DNA of 64,000 nt from Selaginella tamariscina (lineage: Eukaryota; Streptophyta; Lycopodiopsida; Selaginellales; Selaginellaceae). Location of the stretch: assembly GCA_003024785.1 (NCBI GenBank), contig PUQB01000016.1, positions 310,001 through 374,000 of the forward strand, given 5' to 3'. Below the pieces are notes generated by a model. It saw only the letters and a program-made list of their open reading frames with translations, did not search any database and was not told the DNA's origin. A program made the translations under genes and the position numbers. Shown here piece by piece: positions 1-64,000 of the stretch. Position 1 is the stretch's first letter; each line of letters starts with the position of its first letter.

Positions 1-499
1 TCATACAATTTGACATAAAACTTCAAGATCAAAATTTATACCTAGTCAGAGATCATTAAATATCATATGTCTCAATTGGCATCCTCACCTTGTACTCATT
101 CCCTAAAAGAGCACTTATCATTAATTTATAACTTTATATCTCACTAAATTTAAAAAAAAAAATTTTAAAGTTATTTTTATGAGAATCTCCGTAAACTCAT
201 AATATCGAATGATTAAAATATTGCAAAAGATTTCAAATAAACCTATAGTGAAATATATCATCTTGTGCAACTAGTGTTTAAAATGCATAACAAGTACCTC
301 AAATTAATTCTCATTTTATAAATATTGATATCAACAATGTGGTGACTACTTGGTCACAACTTGATGTTAAACTTTAAAACAAATAGTTTGAAGTTATTTA
401 GAAGTAGTTTCAAAGCACTACTTTAGTGACATCAACAATGTTCGAACGATAACTAACAAGATTCATCAACTTCAACATAATAATCGTCCAGCATCAATA
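1..499. other. AT-rich stretch, no gene seen
   Basis: No convincing reading frame, RNA gene or repeat is visible. The sequence is AT-rich and leads into a decayed retrotransposon, so it may be further relic sequence too diverged to recognise. Confidence 0.5.
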
Positions 500-2330
500 T
501 ATACATTAGAGTTTTACCTTTTGATATACAAAGTGTTATGGAATGAGGAAGTTCTAATTGATCAATTCCACCAAGGGCTTCGCAATGATGTTAAGGACCT
601 CCTCTTAACATTCTATAAGGACCTAGTAAATCTTTTTGAGGCTATTAGTTGTGCTGCAAGGTGTGAAATTAGTTATTTGAATTTGCTCAAAACGATTTCA
701 ATAGTTCATTTAAGAGATAGTAGTGGCTTTGCCCTCAGTAGCACTAATGGAAAACCATGACCATGCTCCAACCCCAACTCAAGGACAATCCCCATGGAGT
801 GTGAGGCCACCCAAGCTCGACACCTAGGTCCCCTAACCCCAGCTGAGAAACAACATAGCAAGGTTAACGGTTGTGTCTTTACTATGGTGGTCATGGTCAT
901 ATTGTAATCAATTGCCTAAACAAGCTGAGGCGCATGATCAACCACGTTCACCTCGCAAATCCTCAACCCATCATGATCAAGCACATTTGCCCTAAGAGTC
1001 CTGAGCCTTCGAGCCAAAGTAACAATTTTGAAGTTTTTAATAAGTTGGATGAGGAATTAAATGAGTAAGTCCAACTAAAATAAAAGCCATTTAGTTAGAC
1101 AATCCCAAACATAAAGAGCCCCTGCAAAAAATTGACTTCATCCCATTGTCTCGAGTTGGTAGGCTATTTGCAACACAAGTTAAGCTTTGCATGGCTAGGG
1201 GTTGCAAGGTCATAACATCAACAATATTAAACTATAGAGCTAATGTTTGTTTCATGAATCACACCTTTGCACGTCAATACTCTATTTCTTTTAAGAGGCT
1301 CCCAAGTTCATGAAGTTCATGGGTACATCGTCTCGCCAACCAAAGTGAGAATTGTATTGGATTGACAAGTTCTATAGTCCATATGGGTTGTTCAATGTTT
1401 CCTCAGCCTTGCTAACTTATACAGCAAGTTCATCAAGAACTATTCCAAAATTGTGCTACCACTCACTATACTCACACAAAAGAACAAATCGTTTGTGTGG
1501 ACATCAGAGGTGGAATCTATTTTTAACACCTTGAAGCATTTTCACCTTCTCTTCAATATTGGCTCATTTGGATCTTGATAGATCTTTTACCATTGAAGCT
1601 AATGCATCAGACTTCGCATTGGAAGAATCATGTCCCAAATTGCTGAAGATGGTCAATTCCACCCAATAATTATTTCCTCCTATAAGTTTCTTGCATCGAA
1701 AATTAATTATGAAGTACATAATAAAGAGTTTTGGCTATTGTAAATTTATTTAAAGAATGGAGGCACTTCCTGGAGGTCAGGTAATAGCTTACAACGACCA
1801 TAAAAATCTCATATATTTCCAGTCAACATGAGTTTTGAACCATTAATAGTTTCATTATGCCCAATTCTTAACATGGTTCAACTTTGTCATCACATATCAA
1901 CCAAGTTTGCAATAAGGTAAGCAGATGCTATATCTCGACGATCCTACTTGGCTCCTCATTCTAGTGACTTGGCATTTGACCAACAATGGCAGGTTCTTTT
2001 GGGATCAAACCAGTTAAAATTGATGGTTACTAAGGTGTTGCAAACTTTAGTGGATTCTAACATTCTTAACATGGTTTGTGCGACATTACCAACAGATTTA
2101 ATTACTCATGATGTTATGAACCATATTGCTCTTAACAAAGTCTTAGGTTCTAGTTCCAGTACAATCCTAGTGACTACAATTGATTCAAGTTCCATGACAA
2201 GTTGTTGGTCTATAAAATCTTGTTTATGTTCCAAATGGCTCCTGTTGTCTTTTGAGTATCATAGGATTGTCATAATAGTCATGACCCACAAGACATTCAA
2301 GTTAATTACTCATGATTGCTAGTGGTCAAC
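500..2330 (+). pseudogene. Heavily decayed Ty3/gypsy relic
   Basis: Pieces align in order with the better preserved gypsy B at 26446-32830. They are a gag helix segment at 521-760 (LRNDVKDLLLT, matching LRDDVKDLLLT), a zinc knuckle remnant near 880-930 (CLYYGG-HGH-NC), and a protease remnant near 1140-1290 (NVCFMNHTFARQ, matching NACFMDDTFATQ). An RNase H remnant follows at 1555-1810, then the linker to integrase at 1930-2100 (SRRSYLAP, matching SRRSYLAP) and an early integrase scrap to 2330. The polymerase palm is missing between about 1340 and 1550. Frames break repeatedly and C-to-T type changes are common, so the relic is old. No LTR was identified for it. Confidence 0.8.
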
Positions 2331-2852
2331 TTTGAAGGTATGTAGTAAACTTTTGCACTTGTGATGTTTATTATTAATCCAAGACCCCTCACCATTTATA
2401 AGGATTGCTTCAGCCATAGCCAATTTCAACTAATCCTTAAAGGTCAATTCCCATGAACTCCATCACTAATTAAGGGTTAAGTATGGTTAATTATAATCTA
2501 AGATGTGTACAAAGTTTATCACAAGTGAGAAGATTTAAAAGGTTTAGTGTGGTTTAATTGTAGTCCAAAATGACTCATTTTTTTTTATACAAGTGAGGAG
2601 ATAAACAGGGGACTAATGATTAAAAAAATAAAATAAAATTATATGATCTACTAGACCGATATATCATCACCAATCGTAAATCTAAATTCGTTGTTAAGTT
2701 TTAAAAGTGATTACTCCATATTTTAAACATTGAGTGCAAGTTATCCTCTTGGTATCGTTCACAAACCTGTTCTTTTTAACTTTGGGTAACTAGGAATTCT
2801 GTATAAGTGCCTTCGGGCTAGGGTTCAGTCTTAGGGGCTTGAGCTTGAGCAG
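2331..2852. other. Spacer before CK2-alpha; probable 5' region
   Basis: AT-rich to about 2700, then more balanced. No frame is supported. It lies directly upstream of the CK2-alpha first exon and may hold its promoter and 5' leader, but I see no definable element. Confidence 0.35.
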
Positions 2853-3391
2853 GTGGCCTACGAGAGCTTGATTCACAATCTCGGCATTCACTTTGTAAGA
2901 TCGGTGCCCATGCTAGCTGTGGCAGGTCGTTCGTCGTTTGTCTTCAAGGCTCCAGTAGCAACCCTAGCGCAAAAGATCGAAAAGTGGCCAGGCACCATGT
3001 ATAAGGCCCGGATTTACACGGATGTGAATGTTCTTCGGCCCAAGGAGTACTGGGACTACGAGTCACTCACGGTCGAATGGGGGTAAGCATCTGCATGGCT
3101 TGTGAAACTCGTCTTATAGAGTGTTATAGTGATCAGGAGGAGTACGAAGTTGTTTGTAAGGTCGTCGTGTGAAGTATAGCGAGGTGTTTGAGGGCGCATC
3201 AACTGCGTGAACAATGAGCACTGTATTATAAAAATACTGAAGCCTGTGAAAAGACAAAGGTACAGCCCCTGTGTATGTTTTTTAGTGTTTTTGTTTTTTT
3301 TTCACTTCCGTTTCGCTTGCATTTTCAGATAAAGCGTGAAATTAACAGTGGACCTAACATTGTCAAGCTCCTAGATATTGTTTGTGATCAA
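2853..3391 (+). pseudogene. Casein kinase II alpha subunit, 5' exons, truncated
   Basis: CK2-alpha is the catalytic subunit of a constitutive Ser/Thr kinase. Exon 1 (2853-3082) encodes an N-terminal extension of about 50 residues and then the very conserved start of the family ([20 protein letters not shown], ending TVEWG); a GTAAGC donor follows. Exon 2 from 3130 reads DQEEYEVV, then KYSEVFEG after a frameshift, then CIIKILKPVK after another. Exon 3 from about 3329 reads IKRE...GPNIVKLLDIV, lacking several residues expected after IKRE. The gene stops abruptly at 3391, where a gypsy LTR begins. The N-terminal extension recalls organelle-targeted plant CK2-alpha forms, but that is inference. 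Two frameshifts plus truncation make it a pseudogene. Confidence 0.85.
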
Positions 3392-4016
3392 TGTCACAAC
3401 CTGATACAGGATACAGGATTTCGGATACAAGATACAAGATACGGAATATAGGATATGCCTGCAGGATATTCTTAAAGAATATACCTACAGGATATTCCTA
3501 GGGATATGCCTAGAGGATATGCCTACAGGATATTCCTACATGATATACTACAGGATATGCCTAGAGGATAAGGGACATGTGGACTCGTTTTAGCCTTTAC
3601 ATGCATATAGCCACTTTTAGATGCATGCAACCACTTTTAGCACTCATGCCTAGATTAGCTCTTGGAGTTGTGAGCATGAAAGCTTCGACCTAATTGTTGT
3701 ACAATCAATTACTATCAACACCAATCATTCTACGATCATTCTTATTCTTGTCTTGTTCGTGTCTTGCTCCTTGCCTCCTGCTCTTGTCTTGCTCTTGGTT
3801 CTTGTCTTGCTCTTGTCTTACTCTCGATCCTGTTTTGCTCCTGGATCCTGTCCTGCTTCTGTCTTGCTCCCGGATTCTATCTTGTTCCTGTCTTGCTCCT
3901 GGATCTTGTCCTGCGCCTTGTCTTGCTCCTGAGTTCCTACTTCCTGTCCTGCTCCTGAATCAAGCCTTCTTGTTCTTGGAACCCTGCTCTTTTCCTGGTT
4001 TTTGGATTGTGGCTTG
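3392..4016 (+). repeat. 5' LTR of gypsy A
   Basis: Begins TGTCACAACCTGATACAGG like the LTRs of gypsy B. It contains a run of GGATAT/ACAGGAT short repeats (3405-3570) and a CCTG/CTTG-rich second half (3740-3960). Its last bases and the first part of gag are missing: sequence jumps from GTGGCTTG to CCCCCTTGCTGGAGCG near 4016. Gypsy B has roughly 450 bp between these points. Confidence 0.85.
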
Positions 4017-4621
4017 CCCCCTTGCTGGAGCGTGATGACCCATTGGTGGAAGACTTTGAAGGTTTCGTGGTTGCCTTTGAAGCCTGCTTTGGAGATCCTG
4101 ATAAGTACTGTTCCGCATGCACAAAGTTACGAAAGCTCACCCAAGGATCCCGACCAGCTTCTATCTATGCATCCGAATTTCAGCAACTTTGCACGAACAT
4201 TCCATGGGACAAAACTGCATTGATCGAACACTTCCATTTTGGGTTGAGGGATGACGTGAAGGACCTTCTCCTTACGTTACCAGATGCCCAAACATTAACA
4301 GAGATCATGCAATAAGTCGTTCGCTACGACAACCGTTTGTTCGAGCGTCGTCAGGAAAGATCCCGTCAGCAATTCCTACAAACCAATCCTACAGCTGCAA
4401 TACATGTTCCTGCAACACTTTCTGGAGTAGTTCCTATGGAGGTTGAGAAATCCAAGCGTGGCTCTCTTTCCGCTGCTGAGAAGCAACGTCGCCACAGTGA
4501 GAACCTATGCTTGTATTATGGTGAAGCAGGACACAAGGTAGAATGTCCTACTAAAGTCAGGAAGTTCAAGACACGTGAAGTTAAAGCTGAAGTTCAGTCA
4601 GAAAACTTCAATGTTCACTTC
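4002..4621 (+). pseudogene. gag of gypsy A (5' portion deleted)
   Basis: Encodes most of the retrotransposon gag: LLERDDPLVEDFEGF, the helical segment LRDDVKDLLLTLPDAQ, a premature stop at about 4313, then the basic tail and a damaged zinc knuckle (CLYYGEAGHKVEC; the second Cys of gypsy B's CLYCGGAGHKVADC is Tyr here). The frame runs into the target site of the giant transposon at 4621. Confidence 0.85.
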
Positions 4622-4648
4622 ATGCACGTTGTAACTAAAGTGGGCATG
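4622..4648 (+). repeat. Terminal inverted repeat, left end of left copy
   Basis: Begins ATGCACGTTGTAACTAAA and ends TGGGCATG. It matches the opposite terminus (19212-19238, reverse strand) at 25 of 27 positions by eye. CTTC (4618-4621) is the duplicated target. Confidence 0.9.
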
Positions 4649-4909
4649 ATACGTGAAAATGGGAATATAAAATAAATTACTAATTAATACTTAAGTTTTA
4701 ATTATTAATTAATCATTTAATTAATATGTAATTAAGCCTTAAATATTAATTAATTAATTAATTAATCCTTCAATAACCTTACTTAGTAAGGAATATTCCT
4801 AAAATATCTTAGAATATTCATATTATTCTAAAAATAGTTTACAATAATGAAGAAATACTATCAAACATAATTACAAATGAAATCATTTTCTTATCAACAT
4901 GTTAATTTT
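4649..4909. other. AT-rich subterminal region with GAATATTC palindromes
   Basis: Contains runs of TTAAT/ATTAA (4675-4765), a CCTTAC-TTA-GTAAGG palindrome near 4787-4801 and GGAATATTCC / AGAATATTC motifs near 4800-4825. Similar GAATATTC motifs sit near the other terminus (19090-19150). They could be transposase-binding subterminal sites. Confidence 0.5.
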
Positions 4910-6245
4910 TTATAAATACTTTCTTTCTATCATACAAAGAAATCTTTTCATTTTGTCTAAATCATCACTCTCCGGATTAATCAAATCATTTTGGTCAATA
5001 TCTTGATGTTGTTGCCACCACTTAACACTCTCACGAATGCAATTGGGAGTTGCCATCCTTGTTAATACATAAGATGTGATAAGAGAAGGTCTGCATAAAG
5101 GCTCATCTAAAAACTGACGTTCCTTAAGAATAATATTATAAAGCGCCCGGTTGCTATCCTTCATTTTATAAAATTCAATATCACGAGAAAGAAAAGCTTC
5201 AGGAAATGTATGATACGGTGGATACTGCTCACAAAAATTTTCGAGATTCTTCTTTCTGAGGCACGTATCCAAGTAGTTCACTAGCTCATCCATGATATCG
5301 GTATCAGAATATGGATCGAAAGTGATTGGATGAATACAAGCAATGTTTTGGTTGAGCATAGCCTTCTGAGGAGAGTCGTCTACTACTAAGATATGTGCAT
5401 TCTTCGTTATCCTTAAGCGACTGATCTCCCCATGAGTCCCAATTATTCTTTCATTCTTGAAGAAGTATGGCTTGCTTTCCTTTCTTATATTGTGAAATTC
5501 GAGAGGTTTATGACACATTCGCTGGTCAAAAATCCAATCTTTACGAATCACCTCTTCTGCAACACTACAATGTTTCTTAAGTAAACTCAACAGCGGTGTT
5601 AAGTTATGAATCTGCATGCATGACCAAATCCCCACAAGCGCACCCATCTCCTTAAGCTTTTGAAAGAGACGATCCAACCCTGGACGAAAAATAATATCAT
5701 ATCGAAATTTACCATGACAAGGAATGAAATCTCCTTGTTTGATTTCTGTTTTTCTATCCTCGGGCCTTTGTCGATGAAGCAGAACACCATTGACATCCAA
5801 CAACACAATATGGCCATGAGTAACATGAGATAGCGTTGCCTCTTGAATACTTTGCAAATCACTTGTTTGCTCCCTTTCACATTTATCCGTTGCCACTATT
5901 CGTTGCCTATCCCTTCATCATTTAATTGTACATCATCCTTACAAGATTCAGATATTGCATGCGCTGAAGAAATTGATTTCGGAACTGAAGCCAATAAAAA
6001 TGATGATGCAAAAACTGAAGTGGCCCCCATGGTAACGATGTTTTGAGCTGCATTATTATCCATTTCCTGCATGAACTCTGTCATTCTGACATGTGGCACA
6101 AGAAATTGTCGCCAAACCCCTCTCTTACCTCATGGCAATGCTGAAAATCCATGTTCTCAATTATTTCATTACATCTGCAAAATGATAATTAGCTGACCTT
6201 AAAATTATCAAGGTATATTATTTACCTTGTTAATGTGTGACCCAT
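4910..6245 (-). CDS. Gene A: NIF/FCP1-like HAD phosphatase, left copy
   Basis: A HAD-family protein of the NLI-interacting-factor/FCP1 type, which acts on phosphoproteins such as the RNA polymerase II C-terminal domain. The 328-residue open part (from 5896) has LLDVNGVLLHR as motif I, GIWSC after the helical region, and ILVVDDSPQKA as the late acidic motif. The expected second Asp of DxDGT is Asn (DVNG). I recall a plant subfamily with DxNGL in this place, so catalysis is doubtful. A plausible three-exon start is ATG at 6245 (exon 6226-6245), exon 6129-6174, then exon from 6066, all with GT-AG borders conserved in the right copy. Near 5896-5900 the left copy lacks two bases present in the right copy, putting the upstream exons out of frame. 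Probably a captured host gene. Confidence 0.75.
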
Positions 6246-6356
6246 GTTTGAACTAAAAGCTTCATTAATCCTTGAGAATTTATTTTCTGTACAAATATAA
6301 AAGAAATATACAAAAATGCCTTATGTTACACTCATTTACAACTATTCATCACTCTA

Positions 6357-9300
6357 TCAATTCATTATCAATTCTTCTTCGCTATTACCTTCTGAGTGAG
6401 GCGAAGAAGGTCTAAGCCGCTTGTGAGATGGTTCAAGATCTTCTGCATCTTCTATTGATGTTTCCATGGGTCCTGGAGTGTGCGAATGTTCTGTACTCCT
6501 CGAGATAACTTCCGGTCTAATATCTGATTGATGTTCGTTCTCAGACTCCGAGATTGAACCAGATTCACCTTCAGAGCTATCGCACTTATCTGGAGGGAAC
6601 TTTCTCAAATACGCCTTTATGGATCGTTGGGGTACTCAGTTGAGACCCAATCTATCCACTTGTTCAGGTCCTCAACCATGGTCTTATCCTTCTCAACGGC
6701 AAACACACATGTATGCCGAAGGTAACACTCCTTCAAGACGGACCCCCTAGTGCAGTAGTCAAAAACCCACGCATCACTGTGAGGACCCCTGATCAAGTTG
6801 ACGATGCTCCGTGCCGCTTGACTTGTAATGTTTGGATAACGTACATTGCCGAATACGTCACTCATACCTATCGGTGTATCGGATGGAGGTTCAGGGCCGT
6901 TGGAGTGCAAACAGATGCCTGGCCAGTCATTTGGAAGCTTGAAATTGTTTGGCGCATTCCTAACAACCAAGTGAACAACAGTATCAATGCACTTGGGATT
7001 AGCATCGTTCATATAAAATCCTGTCCAACGATGTCTATTCTTCTTGGCGAAGGCGAAGGCAAAAGTATCGGTGACATGAGCAAGAATCAAGAAATAAATA
7101 CCTGAAAAAGTAGGTATCAGTGAAGAGCGCAAGCATGAATTCAATAATAAATACCTTCTATGTATATGCTTGCACGGCTAAGTTTCTCCACCAGATCCTC
7201 TAGTGCCCTATCTGTCGAAAGATTTTTTGACACCCGCCGATCCATCACGAACAATTGAAACGGTTTCCTACAAGCAGTGATGTTACCCCATAAAGTCTCC
7301 GAATCTAACAACAAACATCTGTAGGGCTTGTCGTGATTCGTAGCATCCTCCTTTATAAGGTTCAATTCGGTTCTCCGCTGCTGAAGGACTGCCATAAGAG
7401 AAGGCGTCATCCCAATGTTCTCCTTTTTGGCGTTGGCGTGCAATAGATTCTTGCCTAGATCTTCCGATTGGTTCACCCATTCGACAAGCATATCATCGTT
7501 CGTCACATGCAAATATTTGCTAACCTCTTCATATGTTGAAGTCGAGGTCCAACCCAGTTTGTGGCAGTGTATTCCCAACCACTCCTTGAAATGCCTGACC
7601 GTCTTCACTCCATGCCTTGAGATGAAAAGGAGAGGTTGGGCTGCTGTTATTAATTTGTAGTTTGCCATCGATCACCAAATCAGCCAAGACTTCCATCTCC
7701 TCCATCGTTGTTCCATTTAAAGGCTTCAACCATGTGAGCTTGAAATCGTTGTCTACATCCTTTGTAGATTGAACAGACTTAGCCTTCGGCGTCTTACTGG
7801 GTTTCTTTGCAGACTTTTCTGAGGGCTCCCCTTCACTTGTCTGCTTCTTCTTCAGTGTTCCTTTTGAAAAGGATTCCATAATCCCCAACCATTTGGCAAA
7901 GATCCTATCTTCGGGGCAAGAAATCAACATCATCAGAAATGATGTTTCCTTCCCGCCCACCTGGGCAAAATCAACTGCTGCAATTTCTTCAACTCTCTGA
8001 GGAAAAAGACAGATTAATATACCGGCGAGATAAATCCCGCCCAAACAATTTGCTTACCCGGTATTCCGCAGATTGTGTATTCCCTGCGGTAGCTCTTTGT
8101 GGTCGCTGAAGAGATTCCCACACGGCTCGCGTGTGTTTAAACTTCTCCCATATTTTGCTGTTGTAGTGGTTGGTGTCGGCAGCGTCCCATTCCGCCGATA
8201 ACTTATGGTACTGCTCGATTGTGAGATTCGGCTTAGCTAAAAACGCCGATCTTTTTGTCAGCTTCTCACGGGTATGCTCGGAAAGTTTTGTTGCCATCGT
8301 TCCTTTGTTGTGTTCATCGAGAAGTCGTTGGGCTGCCGTTATTGTGTGCTGGCCACTAATGATGTAGTACTTGATAGATTTTTATTCTCCGTCTGAATCT
8401 TCATGAGTTGTTCTGGTGTTGTGATCCAGACTTTGTCAGCACCCTTCCTTCTTTCATAGTATGGACACAAAACAGCATTATGTGGAACGGTATAAGAATT
8501 GTCGTCCTTCATCTTCTCCATGAGCTCAGCTACACGTTCCTGGTTGAGTGGCCTGTAATTGAAGTTTGGGTTGACGCTGCAATATTTAACCCTACAAGGA
8601 TAAATCTTATCATCCAACATCATTTCCTTGTGACTTATTGCAGCATGAGATGCCACAGGTGCAGCTGACAAAACGATTGATGATTTTCTTTTGCGATCCG
8701 AATCAACATGTGTGATCCCCGACTGCAGCTGTTCTAGTGTTCTCGGCACACTCTTCCAGCTCCCGAAGCTTCCTAAGCAAATTGAACGTGATCTGTAGAG
8801 AACCTGAGACCGAGCCACCTTCTCAATCTCCCTTATGATGTCGCTGTGTTCTTCTTCAATGTGAAGAGGGAAGATTGCTCCACTTGCTGATTTTCTGTAT
8901 TGTGAAGCAATATCTCCTGACAATACACCTACTCGATGAGTCTGAAGATCTTCGAAGTAGACATCCAGATGGATCCCCTCCATAGATGGGCTTTCGTTGA
9001 GTTGAAGAAGAACTCCAAGGTCAACATCATTAGTGAACACGTGAACGTCATTATCCACAAGTCGACAAAACCACCCGAGATTAATGTTGTAACTGACGAC
9101 CTCTGGATCCGAGAACGTGACATTGGATGGAACAAGGCATATCTGTCGAGCATCGTCCAATCTGGGTTCGCAGCCTGCTTTCGGGTGCTTGACTAGCGAA
9201 TCTACTTTCCATTGTTTTGCTTGTCCATGAGATGTGACAGAGGTTAATTTGACAGCAACCATGGTTGCTCCAATGCGCTTCCCATTTATCTTAAAATATG

Positions 9301-9458
9301 GCCAAGTTGATTCCAGAATCCCCCTGCCCATCTCTTCTCCTGCTCTTGTCTTTAAATGTCACTCAATTCCACATCTGAATACAAAAATGATTAGTTCAAG
9401 TATCCGAGTATAACAGATTTTATTTTAATTCTTACCCAGAATTTGACGACGACTCCAT
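6357..9458 (-). pseudogene. Gene B: ParB-like plus methyltransferase-like protein, left copy
   Basis: The start is ATG at 9458 (MESSSNSG), followed by an intron and then a long N-terminal region of unknown fold (9331 to about 8600). Next comes a ParB-like domain: NYRPLNQERVAELMEKM near 8560-8510 and SGQHTITAAQ near 8360-8330. A Lys/Glu-rich helical segment follows. An intron at 7997-8057 carries one copy of the element's palindrome, and a second intron lies near 7100-7155. The C-terminal part reads RSIVNLI...VFDYCTRGS...VFAVEKD (6800-6690), which resembles the final helix, motif I (DPFxGSG) and acidic strand of N6/N4 DNA methyltransferases. I cannot find a clear DPPY-type catalytic motif. The protein ends in an acidic Ser/Glu tail. 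A stop in the early exon and frameshifts near 8378 and 7630 break this copy; the right copy reads through the latter two. Confidence 0.65.
7997..8057 (-). other. Short intron of gene B carrying one array palindrome
   Basis: A 61-bp GT-AG intron (GTAAGC...CCTCAG on the minus strand). It contains GGCGAGATAAATCCCGCC at 8024-8041, a two-mismatch version of the array palindrome. The right copy keeps both the intron and the palindrome (50957-50974). Confidence 0.75.
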
Positions 9459-9600
9459 ACTAATGACTCGATCTCCTTGTTTGATCAAATCGTCCTTCTG
9501 CAAAATAATACACTATAAATATAAATTATATAAAAACGCACACACACTTGTATAAACCCGAATATACAAAAATAATACACAGAGAGAAGTAGACGTAATT

Positions 9601-9687
9601 AACTGTCCGAAGCTCACATTTGTGTTAGTGCAAAAGAAAGATAACATTTCGTTTTAGAACCACCACAAATGTGAGCTCTGGACAGTT
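9601..9687. promoter_or_regulatory. Conserved 24-bp-arm hairpin upstream of gene B
   Basis: Arms AACTGTCC..AGCTCACATTTGTG (9601-9624) and CACAAATGTGAGCT..GGACAGTT (9664-9687) pair over 24 bp with two mismatches, around a loop of about 39 bases. It lies about 140 bp upstream of the gene B ATG. The right copy has the same hairpin at 49321-49407, including most of the loop. It could be a DNA cruciform, a transposase or regulator site, or a small-RNA precursor. Confidence 0.7.
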
Positions 9688-9793
9688 TTACATAGATTCC
9701 TAGCTTTTACTCGAAATATTATGATAAGATGATAAAAGTAAATAAAATGAGATATGCAACTTATATATACTAATACACATATATATTCACATG

Positions 9794-11375
9794 GAAATTA
9801 ATCTCGCCACCCCTTCAATGCCTCCTGAAAGAGTGGGCGGGATTAATCTCGCCACCTTTCTGGAGGCCTTGAACGGGAGTGCGGAATTAATCTTGCCACC
9901 CTTCTCGGTCTCAGAGAGAACTGGGCAGGATTTATTTCTCACACCCCTTCAGTGACTCCAGAAAGGAGGCGGGATTAATCTCGCCCACCATGTAAGTGAT
10001 GGTTAAATGAATTTCCCCACCTTCCCAATTCTCTCCATTGGTATGTTGAAAACCTTCTACGTCTCAGACAGAAACGTTTGGGATTGGTCCGACTCACCAA
10101 TGGAGAAAACAAAGGAAGGGTGGCGGGATTCATTCCTCCAACAGGCATTGAAGACTCGGCGGGATTAATCCCGCCGCCCAGGGCCTTCACTCGGTCCCTA
10201 TGCGGCGGGATTAATCCCGCCGGACGCCAATTTCCTCGCGAATCGGGCGGGATTAATCCCCGCCTAGGCACTTCAGACAGGCCAATGGCGGCGGGATTAA
10301 TCCTGCCCGATTCCGAGCAGGGAATTGGCGTCCGACGGATTAATCCTGCCCGATTCTGCGCAGGGCATGCGTACGCGGCGAGATTAATCCCGCGTCCCAG
10401 GCCCTTCACTCAGGCCTTAGTCGGCGGGATTAATCCCGCCGAACGCCAATGCCCTGTGCAAAATCTTGCGGGATTAATCCCGCCGCCTAGGCCCTTCAGG
10501 CAGGCCAATGGCGGCGGGATAAATCCCGCCCGATTCTGCGCAGGGCATGCGTATGCGGCGGGATTAATCCCGCCCACCATGTAAGGGATGGTGAAATTAA
10601 TCCCACCACCCTTCTCAGTTCCCTCCATTGGTATTTTGTAAACCTTCTCCGTCTCAGACAGAGTTAGTCGGGATTGATTCAACATACCAATGGGGTAATG
10701 AAGGTTCGGAGATTAATCTCGCCACCGGGTAATGAAGGTTCGGAGGCTAATCCCGCCGCCCTCTCGTAAATCATGCGCTCACACATATATATTGGCTGCG
10801 GCATTTTTGAACAGGGATGGGTGGGGGCGGGATTAATCCCGCCGCTTATATCCTGCGGAAGTGCCTGAGCGGCGGGATTAATCCCGCCGCCTTCCGCGAA
10901 GGGCATGAGCGTGGGGCCGGATTAATCCCGCCGTTCATGTCCTGCGTGAATTCCCTGGGCGGCGAGATTAATCCCGCCGCTCTACGACAAACCGAAGAGC
11001 GGCGGGATTAATCCCGCCGCCCATGGCCTGCGTGAGGGGCCTCGGCGGCGGGATTAATCCCGCCGCCCATCCCCTGTAAATGCCCTGCGCGGAATCCGGC
11101 GGGATTAATCCCGCCCATTAGAACCTTCACACAGGCCATTGCCGGCGAGATAAATCCCGCCGCATTCCGCGCAGGGCATGGGTGAGCGCGGGATTAATCC
11201 CGCTGCCGAGGCCCCTCACGCAGGTTATGGCGGCGGGATGAATCCCGCCGCTCTTCGGTTTGTCGTAGAGCGGCGGGATTAATCCCGCCGCCCATAGCCT
11301 GCGTGAAGGGCCTCGGCGGCGGGATTAATCCCGCCGCCGAGGCTATAAACCTATAGCGGCGGGATTAATCCCGCC
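9794..11375. repeat. Palindrome array I, left copy (about 33 units)
   Basis: A string of the 18-bp palindrome GGCGGGATTAATCCCGCC or near variants, for example exact copies at 10204-10221 and 11358-11375. Start-to-start spacing is about 42-46 bp. Spacers of 24-28 bp fall into a few families (AGGCCCTTCA..CAGGCC, GCGCAGGGCATGCGTA and their reverse complements), so larger inverted repeats are built around the palindromes. Two interruptions near 10010-10120 and 10600-10700 carry a different hairpin bounded by CCATTGGT and ACCAATGG. Long frames here (GGINPA/AGLIPP repeats) are by-products of the palindrome. Confidence 0.92.
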
Positions 11376-11393
11376 GCTCGAGGGCTTAGCGAG

Positions 11394-11416
11394 ATAAAAA
11401 CACACACATATATATA

Positions 11417-11459
<43 letters not shown>

Positions 11460-12092
11460 GTATGTATAGGAGTGTACGTGTGTGTGCAAGAGATAGATAA
11501 ATAAATAAAATTATACAGTACTGGTACACCTAATATATGTGTGTACATAGGTATATATATGTGTGTATATGTATATCGTGTGTATGCGTGTGAGCGAAAA
11601 ATAAAATCATACAGATAAACAAACACACACACACACATATATATACACAGGAGTGTGCGTGTGTGTGCGAAAGATAAAACTAATAAATAAATAAAATTAT
11701 ACAGATAAACACACACATATATATGTGTGTATATAGATATATAATCTATAGAGAAAGAGAGAGAGTCTATGAATATATAAGCATATATATAAACTAGTGT
11801 TGTATGTATGTATATATGTATATAGGTATATATATGTGTGTATATGTATATTATGTGTATGCGTGTGTGAGCGAAACAAATAAAATCATACAGATAAACA
11901 AACACACACACACACACATATACATACACAGGAGTGTGCGTGTGTGTGCGAGAGATAAAACTAATAAATAAATAAAATTATACAGATAAACACACACATA
12001 TATATATGTGTGTATATAGATATATAACCCATATGAATATATAAGCATATATATAAACTAGTGTTATATACTATTTGTTAATATGCATTGAT

Positions 12093-12148
<56 letters not shown>

Positions 12149-12220
12149 GTGTAAAGCAGTGCGCGTGTGTGTGGAGAGATAGATCAATAAAAAAAAAATT
12201 TACAGATACTGGTACACATA

Positions 12221-12285
<65 letters not shown>

Positions 12286-12502
12286 GCAGTGTGCGTGTGT
12301 GGGAGAGATAGATCAATAAAAAAAAATTTACAGATACTGGTACACATAATATATGTATGTATATATGTATATAGGTATATATATATATGTGTATATGTAT
12401 ATCGTGTGTATGCGTGTGTGTGCGAGAGATAAAACTAAAAATAAATTTATATGCACACTCTTATACATATATACATACATACACACACACACACACACAG
12501 AT
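11394..12502. repeat. TG/CA and TA microsatellite block with larger tandem unit
   Basis: Long (TG)n, (CA)n and (TA)n tracts are embedded in a larger repeated unit of a few hundred bases. The unit contains GTGTGCGAGAGATAAAACTAATAAATAAATAAAATTATACAGATAAAC-type segments (near 11480, 11660, 11950, 12425) and AGATAGATCAATAAAAAAAAATTTACAG segments (near 12178 and 12308). No coding function is supported. Confidence 0.88.
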
Positions 12503-13379
12503 CTCACCTGTGTGCACAGCCGCCGCCGCCGATTTCACAGCCGCCGCCTCTTGAAACCCTAAGAATATACCTAAACCCTAAAGGAATTAAATATATATAT
12601 TAACCCTAATAGAATATTCCTTCTGAGAATATACTTAAACCCTAAAAAGAATAAAATATAAATTCGCCCTAAACGAATATTCTTTCATTATATTATTAGC
12701 GCGTGCGTGTGCGTGGGTGTATCACATACACCTCAAAAATATAAATCATGCAGGGATTTAACATGTGTGTGTCCATGAGAGTGTTAAAGTTTCATGTGTA
12801 TCAATACATACATACACATTGCATATATTAATACACATAATATATACATACACACGTGTATACACACAGACATACACACATATTAGTACATAATATTAGA
12901 GAGACCGAGTACATATTATAGATCATGCATGTGTATATGTTTGAGAGAAGAGAGACAGTACATATTAACATGGATCATGCATGGTGTGTATGTATGAGAG
13001 AAGACAGAAAGTACACATATATACATATAGAGTACACATATATACATGCACACGTGTATACACACAGACATACATACATATTACATGAGTAAATTCATTG
13101 TGTTACATATTAGGGTTTAGGGTTTAGGGTTAGGGTTTGCTCCCAACAAGTTTAATATAAATATTACACATGTAAATTCAATGTGTTACATACAGTCACA
13201 CAGATTGAGTACATATATCATACATGCGTTGAACATGATGTTTTCAATAAAGAAGCAACCTATTTCTTCAGTTTGGTTTAGGGTTGTGCATGTGTTGCAT
13301 ATGTGTTTTTGTAAGTTCTTGTAATGCGTGTGTAAATTTATGATTGTGTTTATATATGTGTGCAAAACAAACATCGAAT
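12503..13379. other. Central spacer with CCG tract and AC/GT-rich sequence
   Basis: Starts with a GCCGCCGCC tract (12518-12548) and AAACCCTAA-type words (12550-12660), then AC/GT-rich low-complexity sequence. It is conserved in the right copy (44820-46110, inverted and longer). No gene is recognised. Confidence 0.55.
13112..13138 (+). repeat. Interstitial telomere-like repeat, left copy
   Basis: Three or four consecutive TTTAGGG units (TAGGGTTTAGGGTTTAGGG and one TTAGGG variant). This is the plant telomere repeat, inside the transposon centre and between the two palindrome arrays. Confidence 0.9.
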
Positions 13380-14280
13380 AATTAAGAAAATAATATTAAT
13401 AAACACACTAGGAACATATTTTAAATTATACATAATAATATATGATTTTATCTAATATATAGCCATATATAGTTTTAATAATATATATTAATTTAATATT
13501 GATAAAAAGGTTTAACATTGAAATATTCTTGAAATAATAAGAAATTAATTGAGAAAATCCCATTAATATATACAAATGTAAATTAAGTACTCAAATAATT
13601 AACTAAATTAATTATCATAATCATGTTTAATATTGGAATATTCTTGGAATAATAAGAAAATAATAAAGAATATCCCATTAATATAAAGAAGATTAATTAA
13701 TCAAGTAATTAAGGAAATGATATTAATATATATATTATTAAAACTATATATGACTATATATTAGATAAAATGATGTATTATTATGTATAATTTAAAATAT
13801 GTTCATAGTGTGTATTAATTTAATATTGATAATAAGGTTTAACACATGAATATTCTTGAAATAATAACAAATTAATTGAGAAAATCCCATTAATATATAC
13901 AAATGTAGAATAATTACTGCAATAATTAAGAACAAGACTAATTTAATTATGATAATCAGGTTTAATATTAGAATATTCTTCAAATATTAATAAAATATTA
14001 AAGAATATCCCATTGATACTAGGAAATGAAAACTAAATACTCGAGTAATTAAGAAAATAATAATAATAAACAGACTATGAATATATTTTAAATGATACAT
14101 AATAATATATCAATTTATTTATTGTATAAGTATATATATATATATATATATAATATAAATATACTTGAATACTAAGAATGTAGAATATAGTCTAAAATTT
14201 CGTAATATTAAACAGCTTGAATCACTTGAATAACATTAAATGCAATTTTAAAATACTCATTGAACTGGAGAGTATATATG
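13380..14280. repeat. AT-rich tandem repeat of about 325 bp
   Basis: A block beginning TTAATATTGATAA(A/T)AAGGTTTAACA... and containing GAATATTCTTGAAATAATAA..AAATTAATTGAGAAAATCCCATTAATATATAC recurs at about 13490 and 13815. A related shorter unit lies near 13620 and 13960. Each unit carries GAATATTC-type words. No gene is supported. Confidence 0.75.
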
Positions 14281-14399
14281 TCAGAGTGTCGGATATTTGT
14301 GTCAACTCATCTTAAATTTTATTTTCTGTTCTTTTTAAAAAATTTGAATTTCTGACATATGTATTATCGGTCTGACATGTAAATTTGAAAATGCATTTA

Positions 14400-15610
14400 A
14401 TTTCCCACTCAAATTCAGATCTGGTTCTTTCTCCGGCAAGGGTTTCTTCATTTCTGTATTTTTCACTCTTTAGATCTTCTTTTTTCTTCATAGTGATCAT
14501 CTCAGGGGCGAGATTAAATTGGGTGCTATTCTTTATAGGAAAGCACGGTGCCTTCAGTGCTTTTTACAAGTAAGTATTATAAACAAATTTAAAAATACTT
14601 ATAAAGATTCACTCTCTTACATTCTCTCTTAAAATTACAATTTAAGGGTTTAGGAATGCATTAGGATTATAATATATTCCGTTAGGGATTTATCCCATTT
14701 AAATATCCTTTTAACTTAATATTCTAGGTTAACCGGGCCGGCGGGATTAATCCGGCCATTTCTTTTTGGCCTCTTCGAAGAGGTGGCGGGATTAATCCCG
14801 CCACCATCTCCCGGGCAATGCTTCTCCGCCACTGAAAAAGAGTGGCGGGATTAATCCCGTCGATAACCTTCTCAACTGATGAAGAGTTACCAGAATTTAT
14901 TAGAAAGATGTCGGCGGGATTAATCCCGCCAACCATTTTAGGAGGCAGGGAAGGGGGGCGGGATTAATCTCGCCACCACTTCCCTGTTTTAAAGATTTGG
15001 GGACAGGATTTATCCCGAGATCTCTTTGAAATCATAGTTTTGGAGAGAGTTATGTGCGGGTTTAATCCCGCCACCCATTCCCCGTCGTAAGAATTGTGGG
15101 CGGGATTAATCCCGCCTTGGACTCCTCCGACAAGGAAGAGCCGGCGGGATTAATCCCGCCGCCTCTTCCTCCTCGGGGGAGTCCGACGGGATTATTCCCG
15201 CCGACTCTCTCCGGCGAGGATGAGTCGGCGGGATTAATCTCGCCGGACTCCCTTCCTCGTCGGAGAGTCGGCGGGATTAATCCCGCCGGACTCCCCCCGA
15301 GGAGGAAGAGGCGACGGGATTAATCCCGCCGGCTCTTCCTTGTCGGAGGAGTCCAAGGCGGGATTAATCCCGCCGACTCTCTCCGAAGGGTTGAGTCGGC
15401 GGCGGGATTAATCCCGCCGACCGTTCCTCGTCGGAGGGATTCGTGGGCGGATTAATCCCGCCCATCAGTTGTATTAATCAAACATGAGATATTATCTCTA
15501 AACATAATTATGTATTATTGCATATGCATATTATTAAGTAACCGTAATTCAGATTTCTTAGAAATATTGCATAAACAGATATCATAAATAATACAATTAT
15601 TTATGTGCAG
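14400..15610 (+). other. Probable 5' leader exon and first intron of gene C, left copy
   Basis: A pyrimidine-rich stretch (14400-14568) ends at AA|GTAAGTATT, a strong donor. The gene C exon begins after TTTATGTGCAG at 15600-15610, a good acceptor. Both sites are conserved in the right copy (donor near 43655, acceptor near 42856). If this intron is real, palindrome array II lies wholly within it and is transcribed. Confidence 0.5.
14740..15463. repeat. Palindrome array II, left copy (16 units)
   Basis: Sixteen copies or near copies of GGCGGGATTAATCCCGCC, with start points near 14740, 14783, 14842, 14911, 14956, 14998 (weak), 15056, 15098, 15142, 15183, 15226, 15269, 15312, 15357, 15401 and 15446. 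The later units repeat every 41-45 bp. Spacers (GACTCC..GAC(A)AGGAAGAGCC, CTCTCCG..GAG types) differ from those of array I although the palindrome is the same. The right copy has about five or six fewer units. Confidence 0.92.
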
Positions 15611-15616
15611 GACAAT

Positions 15617-18600
15617 ATGTTTAATACTGGAGATAAAGTATGTCTTCTTCGGAATAACGAGATAGTTGGCACTGGAACTGTGGAAGTTCGAGATAATAAT
15701 GCATCATGTCACAATATTGCCCAAGGATCTGTGTGTACGTATGGGTGAACACCATTTACAGTATGTTGAGGTTCTGGGAATGGAATTTGAGGAGGGTTCT
15801 CCTGTATTGTGGAATTTGGATGAAGTCAAGGCTGACACAGAATATGCAGAGTCACAAACAAATAGTAGCACGAGTTTACCAGATGATGGCTTGCCTGCTG
15901 TAATGGATGAGGTGATTCTCTTTCTTCGTGAGATTGAAGTCGGAAGAGGCATCATCACAGCTATAAATCCAATGGAAGCAGTGTCAGAAGAGAAACTAGG
16001 GTCCGACTTCGTGGGTGTAGTTGTGACAGAGGTTTCACCTAATGGCACATTGTATCCTGGATCCCTCGTGAGGTGGCGAACATCTGAATTAAGACGGCAA
16101 GATGGTTCAACATATTCTGGGTTGGATTTCAATAATAACAACCCGGAAGAACAACTCATATTTGAAGAGGTTCCTTGCATTGGTCCTATTGTAAGAAAAA
16201 GGCGATTCATGGGTTGTAGATCTTCCCCTGCAAGTTTCAGCAAGAGGGTAAAGATGGATCCTACATCTTCCGAAAGTGTTACGAGCATTTCCACGATTGA
16301 CTGTTGCAAGAAGAAGTGTTGTCAGATGGCAGACCGGAATGAAATTACCCAATGTAGACATGTCTTTCGTATGCTCACCCAAAAGCAAAGGCATGAGTTT
16401 GTATATGCTGCACTAACTGGGTGTATTGATGGAATGGCCTCGGACACAGGTTATCAGAGTACATCCATGGTATTTAATAAGGTGGCCATCTGCTTCAAAG
16501 CTTGGTACAGTATATACGGGATCCCAAAGACCACGTTCTACCGTCGGAGGGATGAGTGGCTAGATGGAGCGCGAACCTCAGTTCATGGGAACACTGGCTT
16601 GGTCAAAACCCGCTCTCACATCATGGCAGCCATAGAGATACTCAAGGCTTTTGTGGAAGCAAATGCAGACAGGATGCCTCACAAATGCCGAACCACAAAT
16701 GCAGGGGTCAGGGAAAATCTCAAGGTTTTACCTTCAATCTACACTCAATTGAAACTGTGTGAACATGTGAACAAGTGCCTCAGTTTGATGGGGCTCCAAG
16801 CAATCTGCACTGGTACCTTCAACAACATATGGAATACTCATTTTAAGGATGTGGAGATTGCAAAACACTCTAGCTTTTCTAAGTGTGACACTTGTACATC
16901 ATTGAAGGCTGCAGAGGCTTGTGCAAAAACCTTGGTGGAGATCACTACCATTCAAAGGAAGATGGAGGCCCACATGATTGCACAACAAACTTGCGGTCTC
17001 AGTACTATGCACACCGCATGCTTTCTGTGTCACGCCCATCAGAGTACCTGTGCTTGATCCATGACAAGATGGATCATTCAAAGACCAGCATTCCAAAGCT
17101 CTTTGCAACACCAAAGTGCCTTGGAAATGTCATGAAACTTCCGATTTCATTGACAGGTGTGCTAACACATGGACACGGTTGTGAGTCATATGGACACTTT
17201 TCACTTCCACATTGGTCTAGCGACTCCAATTTCACTATTGGGTCGTTAGCCATGTGTTTCAGAAACCTTGAAGCCCACTCACAGACAAGTCCTATCAGTG
17301 ATCTCAAAGTGAAGAAACAACACCTTCAACCTTTACATAATGCTCTCATGAACACGTCTGCACTTGAGGCTACTTGGGAATATGAGAGGCATTGTCAGCA
17401 ACCTGCACAAAAAACAGATGGCCCTGTTGAGAGTTCAGGTTCAGTGGAGGGATCTAGCTCAAATAGTGTACATGTGTCCTCAACATCAAATAAGCTTCCT
17501 CGTCATTTGCTTTTACAGATGGATAATTGTGCAGCGAGAACAAAAATAGGTAAATCATTTTACTTAAGGGTTTCTCAAGCTCATACTTACTTTTATTTTC
17601 TAGATATGTGCTAGCATACTTGTCAATGCTTGTTGCCAAAGGTGTGTTTGAAACAATCACGCTCAGTTTCCTTATGGTTGGTCACACTCATGAAGATATT
17701 GATGCGTTCTTCAGCAAGGTCTCCAACTCTACAAAAAGGACAAGTGCACTTACCTTACCGCATATGATGAATCTTTTTGAAAATTGCATCTCCAAAAAAA
17801 GTTGTGCTTTGCTTGTGACTGAGGTGCCAGACTTCAAAAAATTTCTCAAGGAGTATATAAAAGAAGGGAGTGATTCTTTAGTTGGTCACCTTGTGCCGCT
17901 ACAATTCTTTTTCTCCATACGAGATGGTATACCTATTATGCAGTACAAGTTACGGCCATCAGAGCAGGAGTGGTTACCGAAAGAGGGCTTAATGCTCTTC
18001 AAAAGTGGAGAGGATGGAAAGCCACTTCTCCCAGAAGGACAACCAGACCCTATTCCATTGAGTGCCCAGCTCAAGGAACAAGAGGTTATTATTGATGGCA
18101 TCAAAAAATATGTGGCATGGGTTCAAAAATCGATGCCAAAGAATTCTGATAAGGCAACTGGTTACTCAGAACTATATAAGCATGTGGTCAACTATTGGGA
18201 GACTGTTGTTCGAGAGTTGGAAGGGCCTACTGTCACAAGTACAGAATTGCAACACCCTTTTGGCCTAAAACAAGGTGGCGAGAGGAGATTGAAATGACAT
18301 CACTGAGCACAGACGACATAGAAGCCAGTAGTGATGTGGAAGTGCAAACCCCACATTTTGTTGGACAAAGGAACCAAAAACCTAAAGCATACTTTGATTG
18401 CTGCAAGGATCTTCAAAAACTAATGATGGTTCTCATTACTCCAGATGCGTCATATAATCAGCCTATTTGGATGGGTCAAATTATCGACACACCTGAAGTA
18501 ATCACAAAAAATAGTATTGTTAAGGTTGCATGGTTCAAACCACAAAAAAGGCGACACGAGAAGGAGAGCGAAAGATATAATGGATGCCTAGAGAAAACAT

Positions 18601-18731
18601 GGTCTCCCAATCAAAAAGACCCAGCATGTTTTATAAATGTTAAATCCATTCGATATGGGTGGATGTCAAGAAGCGTTGATAAAGTCACGATTAACAAAAC
18701 TGCAAGGGAATGTATGTTTTCTGAAGCTTAA
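15617..18731 (+). pseudogene. Gene C: DUF7869-like probable transposase, left copy
   Basis: The likely transposase. The N-terminus (MFNTGDKVCLLRNNEIVGTG) resembles the small beta domain of plant transposase-associated DUF8039 proteins. A Cys-rich motif CCKKKCCQ (about 16305-16325) and a helical region with a second Cys pair (CDTCTSLK, 16885-16910) follow. The core has three acidic motifs in RNase-H order: LIHDKMDHSK (17053-17082), LLLQMDN (17505-17527) and VGHTHEDIDAFF (17677-17712). The last two with the YLSMLVAKGVFETI stretch match the pattern I know from DUF7869 proteins. A GT-AG intron splits the second and third motifs (17550 to about 17604). The C-terminus has a WFKP..RRH..YNG region. 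Frameshifts near 15722, 17005 and 18263 and a stop at 17612 inactivate it. Confidence 0.75.
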
Positions 18732-19211
18732 AGCAATTACAAAATTATAAAATATCATATATTTAATATTCATAATTATTATAAACTCTTTAATAATAGT
18801 ACCAAATTGTATACTTAACTATATAAATTTAAAAAATGATATGGAAGATTGACTATATTATTATAGGATTTTATATATATATTATTACTACTACAAATTT
18901 TTAATTAATAATGTTATATTTAAATATTAATATTTTAATAACAACATCAATATTTATATAATGTACCTCTTATGCTCTTCCTTAATTGTTATATTAGGCA
19001 ATATATTATATAATTTAATACATTCTACTTTTATAATGTTATTAATTTTTGTTCAATGAATGCTATAATTTATTAAAGGGTAGAATACAAAATAGAATAT
19101 TCTAAAGAATATTCTCTTTTCAAACATATATTCTAAAGAATATTCCTTTAATATTAGAAAATGCTAATTAAATAGCTAAAATTGCTAATTATTAGGAAAT
19201 GGGACTATAGC
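18732..19211. other. AT-rich subterminal region of left copy
   Basis: Very AT-rich, with no gene. AGAATATTCT / AGAATATTCC palindromes recur at about 19092-19150, echoing those near the other terminus. Confidence 0.6.
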
Positions 19212-19238
19212 CATGCCCATTTTAGTTACAACTTGCAT
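19212..19238 (-). repeat. Terminal inverted repeat, right end of left copy
   Basis: On the minus strand it begins ATGCAAGTTGTAACTAAA and ends TGGGCATG. CTTC (19239-19242) follows, duplicating 4618-4621. Confidence 0.9.
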
Positions 19239-22200
19239 CTTCGTCTAGGAGCCGCGAAGTTGGACGTAGGTGTAGGCTTCATTGGTGCTGCTCATACCAT
19301 TCAATCACTCAAGTTTCCTGTACACATTCATCTCAATAATCGAGAGCTTAAGGAGTTTGCCCTGTTAAACACTGGTGCAAATGCATGCTTCATGGATGAC
19401 ACTTTTGCAACTCAACATAGCATTCCGGTGGTGGAGTTGAAGCGTGCAATTCCTGTAGAGGTGGCCAATGATCGTCTGATTGCTTCTGGCGCAGTTACCC
19501 ATGCTATCAAACCTCTCTCTTGCAGTCATGGAGCATTCAACTGTTCAATTTCCTTCAATTTGATAAAGACGCGGTCGACTCCCATCATTTTGGGCATGCC
19601 ATGGTTCGTTGTTGTAAATCCGCAGATCGACTGGAGGTCTAGGACGTTCACGTTTCCTCTCCGGCAGCCAGGATCATCCTGTACCTTCCTGCGTGCAGGA
19701 TACATCCTTAGTATCTGAGGTAGTACAAGCTACAGGATTGACCGTGCCTATTCCTATATCAGTGTTGAAGACTCCTCCTCGACAGGATTCACCTCATGTC
19801 AGTTCTTCAGCACATCCGTAGGCTCTCTCCACTCCTGTAAGATTGCGGATTCCTGTACAGGGTTCTTCCAATTCTGTATCAGTGTCGAAGGTTCCTCCTC
19901 AACAGGATCCACCTCCTGTTGGTTCGTTAGCACACTCGCAGGCTTTCCTCACTCCTGTGCAACCATGGATTTATGTACAAGATTCTTCTAATCTTGTACA
20001 CTCGTCAACATCCACACAGGTTTTTCCCAATCCTGCCTCTTTTTGTTACTCTGCTTCTGTTTCACCCCCAAGATCCTTCCTCTTTTTCAGTCACAGCTCC
20101 CTCCTTCTCCTCTCCGAGTTCTTACCACTACTGAACTTGCCACTAATCCTGCTCCTTTCCATCTTTTTGCCTTTCAAGTAACTCCTACATCCTCTTCTAC
20201 CTTTCCTGTATCTGACTCTCCTATTTTTCAATTTCCTTTTCCTCCTTCTTCCCTACCATCCAAGTATCACTCCTTTCAAGATGTTTTTAACAAGCACAAG
20301 GCTGCAATTCTTCATGTTCACAGGTCCTACGACTGTTCTATTGATCTTGCAGAAGGAAAGACTCCACCGTTCGGACTGATCTATGCACTGTCACCCACAA
20401 GTTGGAGGTTCTTCATCAGTACATCGAGGACAACTTGGCATCTAGCTTCATTCATCACTCAAAGTCCTCTACAAGAGCACCTATCTTCTTTATCAAGAAG
20501 AAGGATGGGAGTTTACGTTTAGTTGTGGACTACAAGGGTTTGAATCAAGTCACCATTCGAAACCGATACCCGTTGCCATTGATCCGGAACTTCTCGATCA
20601 GCTGTGAGGAGCAAAGGTGTTCATGAAGATCGACTTACGAGGGGCCTACAATCTTGTACGGATTCGTCCAGGCGATGAGTGGAAGACTGCCTTTTCGTAC
20701 AAGGTATGGACATTTCGAGTACACGGTGATGCCTTTCAAACTTACCAATTCCCCAGCTATGTTCCACACATGGTGAACGACATCTTTTGCGACTTCTTGG
20801 ACTAGTTTTGTGGTGATCTACCTCGATGACATTTTGATTTCTCCAAGGACCAGGCGGCACATGACAAGCATGTACGATTTGTGTTCTACAGCGGCTTCGC
20901 GAGCATGGCTTGTATGCAAAGTTGGAAAAGTGTTTTTTCGACAAGGATTCTGTGGAGTTCTTGGGCTACATCGTCTCTCCTGCTGGCATTTCCATGGACA
21001 TGCACAAGGTGAAGACCATCGCGGAGTGGGAGAGGCCCAAGTCTGTATGAGACGTACAATGTTTCCTTGGCTGTACAAACTTCTATAGGCGGTTCATCAG
21101 GACTTCTCCACGTGTGTACTTCCACTCACGGAACTCACCAAGTGCACAGGGGTTTTCTCTTGGTCCGACAAGGCGGAACATGCATTCACAACACTCAAGG
21201 ACGCCTTCACGACAGCTCCGATCTTAGTACATCTTGATCCTTCCCGTCCCTTTTCGTTGAAGCAGATGCTTCGGATTTTGCGGTAGGTTCTATCCTATCA
21301 CAAATTGGAGAAGACAAGTTACTCCATCCTGTAGCCTTTCACTTTTGTAAGTTCCTTTCGGCGGAGATCAATTATGAGATTCATGACAAGAAACTCAAGG
21401 CCATTGTGGATTCGTTCGAGGAGTGGCAGCACTTTCTGGAAGGTGCTGCGCATCCTGTACAAGTCCTTACGGATCGCAAGAACTTGAAGTTTTTCAAACG
21501 GCTCGAGTTCTCAGTCGGTGACAAGCTAGGTGGGCGGAATTCCTATCACGTTTTGATTTTGTCATCATCTACAGGCCCGGTTTCCGGAATGGTAAGGTAG
21601 ACGCATTGTCTAGGCGCTCTTACCTTGCACCGACCCCAGGCGATCCTGCATATAATTGTCAAAGGCAAGTGTTGTTGGGTCCTGATCGTTTTCGGCTTGC
21701 GGCACTACAGGTTCATCAGGCTCCAGCAAATTCAACACTTCTACAAGACATCAGTTCATAGTTGGCTACAGACGACTTGATAAGGAATGTGTTTTCACAC
21801 ATTAGTCCTGACACCGCAAGTTCCTCTTCCTCCAGTTCCCTTACAGACTACAAGTTGTTTGCCATACAGAACAAACTCCTGTACCAGGAAGGTCTCCTGT
21901 ACGTTCCTGTTGGTGTTTGCAGGACTCGTGTGGTACAGGATTGTCATGATACCCCGGCTACAGGACATTTTGGTGTGGCCAAGATAGTTCAGTTCGTGAC
22001 TCGCAACTATTGGTGGCCTGGGTTGCGAAGTTTTGTGGACAAGTTTGTACGGAGTTGTGACACCTGCAATAGGTCGAAGATGCCTCGTCATGTGCCCTCT
22101 GGTCTTCTTCGTCCTCTTCCTGTTCCTTCTGCTCCTTGGAGATCCATTTCTATGGATTTCCTAATAGATCTTCCTCCTTTTCGTGGATTTGATGCAGTTC

Positions 22201-23226
22201 TTGTGGTGGTTGACCGTTTCACCAAACAGGCTCATTTCCTACCATGTAACAAGACTGCTACAAGCCAGACAACTACTGAGTTGGTGATCTGTGAAGTGTT
22301 TTGACACCATGGTCTTCCTGAGAGCATTGTTTCTTATCGAGGTCCACAATTCATGTCCAAGTTTTGGCGAGAGCTTCTTCGGAGTCTACAGGTTAAAACG
22401 GATCTTTCTTCAGGATATCCGCAAATTGATGGCAGTCAAAACGCACAATTCAGACCTTGGAACAGTATCTTCGTTGCTTCATCAGTTACCAACAGGACAA
22501 CTAGTTGGACCTTCTTCCAATGGCGAAGTTTGCCTACAACAACTCCGTTTACACATTTACAGGTCAGACACCTTTCTTTACTCTTATAGGTTACCATTGA
22601 CGTTTTGACTTTACTCCTCCTGCTTCTCCTTCTTCCGCTCCTGCAGTACAGGATCGTCTCTATCATCTTTGTCAGGTACAAGAGAATCTTCGGGTTCATC
22701 TTCAGCAGGCACAGGAACGGTACAAGCATCATGCTGATGCTCATCGACAGCCGACACTTGCATACAAGATTGGTGATCTCGTGTGGCTTCTTCGTCGACA
22801 TATTTGCACCAACAGGCCTTCTTTTAAGTTGGATTTTCAACGATTGGGCCCTTACAGGATTGCGGCAGAGGTCAATCCTGTAACTTTCAGACTCGAGTTA
22901 CCATCTACGGTGAAACTTCATCCTGTGTTTCACACCTCTTTGTTGGAGCCGTATCATCCTTCTTCTCTTCCTGGTCGTGCTTCTTCTCCTCCCCCTCCTG
23001 TGGTCATTAACGATGAACTTGAGTACGAAGTTGCAACCATCCTTGATTATCGTCTTCATTGCCGCCAACTTTAATACTTGGTGGATTGAAAAGGTTATTT
23101 GCTTACCGATCGCACTTGGGAACCTGCATCCAACTTACTTTATGCTTCTTCCAAAGTTGTTGCTTTCCATCGGCATTATCCTGCTAAACCAGGTCCCAAG
23201 ACTCGTGGAACTCGTCCTTAAGGAGG
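19239..23226 (+). pseudogene. pol of gypsy A (protease, RT, RNase H, integrase, chromodomain remnants)
   Basis: Continues gypsy A after the giant transposon. Protease: ALLNTGANACFMDD (Asp of DTGA is Asn here) near 19360-19400. A Pro/Ser-rich linker follows, then RT pieces ([20 protein letters not shown] near 20490-20560; VIYLDDILI near 20812-20840), RNase H pieces near 21240-21480, the integrase zinc region GHFGVAK..NYWWPGLR..CDTC (21965-22075), integrase core DAVLVVVDRFTKQAHF (about 22190-22235) and C-terminal VKLHPVFHTSLLEPYHPSS (22908-22965). Many frameshifts and stops are present. The chromodomain area near 23020-23140 is badly damaged. Confidence 0.88.
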
Positions 23227-23232
23227 AGGTGC

Positions 23233-23588
23233 TGTCACAACCGATACAGGATACAGGATTTTGGATATAGGATACGGGATATAGGATATGCCTGTAGGTA
23301 TTCCTAGAGGATATACCTATAGGATATTTCTAAAGGATATGCCTACATGATATACTATAGGATATGCCTAAAGGATAAGGGACATGTGGACTCGTTTTAG
23401 CCTCTGCATGCATATAGCCACTTTTAGATGCATGCAATCACTTTTAGCACTCATGCCTAGATTAGCTCTTGGAGTTGTGAGCATGAAAGCACCTAATTAT
23501 TGTACAATCAGTTACTATCAACACCAGTCATTCTACGATCATTCTTGCTTTTGTCTTGTTCGTGTCTTACTCCTTACCTCATGCTCTA
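23233..23588 (+). repeat. 3' LTR of gypsy A, truncated
   Basis: Starts TGTCACAACCGATACAGG after a purine-rich AAGGAGGAGGTGC tract and follows the 5' LTR up to CTTACCTCATGCTCT. The remaining CCTG/CTTG-rich part is missing, so it is little more than half length. Confidence 0.85.
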
Positions 23589-23762
23589 ATAGTCGTCGAA
23601 GCTTATTGACAAAGCAAAACACCAAAGGTACCATAACGCTACACAAGTCGCTTTCCATATTGTGTTATTTGTACTATGATTGCAATAACAGCCGCAACTG
23701 GTGCGAAAGAGATGAGAGTAAGAGGCTATTTCTTATTATTGCAACGTTGCTTGCTTTTATAA

Positions 23763-24108
23763 TTACCAGCTTTCTTTCATGATCTTGGAGCGCTCCAGCA
23801 CAAGCTTGCCTTCCTTATATTTCTGGGACTGCTCATAGGCTTGCTCGTACTTCCAGCCTAAGACCTCCTGGCACTGCAAGCATGAAACATCAACCACCGC
23901 ATGCAATTTGGTCATGAGGTGCCTATCTTCTTTCAATCCGATGCTCACATTCTGCACGTTATATGCTCTTCCATTTAACAGAGAAAGGACATGTGAGAAA
24001 TAGGGGGCATTCGCTTTGCTGGGAAAAGCTACAGAATCACGGTGCAGAGGGATGAGATGCAGAAAAAATTCCTCATGGGTTTTGCAGGAATTGTGAATTC
24101 TAATGCAC
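23763..24108 (-). CDS. Yippee-like zinc-binding protein, 3' exon
   Basis: Yippee proteins are small conserved Zn-binding proteins with a beta-tent fold. The open frame of about 114 residues ends with the family signature [35 protein letters not shown], followed by [15 protein letters not shown]. The second Cys pair (CLQC) is intact. In the first pair only the second Cys is evident (SCKTH). The exon probably starts at 24108 after a TTCCAG acceptor; upstream exons were not found within 700 bp. The usual Thr-Gly before the conserved His is Thr-Lys-Leu here. The frame is clean, so this may be a live 3' exon, but without its 5' part I cannot say the gene works. Confidence 0.85.
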
Positions 24109-24842
24109 CTGGAATGCTATGGAAATCACGTCATTGTGATCCGCGACTGCGTTGCGGCAATTTGTGCAATTGTAGAGCCGCTCCGCTCTGAGCGTTGTGG
24201 GTGTTGCTAGTGCTACATGACTGCTACTCATTCCTCTGTCCCCCTCTCCTATGCCCTTCTCCTCCCTCTTCAGCTTGGTGCTTGGACCTCTATGCTTTTG
24301 TTCTTGGCCCTGTTTCTAAACATTGACAGGATGTTATATCTTGTTTATTTGTGTTTTTAATTAATGGTCCAACTCTATAACTAAATAATAATAGATGAGT
24401 GTCTTTATAAATCCACAATCTTGTTGCTATAAAACATTAAAATAATATATATAATTTAGAAAAATAAAAACAGCAACAGCAACAAAAACCCATTTTAAAA
24501 AACCCCACTATATTAGTCTAATCTTACATTTCTAAAATCCGAATCAAAACCCACAAGTTAGCCGCATTTTTTTTTCTTTTCCCTTCATTTGAGTGGCCCG
24601 AGTTCCTCGGGCCGAGCTAGTTCAGCTCAATGGTACTTGCTCACAATCGGAATAGATCAGTAGGAGCAACATGGGTTAACATGGCAATCAAGGCGAGTAC
24701 AAAAATCAAAGAATGTCATTGCCTAGGCACCTATATAGACATTTCGTAGATGATAATATGCTCTATCAATAGCTAGTATATAAACTGGTAGTCTTCCTCT
24801 GCTCAAGCTCTTTCATGTGCATCTAACTAGTTCCATTCCACT
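24109..24842. other. Host sequence between Yippee-like exon and copia C
   Basis: No supported coding frame. It should contain intron and possibly 5' exons of the minus-strand Yippee-like gene. A perfect small hairpin, GGCCCGAG-TTC-CTCGGGCC, lies near 24595-24615. It is not a tRNA. Confidence 0.4.
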
Positions 24843-25005
24843 TGTTGAGATATCCAGCATGGAGCCCAAGCTTTGACGAATAGCCATATATATCCTAGGC
24901 CATATACAGTTATGGATAACTACTGTATAAATAGTATCCAAAAGTACAAAAACATAGGTTAGTTGATATTTGGCTCGGCTTGTGCTTTAAGAGCTTTTCA
25001 CAACA
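24843..25005 (+). repeat. 5' LTR of copia C
   Basis: TGTTG...CAACA borders. It contains TATAAATAG near 24925-24933, a plausible TATA box. It is followed directly by the primer-binding site at 25006. Confidence 0.9.
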
Positions 25006-25109
25006 TGGTATCGGAAGCAAGAACAACAGCAGTTCAAGGGTCATAAGAAGCAGCGAGTGCAATTTGTGGAACGTTATATCCTCAAGAATGGTTAGTTAGT
25101 GACAGATGT

Positions 25110-26445
25110 ACTTGAGCACATGACGACAAGCCACAAATCAATCCCAATTCCGGTCTTTGATGGGCACGACTTTGAGAACTAGCAGCGGGAAATCTTGTTT
25201 ATTATGATGCGTGACAATTGTATACGAATTGCAGATGGTAGTGAGGTGAAACCTCAGACGAACCTAGAAGATTGGCAGGTTCGACACGACAAAGCGTTGT
25301 CAGTAATGGGGATTGGGCTTGGTAGGCATCACTACCATCACTTGGATCTAAGCAAGTCAGCTTCTGAGAATTGGACATAGTTGAAGGCAATTTTTGGCAA
25401 TCAGGCACGGAAGGAGAGATCCGTGGTATCACTGAAGGGAAAGTTTTCTAAGCTTGAGTTTGGTCCCACAGAACCAGCATATGTGTTCCTCGAAAGAATG
25501 AAGTCCATTCTTGCTTAGCTCGCTGCTCTCAAACAGACCATTTCAAATATAGACAAAACCATGGTGCTTCTCGAGGTCTTGACCAGGCCAGACCACGTGA
25601 CTCTCAAGACGACACTGGAGAATACATCAGGGATGTCTTATTAGGAGATTCAAGCTGCAACCATCAACCATGATCCAAATCCTCAAGCAAACATAACTAG
25701 TGGTATGGTGGGACATTCTCAAGTCCTCTTCACTTCGAGCCAATTCGAGAAGAAAACCAACTTCAACTTCAATCTACATTCAGTGAGGAGTGGGAGCAGT
25801 GCTTCACACTATAAAGCCAGCAGTAGCACAAATAGGCAGGACATTCCACCGTCAAAGCTTGGACCGTGCAGCTACTACAAGAAGATAGGGCATTTTGCCA
25901 AGAGCTATTCGAACAAGGCATTAGGAAAACCACAAGCAAGCGAATTGAAGAACAAAGGCAATCAGCGGATGGCCCTCATAGTAACCACTAACCTCAGCCC
26001 TTTCGAGGAAGAAAATATCCTCTGGTTGGACAGTTGTGCTAATGTTCACTGTATCTAGTATTTGTCGCTTTTAAGACATATCAGGCAATCCCAATGGAAG
26101 AAAAGTTTACACGGGAAATCATCGACCATTAAGCATTACGGGAGTTGGGATAGTAAAGATTCAACTCCAGAGTGGTGAGATTGTCGACCTTCGACAGGTT
26201 CACTATGTCTCCACACTCAGCGAAACTCTTATCTCGGTCGGGAAGATAGCATATGATGGTTGAAAATGTCAGATCGATAAGGACAAGATCACTTACACTA
26301 ACAAGCAAGGAACCATAGTAGCACATGGCCAGAGACATGTTAGGAACTATAGGCTAGACGCCACATTGGTGATACCCAAGAGAAGAATCTTCTCCACAAC
26401 TCTTCAACAATGGCATCAACGATTGGGACATGCAAACGAGGTAGC
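25110..26445 (+). pseudogene. gag, protease and pre-integrase region of copia C
   Basis: Gag reads PVFDGHDFEN near 25155, LKGKFSKLEFG near 25435 and continues to a damaged zinc knuckle CSYYKKIGHFAKSY (25867-25908; two Cys replaced by Tyr). A protease-like LWLDSCANVHCI lies near 26020-26055 (Gly of the DSG site is Cys). The pre-integrase motif WHQRLGHANEVA (26410-26446) is where gypsy B enters. In-frame stops occur at several points, including 25378 and 25518. Confidence 0.88.
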
Positions 26446-27089
26446 TGTCACGACCTGATACAGAATACAGGATTCCGGATACAGGACATGGGTTGCAGGA
26501 CTTTCCTACAGGATTCCGGATACAGGATATGGGTTGCAGGATTTTCCTACAGGATACTCCTACCAGGATTCCGGACACAGGATTCGGTTGCAGGATATTC
26601 CTACAGGATATGCCACAGGATATGCCTAGAGGATAAGGGACATGTGGACTCATCTTAGCCTCTGCATGCATGCAATCACTTTTGCTATGCATGCAACCAC
26701 TTTTGCATGCATGCCTAGATTAGCTCTTGGAGTTATGAGCATAAAAGCTCCGACCTAATTGTTGTACAATCAGTTACTATCAACACCAGTCTTACTACGA
26801 TCAATCTTGTCTTGTCTTGTTTCCTGTCCTGTTCCTGTCTCGTTCCTATTTCCTGCCCTGTTCCTGGATCCTGTCCTGCTCCGGGATCCTGTCCTGTTCC
26901 TGTTTTGCTCCCGGATCCTATCCTGTGCTTTCCTGTCTTGCTCCCGGATCCTATCCTGATCCTGTCTTGCTCCTAGATCCGTCTTGTTCCTATTCTGGTT
27001 CCTGTCCTGCTCTCGGTCCTGTTCCTGAGTCAAGCCTTCATGTCCTTGGAATCCTGCTCTCTTCCTGTTTCCTGGATCGTGGCTTGACA
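26446..27089 (+). repeat. 5' LTR of gypsy B
   Basis: 644 bp. The first part is built of GATACAGGAT/CAGGATATTCCTACAGG words and the last part of CCTGTCCTG/CTCCTGGATCCTG words. It is very similar to the 3' LTR apart from about 20 bp of length difference. Confidence 0.93.
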
Positions 27090-27186
27090 GTTTTGATAGT
27101 AACTGCTTCATAGTTCTCCGTTTTTCAGCTACCTTTTTCTTGATTCCTTTCCTTCATTTTCCTCCTTTTTTTTCTTTCCATAGATC

Positions 27187-28165
27187 ATGGCTGATTTTGA
27201 GCGTTTTCAACACGAGCACCAAATGCTACTTCATGAGCTGGCCACCTTGCGCCAAGTGGTCACCGACCTGCAAGGTTCCACCACTGCGGCACATGCAGCT
27301 GCTGATGCATCCTCCCAAGGCTGCTGCGCAGGCTCTCTCCCAGGCATCGGTGGTTTCCTCTTCATCAAACTTTTCTTCGGAGCCGAAGGTTAGCATGCCA
27401 GAGAAGTTCAGTGGTAATCCGTGCCGATTTCCAAGGTTTCCTGAATCAGATCCGACTCTTGATCCGTATGCAACCACGGCGCTACTCGACTGATGCTCAA
27501 AAGGTGGGTCTTTTGGCATCCTTACTAAGTGGATCTCCACGGGCTTGGGTTGCCCCTTGCTGGAGCGTGACGATCCACTGATGGAAGACTTTGAAGGTTT
27601 CGTGGCTGCCTTTGAAGCCTGTTTTGGAGATCCTGATAAGTACCGTTCTGCATGCACGAAGTTACGGAAGCTCACTCAAGGATCCCGACCAGCTTCCGTC
27701 TATGCATCCGAATTTCAGCAACTTTGCACGAACATTCCATGGGACGAGACTGCATTGATCGAACACTTCCGTTTTGGGTTGAGGGACGACGTGAAGGACC
27801 TTCTCCTTACGTTACCGGATGCCCAAACATTAGCGGAGATCATGCAACAAGCTGTTCGTTGCGACAACCGTTTGTTCGAGCGTCGTCAGGAAAGATCCCG
27901 TCAACAGTTCCTGCAAACCAATCCTACAGCTGTGGTACATGTTCCTGCACCACCTTCTGGAGTAGTTCCTATGGAGGTTGAGAAATCCAAGCGTGGCTCT
28001 CTTTCCGCTGCCGAGAAGCAACGTCGTCGCAGTGAGAACCTGTGCTTGTATTGTGGTGGAGCAGGACACAAGGTGGCAGATTGTCCTATTAAAGCCAGGA
28101 ACTTCAAGACGCGTGAAGTCGAAGCCGAAGTTCAGTCGGAAAACTCCAATGTCCACTTCGTCTAG
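27187..28165 (+). pseudogene. gag of gypsy B
   Basis: Starts at ATG 27187 (MADFERFQHEHQMLLHELAT). Frames change near 27300-27400 and 27480-27540 through small indels. From 27545 it is open: LLERDDPLMEDFEGF, LRDDVKDLLLTLPDAQ, a basic region and an intact zinc knuckle CLYCGGAGHKVADC (28047-28088). It stops at TAG 28163. The protease frame overlaps in the -1 frame. Confidence 0.88.
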
Positions 28166-29250
28166 GAGCCGCGAAGTTGGACGTAGGTGCAGGCTCCATT
28201 GGTGCTGCTCATACCATCCCGTCACTTAAGTTTCCTGTACACATTCATCTTAATAATCGAGAGCTCATGGAGTTTGCCTTGTTAGACACTGGTGCAAATG
28301 CATGCTTCATGGATGACACGTTTGCAACTCAACATGGCATTTCGGTGGTGAAGTTGAAGCGTGCAGTTCCTGTAGAGGTGGCCGATGGGCGTCTAATTGC
28401 TTCCGGTGCAGTTACCCATGCTACCGAACCTCTCTCCTGCAGGTATGGCACATTCAACTGTTCAATTTCCTTCAACTTGATCAAGACTCGGTCGACTCCC
28501 ATCATTTTGGGCATGCCATGGTTCGTTGTTGCAAATCCGCAGATCGACTGGAGGTCTAGGACACTCACGTTTTCCTCTCCAACTTCTAGGATCAATCCTG
28601 TACCTTCCTGCGTGCAGGATACATCCTTAGTATCTGAGGCAGTACAAGCTACAGGATTGACCGTACCTGTTCCTGTACCAGTGTTGAAGACTCCTCCTCG
28701 ACAGGATTCACCTCATGGCAGTTCCTCAGCACATCCGCAGGCTCTCCCCATTCCTGTAAGTTTGCGGTGTCCTGTACAGGGTTCTTCCAATCCTGTATCA
28801 GTGTCGAAGGTTCCTCCTCAACAGGATCCACCTCCTGTTGATTCGTCAGCACATTCGCAGGCTTCTTCCACTCTTGCGCAACCACGGACTCCTGTACAGG
28901 ATTCTTCCAATCCTGTACACTCACGGTGTCCTGTACAGGATTCTTCCAATCCTGTACACTCATCAACAACCACACAGGTTTTTTCCAATCCTGCTTCTTT
29001 CTGTTACCCTGCCTCTGTTCCATCCCCCAAGATCCTTCCTCTTTTTCAGTCACAGCTCCCTCCTTCTCCTCTCCGAGTTCTTACCACTACCATGCATGAA
29101 CTCGCCACTGATCCTGCCCCCTTCCACCTTTTTGCTTTTCAAGTAACTCCTACGTCCTTCTACCTTTCCTGTATCCGACTCCCCTGTTTTTTCTCCTTCT
29201 CCTTCTCCTTCTCCTCCTTCTTCCCTACCATCCAAGTACCACGACTTTAA
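28150..29250 (+). CDS. Aspartic protease and Pro/Ser linker of gypsy B pol
   Basis: This frame is -1 relative to gag and enters without its own clear ATG at the overlap, so a -1 shift or internal initiation would be needed. The retropepsin active site is LLDTGAN (28279-28299), with IILGMPWFV (28501-28527) as the downstream flap/ILG motif. A linker of nearly 200 residues follows, rich in Pro and Ser with repeated PVQDSSNPV-type units encoded by CCTGTACAGGATTCTTCC repeats. The frame is lost near 29155, where gypsy A has two additional bases. Confidence 0.85.
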   Translation, partial: CPLRLGAAKLDVGAGSIGAAHTIPSLKFPVHIHLNNRELMEFALLDTGANACFMDDTFATQHGISVVKLKRAVPVEVADGRLIASGAVTHATEPLSCRYGTFNCSISFNLIKTRSTPIILGMPWFVVANPQIDWRSRTLTFSSPTSRINPVPSCVQDTSLVSEAVQATGLTVPVPVPVLKTPPRQDSPHGSSSAHPQALPIPVSLRCPVQGSSNPVSVSKVPPQQDPPPVDSSAHSQASSTLAQPRTPVQDSSNPVHSRCPVQDSSNPVHSSTTTQVFSNPASFCYPASVPSPKILPLFQSQLPPSPLRVLTTTMHELATDPAPFHLFAFQVTPTSFYLSCIRLPCFFSFSFSFSSFFPTIQVPRL

Positions 29251-30973
29251 GGACGTTTTTGACAAGCACAAGGCTGCAGTTCTTCCTGTTCACAGGTCCT
29301 ACGACTGTCCTATTGATCTTGCGGAAGGAAAGACTCCACCATTCGGACCGATCTATGCATTGTCACCCACAGAGTTGGAGGTTCTTCGTCAATACATCGA
29401 GGACAACTTAGGATCCGGCTTCATTCGTCACTCAAAGTCCCCTGCAGGAGCTCCTATCTTCTTTGTCAAGAAGAAGGATGGGAGTTTACGTTTGGTGGTG
29501 GACTACAGGGGTTTGAATCAAGTCACCATTCGGAATCGGTATCCGTTGCCATTGATCCCGGAACTTCTCGATCGGCTGCGAGGGGCAAAGGTGTTCACGA
29601 AGATCGACTTACGAGGAGCCTACAACCTTGTACGGATTCGTCCCGGCGATGAGTGGAAGACTGCCTTTCGTACAAGGTATGGACATTTTGAGTACACGGT
29701 AATGCCTTTCGGCCTTACCAATGCCCCAGCTGTATTCCAACACATGGTGAACGACATTTTCCGTGACTTCTTGGACCAGTTTGTGGTGATCTACCTCGAC
29801 GACATCTTGATTTTCTCCAAGGACCAGGCGGCACATGACAAGCATGTACGACTAGTTTTAGAGCGGCTTCGCGAGCATGGCCTGTACGCGAAGTTGGAGA
29901 AGTGTTTTTTCGATAGGGATTCGGTGGAGTTCTTGGGCTACATCGTCTCTCCTGCTGGCGTTTCCATGGACATGCACAAGGTGAAGACCATCGTGGAGTG
30001 GGAGAGGCCCAAGTCGGTACGAGATGTACAATGTTTCCTTGGCTTTGCAAACTTCTACAGGCGGTTCATACAGGACTTCTCCAAGCGTGTACTTCCACTC
30101 ACAGAACTCACCAAGCGCACAGGACTTTTCTCTTGGTCCGACAAGGCGGAACACGCGTTCACAACACTCAAGGACGTTTTCACGACAGCTCCGATTTTAG
30201 CACATCCTGACCCTTCTCATCCTTTCTTCATTGAAGCAGATGCCTCGGATTTTGCAGTAGGATCCGTCCTATCGCAAGTTGGAGAGGACAAGTTGCTTCA
30301 TCCTGTAGCCTTTCACTCTCGTAAGTTCCTGTCGGCGGAGATCAACTACGAGATTCATGACAAGGAACTCAAGGCCATTGTGGATTCGTTTGAGGAATGG
30401 CGGCATTTCCTGGAAGGTGCTGCACATCCTGTACAAGTTCTTACGGATCACAAGAACCTGGAGTACTTTCAAACGGCTCGGGTCCTCAGTCGGCGACAGG
30501 CTAGGTGGGCAGAGTTCCTATCACGTTTTGACTTCGTCATCGTCTACAGGCCCGGCTTTCGGAATGGCAAGGCGGACGCATTGTCTAGGCGCTCTTACCT
30601 TGCACCAAGCCCGGGCGATCCTGCATTTGACGGTCAAAGGCAAGTGTTGTTGGGTCCTGATCGTTTCCGGCTTGCGGCACTGCAGGTTCATCAGGCTCCA
30701 GCAAATTCAACACTCCTACAGGACGTTCGTTCGCAGTTGCCTACAGACGACTTGGAAAGAATGTGTTCTCACACATTCATCCTGACGTTGCAAGTTCCTC
30801 TTCCTCCAGTTCCCGTCCAGACTACAACCTATTCACCATACAGGATGGACTCCTGTACCGGGAAGGTCTCCTGTACGTTCCTGTTGGTATTTCTAGGACT
30901 CGTGTGGTACAGGATTGTCATGATACCCCGGCTACAGGACATTTTGGTGTGGCCAAGACAGTGGAATTGGTGA
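29250..30973 (+). CDS. Reverse transcriptase and RNase H of gypsy B
   Basis: RT motifs in order: [20 protein letters not shown] (29464-29523), [11 protein letters not shown] (29596-29628), MPFGLTNAPAVFQ (29701-29740) and VIYLDDIL with the catalytic YLDD at 29792-29803. The thumb and connection lead to an RNase H domain with FIEADASDFAVG (30229-30264) and YEIHDKELKAIV (30347-30382), where D and E of the active site are visible. The frame ends in a different phase from integrase near 30750. Confidence 0.9.
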
Positions 30974-32198
30974 CTCGCAACTATTGGTGGCCTGGGTTGC
31001 GAGGTTTTGTGGAGAGGTTTGTACGGAGTTGTGACACTTGTAGCAGGTCGAAGATGCCTCATCATGCACCCTCTGGTCTTCTTCGTCCTCTTCCTGTTCC
31101 GTCTGCTCCTTGGAGATCCATTTCTATGGATTTCCTCACAGATCTTCCTCCTTCCGTGGATTTGATGCAGTTCTTGTGGTGGTTGACCGTTTCACCAAGC
31201 AGGCTCATTTCCTACCCTGCAACAAGACAGCTACAGGTCAGACAACTGCCGAGTTGGTGATCCGCGAGGTGTTCCGACATCATGGTCTTCCTGAGAGCAT
31301 TGTTTCCGATCGAGGTCCACAATTCATGTCCAAGTTTTGGCGAGAGCTTCTTCGGAGTCTACAGGTCAAAGCGGATCTTTCTTCAGGATATCACCCACAA
31401 ACCGATGGGCAGTCCGAACGCACAATTCAGACCTTAGAACAGTATCTTCGTTGCTTCATCAGTTACCAGCAGGACAACTGGTTGGACCTCCTTCCAATGG
31501 CAGAGTTTGCCTACAACAACTCCATCCACGCATCTACAGGACAGACACCTTTCTTTGCTCTTACAGGCCACCATCCACGTTTTGACTTTGCTCCTACCGC
31601 TTCTCCTTCTTCCGCTCCTGCAGTACAGGATCGTCTTCAGCATCTTCGGCAGGTACAGGATGATCTCCAGGTTCATCTTCAACAGGCACAGGAACGATAC
31701 AAGCATCATGCTGATGCTCACCGACAGCCGGCACCTGCATACAAGATTGGTGATCTCGTGTGGCTTCTTCGTCGACACATTCGCACCAACAGGCCTTCTT
31801 CTAAGTTGGATTTTCAACGATTGGGCCCTTATAGGATCGTGGCGGAGGTAAATCCTGTAGCTTTCCGACTCGAGTTACCATCCACGGTGAAACTTCATCC
31901 TGTGTTTCACACCTCTTTGTTGGAGCCGTATCATCCTTCTTCTCTTCCTGGTCGTGTTTCTTCTCCTCCCCCTCCTGTGGTCATTGACACGGAACCTGAG
32001 TACGAAGTCGCAGCCATCCTTGACTCTCGTCTTCATCGTCACCAACTCCAATACTTGGTGGATTGGAAAGGGTACCTGCCTACTGATCGCACTTGGGAAC
32101 CTGCATCCAACTTACTCCATGCTTCTTCCAAGGTTGCTGCCTTCCATCGGCATTATCCTGCTAAACCAGGTCCCAAGACTCGTGGAACTCGTCTTTAG
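30763..32198 (+). pseudogene. Integrase and chromodomain of gypsy B
   Basis: The HHCC zinc-binding segment runs 30930-31065 (GHFGVAK..TRNYWWPGLR..CDTC). The core begins MDFLTDLPPS near 31125, shifts frame at about 31155, then reads DAVLVVVDRFTKQAHF and GYHPQTDGQSER (31390-31425) with catalytic D and E residues visible. The GPY/F-like region is RLGPYRI near 31815-31840. A chromodomain lies at 32000-32110: EYEVAAILDSR..QYLVDWKGY....TWEPASNL. Such domains guide insertion by reading histone marks in other chromoviruses. Confidence 0.9.
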
Positions 32199-32209
32199 GG
32201 AGGAGGTGC

Positions 32210-32830
32210 TGTCACGACCCGATACAGAATACAGGATTCCGGATACAGGACATGGGTTGCAGGACTTTCCTACAGGATTCCGGATACAGGATATGGGTTG
32301 CAGGATTTTCCTACAGGATACTCCTACCAGGATTCCGGACACAGGATTCGGTTGCAGGATATTCCTACAGGATATGCCACAGGATATGCCTAGAGGATAA
32401 GGGACATGTGGACTCATCTTAGCCTCTGCATGCATGCAACCACTTTTGCATGCATGCCTAGATTAGCTCTTGGAGTTGTGAGCATAAAAGCTCCGACCTA
32501 ATTGTTGTACAATCAGTTACTATCAACACCAGTCTTACTACGATCAATCTTGTCTTGTCTTTCCTGTCCTGTTCCTGTCTCGCTCCTATTTCCTGTCCTG
32601 TTCCTGGATCCTGTCCTGCTCCGGGATCCTGTCCTGTTCCTGTTTTGCTCCCGGATCCTATCCTGTGCTTTCCTGTCTTGCTCCCGGATCCTATCCTGAT
32701 CCTGTCTTGCTCCTAGATCCGTCCTGTTCCTATTCCTGGTTCCTGTCCTGCTCTCGGTCCTGTTCCTGAGTCAAGCCTTCATGTCCTTGGAATCCTGCTC
32801 TCTTCCTGTTTCCTGGATCGTGGCTTGACA
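32210..32830 (+). repeat. 3' LTR of gypsy B
   Basis: TGTCACGACCC...GGCTTGACA, 621 bp, nearly the same as the 5' LTR. The first base after it opens the GCAGC target duplicate. Confidence 0.93.
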
Positions 32831-32835
32831 GCAGC

Positions 32836-35520
32836 GATTTGAGCTGTAACTCAGGACCAGGACCAACTTTCAGACTTTCAAGTACTTAGGACAACCTTGA
32901 GTTCTGTGAGGCATGCTATTTTGGAAGACAACATAGGCAGCCATTCCCCAGTAAGGGCATCTACTGTAAGACCACTCAACCTCTAGAATTAGTGCACACA
33001 TACATGTGTGGACCAATGCATGTTCAGTCATTGAACAAAAGGAGGTATTTTGTAACATTTATAGATGATATACTCATTACACAGTGGTGAAATTCTTGAT
33101 TAACAAATCAGAGGTAGCAAAAATGTTTCGGCTATATAAGATTGCTGCAGAAAACGTGTGGCAAAATTTGAAGATCCACATACTTAGGAGTGATAGAGGT
33201 GGTGAGTATCAAATAAGTGTGCTCAAGAAGCTATGCAAAGAATCTGGGATTCAGCAACAGTTTACAGCCCCATACTCAACTCAGCAAAATGGAGTGGTAG
33301 AGAGAATGAATCGGACTCTAGTGGAGATGACAAATGCATGCTTATGCATGCAGGAACACCGCTCAATTATTGAGCAAAGGCCTTAAGCACAGCCAGCTAC
33401 ATCCAGAATCGACTTCCTACAAGCAGCATTGGTGGAGAAGTTTCATTCACCCGGTGGACTAGGAAGCGAGCCAGTTTGAAACACCTCTGTCCTAGCATTT
33501 GCGCACGTTCTGGATGAACTCCATCATAAGCTGGAGCAGAAGAGTAACATGTATATCATGGTGGGATATTGCTATGAGAGCAAAGCATATAGGCTTTATG
33601 ATCCCACTCACCAAAAAATTGTTGTGAGCCGAGACGTTAAATTTAATGAGGATATGCTTTACAAGGATAGGTTACGGTTCAAGTTAATCCGACGACGTAT
33701 ATTCTAGAGGAAGAGCAGCCACAGGATCCACCGGCACAGAGGCCTGATCCAGGGTGGATTGGGTAGATCCAGGACTGCAGATTGCAACTGATCTAGATCT
33801 GAGTGAGGAGGAGCATGAAAGCGAGGAGGAGATTCCTCCACTTCAGCAAGCACCTCCACATGTATCTAATCCAGCCCGACCCATCAACATAATCACGAGA
33901 AGTGGGAGAATTAGCTACAAGTCACAAAAGGCAAGAGAAGCTGATGAGTCTTCAACCTCCTTCTTTACCTCCAGGTATCCTCGGAGCCCCAGACAGTGCA
34001 TGAGGCGATGCAATCGCAAGAGGTGGCAGAATGGAGGGCCACCATGGAGGAGGAATATGCTTCTCTCCTCAAGAACCAGGTTTGGGAGCTTGTTACTCTT
34101 CCCACGGTCGCCGCACAGTAAGTACCAAGTGGCTATTCAAGAGGAAGTTGGATACGCAAGGCAAAGTACTCTAATACAAGGCTCGATTCGCTGCACAAGG
34201 GTTCTCACAAATCACTGGAGTTGACTTCTACAAACATATTCACCAGTGGTGAAGATGGCTTCCATTCATCTCATTCTTCGGATAGCAACTCACTTGAATC
34301 TGGAGGTTCACCAACTTGATGTAAAGACTGCTTTCCTATACGAAGAGTTGAAAGAGGAAGTCTACACTACACAGCCTGAGGGATTCGTGGTCCAAGGACA
34401 GGAACACAACGTTTGTCATCTTCAAAAGGCCATGTATGGCTTGAAGTAGTCACCACGAGCCTGGTATGATCATGTAGACAGGTTTTTCCCCTCCATCAGT
34501 TTCCAGAAGTCCATTGTAGATGGAAACATATATGTCTTTGGCAAGGAGTGGACTTTACATACCTGGCATTATACGTTGATGACAACATCATGGCCACAAG
34601 CTTGTTCAATTCTTCAAACACCAGTTTCGATCTCAATTTGAGATCTCCGCAGCTAGCGACCTATGCTATTGTTTGGACATTCAGGTGTTCCAGGATAGAG
34701 CTACAGGGTGATTCAGCTATCTCAAGCACACTATGTGCAAGAGATACTTCAGAAGTACGACATGGCTGACATCAACCCCATCAGCACCCCATGGACGTAC
34801 ACACACAGCTTTCAAAGGATCAACAACCGACGTCTGAGGAGGAGAGACGAGTCATGGCACATGTTCCTTATAGGCAAATAATTGGTTGTTTGTTATATCT
34901 AGCCATTTCCACTTGACCAGACTTGGCTTTTGCAGTTGGAATGGTTCCAAGTTTGTAGAGAATCTAGGAGAGGCTCATTGGACAGCAGTCAAACTTATCT
35001 TACAATACTTGCGAGGCACAGTTGGGTTCTGTCTCCCATATTCAGCTAGTGGGAGCTCTACAGGAGACCACATGGTAATGGATCTAGTGGGTTTCATAGA
35101 TTTAGATTGGGGAGGAAAAAAGGAGACCAGGAAGTCCACTTCAGGATATGTGTTTCTTTTGGATGATGGGCTTATTAGTTGGATGAGCAGACTGTAGCGA
35201 GTGATTGCACTCTCCTCGATGGAGGCCAAGTATATTTCAGCAACAGAGGCAGCCAAGGAAGCAACATGGTTGATGAAGTTACTGAAGGACATAGGGATTT
35301 CATTTCCGAGGCCGATCACAGTATATTGTGATAGCACCAGTGCCATAGCTACTTTAGAGAAACCCAGACACCATGACAAGTCAAGCATGTTGATGTGAAG
35401 TACCACTTCATTCGACAAGAGGTTTGAACCGGGAACATCAAGCTCAAGCATGTGTTTATTACCACATGGTTGCAAATATTATGACACTTTCCAACGACAC
35501 TGGTCTCAAATGACCATCTT
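32836..35520 (+). pseudogene. Integrase, RT and RNase H of copia C
   Basis: Integrase core: KIHILRSDRGGEYQ near 33170-33215 and TAPYSTQQNGVVERMNRTLVE (33264-33326). A copia RT follows: HQLDVKTAFLYEELKEEVY near 34310-34370 and MYGLK just before an in-frame stop at 34447. The YVDD box is decayed to YVDDN near 34572. RNase H / C-terminal part: DLDWGGKKETRKSTSGYVFLL (35102-35165) and ALSSMEAKYISATEAAKEATWL (35206-35270). Multiple stops are present throughout. Confidence 0.88.
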
Positions 35521-35543
35521 AAACTCTCATGGTTGAGTGGAAG

Positions 35544-35723
35544 TGTTGAGATATCCAGCATGGAGTCCAAGCTTTGACGAATAGCCATATATATCTTAGG
35601 CCATATGTGGCTTAGGCCATATTTAGTTATGGAGAACTACTATATAAATAGTATCTAGAAATACAAAAAACATAGGTTAGTCGATATTCGGCTCGGCTCG
35701 TGCTTTAACAGCTTTTCACAACA
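35544..35723 (+). repeat. 3' LTR of copia C
   Basis: Matches the 5' LTR, with an additional short duplication (GGCCATATGTGGCTTAGGCCATAT) near 35599-35622 that explains its greater length. Confidence 0.9.
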
Positions 35724-35941
35724 CACTCCCACTCAAAATGCATTGTACCTCTCACCTTTCTGTTTTCTGCTTCTCTCTTCTTCTCAAAAGCTTAGCTACG
35801 TTCTCAAAGGAAAAACCTTACCAGTCTGTGGTTGTTGCCTGCTGCTGCACTACTCTACCACCACTGAAGGACAATGAACGGACAAACGGACGGATAGTCG
35901 ACGATTGCTTCTGCTGTATACAAAAGGTTGAGCAGGGTTAC

Positions 35942-36898
35942 CCGATAACGCATGCCATATATTTGATGTTGATGAAGGCATCCTCCCCTCCGTACTGTTC
36001 AAACAACTCCAAAGTTTTATGTACAAGTTCTCTAGTGCAAGCCTTCTTCTGTTGAGTGTAGTCAATGTTATCCCCGATGGGAATGCTGCTCTTGAAAATA
36101 TTCAAAATTGGGAGCACGCCAATAGTATGGCACTAGTGACTGCCCCACATCTTTTTCTAATTCCACAAGCTTCATCATGAGCTGCGAATTCCAAAATCCA
36201 AAAGAAAGAGAAACAATTAGTAAAGCGATTCAAGCCAAGAAAGGTGGAGTGAGTTACATGTAGAGTAATGTTCATTATAGACGGGTCTCGGGCGTTGAGA
36301 GCGGTTTTGATGGGAATTATAAGCTGCGAAATCACAGGAAGTATCTTCCCTTTGCTTGCCCCAAGGTGGTTGATATGAATAATGATAATGCGAGAGGCGA
36401 CGTACCCTTAACAGTAATGAACCTGAATGGCTCTTCCTTTTCTCAAATACCGTCAAAGAAGATTGGAAGGTATGGTGGTAGTCCATTTTGTTGATGTCCG
36501 TCTTCCAAGTGATGGTTTTTAGCTGCTCCATGGTTCTACTTTTAGGGTAAGTCACCTTGCTCATAAAGTTTCCTGAACTGGAAAATGCAAGAGCAGAAAG
36601 ACATTAAGTGTAAGAAACACGCTTTCAAAACATATAGAGAAGCACAGGCAACCAGAAACTATAATGGTTGTTTAGATCCTTTGTTAGGAGGACTTGTTCG
36701 TCTCGGCTTGCTCTTCTTGCTTACTAGAGTGTTAGGAGGATTGTCGGCTTTCGGTGGAGCTTTTTGCAACTCCCCCCGTTTTATTTTATCGCCATCTCCC
36801 TTGCGAGTGTAGTCGCAAGGATACTTTTTTGGCATCTTTGTCTGTACACTCCAACACATTTGATTTCCTTCAGAAACCATTCTAGCATGCAGCGCCAA
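35942..36898 (-). pseudogene. PACRG-like gene, decayed
   Basis: PACRG (parkin co-regulated protein) is an ARM-like protein of ciliary and flagellar doublet microtubules. On the minus strand, pieces follow the family order: FRKLYEQGDLP near 36580-36548, TWKTDINKMDYHH near 36520-36480, then ILPVISQLIIPIKTALNARD (about 36345-36285) ending at a GT donor. Next comes [16 protein letters not shown] (about 36170-36125), then [20 protein letters not shown] and [18 protein letters not shown] down to a GT donor at 35941. An N-terminal Lys/Pro-rich exon may be 36898-36659. Frame changes occur inside two exons and after the FRKLYEQG piece, and the conserved last residues are missing, so it reads as a pseudogene. 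Confidence 0.8.
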
Positions 36899-39066
36899 GG
36901 AGGACAGTCTAGGGCCAGAAAAAAATCACGCACTCAAACACGCAGCATCCAAACAACACACTCACTTGTATTCGCTGTTTGAAGACCAGTATGGAAGATC
37001 CTTGTCACAGGTTGTGCCATCCAGCTCTCTGATTTATCTGCACATAGATCACGATTCGGAACGGAATGAATAATCTCAACTGTCTTTGCTAAGCTTTAGA
37101 AATGCGCATTCCAACTTACCGAGATCGGGAGGGTCTGATCAAAGCAGAATAAAGACTGTTTCGTCTTCTTCATCTTCGACTTCCCCTTGAGATGCTTGTT
37201 GCAGTACTCATCAGACAGCAATATTGCCGATCTTGTCCAATTTGTCGCCCCCCATGGTGCCGACACGATTTTCCTTCAGATTCTTGCTGATTCTCATAGA
37301 CGGATCTGTGAATGATCCTCTCCTTCCTAATCAGTAGAAGAGCTAGGAGGGCTGATCATTGATCACAATGTCTCTTGCTGGCCATCGTGGGGTGCAAGAA
37401 TCACACCTAAGCGCTGAATCGGCTCAAAAACAGCATCAAACACCAAGAAAATCGAAGATCCTGGCAAGCCGAGGAAAAGGAAAAAATTTAGCTGCCCCGG
37501 CCATGATTGTGTTTGGGGCTATGAAGCCTAAAATACTGCAGAGTTCGACGTCGTCATGCATGCTTTGTAATTGCCTTCTCTGCTTGAAAGATTGTCTTAC
37601 GATTGCTATACAAACAACGATGCAGGCACGCACACATCCGAGTCATGTCTAAAGGAGTGGTCGTGTTTGCCCCTTGGAGGCTATAGGTATTGAATTCCAT
37701 CCTCACTCTAGTTTTTGTAAAACCTTAATATGCAGCATATTGTCTGCACTTCCCCAAATCGACATGTTTGACAAAACTAGTGTGCTGGTAATGGCAACAA
37801 TGGTTCTTTCAGGACTCTACGCTAGGAGCAAATTTTCCTTTATCAGTAAGCATGAATCTTTTGATTATCAACATGCTTGTGAAGCTGAGTGTGTTGTTTT
37901 TGCAAACAAAGCTTGATTGCTCTTTTGGCAGCTGTCGATGCTGTGTCAAAGGTGGATGGACTGAAAAAGATGAACAAGCAAGTCAGTTTAACATTTAGTA
38001 GTGGTTTGACTTGACAATGATGTGGTACTAGTGATCTTCTTATATGTAATGCAATCTTGGAGGCTAAAGATTCTTGTGGAGTGAGTCAGTTTCTGGGCTC
38101 AATGCTTCAAATATGCATCAAGTTCATTTAGTTTAATGTTTATTTGCTAAACTAAGCAAGGTCTGTACAGATCTTAGAAGTCGGATCGGTTGGGCAGGCT
38201 ATCGCAACATATTTTATGCACATAGTCAAGATAAGCAAGTGGGTCGCTTTGCAGACCTATTTGCTAACCAGGGAAATCTTCGATGCCAAAACCTCAACGT
38301 CAAAGTAAGATGGCTAGCGAACAGAATCCTAGAGTGCCTCCATCTTCTATCATGCCATTTCTACAAAAGGTATAAAGATGTTTTTTATTCACATTGTTGT
38401 TGAAGACTTTGATACCAAATTCAGTAACAACTTCTAATATAGCCATGTTGATAATGCTGGTGAGTCTTGTTGCCGCTCTCTGTCTGAACAAAATAACACA
38501 TTGCTTGTTATAGGTATTGTATTTGAAGACTCCATTTTAACGCATTAGCAATAGTCGCTCGTATTGTCTACAAACATGCACACAGTGATTCGAAGCATTG
38601 ATTTGTCAGACCTTCAGTCAATTACCGTCAATACTTCACTTGTGAAAGAGCTTATAAGCTGCCTCCTCATAGCAAATCTGGGAATGGAATGTGGACTTGT
38701 GAAGAGCCTGATTTCTCCAACTCAAGTCGTTGCAAATCACTATGTTGGCATTCTCTTAAGATCTCCATCCACCTCGCTGCTTCTAGAGAATCTAGATGAC
38801 ATGACCAAGTTCATATGGAACTTTCTAGCCAACCGAAGAAATCTGATCCTACCACTCCAGTAGTACAATGCACAAAGAAGTGCAAGGATTCCAATGTTGG
38901 TGCAACTACGGAGCGCAAGGACTCCACAACCAAGTCTAGGCTTTCATCCACGGAAAGTCTTGTTGTTCATATGCTTTTCCTGTTTGAGCAGGTACATTCC
39001 TGCATATTCAACCCGGTTACAATACAAATCTGGCGGCTGGAAACTCCTTCCTGTGGAAGCCGGTGA
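36899..39066. other. Host sequence, probable introns and unrecognised exons
   Basis: No family is recognised. Short open stretches occur on the plus strand at 37674-37916 and 38564-38863, and NIFYAHSQDKQVGRFADLFA near 38205-38265 is followed by a GTAAG donor at 38305. They may be exons of the plus-strand membrane protein whose last exon is at 39067, but this is a guess. Confidence 0.35.
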
Positions 39067-39222
39067 TTTAATGGACAGTGTCGACCCGTGTGGACTGAAA
39101 GCTTTTGGAAAAGCTTGACACTCTGGGTCTACTTGATAGACAACCCTGCCACAAACAGGCTTGTTCTTTTCGCCGGCTGCTGTGTCACAGTTGCGTCTGC
39201 TATTGTTATACTCACAACTCAA
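39067..39222 (+). pseudogene. Penultimate part of a membrane-protein last exon, cut by transposon
   Basis: The open frame ends RPVWTESFWKSLTLWVYLID, then a hydrophobic segment LVLFAGCCVTVASAIVILTT that looks like a single transmembrane helix. It runs straight into the target site (TCAA, 39219-39222) of the right giant transposon. The frame resumes without loss at 54366 with a basic tail and a stop. The gene upstream is not recognised. A frame change near 39080 may separate it from SGGWKLLPVEAGDL. Confidence 0.6.
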
Positions 39223-39249
39223 ATGTAAGTTGTAACTAAAATAGGCATG
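39223..39249 (+). repeat. Terminal inverted repeat, left end of right copy
   Basis: ATGTAAGTTGTAACTAAA then ATAGGCATG. It is the counterpart of the 19238 end of the left copy, with a few substitutions. Confidence 0.88.
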
Positions 39250-39730
39250 GCTATAGTCCCATTTTTTAATAATTAGCAATTTAGCTATTTAATTAGCATT
39301 TTCTAATATTAAAGGAATATTCTTTAGAATATATTTAAAAACAAAATATTCTTTAGAATATTTTATTTTGTAATCGACCCTTTAATAAATTATAGCATTC
39401 ATTGAACAAAAACTAATAATATTATAAAAGTAAAGGTATTAAATTATATAATATATTATATTTAAGATTGTATGGGCCTAATATAACAATTAAGGAAGAG
39501 CATAAAAGGTACATTATATAAATATTTATGTTGTTATTAAAATATTAATATTTAAATATAACATTATTAATTAAAAATTTGTAGTAGTAATAATATATAT
39601 ATAATATACAAAACCTATAATAATATAGTCAATCTTCCATATTGTTTTATAAATTTATATAGTTAAGTAAACAATTTGGTACTATTACTAAAGAGTTTAT
39701 AATAATTATGAATATTAAATATATGATATT
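39250..39730. other. AT-rich subterminal region of right copy
   Basis: Counterpart of 18732-19211. No gene. GGAATATTCTTTAGAATAT motifs lie at 39314-39360. Confidence 0.6.
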
Positions 39731-42700
39731 TTATAATTCTGTAATTGCTTTAAGCTTCAGAAAACATACATTCTCTTGTAGTTTTGTTAATCGTGACTTT
39801 ATCAACGCTTCTTGACATCCCCCATATCGAATGGATTTAACATTTATAAAACATGCTGGGTCTTTTTGATTGGGAGACCATGTTTTCTCTAGGCATCCAT
39901 TATATCTTTCGCTCTCCTTCTCGTGTCGCCTTTTTTGTGGTTTGAACCATGCAACCTTAACCATACTATTGTTCGTGATTACTTCAGGTGTGTCGATAAT
40001 TTGACCCATCCAAATAGGCTGATTATATGACACATCTGGAGTAATGAGGACCATCATTAGTTTTTGAAGATCCTTGCAGCAATCAAAGTATGCTTTAGGT
40101 TTTTGGTTCCTTTGTCCAACAAAGTGTGGGGTTTGCACTTCCACATCACTACTGGCTTCTATGTTGTCTGTGCTCAGTGATGTCATTTCAATCTCCTCTC
40201 GCCACCTTGTTTTAGGCCAAAAAGGGTGTTGCAATTCTGTACTTGTGACAGTAGGCCCTTCTAACTCTCGAACAACAGTCTCCCAATAGTCGACCACATG
40301 CTTATATAGTTCTGAGTAACCAGTTGCCTTATCAGAATTCTTTGGCATCGATTTTTGAACCCATGCCACATATTTTTTGAGGCCATCAATAATAACCTCT
40401 TGTTCCTTGAGCTAGGCACTCAATGGAATAGAGTCTGGTTGTCCTTCTGGGAGAAGTGGCTTTCCATCCTCTCCACTTTTGAAGAGCATTAAGCCCTCTT
40501 TCGGTAACCATTCCTGCTCTGATGGCCGTAACTTGTACTGCATAATAGGTATACCATCTCGTATGGAGAAAAGAATTGTAGCGGCACAAGGTGACCAACT
40601 AAAGAATCACTCCCTTCTTTTATATACTCCTTGAGAAATTTTTTGAAGTCTGGCACCTCAGTCACAAGCAAAGCACAACTTTTTTTGGAGATGCAATTTT
40701 CAAAAAGATTCATCATATGCGGTAAAGTAAGTGCACTTGTCCTTTTTGTAAAGTTGGAGACCTTGCTGAAGAACGCATCAATATCTTCATGAGTGTGACC
40801 AACCATAAGGAAACTGAGCGTGATTGTTTCAAACACACCTTTGGCAACAAGCATTGACAAGTATGTTAGCACATATCTAGAAAATAAAAGTAAGTATGAG
40901 CTTGAGAAACCCTTAAGTAAAATGATTTACCTATTTTTGTTCTCGCATGCATAATTATCCATCTGTAAAAGCAAATGACGAGGAAGCTTATTTGATGTTG
41001 AGGACACATGTACACTATTTGAGCTAGATCCCTCCACTGAACCTGAACTCTCAACAGGGCCATTTGTTTTCTGTGCAGGCTGTTGACAATGCCTCTCATA
41101 TTCCCAAGTAGCCTCAAGTGCAAACGTGTTCATGAGAGCATTATGTAAAGGTTGAAGGTGTTGTTTCTTCACTTTGAGATCACTGATAGGACTTGTCTGT
41201 GAGTGGGCTTCAAGGTTTCTAAAACACATGGCTAACGACCCAATAGTGAAATTGGAGTCGCTAGACCAATGTGGAAGTGAAAAGTGTCCATATGACTCAC
41301 AACCGTGTCCATGTGTTAGCACACATGTCAATGAAATCGGAAGTTTCATGACATTTCCAAGGCACTTTGGTGTTGCAAAGAGCTTTGGAATGCTGGTCTT
41401 TGAATGATCCATCTTGTCATGGATCAAGCACAGGTACTCTGATGGGCGTGACACAGAAAGCATGCGGTGTGCATAGTACTGAGACCGGCAAGTTTGTTGT
41501 GCAATCATGGGCCTCCATCTTCTTTTGAATGGCAGTGATCTCCACCAAGGTTTTTGCACAAGCCTCTGCAGCCTTCAATGATGTACAAGTGTCACACTTG
41601 GAAAAGCTAGAGTGTTTTGCAATCTCCACATCCTTAAAATGAGTATTCCATATGTTGTTGAAGGTACCAGTGCAAATTGCTTGGAGCCCCATCAAACTGA
41701 GGCACTTGTTCACATGTTCACACAGCTTCAATTGAGTGTAGATTGAAGGCAAAACCTTGAGATTTTTCCTGACCCCTGCATTTGTGGTTCGGCATTTGTG
41801 AGGCATCCTGTTTGCATTTGCTTCCACAAAAGCCTTGAGTATCTCTATGGCTGCCATGATGTGAGAGCGGGTTTTGACCAAGCGAGTGTTCCCATGAACT
41901 GAGGTTCGCGCTCCATCTAGCCACTCATCCCTCCGACGGTAGAACGTGGTCTTTGGGATCCCATATATACTGTACCAAGCTTTGAAGCAGATGGCCACCT
42001 TATTAAATACCATGGATGTACTCTGATAACATGTGTCCGAAGCCATTCCATCAATACACCCAGTTAGTGCAGCATATACAAACTCATGCCTTTGCTTTTG
42101 GGTGAGCATACGAAAGACATGTCTACATTGGGTAATGTCTGCCATCTGACAACACTTCTTCTTGCAACAGTCAATCGTGGAAATGCTTGTAACACTTTCA
42201 GAAGATGTAGGATCCATCTTTACCCTCTTGCTGAAACTTGCAGGGGAAAACCCATGAATCGCCTTTTTCTTACAATAGGACCAATGCAAGGAACCTCTTC
42301 AAATATGAGTTGTTCTTCCGGGTTGTTATTATTAAAATCCAACTCAGAATATGTTGAACCATCTTGCCATCTTAATTTAGATGTTCGCCACCTCACGAGG
42401 GATCCAGGATACAATGTGCCATTAGGTGAAACCTCTGTCACAACTACACCCACGAAGTCGGACCCTAGTTTCTCTTCTGACACTGCTTCCATTGGATTTA
42501 TAGCTGTGATGATGCCTCTTCTGACTTCAATCTCACGAAGAAAGAGAATCACCTCATCCATCACAGCAGGCAAGCCAGCATCTGGTAAACTCGTGCTACT
42601 ATTTGTTTGTGACTTTGCATATTCTGTGTCAGCCTTGACTTCATCCAAATTCCACAATACAAGAGAACCCTCCTCAAATTCCATTCCCAGAACCTCAACA

Positions 42701-42849
42701 TGCTTGTAAATGGTGTTCACCCATACGTACACACAAGATCCTTGGGCAATATTGTGACATGATGCATTATTATCTCGAACTTCCACAGTTCCAGTGCCAA
42801 CTATCTCGTTGTTCCGAAGAAGACATACTTTATCTCCAGTATTAAACAT
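39731..42849 (-). pseudogene. Gene C: DUF7869-like probable transposase, right copy
   Basis: Same domains as the left copy: the DUF8039-like N-terminus from ATG 42849, CCKKKCCQ near 42165-42145, a Cys pair near 41600, IHDKMDHSK (about 41430-41404), LLLQMDN (about 40980-40960) and VGHTHEDIDAFF (about 40802-40767). The intron between motifs two and three is at about 40933-40879. Where the left copy has an extra stop at 17612, this copy reads YVLTYLSML through the splice. Its own lesions include a two-base loss near 41505, a frame change near 42245, another near 40580 and a stop near 40413. The C-terminus continues to 39731 with WFKPQKRRH and CFINVKSIRYG. Confidence 0.75.
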
Positions 42850-43003
42850 ATTGTCCTGCACATAAATAATTGTATTATTTATGATATCTGTTTATGCAAT
42901 ATTTTTAAGAAATCTGAATTACGGTTACTTAATAATATGCATATGCAATAATACATAATTATGTTTAAAGATAATATCTCATATTTAATTAATACAACTG
43001 ATG

Positions 43004-43487
43004 GGCGGGATTAATCCCGCCCACGAATCCCTCCGACGAGGAACGGTCGGCGGGATTAATCCCGCCTTGGACTCCCTCCGACAAGGAAGAGCCGGCGGGA
43101 TTAATCGCCCCGCCTCTTCCTCCTCGGGGGGAGTCCGGCGGGATTAATCCCGCCCACAATTCTTACGACGGGGAATGGGTGGCGGGATTAAACCCGTACA
43201 TAACTCTCTCCAAAAACTATGATTTCAAAGAGATTTCGAAATAAATCCTGTCCCCAAATCCTTAAAACAGGGAAGTGGTGGCGAGATTAATCCCGCCACC
43301 CCTTCCCTGCCTCCTAAAATGGTTGGCGGGATTAATCCCGCCGACAACTCTTTTTAATAAATTTTGGTAACTCTTCATTAGTTGAGAAGGTTATCGGCGG
43401 GAGAAGCATTGCCCGAGAGATGGTGGCGGGATTAATCCCGCCACCTCTTCAAAGAGGTGAAAAAGAAATGGCCAGATTAATTCCGCC
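43004..43487. repeat. Palindrome array II, right copy (about 10-11 units)
   Basis: Same palindrome and spacer families as 14740-15463, inverted. Units corresponding to roughly 15142-15401 of the left copy are mostly absent, so the array has gained or lost units by about 43-bp steps. One unit near 43393 is cut to GGCGGGAGAAGC by a small deletion. Confidence 0.9.
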
Positions 43488-43655
43488 GCCCCGGTTAACC
43501 TAGAATATTAAGTTAAAAGGATATTTAAACGGGATAAATCCCTAACGGAATATATTATAATCCTAATGCATTCCTAAACCCCTAAATTGTAATTTTAAGA
43601 GAGAATGTAAGAGAGTGAATCTTTATAAGTATTTTTAAATTTGTTTATAATACTT

Positions 43656-44815
43656 ACTGAAGGCGCCGTGCTTTCCTATAAAGAATAGCACCCAATTTAA
43701 TCTCGCTCCTGAGATGATCACTATGAAAAAAAAGAAGATCTAAAGAGTGAAAAATACAGAAATGAAGAAACCCTTGCCGGAGAAAGAACCAGATCTGAAT
43801 TTGAGTGGGAAATTAAATGCATTTTCAAATTTACATGTCAGACCGACAATACATATGTCAGAAATTCAAATTTTTTAAAAAGAACAAAAAATAAAATTTA
43901 AGATGAGTTGACACAAATATCCGACACTCTGACATATATACTCTCCAGTTCCAATGAGTATTTTAAAATTGCATTTAATGTTATTCAAGTGATTCAAGAT
44001 GTTTAATATTACGAAATTTTAGACTATATTCTACATTCTTAGTATTCAAGTATATATTTATTATATATATATATAAATATATACTTATACAATAAATAAA
44101 TTGATATATTATTATGTATCATTTAAAATATATTCATAGTCTGTTTATTATTATTATTTTCTTAATTACTCGAGTTTTAGTTTTCATTTCCTAGTATCAA
44201 TGGGATATTCTTTATTATTTTTAATATTTGAAGAATATTCTAATATTAAACCTAATTATCATAATTAATTAGTCTTGTTCTTAATTATTGTAGTAATTAT
44301 TCTACATTTGTATATATTAATGGGATTTTCTCAATTAATTTGATTATTTCAAGAATATTCCTGTGTTAAACCTTATTATTAATATTAAATTAATATATAT
44401 TATTAAAACTATATATGACTATATATTAGATAAAATGATGTATTATTATGTATAATTTAAAATATGTTCATAGTGTGTATATTAATATCATTTCCTTAAT
44501 TACTTGAGTAATTAATCTTCTTTATATTAATGGGATATTCTTTATTATTTTCTTATTATTCCAGAATATTCCAATATAAACATGATTATGATAATTAATT
44601 TAGTTAATTATTTGAGTACTTAATGGGATTTTCTCAATTAATTTCTTTATTTTCAAGAATATTTCAATGTTAAACCTTTTTATCAATATTAAATTAATAT
44701 ATATTATTAAAACTATATATATATATTAGATAAAATCATATATTATTATGTATAATTTAAAATATGTTCATAGTGTGTTTATTAATATTATTTTCTTAAT
44801 TATTCGATGTTTGTT
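43656..44815. repeat. AT-rich tandem repeat, right copy
   Basis: Inverted counterpart of 13380-14570, including the gene C leader exon (about 43656-43810) and the AT-rich units with GAATATTC words. No other gene. Confidence 0.65.
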
Positions 44816-45039
44816 TTGCACACATATATAAACACAATCATAAATTTACACACGCATTACAAGAACTTACAAAAACACATATGCACACACATGCACAACC
44901 CTAAACCAAACTGAAGAAATATGTTGCTTCTTTATTGAAAACATCATGTTCAACGCATGTATGATATATGTACTCAATCTGTGTGTATGTAACACATTGA
45001 ATTTACATGTGTAATATTTATATTAAGCTTGTTGGGAGC

Positions 45040-45066
45040 AAACCCTAAACCCTAAACCCTAAACCA
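45040..45066 (-). repeat. Interstitial telomere-like repeat 1, right copy
   Basis: CCCTAAACCCTAAACCCTAAA, the plant telomere unit, in the orientation expected for the inverted copy. It is the direct counterpart of 13112-13138. Confidence 0.9.
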
Positions 45067-45131
45067 TGTGTATACATGTGTGTACAAAAATAATTTTTCA
45101 ACACTCTCTCTTCACACCATGCATGATCCAT

Positions 45132-45150
45132 CCTAAACCCTAAACCCTAA
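45132..45150 (-). repeat. Interstitial telomere-like repeat 2, right copy
   Basis: CCTAAACCCTAAACCCTAA, less than 70 bp from the first block, followed by sequence repeated from its surroundings (ATGTAACACATGAATTTAC). Confidence 0.88.
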
Positions 45151-45520
45151 TATGTAACACATGAATTTACTCATGTAATATGTATGTATGTCTGTGTGTA
45201 TACACGTGTGTATGTATATATGTGTACTCTGTATGTATATATGTGTACTTTCTCTCTTCTTTCATACATACACACCATGCATGATCTATAATATGTACTT
45301 GGTCTCTCTAATATTATGTACTAATATGTATGTATGTCTGTGTGTATAATACACACCATGCATGATCCATAATATGTATTGTCTCTCTTCTCTCTCATAT
45401 ACTATGTATGTATATCTGTGTATAATATGTGTAAGTATATATGTGTACTAATATATGCAATGTGTACAAAAATAATTTTTCAACACTCTCTCTTCTCATA
45501 CATTACACATCATGCATGAT

Positions 45521-45563
45521 CCATCCTAAATCCAAAACCCAAAACCCTAAACCCTAAACCCAT
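45521..45563 (-). repeat. Interstitial telomere-like repeat 3, right copy
   Basis: Imperfect then perfect units (CCTAAATCC, AAAACCC, CCCTAAACCCTAAACCC). The left copy has only one such block. The surrounding ACACTCTCTCTTCTC..CATGCATGATCCAT segment is repeated about four times between 45100 and 45740. Confidence 0.85.
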
Positions 45564-46107
45564 GTAATATGTATGTATGTCTGTGTGTATACACGTGTGT
45601 ATGTATATATGTGTATTAATATATGCAATGTGTATGAATTTAATACTTTAACACTCTCTCTCTTCTCTCATGCATACACACCATGCATGATCCATGTTAA
45701 TATGTACTATCTCTCTTCTCTCAAACATACACAATATGATCCATAATATGTACTTTGTCTCTCTAATATTATGTATTAATATGTATGTATGTCTATGTGT
45801 ATAAAACTATGTGTGTATGTATGTATTGATACACATGAAACTTTAACATTCTTATGTACACACACATGTTAAATCCCTGCATGATTTATATTTTTGGGTG
45901 TATATGATACACCCACGCACACGCACACGCTAATATTAATGAAAGAATATTCGTTTAGGGCGAATCTATATTTTATTCTTACTCTCAGAAGGAATATTCT
46001 CTTAGGGTTAATATATTATATTTAATTCCTTTAGGGTTTAGGTATATTCTTAGGGTTTCAAGAGGCGGCGGCTGTGAAATCAGCGGCGGCGGCTGTGCAC
46101 ACAGGTG

Positions 46108-46109
46108 AG

Positions 46110-46153
<44 letters not shown>

Positions 46154-46791
46154 ATATGTATGGAGTGTGCGTATAATTTTATTTATTGATCTATCTCTCG
46201 CACACACGCACACTCCTGTGTATATATATGTGTGTGTGGGTGTGTGTTTGTTTATCTGTATGATTTTATTTGTTTCGCTCACACACGCATACACACGATA
46301 TACATATACACATATAATATACCTATATATATACATACATATATTATGTGTACTAGTATCTATATAATTTTTTTTATTGATCTATCTCCCCACACACACA
46401 CACACTGCTTTACATATATATATATACATATATATAATCAATGCATATAACAAATAGTATACAACACTAGTTTATATATATGCTTATATATTCATATGGG
46501 TTATATATCTATATACACACATATATATATGTGTGTGTTTATCTGTTTAATTTTATTTATTTATTAGTTTTATCTCTCGCACACACACGCACACTCCTGT
46601 GCATATATATGTGTGTGTGTGTGTTTGTTTATCTGTATGATTTTATTTGTTTCGCTCACACACGCATACACACAATATACATATACACATATATATATAC
46701 CTATATACATATATACATACATATATTATGTGTACCAGTATCTATATAATTTTTTTTATTGATCTATCTCTCCCACACACACGCACACTGC

Positions 46792-46823
<32 letters not shown>

Positions 46824-47190
46824 CAATGCATATTAACAAATAGTATACAACACTAATTTATATATATGCTTATATATTCACAGACTCTCTCTCTTCTCAT
46901 GGGTTATATATCTATATACACACATATATATGTGTGTGTTTATCTGTATAATTTTATTTATTTATTAGTTTTATCTTTCGCACACACACGCACACTCCTG
47001 TGTATATATATGTGTGTGTGTGTGTTTGTTTATCTGTATGATTTTATTTGTTTCGCTCACACACATACACACGATATACATATACACACTATATATACCT
47101 ATGTACATATATACACACATATATTATGTGTACCAGTACTGTTATAATTTTATTTATTTATCTATCTCTTGCACACACACGTACACTCCT

Positions 47191-47221
<31 letters not shown>

Positions 47222-47352
47222 ATATATTATATATATATATATTATATATATTATATATAATATATATATATATACACACACACACACTATATATGTGGTG
47301 TGTTTTTATCTGTATAATTTTTTATTTATTAATTTTATCTTTCGCACACACG
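46108..47352. repeat. TG/CA microsatellite block, right copy
   Basis: Inverted counterpart of 11394-12502, with (TG)n, (CA)n, (TA)n and the same larger tandem unit (near 46180, 46550, 46960). The (TG) tracts are shorter than in the left copy. Confidence 0.88.
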
Positions 47353-47367
47353 CTAAGCCCCTTGAGC

Positions 47368-49207
47368 GGCGAGATTAATCCTGCCGCTATAGGTTTATGG
47401 CCTCGGTGGCGGATTAATCCCCCGCATATGGTGGGGCCATGGCGGCAGGATTAATCCGCCGCTGAGGCCCTTCACACAGGCGATGGGCGCGGGATTAATC
47501 CCGCCGCTCTAGGACAAACCGAAGAGCGGCGGGATTAATCCCGCCGCCCACCCATGCCCTACGCGAAATGCAGCGGGATTTATCTCGCCGGCAATGGCCT
47601 GTGTGAAGGCCCTAATGAGCGGGATTATCCTGCCGGATTCCGCGTAGGGCATTTATAGGGGATGGGCGGGCGGGATTAATCCCGGCGCTCATGAGGCTAA
47701 CCGAAGAGCTTGCATGAAAGATCCTGCACAGAAGGCTAACCGAAGAGCCTGCATGACATGTCCTGCGGCGTAAGGCGGCGGGATTAATCCCGCCGCCCAG
47801 GGAATTCACGCAGGACATGAGCGGCGGGATTAATCCCGCCCCACGCTCATGCCCTTCGCGGAGGGCGGCGGGATTAATCCCGCCGCTCAGGCACTTCCGC
47901 AGGATATAAGCGGCGGGATTAATCTCGCCCCCACCCATCCCTGTTCAAAATGCCGCGGGATTAATCCCGCAGCCAATATATATGTGTGAGCGCATGATTT
48001 ATGAGAGGGCGGCGGGATTAATCTCTCCGAACCTTCTATGCCCGGTGGCGGGATTAATCCCGCCACCCTTCTTTTTTTCCTCCATTGGTATGTTAAATCA
48101 ATCTCGACTAACTCTGTCTGAAACGGAGAAGGTTTACAAAATACCAATGGAGGGAACTGAGAAGGGTGGTGGGATTGATTTCACCATCCCTTACATGGTG
48201 GGCGGGATTAATCCCGCCGCCTTTTCGGAGCCCCTGAAGGGGTGTGAGAAATAAATCCTGCCCAATTCTCTCTGAGAACGAGAAAGGTGGCGTCCAGCGG
48301 GATTAATCCCGCCGCGTACGCATGCCCTGCGCGGAATTGGGCGGGATTTATCCCGCCGCCATTGGCATGCCTGAAGGGCCTAGGCGGCGGGATTAATCCC
48401 GCAAGATTTTGCACAGGGCATTGGCGTTCGACGGGATTAATCCCGCCGACTAAGGCCCGAGTGAAGGGCCTGGGCAACGGGATTAATCCCGCTGCGTACG
48501 CATGCCCTGCGCGGAATCGGGCGGGATTTATCTCGCCGCCATTAGCCTACCTGAAGTGCCTAGGCGGCAGGATTAATCCCGTCCGATTCCGCGCAGGGCA
48601 TTAGCATCCGGCGGGATTAATCCCGCCGCCTAGGGCCGAAGTGAAGGGTCGGGGCGGCGGAATTAATCCCGTTGCCCTGCACGGAATCGGGCGGGATTAA
48701 TCCCGCCGCCAAAGGACTGCCTAAAGGGCCTAGGCGGCGGGATTAATCCCTCCCGATTTCAAGCAGGGAATTGGCGTCCGGCGGGATTAATCCCGCCGCA
48801 TAGGGACCGAGTGAAGGCCCTGGGTGGCGGGATTAATCCTGCCGAGTCTTCAATGCCTGTTGGAGGAATGAATCCCGCCACCCTTTGCTTTTTTCTCCAT
48901 TGGTGAGTTGGACCAATCCTAAACGTTTCTGTCTGAGACGTAGAAGGTTTACAACATACCAATGGAAAGAATTGAGAAGGGTGAGGAAATTCATTTAACC
49001 ATCCCTTACATGGTGGGCGAGATTAATCCCGCCTTTCTGGAGTCACTGAAGGGGTGTGCCAAATAAATCCTGCCCAATTCTCTCTGAGACCGAGAAGGGT
49101 GGCAAGATTAATTCCACACTCCCATTCAAGGCCTCCAGAAAGGTGGCGAGATTAATCCCGCCCACTCTTTCAGGAGGCATTGAAGGGGTGGCGAGATTAA
49201 TCCCGCC
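47368..49207. repeat. Palindrome array I, right copy (about 37 units)
   Basis: GGCGGGATTAATCCCGCC and variants every 42-46 bp, with the same spacer families as the left array I. It includes the two CCATTGGT/ACCAATGG hairpin modules near 48080-48155 and 48895-48965. One stretch near 47690-47770 replaces palindromes with repeated AGGCTAACCGAAGAGC words. Confidence 0.9.
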
Positions 49208-49320
49208 GCACCTTCCATGTGAATATATATGTGTATTAGTATATATAAGTTGCATATTTCATTTTATTTACTTTTATCATCTTATCATAATATTTCGAGT
49301 AAAGCTAGGAATCTATGTAA

Positions 49321-49407
49321 AACTGTCTAGAGCTCACATTTGTGGTGGTTCTAAAACGAAATGTTATCTTTCTTTTGCACTAGCACAAATGTGAGCTTCG
49401 GACAGTT
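49321..49407. promoter_or_regulatory. Conserved hairpin upstream of gene B, right copy
   Basis: Inverted counterpart of 9601-9687: AACTGTCT..AGCTCACATTTGTG and CACAAATGTGAGCT..GGACAGTT. Arms and loop are retained, with a few substitutions. Confidence 0.7.
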
Positions 49408-49549
49408 AATTACGTCTACTTCTCTCTGTGTATTATTTTTGTATATTCGGGTTTATACAAGTGTGTGTGCGTTTTTATATGATTTGTATTCATAGTGTAT
49501 TATTTTGCAGAAGGACGATTTGATCAAACAAGGAGATCGAGTCATTAAT

Positions 49550-52500
49550 ATGGAGTCGTCGTCAAATTCTGGGTAAGAATTAAAAAAAATCTGTTATACT
49601 CGGATACTTGAACTAATCATTTTTGTATTCAGATGTGGAATTGAGGTGACATTAAAGACGAGAGCAGGAGAAGAGATGGGCAGGGGGATCTGGAATCAAC
49701 TTGGCCATATTTCAAACTAAACGGGAAGCGCATTGGAACAACCATGGTTGCTGTCAAACTAACCTTTATCACATCGCATGGACAAGCAAAACAATGGAAA
49801 GTGGGTGTGCTAGTCAAGCATCCCAAAGCATGCTGTGAACCCAGATTGAACGATGCTCGACACATATGCCTTGTTCCATCCAATGTCACGTTCTCGGATC
49901 CAGAGGTCGCCAGTTACAACATTAATTTCGGGTGGTTTTGTCGACTTGTGGATAATGACGTTCACGTGTTCACTAATGATGTTGACCTTGGAGTTCTTCT
50001 TCACTCAACGAAAGCCCATCTATGGAGGGGATCCATCTGGATGTCTACTTCGAAGATCTTCAAACTCATCGAGTAGGTGTATTGTCAGGAGATATTGCTT
50101 CACAATACAGAAAATCAGCAAGTGGAGCAATCTTCCCTCTTCACATTGAAGAAGAACACTGCGACATCATAAAGGAGATTGAGAGGGTGGCTTGGTCTCA
50201 GGTTCTTTACAGATCACGTTCAATTTGCTTAGAAATTTCGGGAGCTGGAAGAGTGTGCCGAGAACTTAGAACAGCATCAATCGGGGATCACACATGTTGA
50301 TTCGGATCGTAGAAGAAAATCATTAGTCGTTTTGTCAGCTGCACCTGTGGCGTCCATGCTGCAATAAGCCACAAGGAAATGATGTTGGATGATAGGATTT
50401 CCAGTGTAGGGTTAAGTATTGCAGCGTCAACCCAAACTTCAATTACAGGCCACTGAATCAGGAACGTGTAGCTGAGCTCATGGAGAAGATGAAGGACGAC
50501 AATTCTTACACCGTTCCACATAATGCTGTTTTGTGCGCATAACGAGAAACAAAGGCGCTGACAAAGTGTGGATCACAACACCGGAACAAATGAGGAAGGT
50601 TCAGACGGAGAATAGAAAATCAGTTAAGTACTACATCATTAGTGGCCAGCACACAATAACGGCAGCCCAACGACTTCTCGACGAACACAACAAAGGAACG
50701 ATGGCAACAAAACTTTCCGAGCATACCCGTGAGAAGCTGACGAAAAGATCGGCGTTTTTAGCGAAGCCGAATCTCACAATCGAGCAGTACCATAAGTTAT
50801 CGGCGGAATGGGACGCTGCAGACACCAACCACTACAACAGCAAAATATGGGAGAAGTTCAAACACACGCGAGCCGTGTGGGAATCTCTTCAGCGACCACA
50901 AAGAGCTACCGCAGGGAATACACAATCTGCGGAATACCGGGTAAGCAAATTGTTTGGGCGGGATTTATCTCGCCGGTATATTAATCTGTTTTTTCCTCAG
51001 AGAGTTGAAGAAATTGTAGCAGTTGATTTTGCCCAGGTGGGCGGGAAGGAAACATCCTTTTTGATGATGTTGATTTCTTGTCCCGAGGATAGGATCTTTG
51101 CGAAATGGTTGGGGATTATGGAATCCTTTGCAAAAGGAACACTGAAGAAGAAGCAGACAAGTGAAGTGGAGCCCTCAAGAAGTCTGCAAAGAAACCCAGT
51201 AAGACGCCGAAGGCTAAGTCTGTTCAATCTATAAAGGATGTAGACAACGATTTCAAGCTCACATGGTTGAAGCCTTTAAATGGAACAACGATGGAGGAGA
51301 TGGAAGTCTTGGCTGATTTGGTGATTGATGGCAAATTACAGATTAACAACAGCAGCCCCACCTCTCCTTTTCATCTCAAGGCAATGGAGTTGAAGACGGT
51401 CAGGCACTTCAAGGAGTGGTTGGGAATACACTGCCACAAACTGGGTTGGATTTCGGCTTCAACATACGAAGAGGTCAGCAAATATTTGCATGTGACAAAT
51501 GATGATATGCTTGTCGAATGGGTGAATCAATCGGAAGATCTGGGCAAGAATCTATTGCACGCCAACGCCAAAAAGGAGAACATTGCGATGACGCCTTCTC
51601 TTATGGCAGTCCTTCAGCAGCGGAGAACCGAGTTGAACCTTATAAAGGAGGATGCTACGAATCACGACAAGCCCTACAGATGTTTGTTGTTGGATTCGGA
51701 GACTTTATGGGGTACCATCACTGCTTGTAGGAAACCGTTTCAATTGTTCGTGATGGATCGGCGGGTGTCAAAAAATCCTTCGACAGACAGGACACTAGAG
51801 GATTTGGTGGAGAAACTTAGCCGTGCAAGCATGTACAAAGAAGGTATTTATTATTGAATTCATACTTGCACTCTTGACTGATATCTACGTTTTCAGGTAT
51901 TTATTTCTTGATTCTTGCTCATGTCACCGATACCTTTGCCTTCTCCTTTGCCAAGAGGAATAAACATCGTTGGACAGGATTTTATATGAATGATGCTGAT
52001 CCGAAGTGCATTGATTCGGTTGTTCACTTGGTTGTTAGGAATGCGCCAAACAGTTTCAAACTTCCAAATGACTGGCCAGGCATCTGTTTGCACTCCAACG
52101 GCCCTGAACCTCCATCCGATACACCGATAGGACAGAGTGACGTATTCGGCAATGTACGTTATCCAAACATCACAAGTCAAGCGGCACGGAGCATCGTCAA
52201 CTTGATCAGGGGTCCTCACAGTGATGCGTGGGTTTTTGACTACTGCACTAGGGGGTCCGTCTTGAAGGAGTGTTACCTTCGACATACATGTGTATTTGCC
52301 GTTGAAAAGGATAAGGACCATGGTTGAGGACACTGAACAAGTGGTAGATAGGTTCTCAACTGAGTACCCCAACGAATCCATAAAGGAGTATTTGAGAAAG
52401 TTCCCTCCAGATAAGTGCGATAGCTCTGAAGGCGAATCTGGTTCAATGTCGGAGTCTGAGGACGAACTTCAATCAGATATTAGACCGGAAGTTATCTCGA

Positions 52501-52667
52501 GGAGTACAGAACATTCGCACACTCCATTACCCATGGAAACATCAATAGAAGATGCAGAAGATCTTGAACCATCTCACAAGCGGCTTAGACCTTCTTCGCC
52601 TCACTCAGAAGGTAATAGCGAAGAAGAATTGTTAATGAATTGTAGAGTGACGAATAGTTGTAAATGA
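49550..52667 (+). pseudogene. Gene B: ParB-like plus methyltransferase-like protein, right copy
   Basis: Starts MESSSNSG at 49550, and a GT-AG intron leads into CGIEVTLKTRAGEEMGRG (49632-49685). The N-terminal region is broken by frameshifts near 49690, 50010, 50345 and 50540. The ParB-like SGQHTITAAQRLL is open here (50638-50680). The intron at 50941-51000 carries the palindrome at 50957-50974. After a frameshift near 51170 the frame is open from 51267 through LLLDSETLWG (51680-51710). An intron near 51846-51896 precedes ILAHVTDTFAFSF, then RSIVNLI..VFDYCTRGS (52190-52260) and VFAVEKD (52289-52312). The acidic tail ends at 52667. Together with the left copy it shows one long ancestral frame of roughly 900 residues. 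Confidence 0.65.
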
Positions 52668-52752
52668 GTGTAACATAAGGCATTTTTGTATATTTCTTTA
52701 TATTTGTACAGAAAATAAATTCTCAAGGATTAATGAAGCTTTTAGTTCAAAC

Positions 52753-54054
52753 ATGGGTCACACATTAACAAGGTAAATAATATACCTTGATAATTTTAAG
52801 GTCAGCTAATTATCATTTTGCAGATGTAATGAAACAATTGAGAACATGGATTTTCAGCATTGGCATGAGGTAAGAGAGGGGTTTGGCGACAATTTCTTGT
52901 GCCACATGTCAGAATGACAGAGTTCATGCAGGAAATGGATAATAATGCAGCTCAAAACATCGTTACCATGGGGGCCACTTCATCATCATTTTTATTGGCT
53001 TCAGTTCCGAAATCAATTTCTTCAGCGCATGCAATATCTGAATCTTGTAAGGATGATGTACAATTAAATGATGAAGGGATAGGCAACGAGATAGTGGCAA
53101 CGGATAAATGTGAAAGGGAGCAAACAAGTGATTTGCAAAGTATTCAAGAGGCAACGCTATCTCATGTTACTCATGGCCATATTGTGTTGTTGGATGTCAA
53201 TGGTGTTCTGCTTCATCGACAAAGGCCCGAGGATAGGAAAAAAAAATCAAACAAGGAGATTTCATTCCTTGTCATGGTAAATTTCGATATGATATTATTT
53301 TTCGTCCAGGGTTGGATCGTCTCTTTCAAAAGCTTAAGGAGATGGGTGCGCTTGTGGGGATTTGGTCATGCATGCAGATTCATAACTTAACACCGCTGTT
53401 GAATTTGCTTAAGAAACATTGTAGTGTTGCAGAAGAGGTGATTCGTAAAGATTGGATTTTTGACCAGCGAATATGTTTATAAACCTCTCGAATTTCACAA
53501 TATAAGAAAGGAAAGCAAGCCTACTTCTTCAAGAATGAAAGAATAATTGGGACTCATGGGGAGATCAGTCGCTTAAGGATAATGAAGAAGCACAGATGTT
53601 AGTAGTAGACGACTCTCCTCAGAAGGCTATGCTCAACCAAAACATTGCTTGTATTCATCCAATCACTTTCGATCCATATTCTGATACCGATATCATGGAT
53701 GAGCTAGTGAACTACTTGGATACGTGCCTCAGAAAGAAGAATCTCGAAAATTTTTGTGAGCAGTATCCACCGTATCATACATTTCCTGAAGCTTTTCTTT
53801 CTCGTGATTTGAATTTTATAAAATGAAGGATAGCAACCGGGCACTTTATAATATTATTCTTAAGGAACGTCATTTTTAGATGAGCCTTTATGCAGACCTT
53901 CTCTTATTACATCTTATGTATTAACAAGGATGGCAACTCCCAATTGCATTCGTGAGAGTGTTAGTGGTGGCAACAACATCAAGATATTGACCAAAATGAT
54001 TTGATTAATCCGGAGAGTGATGATTTAGACAAAATGAGAAGATTTCTTGTATGA
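52753..54054 (+). pseudogene. Gene A: NIF/FCP1-like phosphatase, right copy
   Basis: Exon 1 starts at ATG 52753 (MGHTLTR), with a donor GTAAATAA at 52773. Exon 2 follows CATTTTGCAG (ATGTAATGAAACA...) and ends before GTAAGAG at 52870. Exon 3 starts near 52932 (EMDNNAAQNIV). It is open through LLDVNGVLLHR (53188-53220), then shifts frame in a run of eight or nine A near 53238. More frame changes lie near 53472, 53585, 53815 and 53870. Motifs match the left copy, in which the 328-residue core is intact. Confidence 0.7.
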
Positions 54055-54334
54055 TAGGAAGAAAGTATTTATAAAAAATTAACATGTTGATAAGAAATGA
54101 TTTCATTTGTAATTATGTTTGATAGTATTTCTTCATTATTGTAAACTATTTTTAGAATAATATGAATATTCTAAGATATTTTAGGAATATTCCTTACTAA
54201 GTAAGGTTATTGAAGGATTAATTAATTAATTAATTAATATTTAAGGCTTAATTACATATTAATTAAATGATTAATTAATAATTAAAACTTAAGTATTAAT
54301 TAGTAATTTATTTTATATTCCCATTTTCACGTAT
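54055..54334. other. AT-rich subterminal region of right copy (gene A side)
   Basis: Counterpart of 4649-4909: TTAAT runs, CCTTACTAAGTAAGG and GGAATATTCC. No gene. Confidence 0.6.
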
Positions 54335-54361
54335 CATGCCCACTTTAGTTACAACATGCAT
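54335..54361 (-). repeat. Terminal inverted repeat, right end of right copy
   Basis: Minus strand ATGCATGTTGTAACTAAA then GTGGGCATG. TCAA (54362-54365) follows, duplicating 39219-39222. Confidence 0.9.
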
Positions 54362-54365
54362 TCAA

Positions 54366-54398
54366 GCATTATTCAGAAAGAGGCTAAAAAGCGTGTGA
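54366..54398 (+). pseudogene. Last codons of the transposon-split membrane protein
   Basis: With one TCAA removed the frame from 39222 continues as ALFRKRLKSV and stops at TGA. A basic tail after a transmembrane helix is typical of a single-pass C-terminus. The in-frame join across a 15-kb insertion supports both the gene and the transposon borders. Confidence 0.6.
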
Positions 54399-54789
54399 TC
54401 ACCACACGAATTACCACTAGGCATTCCTTTGAAGCAACTCTAGCCCATGTGAGTTCTTTCTATCGGACACTTTACTTGTTTGCTCCTGACCAGTTTGAAC
54501 AACATAGGGAACTTTGATGACAAGCTGTTGATCGATCAACTTAGTCGAGATAGTTTTGGTTAACAAGGAAGTACATACCATCCTAATTTGCACAGCATAA
54601 GCATGTTTGCTTCCGACGAGCTTCAGATGGAAAGCATAACGAGCTTACACAATTTCAAGTGCCGCAAGGAGAATGGCATTATGCAGCTCCAAAGTCTCCG
54701 TATTAGGGTTCTAACGGCTCGTCCATGTGTCGCTGTTAATCCTGCTTATAGCCTTGTTCAAGAAGCACTCAAATCTCATATTCAATAGT

Positions 54790-55571
54790 GGTTTTGAGGT
54801 AGCCGAGGATGATCGTCTCGAAGTCGGAGGCGTCTACTCTCCAAGTAATTAGCCGTGTTCTTGTTTTGGATGAGCCGCGCATCAAAATCAAGTCCGATGC
54901 TCTCTTCACCATGATGACAGTTGAACAAGGTACGCTAATTGCACAAGGCAAGTTCCTGGTAGGCAACAGGAAGATCGGTTGGTTTGAAAAGTAGCCGCCA
55001 CAACATCTCCAAGCACAATTCGACTCATCATCATCTGGCATTTATGTTGAATGCGACTGGTCAAAAGGTGTTGAGGTTTGCAAGCATTTTATCTAAGCGG
55101 AGATGGTGTATCATGGCCTCTCCAAGTTAAAGTAAAGAGTGCATGTTTAGGCTAGCATATAAAGCTGCGGGTGCTCGATCATGGGCAATATGGGAATATC
55201 TTTGCATGGGCGAAAAGTGGCATTGAAGATGGCGAAGGGGGCTTTCGATGTGTGTAGCCTAGAGCAGGAAGAGGAAATGCTATGAGCAATATCATTGGTG
55301 ACAAGTGACAACGACATTCACATCAAGGCTCCATTCAGCTATGGGTATTTCCATTGCCATGAACAATTCGAGAGGCTTCTGGGTTGTGCAGGACCTAAAT
55401 CAACTGTTGTGCTTCCCTTTGGTTGCCATGGAATGCATACTGGTTGCAAATAAGCTACTACCCCACGAGCGTCATAAGACACATTCAGTTGCGGCAAGCC
55501 GGTAAAGCGTGGAGGATATACATAGGTGGTTTAATTGTTCCACCTGCAAAGCAATTTTTCGAGGCACCAGA
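54790..55571 (+). pseudogene. DUF3669-like protein, 5' part
   Basis: An open stretch at 54809-54991 (MIVSKSEASTLQVISRVLVL) may be an N-terminal exon. From about 55300, NDIHIKAPFSYGYF and then LVAMECILVANKLLPHE recall the conserved motifs of DUF3669 proteins (a family of unknown function, common in fungi and found in some plants). After a frame change, AWRIYIGG...FFEAP runs to the copia D insertion point at 55571. Several frame breaks suggest decay. The link to the 3' half rests on the exact target duplication. Confidence 0.55.
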
Positions 55572-57396
55572 TGTTGTAGAACACAGATTTATTGATCATG
55601 ACAGGAGCAACCCAAGTGCTTCTCTACAGAGCGGTCAACCTAGATTAGAAGGAAGTGTTGTAGTTTATTCAAGGGGCAAAAAAAATATAACAAATGCTTC
55701 CTAACTTTTCTCTGTTTTTTCCTAATCCGCCTACCTACTACTAGGACTTGAGCAAAAAAAATTCTACACTAGCCACGTCACTAGCCACCTCATCTTCCAT
55801 GTCATCTAACACGTAACCTGCCACCTCACCTGACACATAACCTGCCACCTCCTACCACATCTCCTGACACCTCATCTACCATGCCATGCCACATCATCCA
55901 TCACGGCCAAAAGCCACCTAGGTGGATTCCACCTTCATCGGATTTGCGATTGTTGTTTGACTCCAAGGCACGGAATCCATAGTCGCTCCATTAGATCTCG
56001 CTCGTTCAAGTTCCCCCTTTCTCGTGTATCTCATGGTAAGATGATACTGCTGATACCAAAGTTGTCCAGAAGAATGTGACCATGCGTTGCACTGACCATC
56101 TCTACCCTTTGAAAACCCCGGCATTACACGCTCGCCAAATCGACCACATGGCACATCCCCTCACGAAATACCAATGGATGGAAGATATTACCCAGTGGCT
56201 CTTCCACCACATCCATCATCATATCCTGCCTAAAACTAGGGAGCTCCTCTCCATCCGTTACTATCGACCACATGCCTGCAACTTTAAAACATGCTTAGCA
56301 TGTTCACCTAAGCAGGTCACTTCCCAACTCACCAAGGAGTCTAATCGACTCAGGTGCTTGACCAACCTCATCACATGTGCCCATATCTCTCGCGCGCAAA
56401 TACATTCCCAGAAACAGTGTCTCTCTGACTCCAACATCCCACAAGGATCACATCCCTGATAAGGCAACCCCCATACATTACCTCTCGCCACCAGGCTATC
56501 ATCACTTTGATTGCTGAAGGCCATGGTCCAGCTCACAACTCCCTACCGAACTCCTTACTTAGTGCGCGTGGTAGCCTTGCTGCATGCAAATGGTCAGCTA
56601 ACTTAGAGACTAGAAGAAGCCTCCTCCCCATGCGTGGTTCATAACTGAAAAGATTGCTACCATTCTCACCCATACCCCATCTCCATGCCTTGGGGTCAAA
56701 CACTAACTCCTCCACTGGCTGTTTGCGGAATAGATAGAGAATCCTCCACTCCCCATGCCGAACTTTTGGATCTATCACCGGGCGCTTATGGTCCATATCC
56801 ACAACCCGTGCTAACCGGGGAAAGCTCCCAATTGCCACGCTGTGTGGTTGAAGGAGACCATCCTGGGAACACTAAAACCTCGCCCCTTCCCTACCCTCCA
56901 CATCATATACAAACCATATCTCGTCCTCCAACATTAGCCAATCACCTGTCCAAAATTCCTGAAACTGCTAGTCGCCCATTACTCTTAACCTATTCCTGAT
57001 ATACCAATGTCATTGCTACCTGTTGGATCAAGCCTGAAATTGATCTGAGTGGATGTTCCTCCCACCGCTGAATCCACTGTCTCAACAATCCGTCCTCCTC
57101 CAACACCAAGTCCTCTAACTGTTGAACCGTCCTCAAACCAACTCTATGCCACCTCTTGAAGCAATCACAAGTTGCCTGGGCCATCCTTTCATCACCGGTG
57201 CCTCATGTACTCCGCTCGGTAACTCGGAGCCATTGGTTGTAGTGCGTCCTTCAACTTCCCACGTTTCCAGAATCTTCCCCGTAAACAACTCTCATAATAC
57301 TGGAAGCGGTCAACCTAGATTAGAATGTGGAGAGGTCATCTGCCCTGCCTATGTGGCAAAGCCATGCTAGAGGGAGTCCACAATGTCCCTCCAACA
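55572..57396 (-). repeat. 3' LTR of copia D, interrupted by a LINE
   Basis: The LTR portions are 55572-55650 and 57326-57396. Together they are about 150 bp and match the 5' LTR at 61264-61414. Confidence 0.9.
55651..57304 (-). mobile_element. 5'-truncated LINE with 21-bp target duplication
   Basis: The same 21 bp (AGCGGTCAACC then TAGATTAGAA) lies at 55630-55650 and 57305-57325, a length typical of LINE insertion. Minus-strand frames carry the zinc-binding reverse-transcriptase tail (zf-RVT): CDPCGMLESERHCFWECICAREIW near 56460-56385, preceded by LEDLVLEEDGLLRQW (about 57115-57070) and related pieces. Only the last part of the second ORF and the 3' tail remain. No poly-A is evident at the 55651 end. 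Confidence 0.82.
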
Positions 57397-58025
57397 CACC
57401 CACTCATCACTCTAACAGGGGTTAAACTATGAGAGTGGTACAGTGCTTCTCAAAGCAATCTCGAGGTAGAGCCTTGGTGAAGATATCCGTCACCATGTTG
57501 TTTGTTTTGTAGGACAAGCAGAGGCCATAGTCGAGGGTGCCTTGGAGGTAGCAGAAAATCCTCTTCATAGCTGCCCAATGTGCCATGCTAGGATTAGCAA
57601 GGAATTTGCTTACCTAGCTGATGGTGTAGGCGATGTTGGTTATGGTGCAGACCATGAGGAACATCAGGCTCCCCACTACGCTACTGTAAGGAATGTTCAT
57701 CATCGCTACTTGCTCAGCATCAGTGCTTCTCCAATGATAGCTTCACATGTGTGTCCATGGGAGTTGCCACCAGGTGGCAGCTCTCCATCCCATACTTGTG
57801 GAGGATGTCTCATAGGTACTTACCTTGGTGTAAATGAATCAACTTCTTCTCTCGGTCATGAACAATCTAAATGCCGAGGCAGTACTGGGCCTCACCAAGG
57901 TCCTTCATCGCAAAGTGGTTGGCAAGAACCTCCTTCCCGAACGGAAGTAGCTGGTTGTTCTTGCTGCTGATGATCAAAAGGTTGTCAACATACACTGCTA
58001 TGAAGACGAAGTCAGCTCCCACTCA
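57397..58025 (-). pseudogene. RNase H end of copia D
   Basis: Minus-strand scraps such as MVTDIFTKAL near 57500-57470 and a degraded region corresponding to the copia RNase H and its approach. Frames are broken throughout. Confidence 0.65.
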
Positions 58026-58382
58026 CTAAATGTACACATTGTGGTCGGCATTGCTCCTGAAGAAGCCAACTTGAAGGAGGAACTTGTCCAGTTGAGTGTA
58101 CCATGTGGGTGGGCTTTGTTTCAGCATGTACAACGACTTCTTGAGCTTGCACATAGCGCTCTCATGTCTAGGAACTTGAAAACCTTCATGCTGCTCCATG
58201 TAAATCTCCTCTTTTAACTCCCCATAAAGGAAAGATGTTTTTACATTCATTTGGTGGATTTTGTAATCCCTAGCTATTGCCACCAATGAGAAGAATAGAC
58301 GTAGGCTGGTCATCTTCACCACGGGAGCAAACATCTTTGTGAAGTCGATGCTAGGAAACCTGTGCACATCCCTTGGCCACAA
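58026..58382 (-). pseudogene. Reverse transcriptase fragment of copia D
   Basis: DFTKMFAPVVKMTSLRLFFS, HQMNVKTSFLYGELKEEIYM and SLYMLKQSPPTWY match the start of copia RT (family: QLDVKTAFLNGDLEE; YGLKQSPR.W). Asp of the first catalytic motif is Asn (QMNVKT), so it would not be active. Confidence 0.85.
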
Positions 58383-58840
58383 GCCTAGCTTTATACATGG
58401 CGATGGTGCCCATCAACATGAAGATTGAGTGTGAAACATCCACATGCTCTTGATCAGTTTGCAATATGTTGGAACCTCTTCCAATGCCACCAAGTCGTAG
58501 GTCTCATTCTCAACCAAGGATCTAAGCTCCTCCAGCATATTGCATGCTAGTGCTATGTATCTGTGACACCTATGCCTATCTCAAGTTGGAGGGCACTCTA
58601 TACACAACTTGTGCCTATAGGAGCATGGTCATGATGAACTTGTTAAGTGCCTTGCGGGTGCAAGGTGGAAAGGGTGCCTTGCTGAGCCAACAAGTCACCG
58701 ACCCTGTACTAGGGTTGTACCAAGTGGGGGAGCGCTTGAGGAGGCGCTCGTGACCATGGGCAATGGGGCTTGAGCTGCAAGGTCTGTTGTAGAAGTGCCA
58801 TGTGCTGGAGCTAGTGTAGCATCAGCACCGTGGGAAGCTA

Positions 58841-59741
58841 CTAGAGGCTAGTGACTTGAACTTCCACTAGTTGGTTGCACTTGGAGCAGGATTTCCACAC
58901 CTTCTGGAGCTGAGTTGAATGGCGAGGTTTCAATTGCATGTGAGCACTCACTAAGTCTAAAGCTGGAAGAAGCTCTATGAGTTGCTGAGGAGTCTTGATG
59001 GTAGTTGAGCAAGGGGCGTTCATTGAAGACCACATCCTGCTCAAAATTGGTTTCCTAGCAATGGGATCGTACAGCTTGTAGGCTTTCCTATTTGTGTAGT
59101 AGCCTAGAAAGCAACACCGAATGCCCTTGGCATTAAGCTTTTTGAGCAACGAGTCATCAAAGGCATGGACATAGGCCTCACAACCAAAGATCTTTAATCC
59201 TGCTACATATGGCTTCCTACCAGTCTAGGCTTCATGTGGCATCATCCCTTTCAACGCTGAGGTTGGTAGGCGATTTTGTAGGAAGTTGGCGGTGTGTAGT
59301 GCTTTTAACATTTGTGAGAGTTGGCTTGTTTGGAGCATGCTCTGTATACCTCCATCAACGTCATGTTCTTCTTCTTTGCCGGCCATTCTACTGTGATGAG
59401 TTGGTCATTGTCAGCTCTTGTGCAATGCCAGCTGACTCATAGAATTGGTAAAAGGCATTGGAGGTGTACTCGCCACCACCATTAGAGCATAGGCATCGTA
59501 GCGTCTAACCAGTTTGGATGCTACCCAGTGTGTAGTACAACCGCATGTAATCTAGGGCTTGTGATTTTTCTCGAAAGAAATACACGGTACAGTAGCGACT
59601 AAAGTCGTCCACAAAGGTCATTAAGTAGCGAGCGCTAGTGTAGGACTGAGTTTGCATCAGCCCACAGAGATCTATGTGCACGAGCTCAAACACTCTAGTC
59701 GCTCTGGTTGCTTCGCTGTGGGGGAAAAATTGGCAAGGCAT
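58841..59741 (-). pseudogene. Integrase of copia D
   Basis: The segment 59741-59505 reads FELVHIDLCGLMQT..YLMTFVDDFSRYCTVYF, with the first catalytic Asp in HIDL and the second in VDDFSR. After a gap, 59149-58970 reads KGIRCCFLGYYTNRKAYKLYDP, the usual stretch after the integrase core. The DE-motif region between them is degraded. Confidence 0.85.
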
Positions 59742-60693
59742 CTTTCCGAGCTAGCATCCCCTACGAAATGGCAATTTCCCAACGAGGGGAATTGTCAGTC
59801 CTTCTACCATTTGTTCTCGTGCCAGATGAGCAATTTGTGAGGTCGCAGCATGGCCAAAATGTTGGTGCCACAACTCTAACTCCTAAGTGTGACCTTGAGT
59901 GACCAAAGCTTGTGGTTTGGGGAAGTTCGCTTGAGCTCCATCTCTAGCTTGTACAAGCTCCCACTACCATCGCGATGTGCATGCAGTGCTGGTGCATGTC
60001 TTGTTTGGGGTGTGAAGGAGATGCTAGTGCCATCATCGTGGAAAGTGTAGCTGGCATCACAAAGCTGCCCAAGTACTAACAAGTTGACTTGGAGTAGAGC
60101 ATGTCCTTGATTTGCACATGGTGTCCACTCAACAGGGTAAGACAAATCATCCTAGATCTTAGTATGGGAAGAGGGCGTCCATCTCCCACCAGCACATATT
60201 ATCCAAGTAAAACTGCTTTGAAGATCATGTACCAATTGCGTGTGTTCGTAATGTTGTGCATTGTTGCCAAGTCCACATAAAAGGTGTGGGGGTTCATCAC
60301 CACCACAAATGTATGGACCATGTACATTGCTACATCACCAACGAGAAGAGCCTTCCCACGCTTGTCAGCATGGGCAGGCTTGAGTTCTGGGTGTTTAACC
60401 TAGCACTTTGTCTCCTCGTGGCCTTTCTTTTTAATAATGAGAACACTTCACCTTGGGCTTGGATTTTCACCTTGATGAGCTAGATGAGCTGGTGTCCTCA
60501 TTTTGTTTCTCCTTGCACACTGCCATGAAGAGGGTAGTGCTTGGCTACTACTCCATGTTCTTTCGCCGGGTGTCAAGGTCTTGCAATGCCGCTTAGACCT
60601 CAACCAACTTGAGTGGAGTAGTCTGGCAGCCTAAGGTGGAGACAAGCGAGTCGTACAAGGGGGGAAGCAAGTACAGGATGTACTCGCACTACC

Positions 60694-61038
60694 TCATCCA
60701 TAGTAGCTCCCACTCCCTAGAGGGTGTCCAGTATGGCTCTTACCTTTGCCAACATGATTGAGAAGAGAGTCTCCTTCAGTCGTAACGATGGTGAACATCT
60801 TCCACTTGAGGTAAATGTGGTTGCTTGCTCGTGGAGCCTTGTACGTTGCCTTGAGGGATGTCCAGACTTTGGTAGTGCTTTTACAATGCACCACTATCCA
60901 AAACTTGCGTTGCTCTAGGGCTTTGGCTTTACAGTCCTTCTTCTCCCATGCGACTATGTCAACATCAGGAGTCGTGGGCTTGGCTTTGATGCCAAACACA
61001 TCTTCCAAAGCTCCAAGTCTTCTAGGTAGAGTTGCCAA
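60694..61038 (-). pseudogene. gag fragment of copia D
   Basis: A UBN2-type copia gag: TTKVWTSLKATYKAPRASNH..YLKWKMFTIV..EGDSLLNHV. The usual small-hydrophobic and Trp positions are present. The protein is truncated by stops. Confidence 0.75.
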
Positions 61039-61263
61039 AGGTAACTATGAATTTGGGTGGTGGCGCGTCCATGATGACAATCTGTTGCACTGCTGCCATT
61101 TGGTGCGCTGGTGGAGTGGGGTGGTTAGGAGGGGTTCCATGTGATTTAGAGGGAGACCAAGGCCAGCTGCCAAGGTCTAGGAAACCCTCAAAATCAAACT
61201 TGAACCCCAGTGTCCTGTCAAAGTAGAGCCTAAGACTCTACCAACGCTCTAGCTTCGATACCA

Positions 61264-61414
61264 TGTTGCAGAACACAAATTTATCGATCACAAAAGAAGC
61301 AACCTAAGCACTCCTTTACAAAGCAGTCAACCTAGATCAGAATGTGGAGAGGTGATCTGGGTGGAGCCACGTGGAAGAGCCATGCTAGAGGGAATCCACT
61401 ATGTCCCTCCAACA
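61264..61414 (-). repeat. 5' LTR of copia D
   Basis: 151 bp, TGTTGGAGGGAC... on the minus strand, followed by ATGGTATCGAAGC. Matches both halves of the other LTR. Confidence 0.9.
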
Positions 61415-61828
61415 CCAGCTGTTTACGAGGACAAACTTGGATGCCTGCCCCTGGAGTTACGCAGGATCACACATGAAATGGGAATGGTTTTGGGGCGGAT
61501 TGTGTTCAGATTGGGATTTAGTCCACATGATGTAGAATTCCTGGTTTCTGCTGGAGGTCAAAGGCAGCAACTCAAGGTTTTCTGCATAGATTTTGGTGGT
61601 TTCACCAAGCATGAGAGTAGTGCTGCGAATTTTGCTTCAGCAATATGCAACAATGACCCGTACGTGCCCAGACCTTCAACAAAGTATGCAGTTGACTTCA
61701 AGGCTAGATTTCTGCGTGCAGCCCAAGAGGTGGAAACCGGAGGGGTCACACTTGCTCAGGAAATCTTGAAGGCAATGCATGAAGTTGCAGACAAGAGGAA
61801 GACGAACAGGTTCCTTAAGATCAGGTAA
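61415..61828 (+). pseudogene. DUF3669-like protein, 3' part
   Basis: A clean frame from the insertion site to a stop at 61828: AVYEDKLGCLPLELRRITHE, MGMVLGRIVFRLGFSPHDVE, FCIDFGGFTK and DPYVPRP..KYAVDFKARFL. The order helix-GRA-type motif, DVEF, IDF and DPY-PRP is what I recall for the DUF3669 C-terminus. The family's function is unknown to me. It is cut off from its 5' half by copia D. Confidence 0.65.
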
Positions 61829-62518
61829 ACAATTTCGGTGTTTCTCACGCTTAAATCGTTTTGTTTTTGGCAGCGGTTCTACTCGCGAGAAGTAACATCG
61901 TGCAATTTGTTGTGGGATCCATGTAATTGCAGATGTAATGGATTTGAGTGCTGTTGGAGTCGGAGAAGTGGTCTTCAAACTTATATAATAAATATATTTT
62001 GGAAAAATTACATTTATACGCCTGAAATTTATCATATTTACACATATATCCTTCAAAAATTTATATTTACATATATATCCCTTTAAAATTATAAATTTAC
62101 ATATATACTCTTTGTAATATAATAACAATATTAATTAAAAATATATTTTTAATTCATAATATATTGCGAATGAAATAATTAAGTATTAAATGTTAAAAAT
62201 TATCATAATAAAAAATGAAATATTTTAAAAATAATTATATTATATTGTGATATATATCTTTAATTAATTGTATTTTGGACTTAAATATAATAAAATATAA
62301 ATTAAATATAAATTTTTATTAATTTTTTAAAAATGTTTTTTAATTTTTAATTTTAAAATTTATAAAGTTTTAAATTGAAGTTTCATGAGTACATATGTAA
62401 CTATAAAACTTATAAGGTATATATATATATGTAAATATGATAAATTTTAAGGATATAAATGTAATTTTACTATATTTTTTTAATTTAACACGAATAGCCC
62501 TAACTTAGGTTGAGTGTC
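61829..62518. other. AT-rich intergenic region
   Basis: AT-rich sequence with CATATATATCC..TTTACATATATA words repeated near 62030-62110. No gene or RNA is seen. It contains the presumed 3' end of the DUF3669-like gene and the promoter of the phosphatase gene. Confidence 0.5.
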
Positions 62519-63174
62519 ATGGAGCAGCGGGAAAAACAGCAAAAGCCGGTGTTGGTACTGGATCTCGACGGGACACTCATCACCTCGTGCGACAGCAGGC
62601 GCTGCAGCTCGAGGTACGATTTCCAGGTGCAGATCCGCCATTCTGAAACGTACACGGAAACCCTCGCTGTGACTAAACGGCCTGGGCTGGACGATTTCCT
62701 TAAGCAGCTAGCGAATTTGTATGAAATCGTGATTTTCAGTTACTCTGTATTACCCTGCGTGAATGCGATCGTTGACAAAATCGATCCGGAGCAGCGCCTG
62801 GTGACTGGACGCCTCGGCTGGGATTCATGCCCCGACGGATTGAAGCGACTGGACAGTGGGTTGTTTGGGGAGATTTGAGCAGGATTATTTGGGTGGACGA
62901 TTCTCCATTGCCATTCAGGGATAGTCCCAACAACGGGATTGTGGTTCCCCATTTCAATGCACAAGGGAAAGACTCGGTGCTTTCTCAGCTGTTGCCTTTC
63001 CTCAAGGCTGTTTCGGGTTTAGCAGACCTTAGAGAAGCAATTGCTTTGTATAAGGCCAACAAGTGCAAGGTGGTAGACGGGGCTCTTTTCGTGAGGAATA
63101 GTTATGGCTGGGGCTGGCATCCGTTTGGGCAAGAAGAAACAGCATCAACAATGAGACTTTGCACCATCCAATGA
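62519..63174 (+). pseudogene. FCP1/NIF-like HAD phosphatase, host gene with one frameshift
   Basis: A HAD-fold phosphatase of the TFIIF-interacting CTD phosphatase type. VLVLDLDGTLI at 62549-62581 is a perfect DxDGT(L/V) motif. KRPGLDDFLKQLANLYEIVIF (62677-62739) is the usual following segment, and IIWVDDSPLPFRD (62886-62924) is the late acidic motif. The two halves lie in different frames, changing near 62860-62875; one base seems to be missing there, since family members read GRDLSRIIWVDDSP across it. No intron fits. It is more GC-rich than the transposon's gene A and keeps the catalytic second Asp that gene A lacks. Apart from the shift it looks like a full-length, intronless gene, so a sequencing error is also possible. 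Confidence 0.85.
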
Positions 63175-63717
63175 TATGTTGTTTTCATTTTTTTTTAAGT
63201 CTGAAATGATCAAACATAATCTATAAGCAAACATCATCTTCTCGAATTCCTCGTCCATGCTCCAACCCCAATGGGATTGATCGACCTCATCTCAATCTCA
63301 TTTTGAGAAAGAAGCAGAATCCAAACTTGCCATCAGGAGGAAGGAATACGGCTTCGAACCTGGTATGTGTTATAGAACAGTAAAAGGACCAATGTTCTTT
63401 GAGGATCTTAGTTTCGGTGCTTTGAGGTGAAGCAGCCTTCAGCGGCGGCAGTTCAGGCCAGATCTGCTTTAGTCGAACGACAACTGAAGCTCACCGTTTA
63501 GAGCGATATTCAGCAGTCCGCACTGAAACTGGCGTAAGCAACGGACTTTCACTTCCATTTCCGGCATCGTCGTAGCGTCCATAACAGAATCCGGAATCAT
63601 TACCGCGTCGAACATGTTCATCAATAGCGCATCTCCATAAGCCTGCAGACATAGTATATTCTGTAGTACTATTGACCGTTAGATTAGATACTGCAATACT
63701 AGGAGTGATGTATTTGC
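63175..63717. other. Intergenic region between phosphatase and PPR gene
   Basis: Nothing recognised on either strand. It probably contains the phosphatase 3' UTR and the PPR promoter. Confidence 0.5.
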
Positions 63718-64000
63718 ATGTACCAACGATGTCAAGTTGCCCTGGTCGACTCTCTATCACGAGTTGTGAAGCTATGTGGGAAAACCAAGGATGTTACACA
63801 GGGAAGGGAAGTTCATTTGCAAATACTCGCAACAGAACACAAGAACGACAGGTTCCTTGCGAATCTGCTGGTGGACATGTTTGGAAAATGCGGGAAGGAA
63901 GAGGAAGCGAGAGCCGTGTTCGATCAGATACACGAGCCGAATACACATTCTTGGAATATCATGCTCGTGCATATGCCCAGAATGGGCATCTCCACTCAGC
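63718..64000 (+). CDS. Pentatricopeptide-repeat (PPR) protein, 5' part, runs off the window
   Basis: From ATG 63718 the frame reads LSRVVKLCGKTKDVTQGREV, then DRFLANLLVDMFGKCGKEEE, ARAVFDQIHEPNTHSWNIM. These are P/L/S-type PPR repeats typical of plant organellar RNA-editing or processing factors; REVH..I and LVDM(F/Y)GKCG are hallmarks. Past 63965 the frame gives MLVHMPRMG, while one base over it gives AYAQNGHLHS, the expected next repeat. A single-base loss therefore sits near 63967. No organelle signal is clear at this start. Confidence 0.8.
   Translation, partial: MYQRCQVALVDSLSRVVKLCGKTKDVTQGREVHLQILATEHKNDRFLANLLVDMFGKCGKEEEARAVFDQIHEPNTHSWNIMLVHMPRMGISTQ

Follow-up and report, generated by a model that had tools for sequence, protein, structure and literature searches.

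A giant Sola-like transposon in a land plant, with a DUF7869 gene and palindrome arrays as candidate binding sites

Sola elements have a DDD transposase, produce 4-bp target site duplications and carry terminal inverted repeats (TIRs) of 11-1124 bp; most are 2-9 kb long and some exceed 15 kb, and they are present in Physcomitrella and rare in flowering plants (PMC10741241). AT-rich duplications of the form AWWT have been stated for Sola2, in Dictyostelium elements (PMC3627910). In the brown alga Ectocarpus, the 21.5-kb element Sola1-1_Ec32 carries a ParB-like plus DNA methyltransferase gene (1104 aa) on the strand opposite its transposase; accessory proteins of this ParB-methyltransferase type in giant algal transposons have been suggested to bind their own element and to modify it (PMC12477816). 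Our statements on these elements refer to excerpts of the three papers.

The window, that is, the whole 64-kb stretch of DNA analysed here, holds a complete TIR transposon at 4622-19238 (14617 bp; copy 1) and a second full-length copy that lies inverted relative to it, has the same two terminal bases and was absent from the first-pass annotation. Their features, in positions of the window, are as follows.

4618-4621: target site duplication CTTC, left side of copy 1 (flank comparison)
4622-4648, plus strand: left TIR of copy 1 (end-pattern search)
4910-6090, minus strand: gene A, NIF/FCP-type HAD phosphatase-like protein (Pfam NIF; start codon set by eye, guided by the frame in copy 2)
6359-9458, minus strand: gene B, multi-exon, about 900 codons (open frames; exon limits set by eye)
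8024-8041: palindrome site in a putative gene B intron (placed by eye) of copy 1, with 2 mismatches to the consensus
9836-11375: array 1 of copy 1, with 29 palindrome sites, upstream of gene B
11400-12510: microsatellite DNA, CA/TA-rich, that separates array 1 from the central region (from sequence)
14740-15462: array 2 of copy 1, with 16 palindrome sites, upstream of gene C
15617-18731, plus strand: gene C, DUF7869, putative transposase (Pfam), with a probable short intron at about 17550-17603
19212-19238, minus strand: right TIR of copy 1 (end-pattern search)
19239-19242: target site duplication CTTC, right side of copy 1 (flank comparison)
28130-28189, plus strand: empty site in a related gypsy copy, with a single CTTC (junction match 57 of 60 bases)
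39219-39222: target duplication of copy 2, TCAA on the plus strand and TTGA on the element's strand
39223-54361, minus strand: copy 2, 15139 bp (end-pattern search, alignment to copy 1)
43004-43487: array 2 of copy 2, with 9 palindrome sites (motif search)
47368-49207: array 1 of copy 2, with 34 palindrome sites (motif search)
54362-54365: target duplication of copy 2, other side (flank comparison)

The TIRs of copy 1 are 27 bp long and identical at 25 bases, with ATGCA as the terminal bases of the element. Their pattern, with up to 3 mismatches, matches four times in the window compared with no match in 100 shuffles, and it has no match in viral contigs. When the flanks of copy 1 are joined with one CTTC, 998 of the 1000 joined bases align to 27659-28661 (91%, 3 gap openings), and the junction falls on the empty site listed above. 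The first-pass annotation had described a giant TIR transposon with 27-bp inverted ends and a 4-bp duplication that resolves to an empty site with one CTTC; the ends, the target duplications, the empty site and the second copy bear this out. For copy 2, no empty site was found within the window.

Whether the three genes travel together, a point on which the first-pass annotation had staked its reading, was checked once, on copy 2: genes A, B and C and both palindrome arrays are present in both copies. Between the copies, 35 of the 40 length differences (4800-9700 and 15450-18800) are of a single base, which suggests long-read errors, so that the frameshifts seen in both copies may be partly technical. 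Synonymous divergence is uneven, with dS of 0.09-0.15 in gene B segments (6690-9358) compared with 0.02-0.045 in genes A and C, a mosaic that suggests past recombination between element lineages.

Two pieces of gene C match Pfam DUF7869 (E 4.4e-27 and 1.4e-10), and 108 relatives were detected, among them moss and liverwort sequences. In the predicted model of one relative (P0003), taken with an alignment of the family (A2), three conserved acids (D515, D676 and D718) stand in RNase-H/DDE order, in a core flanked by a Tudor-like domain on the N-terminal side and a BAH-like domain on the C-terminal side; all three acidic motifs are readable in gene C of copy 1. Given this modelled order and these flanking domains, gene C is very probably the transposase, in agreement with the first-pass annotation, which had recognised DUF7869-like motifs and named this gene the natural transposase. 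Changes between the copies number 21 synonymous versus 27 non-synonymous (dN/dS 0.27-0.45). A search of solved structures with the DUF7869 profile found no sequence relative of gene C; nothing in the viral fold library matched at E <= 0.001, and no relative was confirmed in viral contigs with one DUF7869 piece (29 stretches) or with the alignment (173 stretches). The literature searched contains no mention of DUF7869 or of the sequence GHTHEDID. If the models hold, Tudor-like and BAH-like domains may be new for a DNA transposase, since a Gypsy element is presented, to its authors' knowledge, as the first report of a Tudor domain in any transposable element, in the excerpt at hand (PMC12477816).

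Gene A is by sequence a NIF-type HAD protein and putative phosphatase (Pfam NIF over 4910-5914, E 2.5e-12, 47.2 bits with a cut-off of 21.8), which upholds the phosphatase gene of the first-pass annotation; read by eye, its motif is DVN, not DxD. The changes between the copies (4 synonymous, 8 non-synonymous, dN/dS 0.48) are too few to settle selection. A second gene for a NIF-type HAD phosphatase, which shares the domain family of gene A and is likely a host gene, lies at 62504-63174. Near it, 61253-61828 has a zinc-finger-type match to DUF3669, a fungal family, just above threshold (23.4 bits, cut-off 22), and a PPR-like repeat at the window's end falls below its own (E 0.0006, 20.3 bits, cut-off 25). 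That repeat, the TTTAGGG runs in the window and the moss and liverwort relatives of gene C indicate a land plant, and introns of about 50-70 bases would presumably suit a lycophyte; the DUF3669 match speaks against a plant.

Gene B consists of long open frames that we joined by eye into several exons. The two copies differ in gene B by 68 synonymous versus 52 non-synonymous changes over five segments, with dN/dS of 0.29, 0.04, 0.11, 0.12 and 0.22 (the segments are delimited approximately, and some intron falls within the one with 0.04). Gene B is thus under purifying selection between the copies, and the element seems to maintain it; random sequencing errors would tend to weaken this signal. 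By eye, a box resembling that of ParB (YYIISGQHTITAAQRL) can be made out in it, as can a methyltransferase-like motif close to its C-terminal end. Two protein searches found no significant relative (none of 7830 candidates at E <= 0.001, and none of 2905 at E <= 1). One PDB search returned nothing at E <= 10 and another gave two chance-level rows, neither of them ParB; in Pfam the joined pieces had no match to E 10 and single frames gave only rows below cut-off. Phage tblastn and NCBIfam yielded none, and PHROGs a single weak row of unknown function (E 0.071). No significant methyltransferase domain match appeared in Pfam, NCBIfam, PHROGs or PDB. With hhalign the box falls in register with ParB at a score no better than that of shuffled sequence, in a comparison of one query sequence with a ParB profile of 4 sequences, which has little reach. 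A single-sequence fold was unusable (mean pLDDT 40). The label ParB/methyltransferase-like given to gene B in the first-pass annotation is therefore without statistical support in our profile, PDB, hhalign and phage searches; as a reading it is plausible by analogy with the published element of the same layout, as that element is described in the excerpt (PMC12477816).

The window contains 90 sites within 5 mismatches of the palindrome GGCGGGATTAATCCCGCC, 33 of them exact, and all lie inside the two copies. Most belong to the arrays, and copy 2, like copy 1, has one site in a putative gene B intron. Spacing is regular: 55 of the 84 gaps under 400 bp measure 42-47 bp. Of the 46 perfect palindromes in the window that have arms of at least 8 bases, 44 lie inside the two copies; 5 simulated sequences had 1.6 such palindromes on average. 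Counted without reference to a motif, near-palindromes of 20 bases came to 25 for array 1, where 1.25 would be expected, and to 13 for array 2 (expected 0.5), compared with 20 outside the element (12.6 expected, largest 17). In gene B as in gene C, the first coding ATG comes after a 3' splice-like site, so that arrays 1 and 2 probably lie in leader introns, within the 5' UTRs of these genes. The first-pass picture of genes diverging from a palindrome-filled centre is right as to orientation (minus strand for A and B, plus strand for C) and as to two real arrays, but the palindromes occupy the inner flanks of genes B and C, and the DNA at the very centre consists of microsatellite and AT-rich sequence. 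Telomere-like TTTAGGG/TTAGGG repeats occur at 13111-13138, in the central region of copy 1, and TTTAGGG runs are present in the window.

The way in which the sites vary bears on what may read them. The central ATTAAT is conserved in 83-90 of the 90 sites per column, 62 of the 118 mismatches to GGCGGGATTAATCCCGCC are G-to-A or C-to-T changes, and only 5 of the 107 changed pairs are compensated. With ATTAAT retained and so few pairs compensated, the pattern looks more like double-strand recognition with decay than like selection on an RNA stem. In viral contigs the motif occurred as one lone site in one contig (L003), which we take as chance. General searches of largely open-access literature brought up no mention of such palindrome arrays.

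A scan of genome contigs with alignment A1 found two further DUF7869 loci among 133 stretches, L001 (1-4327) and L002 (1-5162), both on eukaryote-looking transposon contigs binned in bacterial genomes, one a Synechococcales and one a Bacteroidetes MAG. L001, a distant relative, has a complete DUF7869 open reading frame at 547-3438, its ATG preceded by a splice-like CAG (by eye), and 10 sites of a different palindrome, TTTAGCTCGA-n-TCGAGCTAAA (up to 6 mismatches), which flank the frame on both sides with none inside; 50 shuffles gave a mean of 0.14 and at most 2 sites, for a motif derived from L001 itself. With a shorter 15-base core, 1 of 12 sites lies within the frame. Only the recurrence of this one motif exceeds chance, not the number of near-palindromes (3 of 21 bases versus 1.5 expected; 0 of 20 bases versus 1.6). 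In L002 the palindromes are 44-45 bp apart and downstream of the gene, two different ones within an 89-bp tandem repeat (4972-5149) near the contig end. As a third case of conserved arrays L002 is weak, because its palindromes sit in that single repeat. Repeated palindromes near a DUF7869 gene thus appear fairly clearly in L001 and weakly in L002.

How does the element compare with described families? CACTA, KDZ and hAT transposons make 2-3 bp or 8-bp duplications and have termini of their own; the element, with its 4-bp duplications and ATGCA ends, does not conform to these groups. En/Spm (CACTA) combines a transposase, an accessory DNA-binding protein and repeated short sites, with 3-bp duplications, CACTA ends and a subterminal position of the sites. 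Our element shares the two-protein layout and the repeated short sites within the element, but differs in its 4-bp duplications, its ends and the internal position of its palindromes. Bacterial ParB-parS offers a likeness in the ParB-like motif (by eye) beside palindrome clusters; unlike that system, the element has no significant ParB match, and we do not suggest a partition function. The element is best filed as Sola-like, a placement drawn from its traits rather than from transposase sequence. Both copies have 4-bp duplications (CTTC and TTGA, the former with its empty site), the TIR length and the sizes of the copies fall within the published ranges (PMC10741241), and the three acids in RNase-H order, a DDE/D trait, suit Sola too. 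It departs from Sola in general, as excerpted, by its three genes with palindrome arrays and by duplications that are not the AT-rich AWWT of Sola2 (PMC3627910). Sola1-1_Ec32 resembles it in being giant and in having the accessory gene opposite the transposase, but is larger and algal, and its excerpted description mentions no palindrome arrays, NIF gene or Tudor/BAH-like transposase domains (PMC12477816). The first-pass annotation had suggested an undescribed superfamily, and DUF7869 elements could form their own DDE/D group, given a profile with no solved relative by sequence, a family name that goes unmentioned in the literature searched, and the non-AWWT duplications. We consider this unlikely: the 4-bp duplications, three-acid transposase, size and moss occurrence fit Sola, with elements over 15 kb and moss members in print, as is a Sola1 sister with a ParB-plus-methyltransferase gene opposite its transposase (PMC10741241; PMC12477816).

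The cargo and the palindromes also admit other readings. Genes A and B might be host genes that the ancestor of both copies picked up once as passengers and that do nothing for the element; NIF proteins are ordinary host proteins, a second NIF gene stands in the window and only two copies were seen. The purifying selection on gene B makes this a quite improbable account, on which the few changes in gene A say little. Alternatively, the palindromes might be sites of a host transcription factor, taken up as promoter or enhancer elements, with gene B unrelated to them. They do lie directly in front of the first coding exon of B and that of C, and within them GGCGGGA and GGATTA resemble an E2F site and a homeodomain site, respectively. 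A shared host factor predicts a shared motif, however, and the palindrome that L001 has at a comparable place is quite different, on account of which the E2F idea was dropped; in the window, moreover, no GGCGGGATTAATCCCGCC site lies outside the element. We regard host sites as improbable, and are similarly doubtful that the arrays are RNA hairpins in 5' UTR introns, acting in splicing or as small RNAs, or non-functional foldback repeats left by tandem and inverted duplication. Long inverted repeats within the arrays (for example, 84-nt arms at 98%) and the splice-like sites ahead of genes B and C would suit such an origin, but compensation is rare, and ATTAAT, the middle of which would be the loop, is the best-kept part.

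The reading that we think probable as a whole is a giant Sola-like cut-and-paste transposon with a DUF7869 transposase, an accessory gene B and palindromes that are its own candidate binding sites. In this model, the RNase-H core of the gene C product would cut at the 27-bp TIRs and insert the element at 4-bp staggered targets, and its Tudor-like and BAH-like domains would probably read host chromatin. Gene B would encode an accessory protein maintained by the element, by its layout most plausibly of the ParB-plus-methyltransferase class. The arrays would most likely be bound by a dimeric element-encoded protein, with the gene B product as the first candidate and the gene C product as the second, and such binding would serve the element to recognise and regulate its own copies. 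A more specific version, which we offer as a tentative and rather doubtful possibility, is a self-recognition system: the accessory protein would bind, and perhaps mark, some 45 palindromes in each copy, which lie in leader introns at intervals of roughly four helical turns, and site and protein would co-evolve, with each family reading no copies but its own.

The element extends giant Sola-like transposons to a land plant, and the models suggest that DUF7869, a large family of unknown function, may be a chromatin-reading transposase. What looks new is the candidate target, the GGCGGGATTAATCCCGCC sites inside the two copies. The excerpted description of ParB-methyltransferase accessory proteins names no target (PMC12477816), and the palindrome arrays would provide a concrete and testable candidate.
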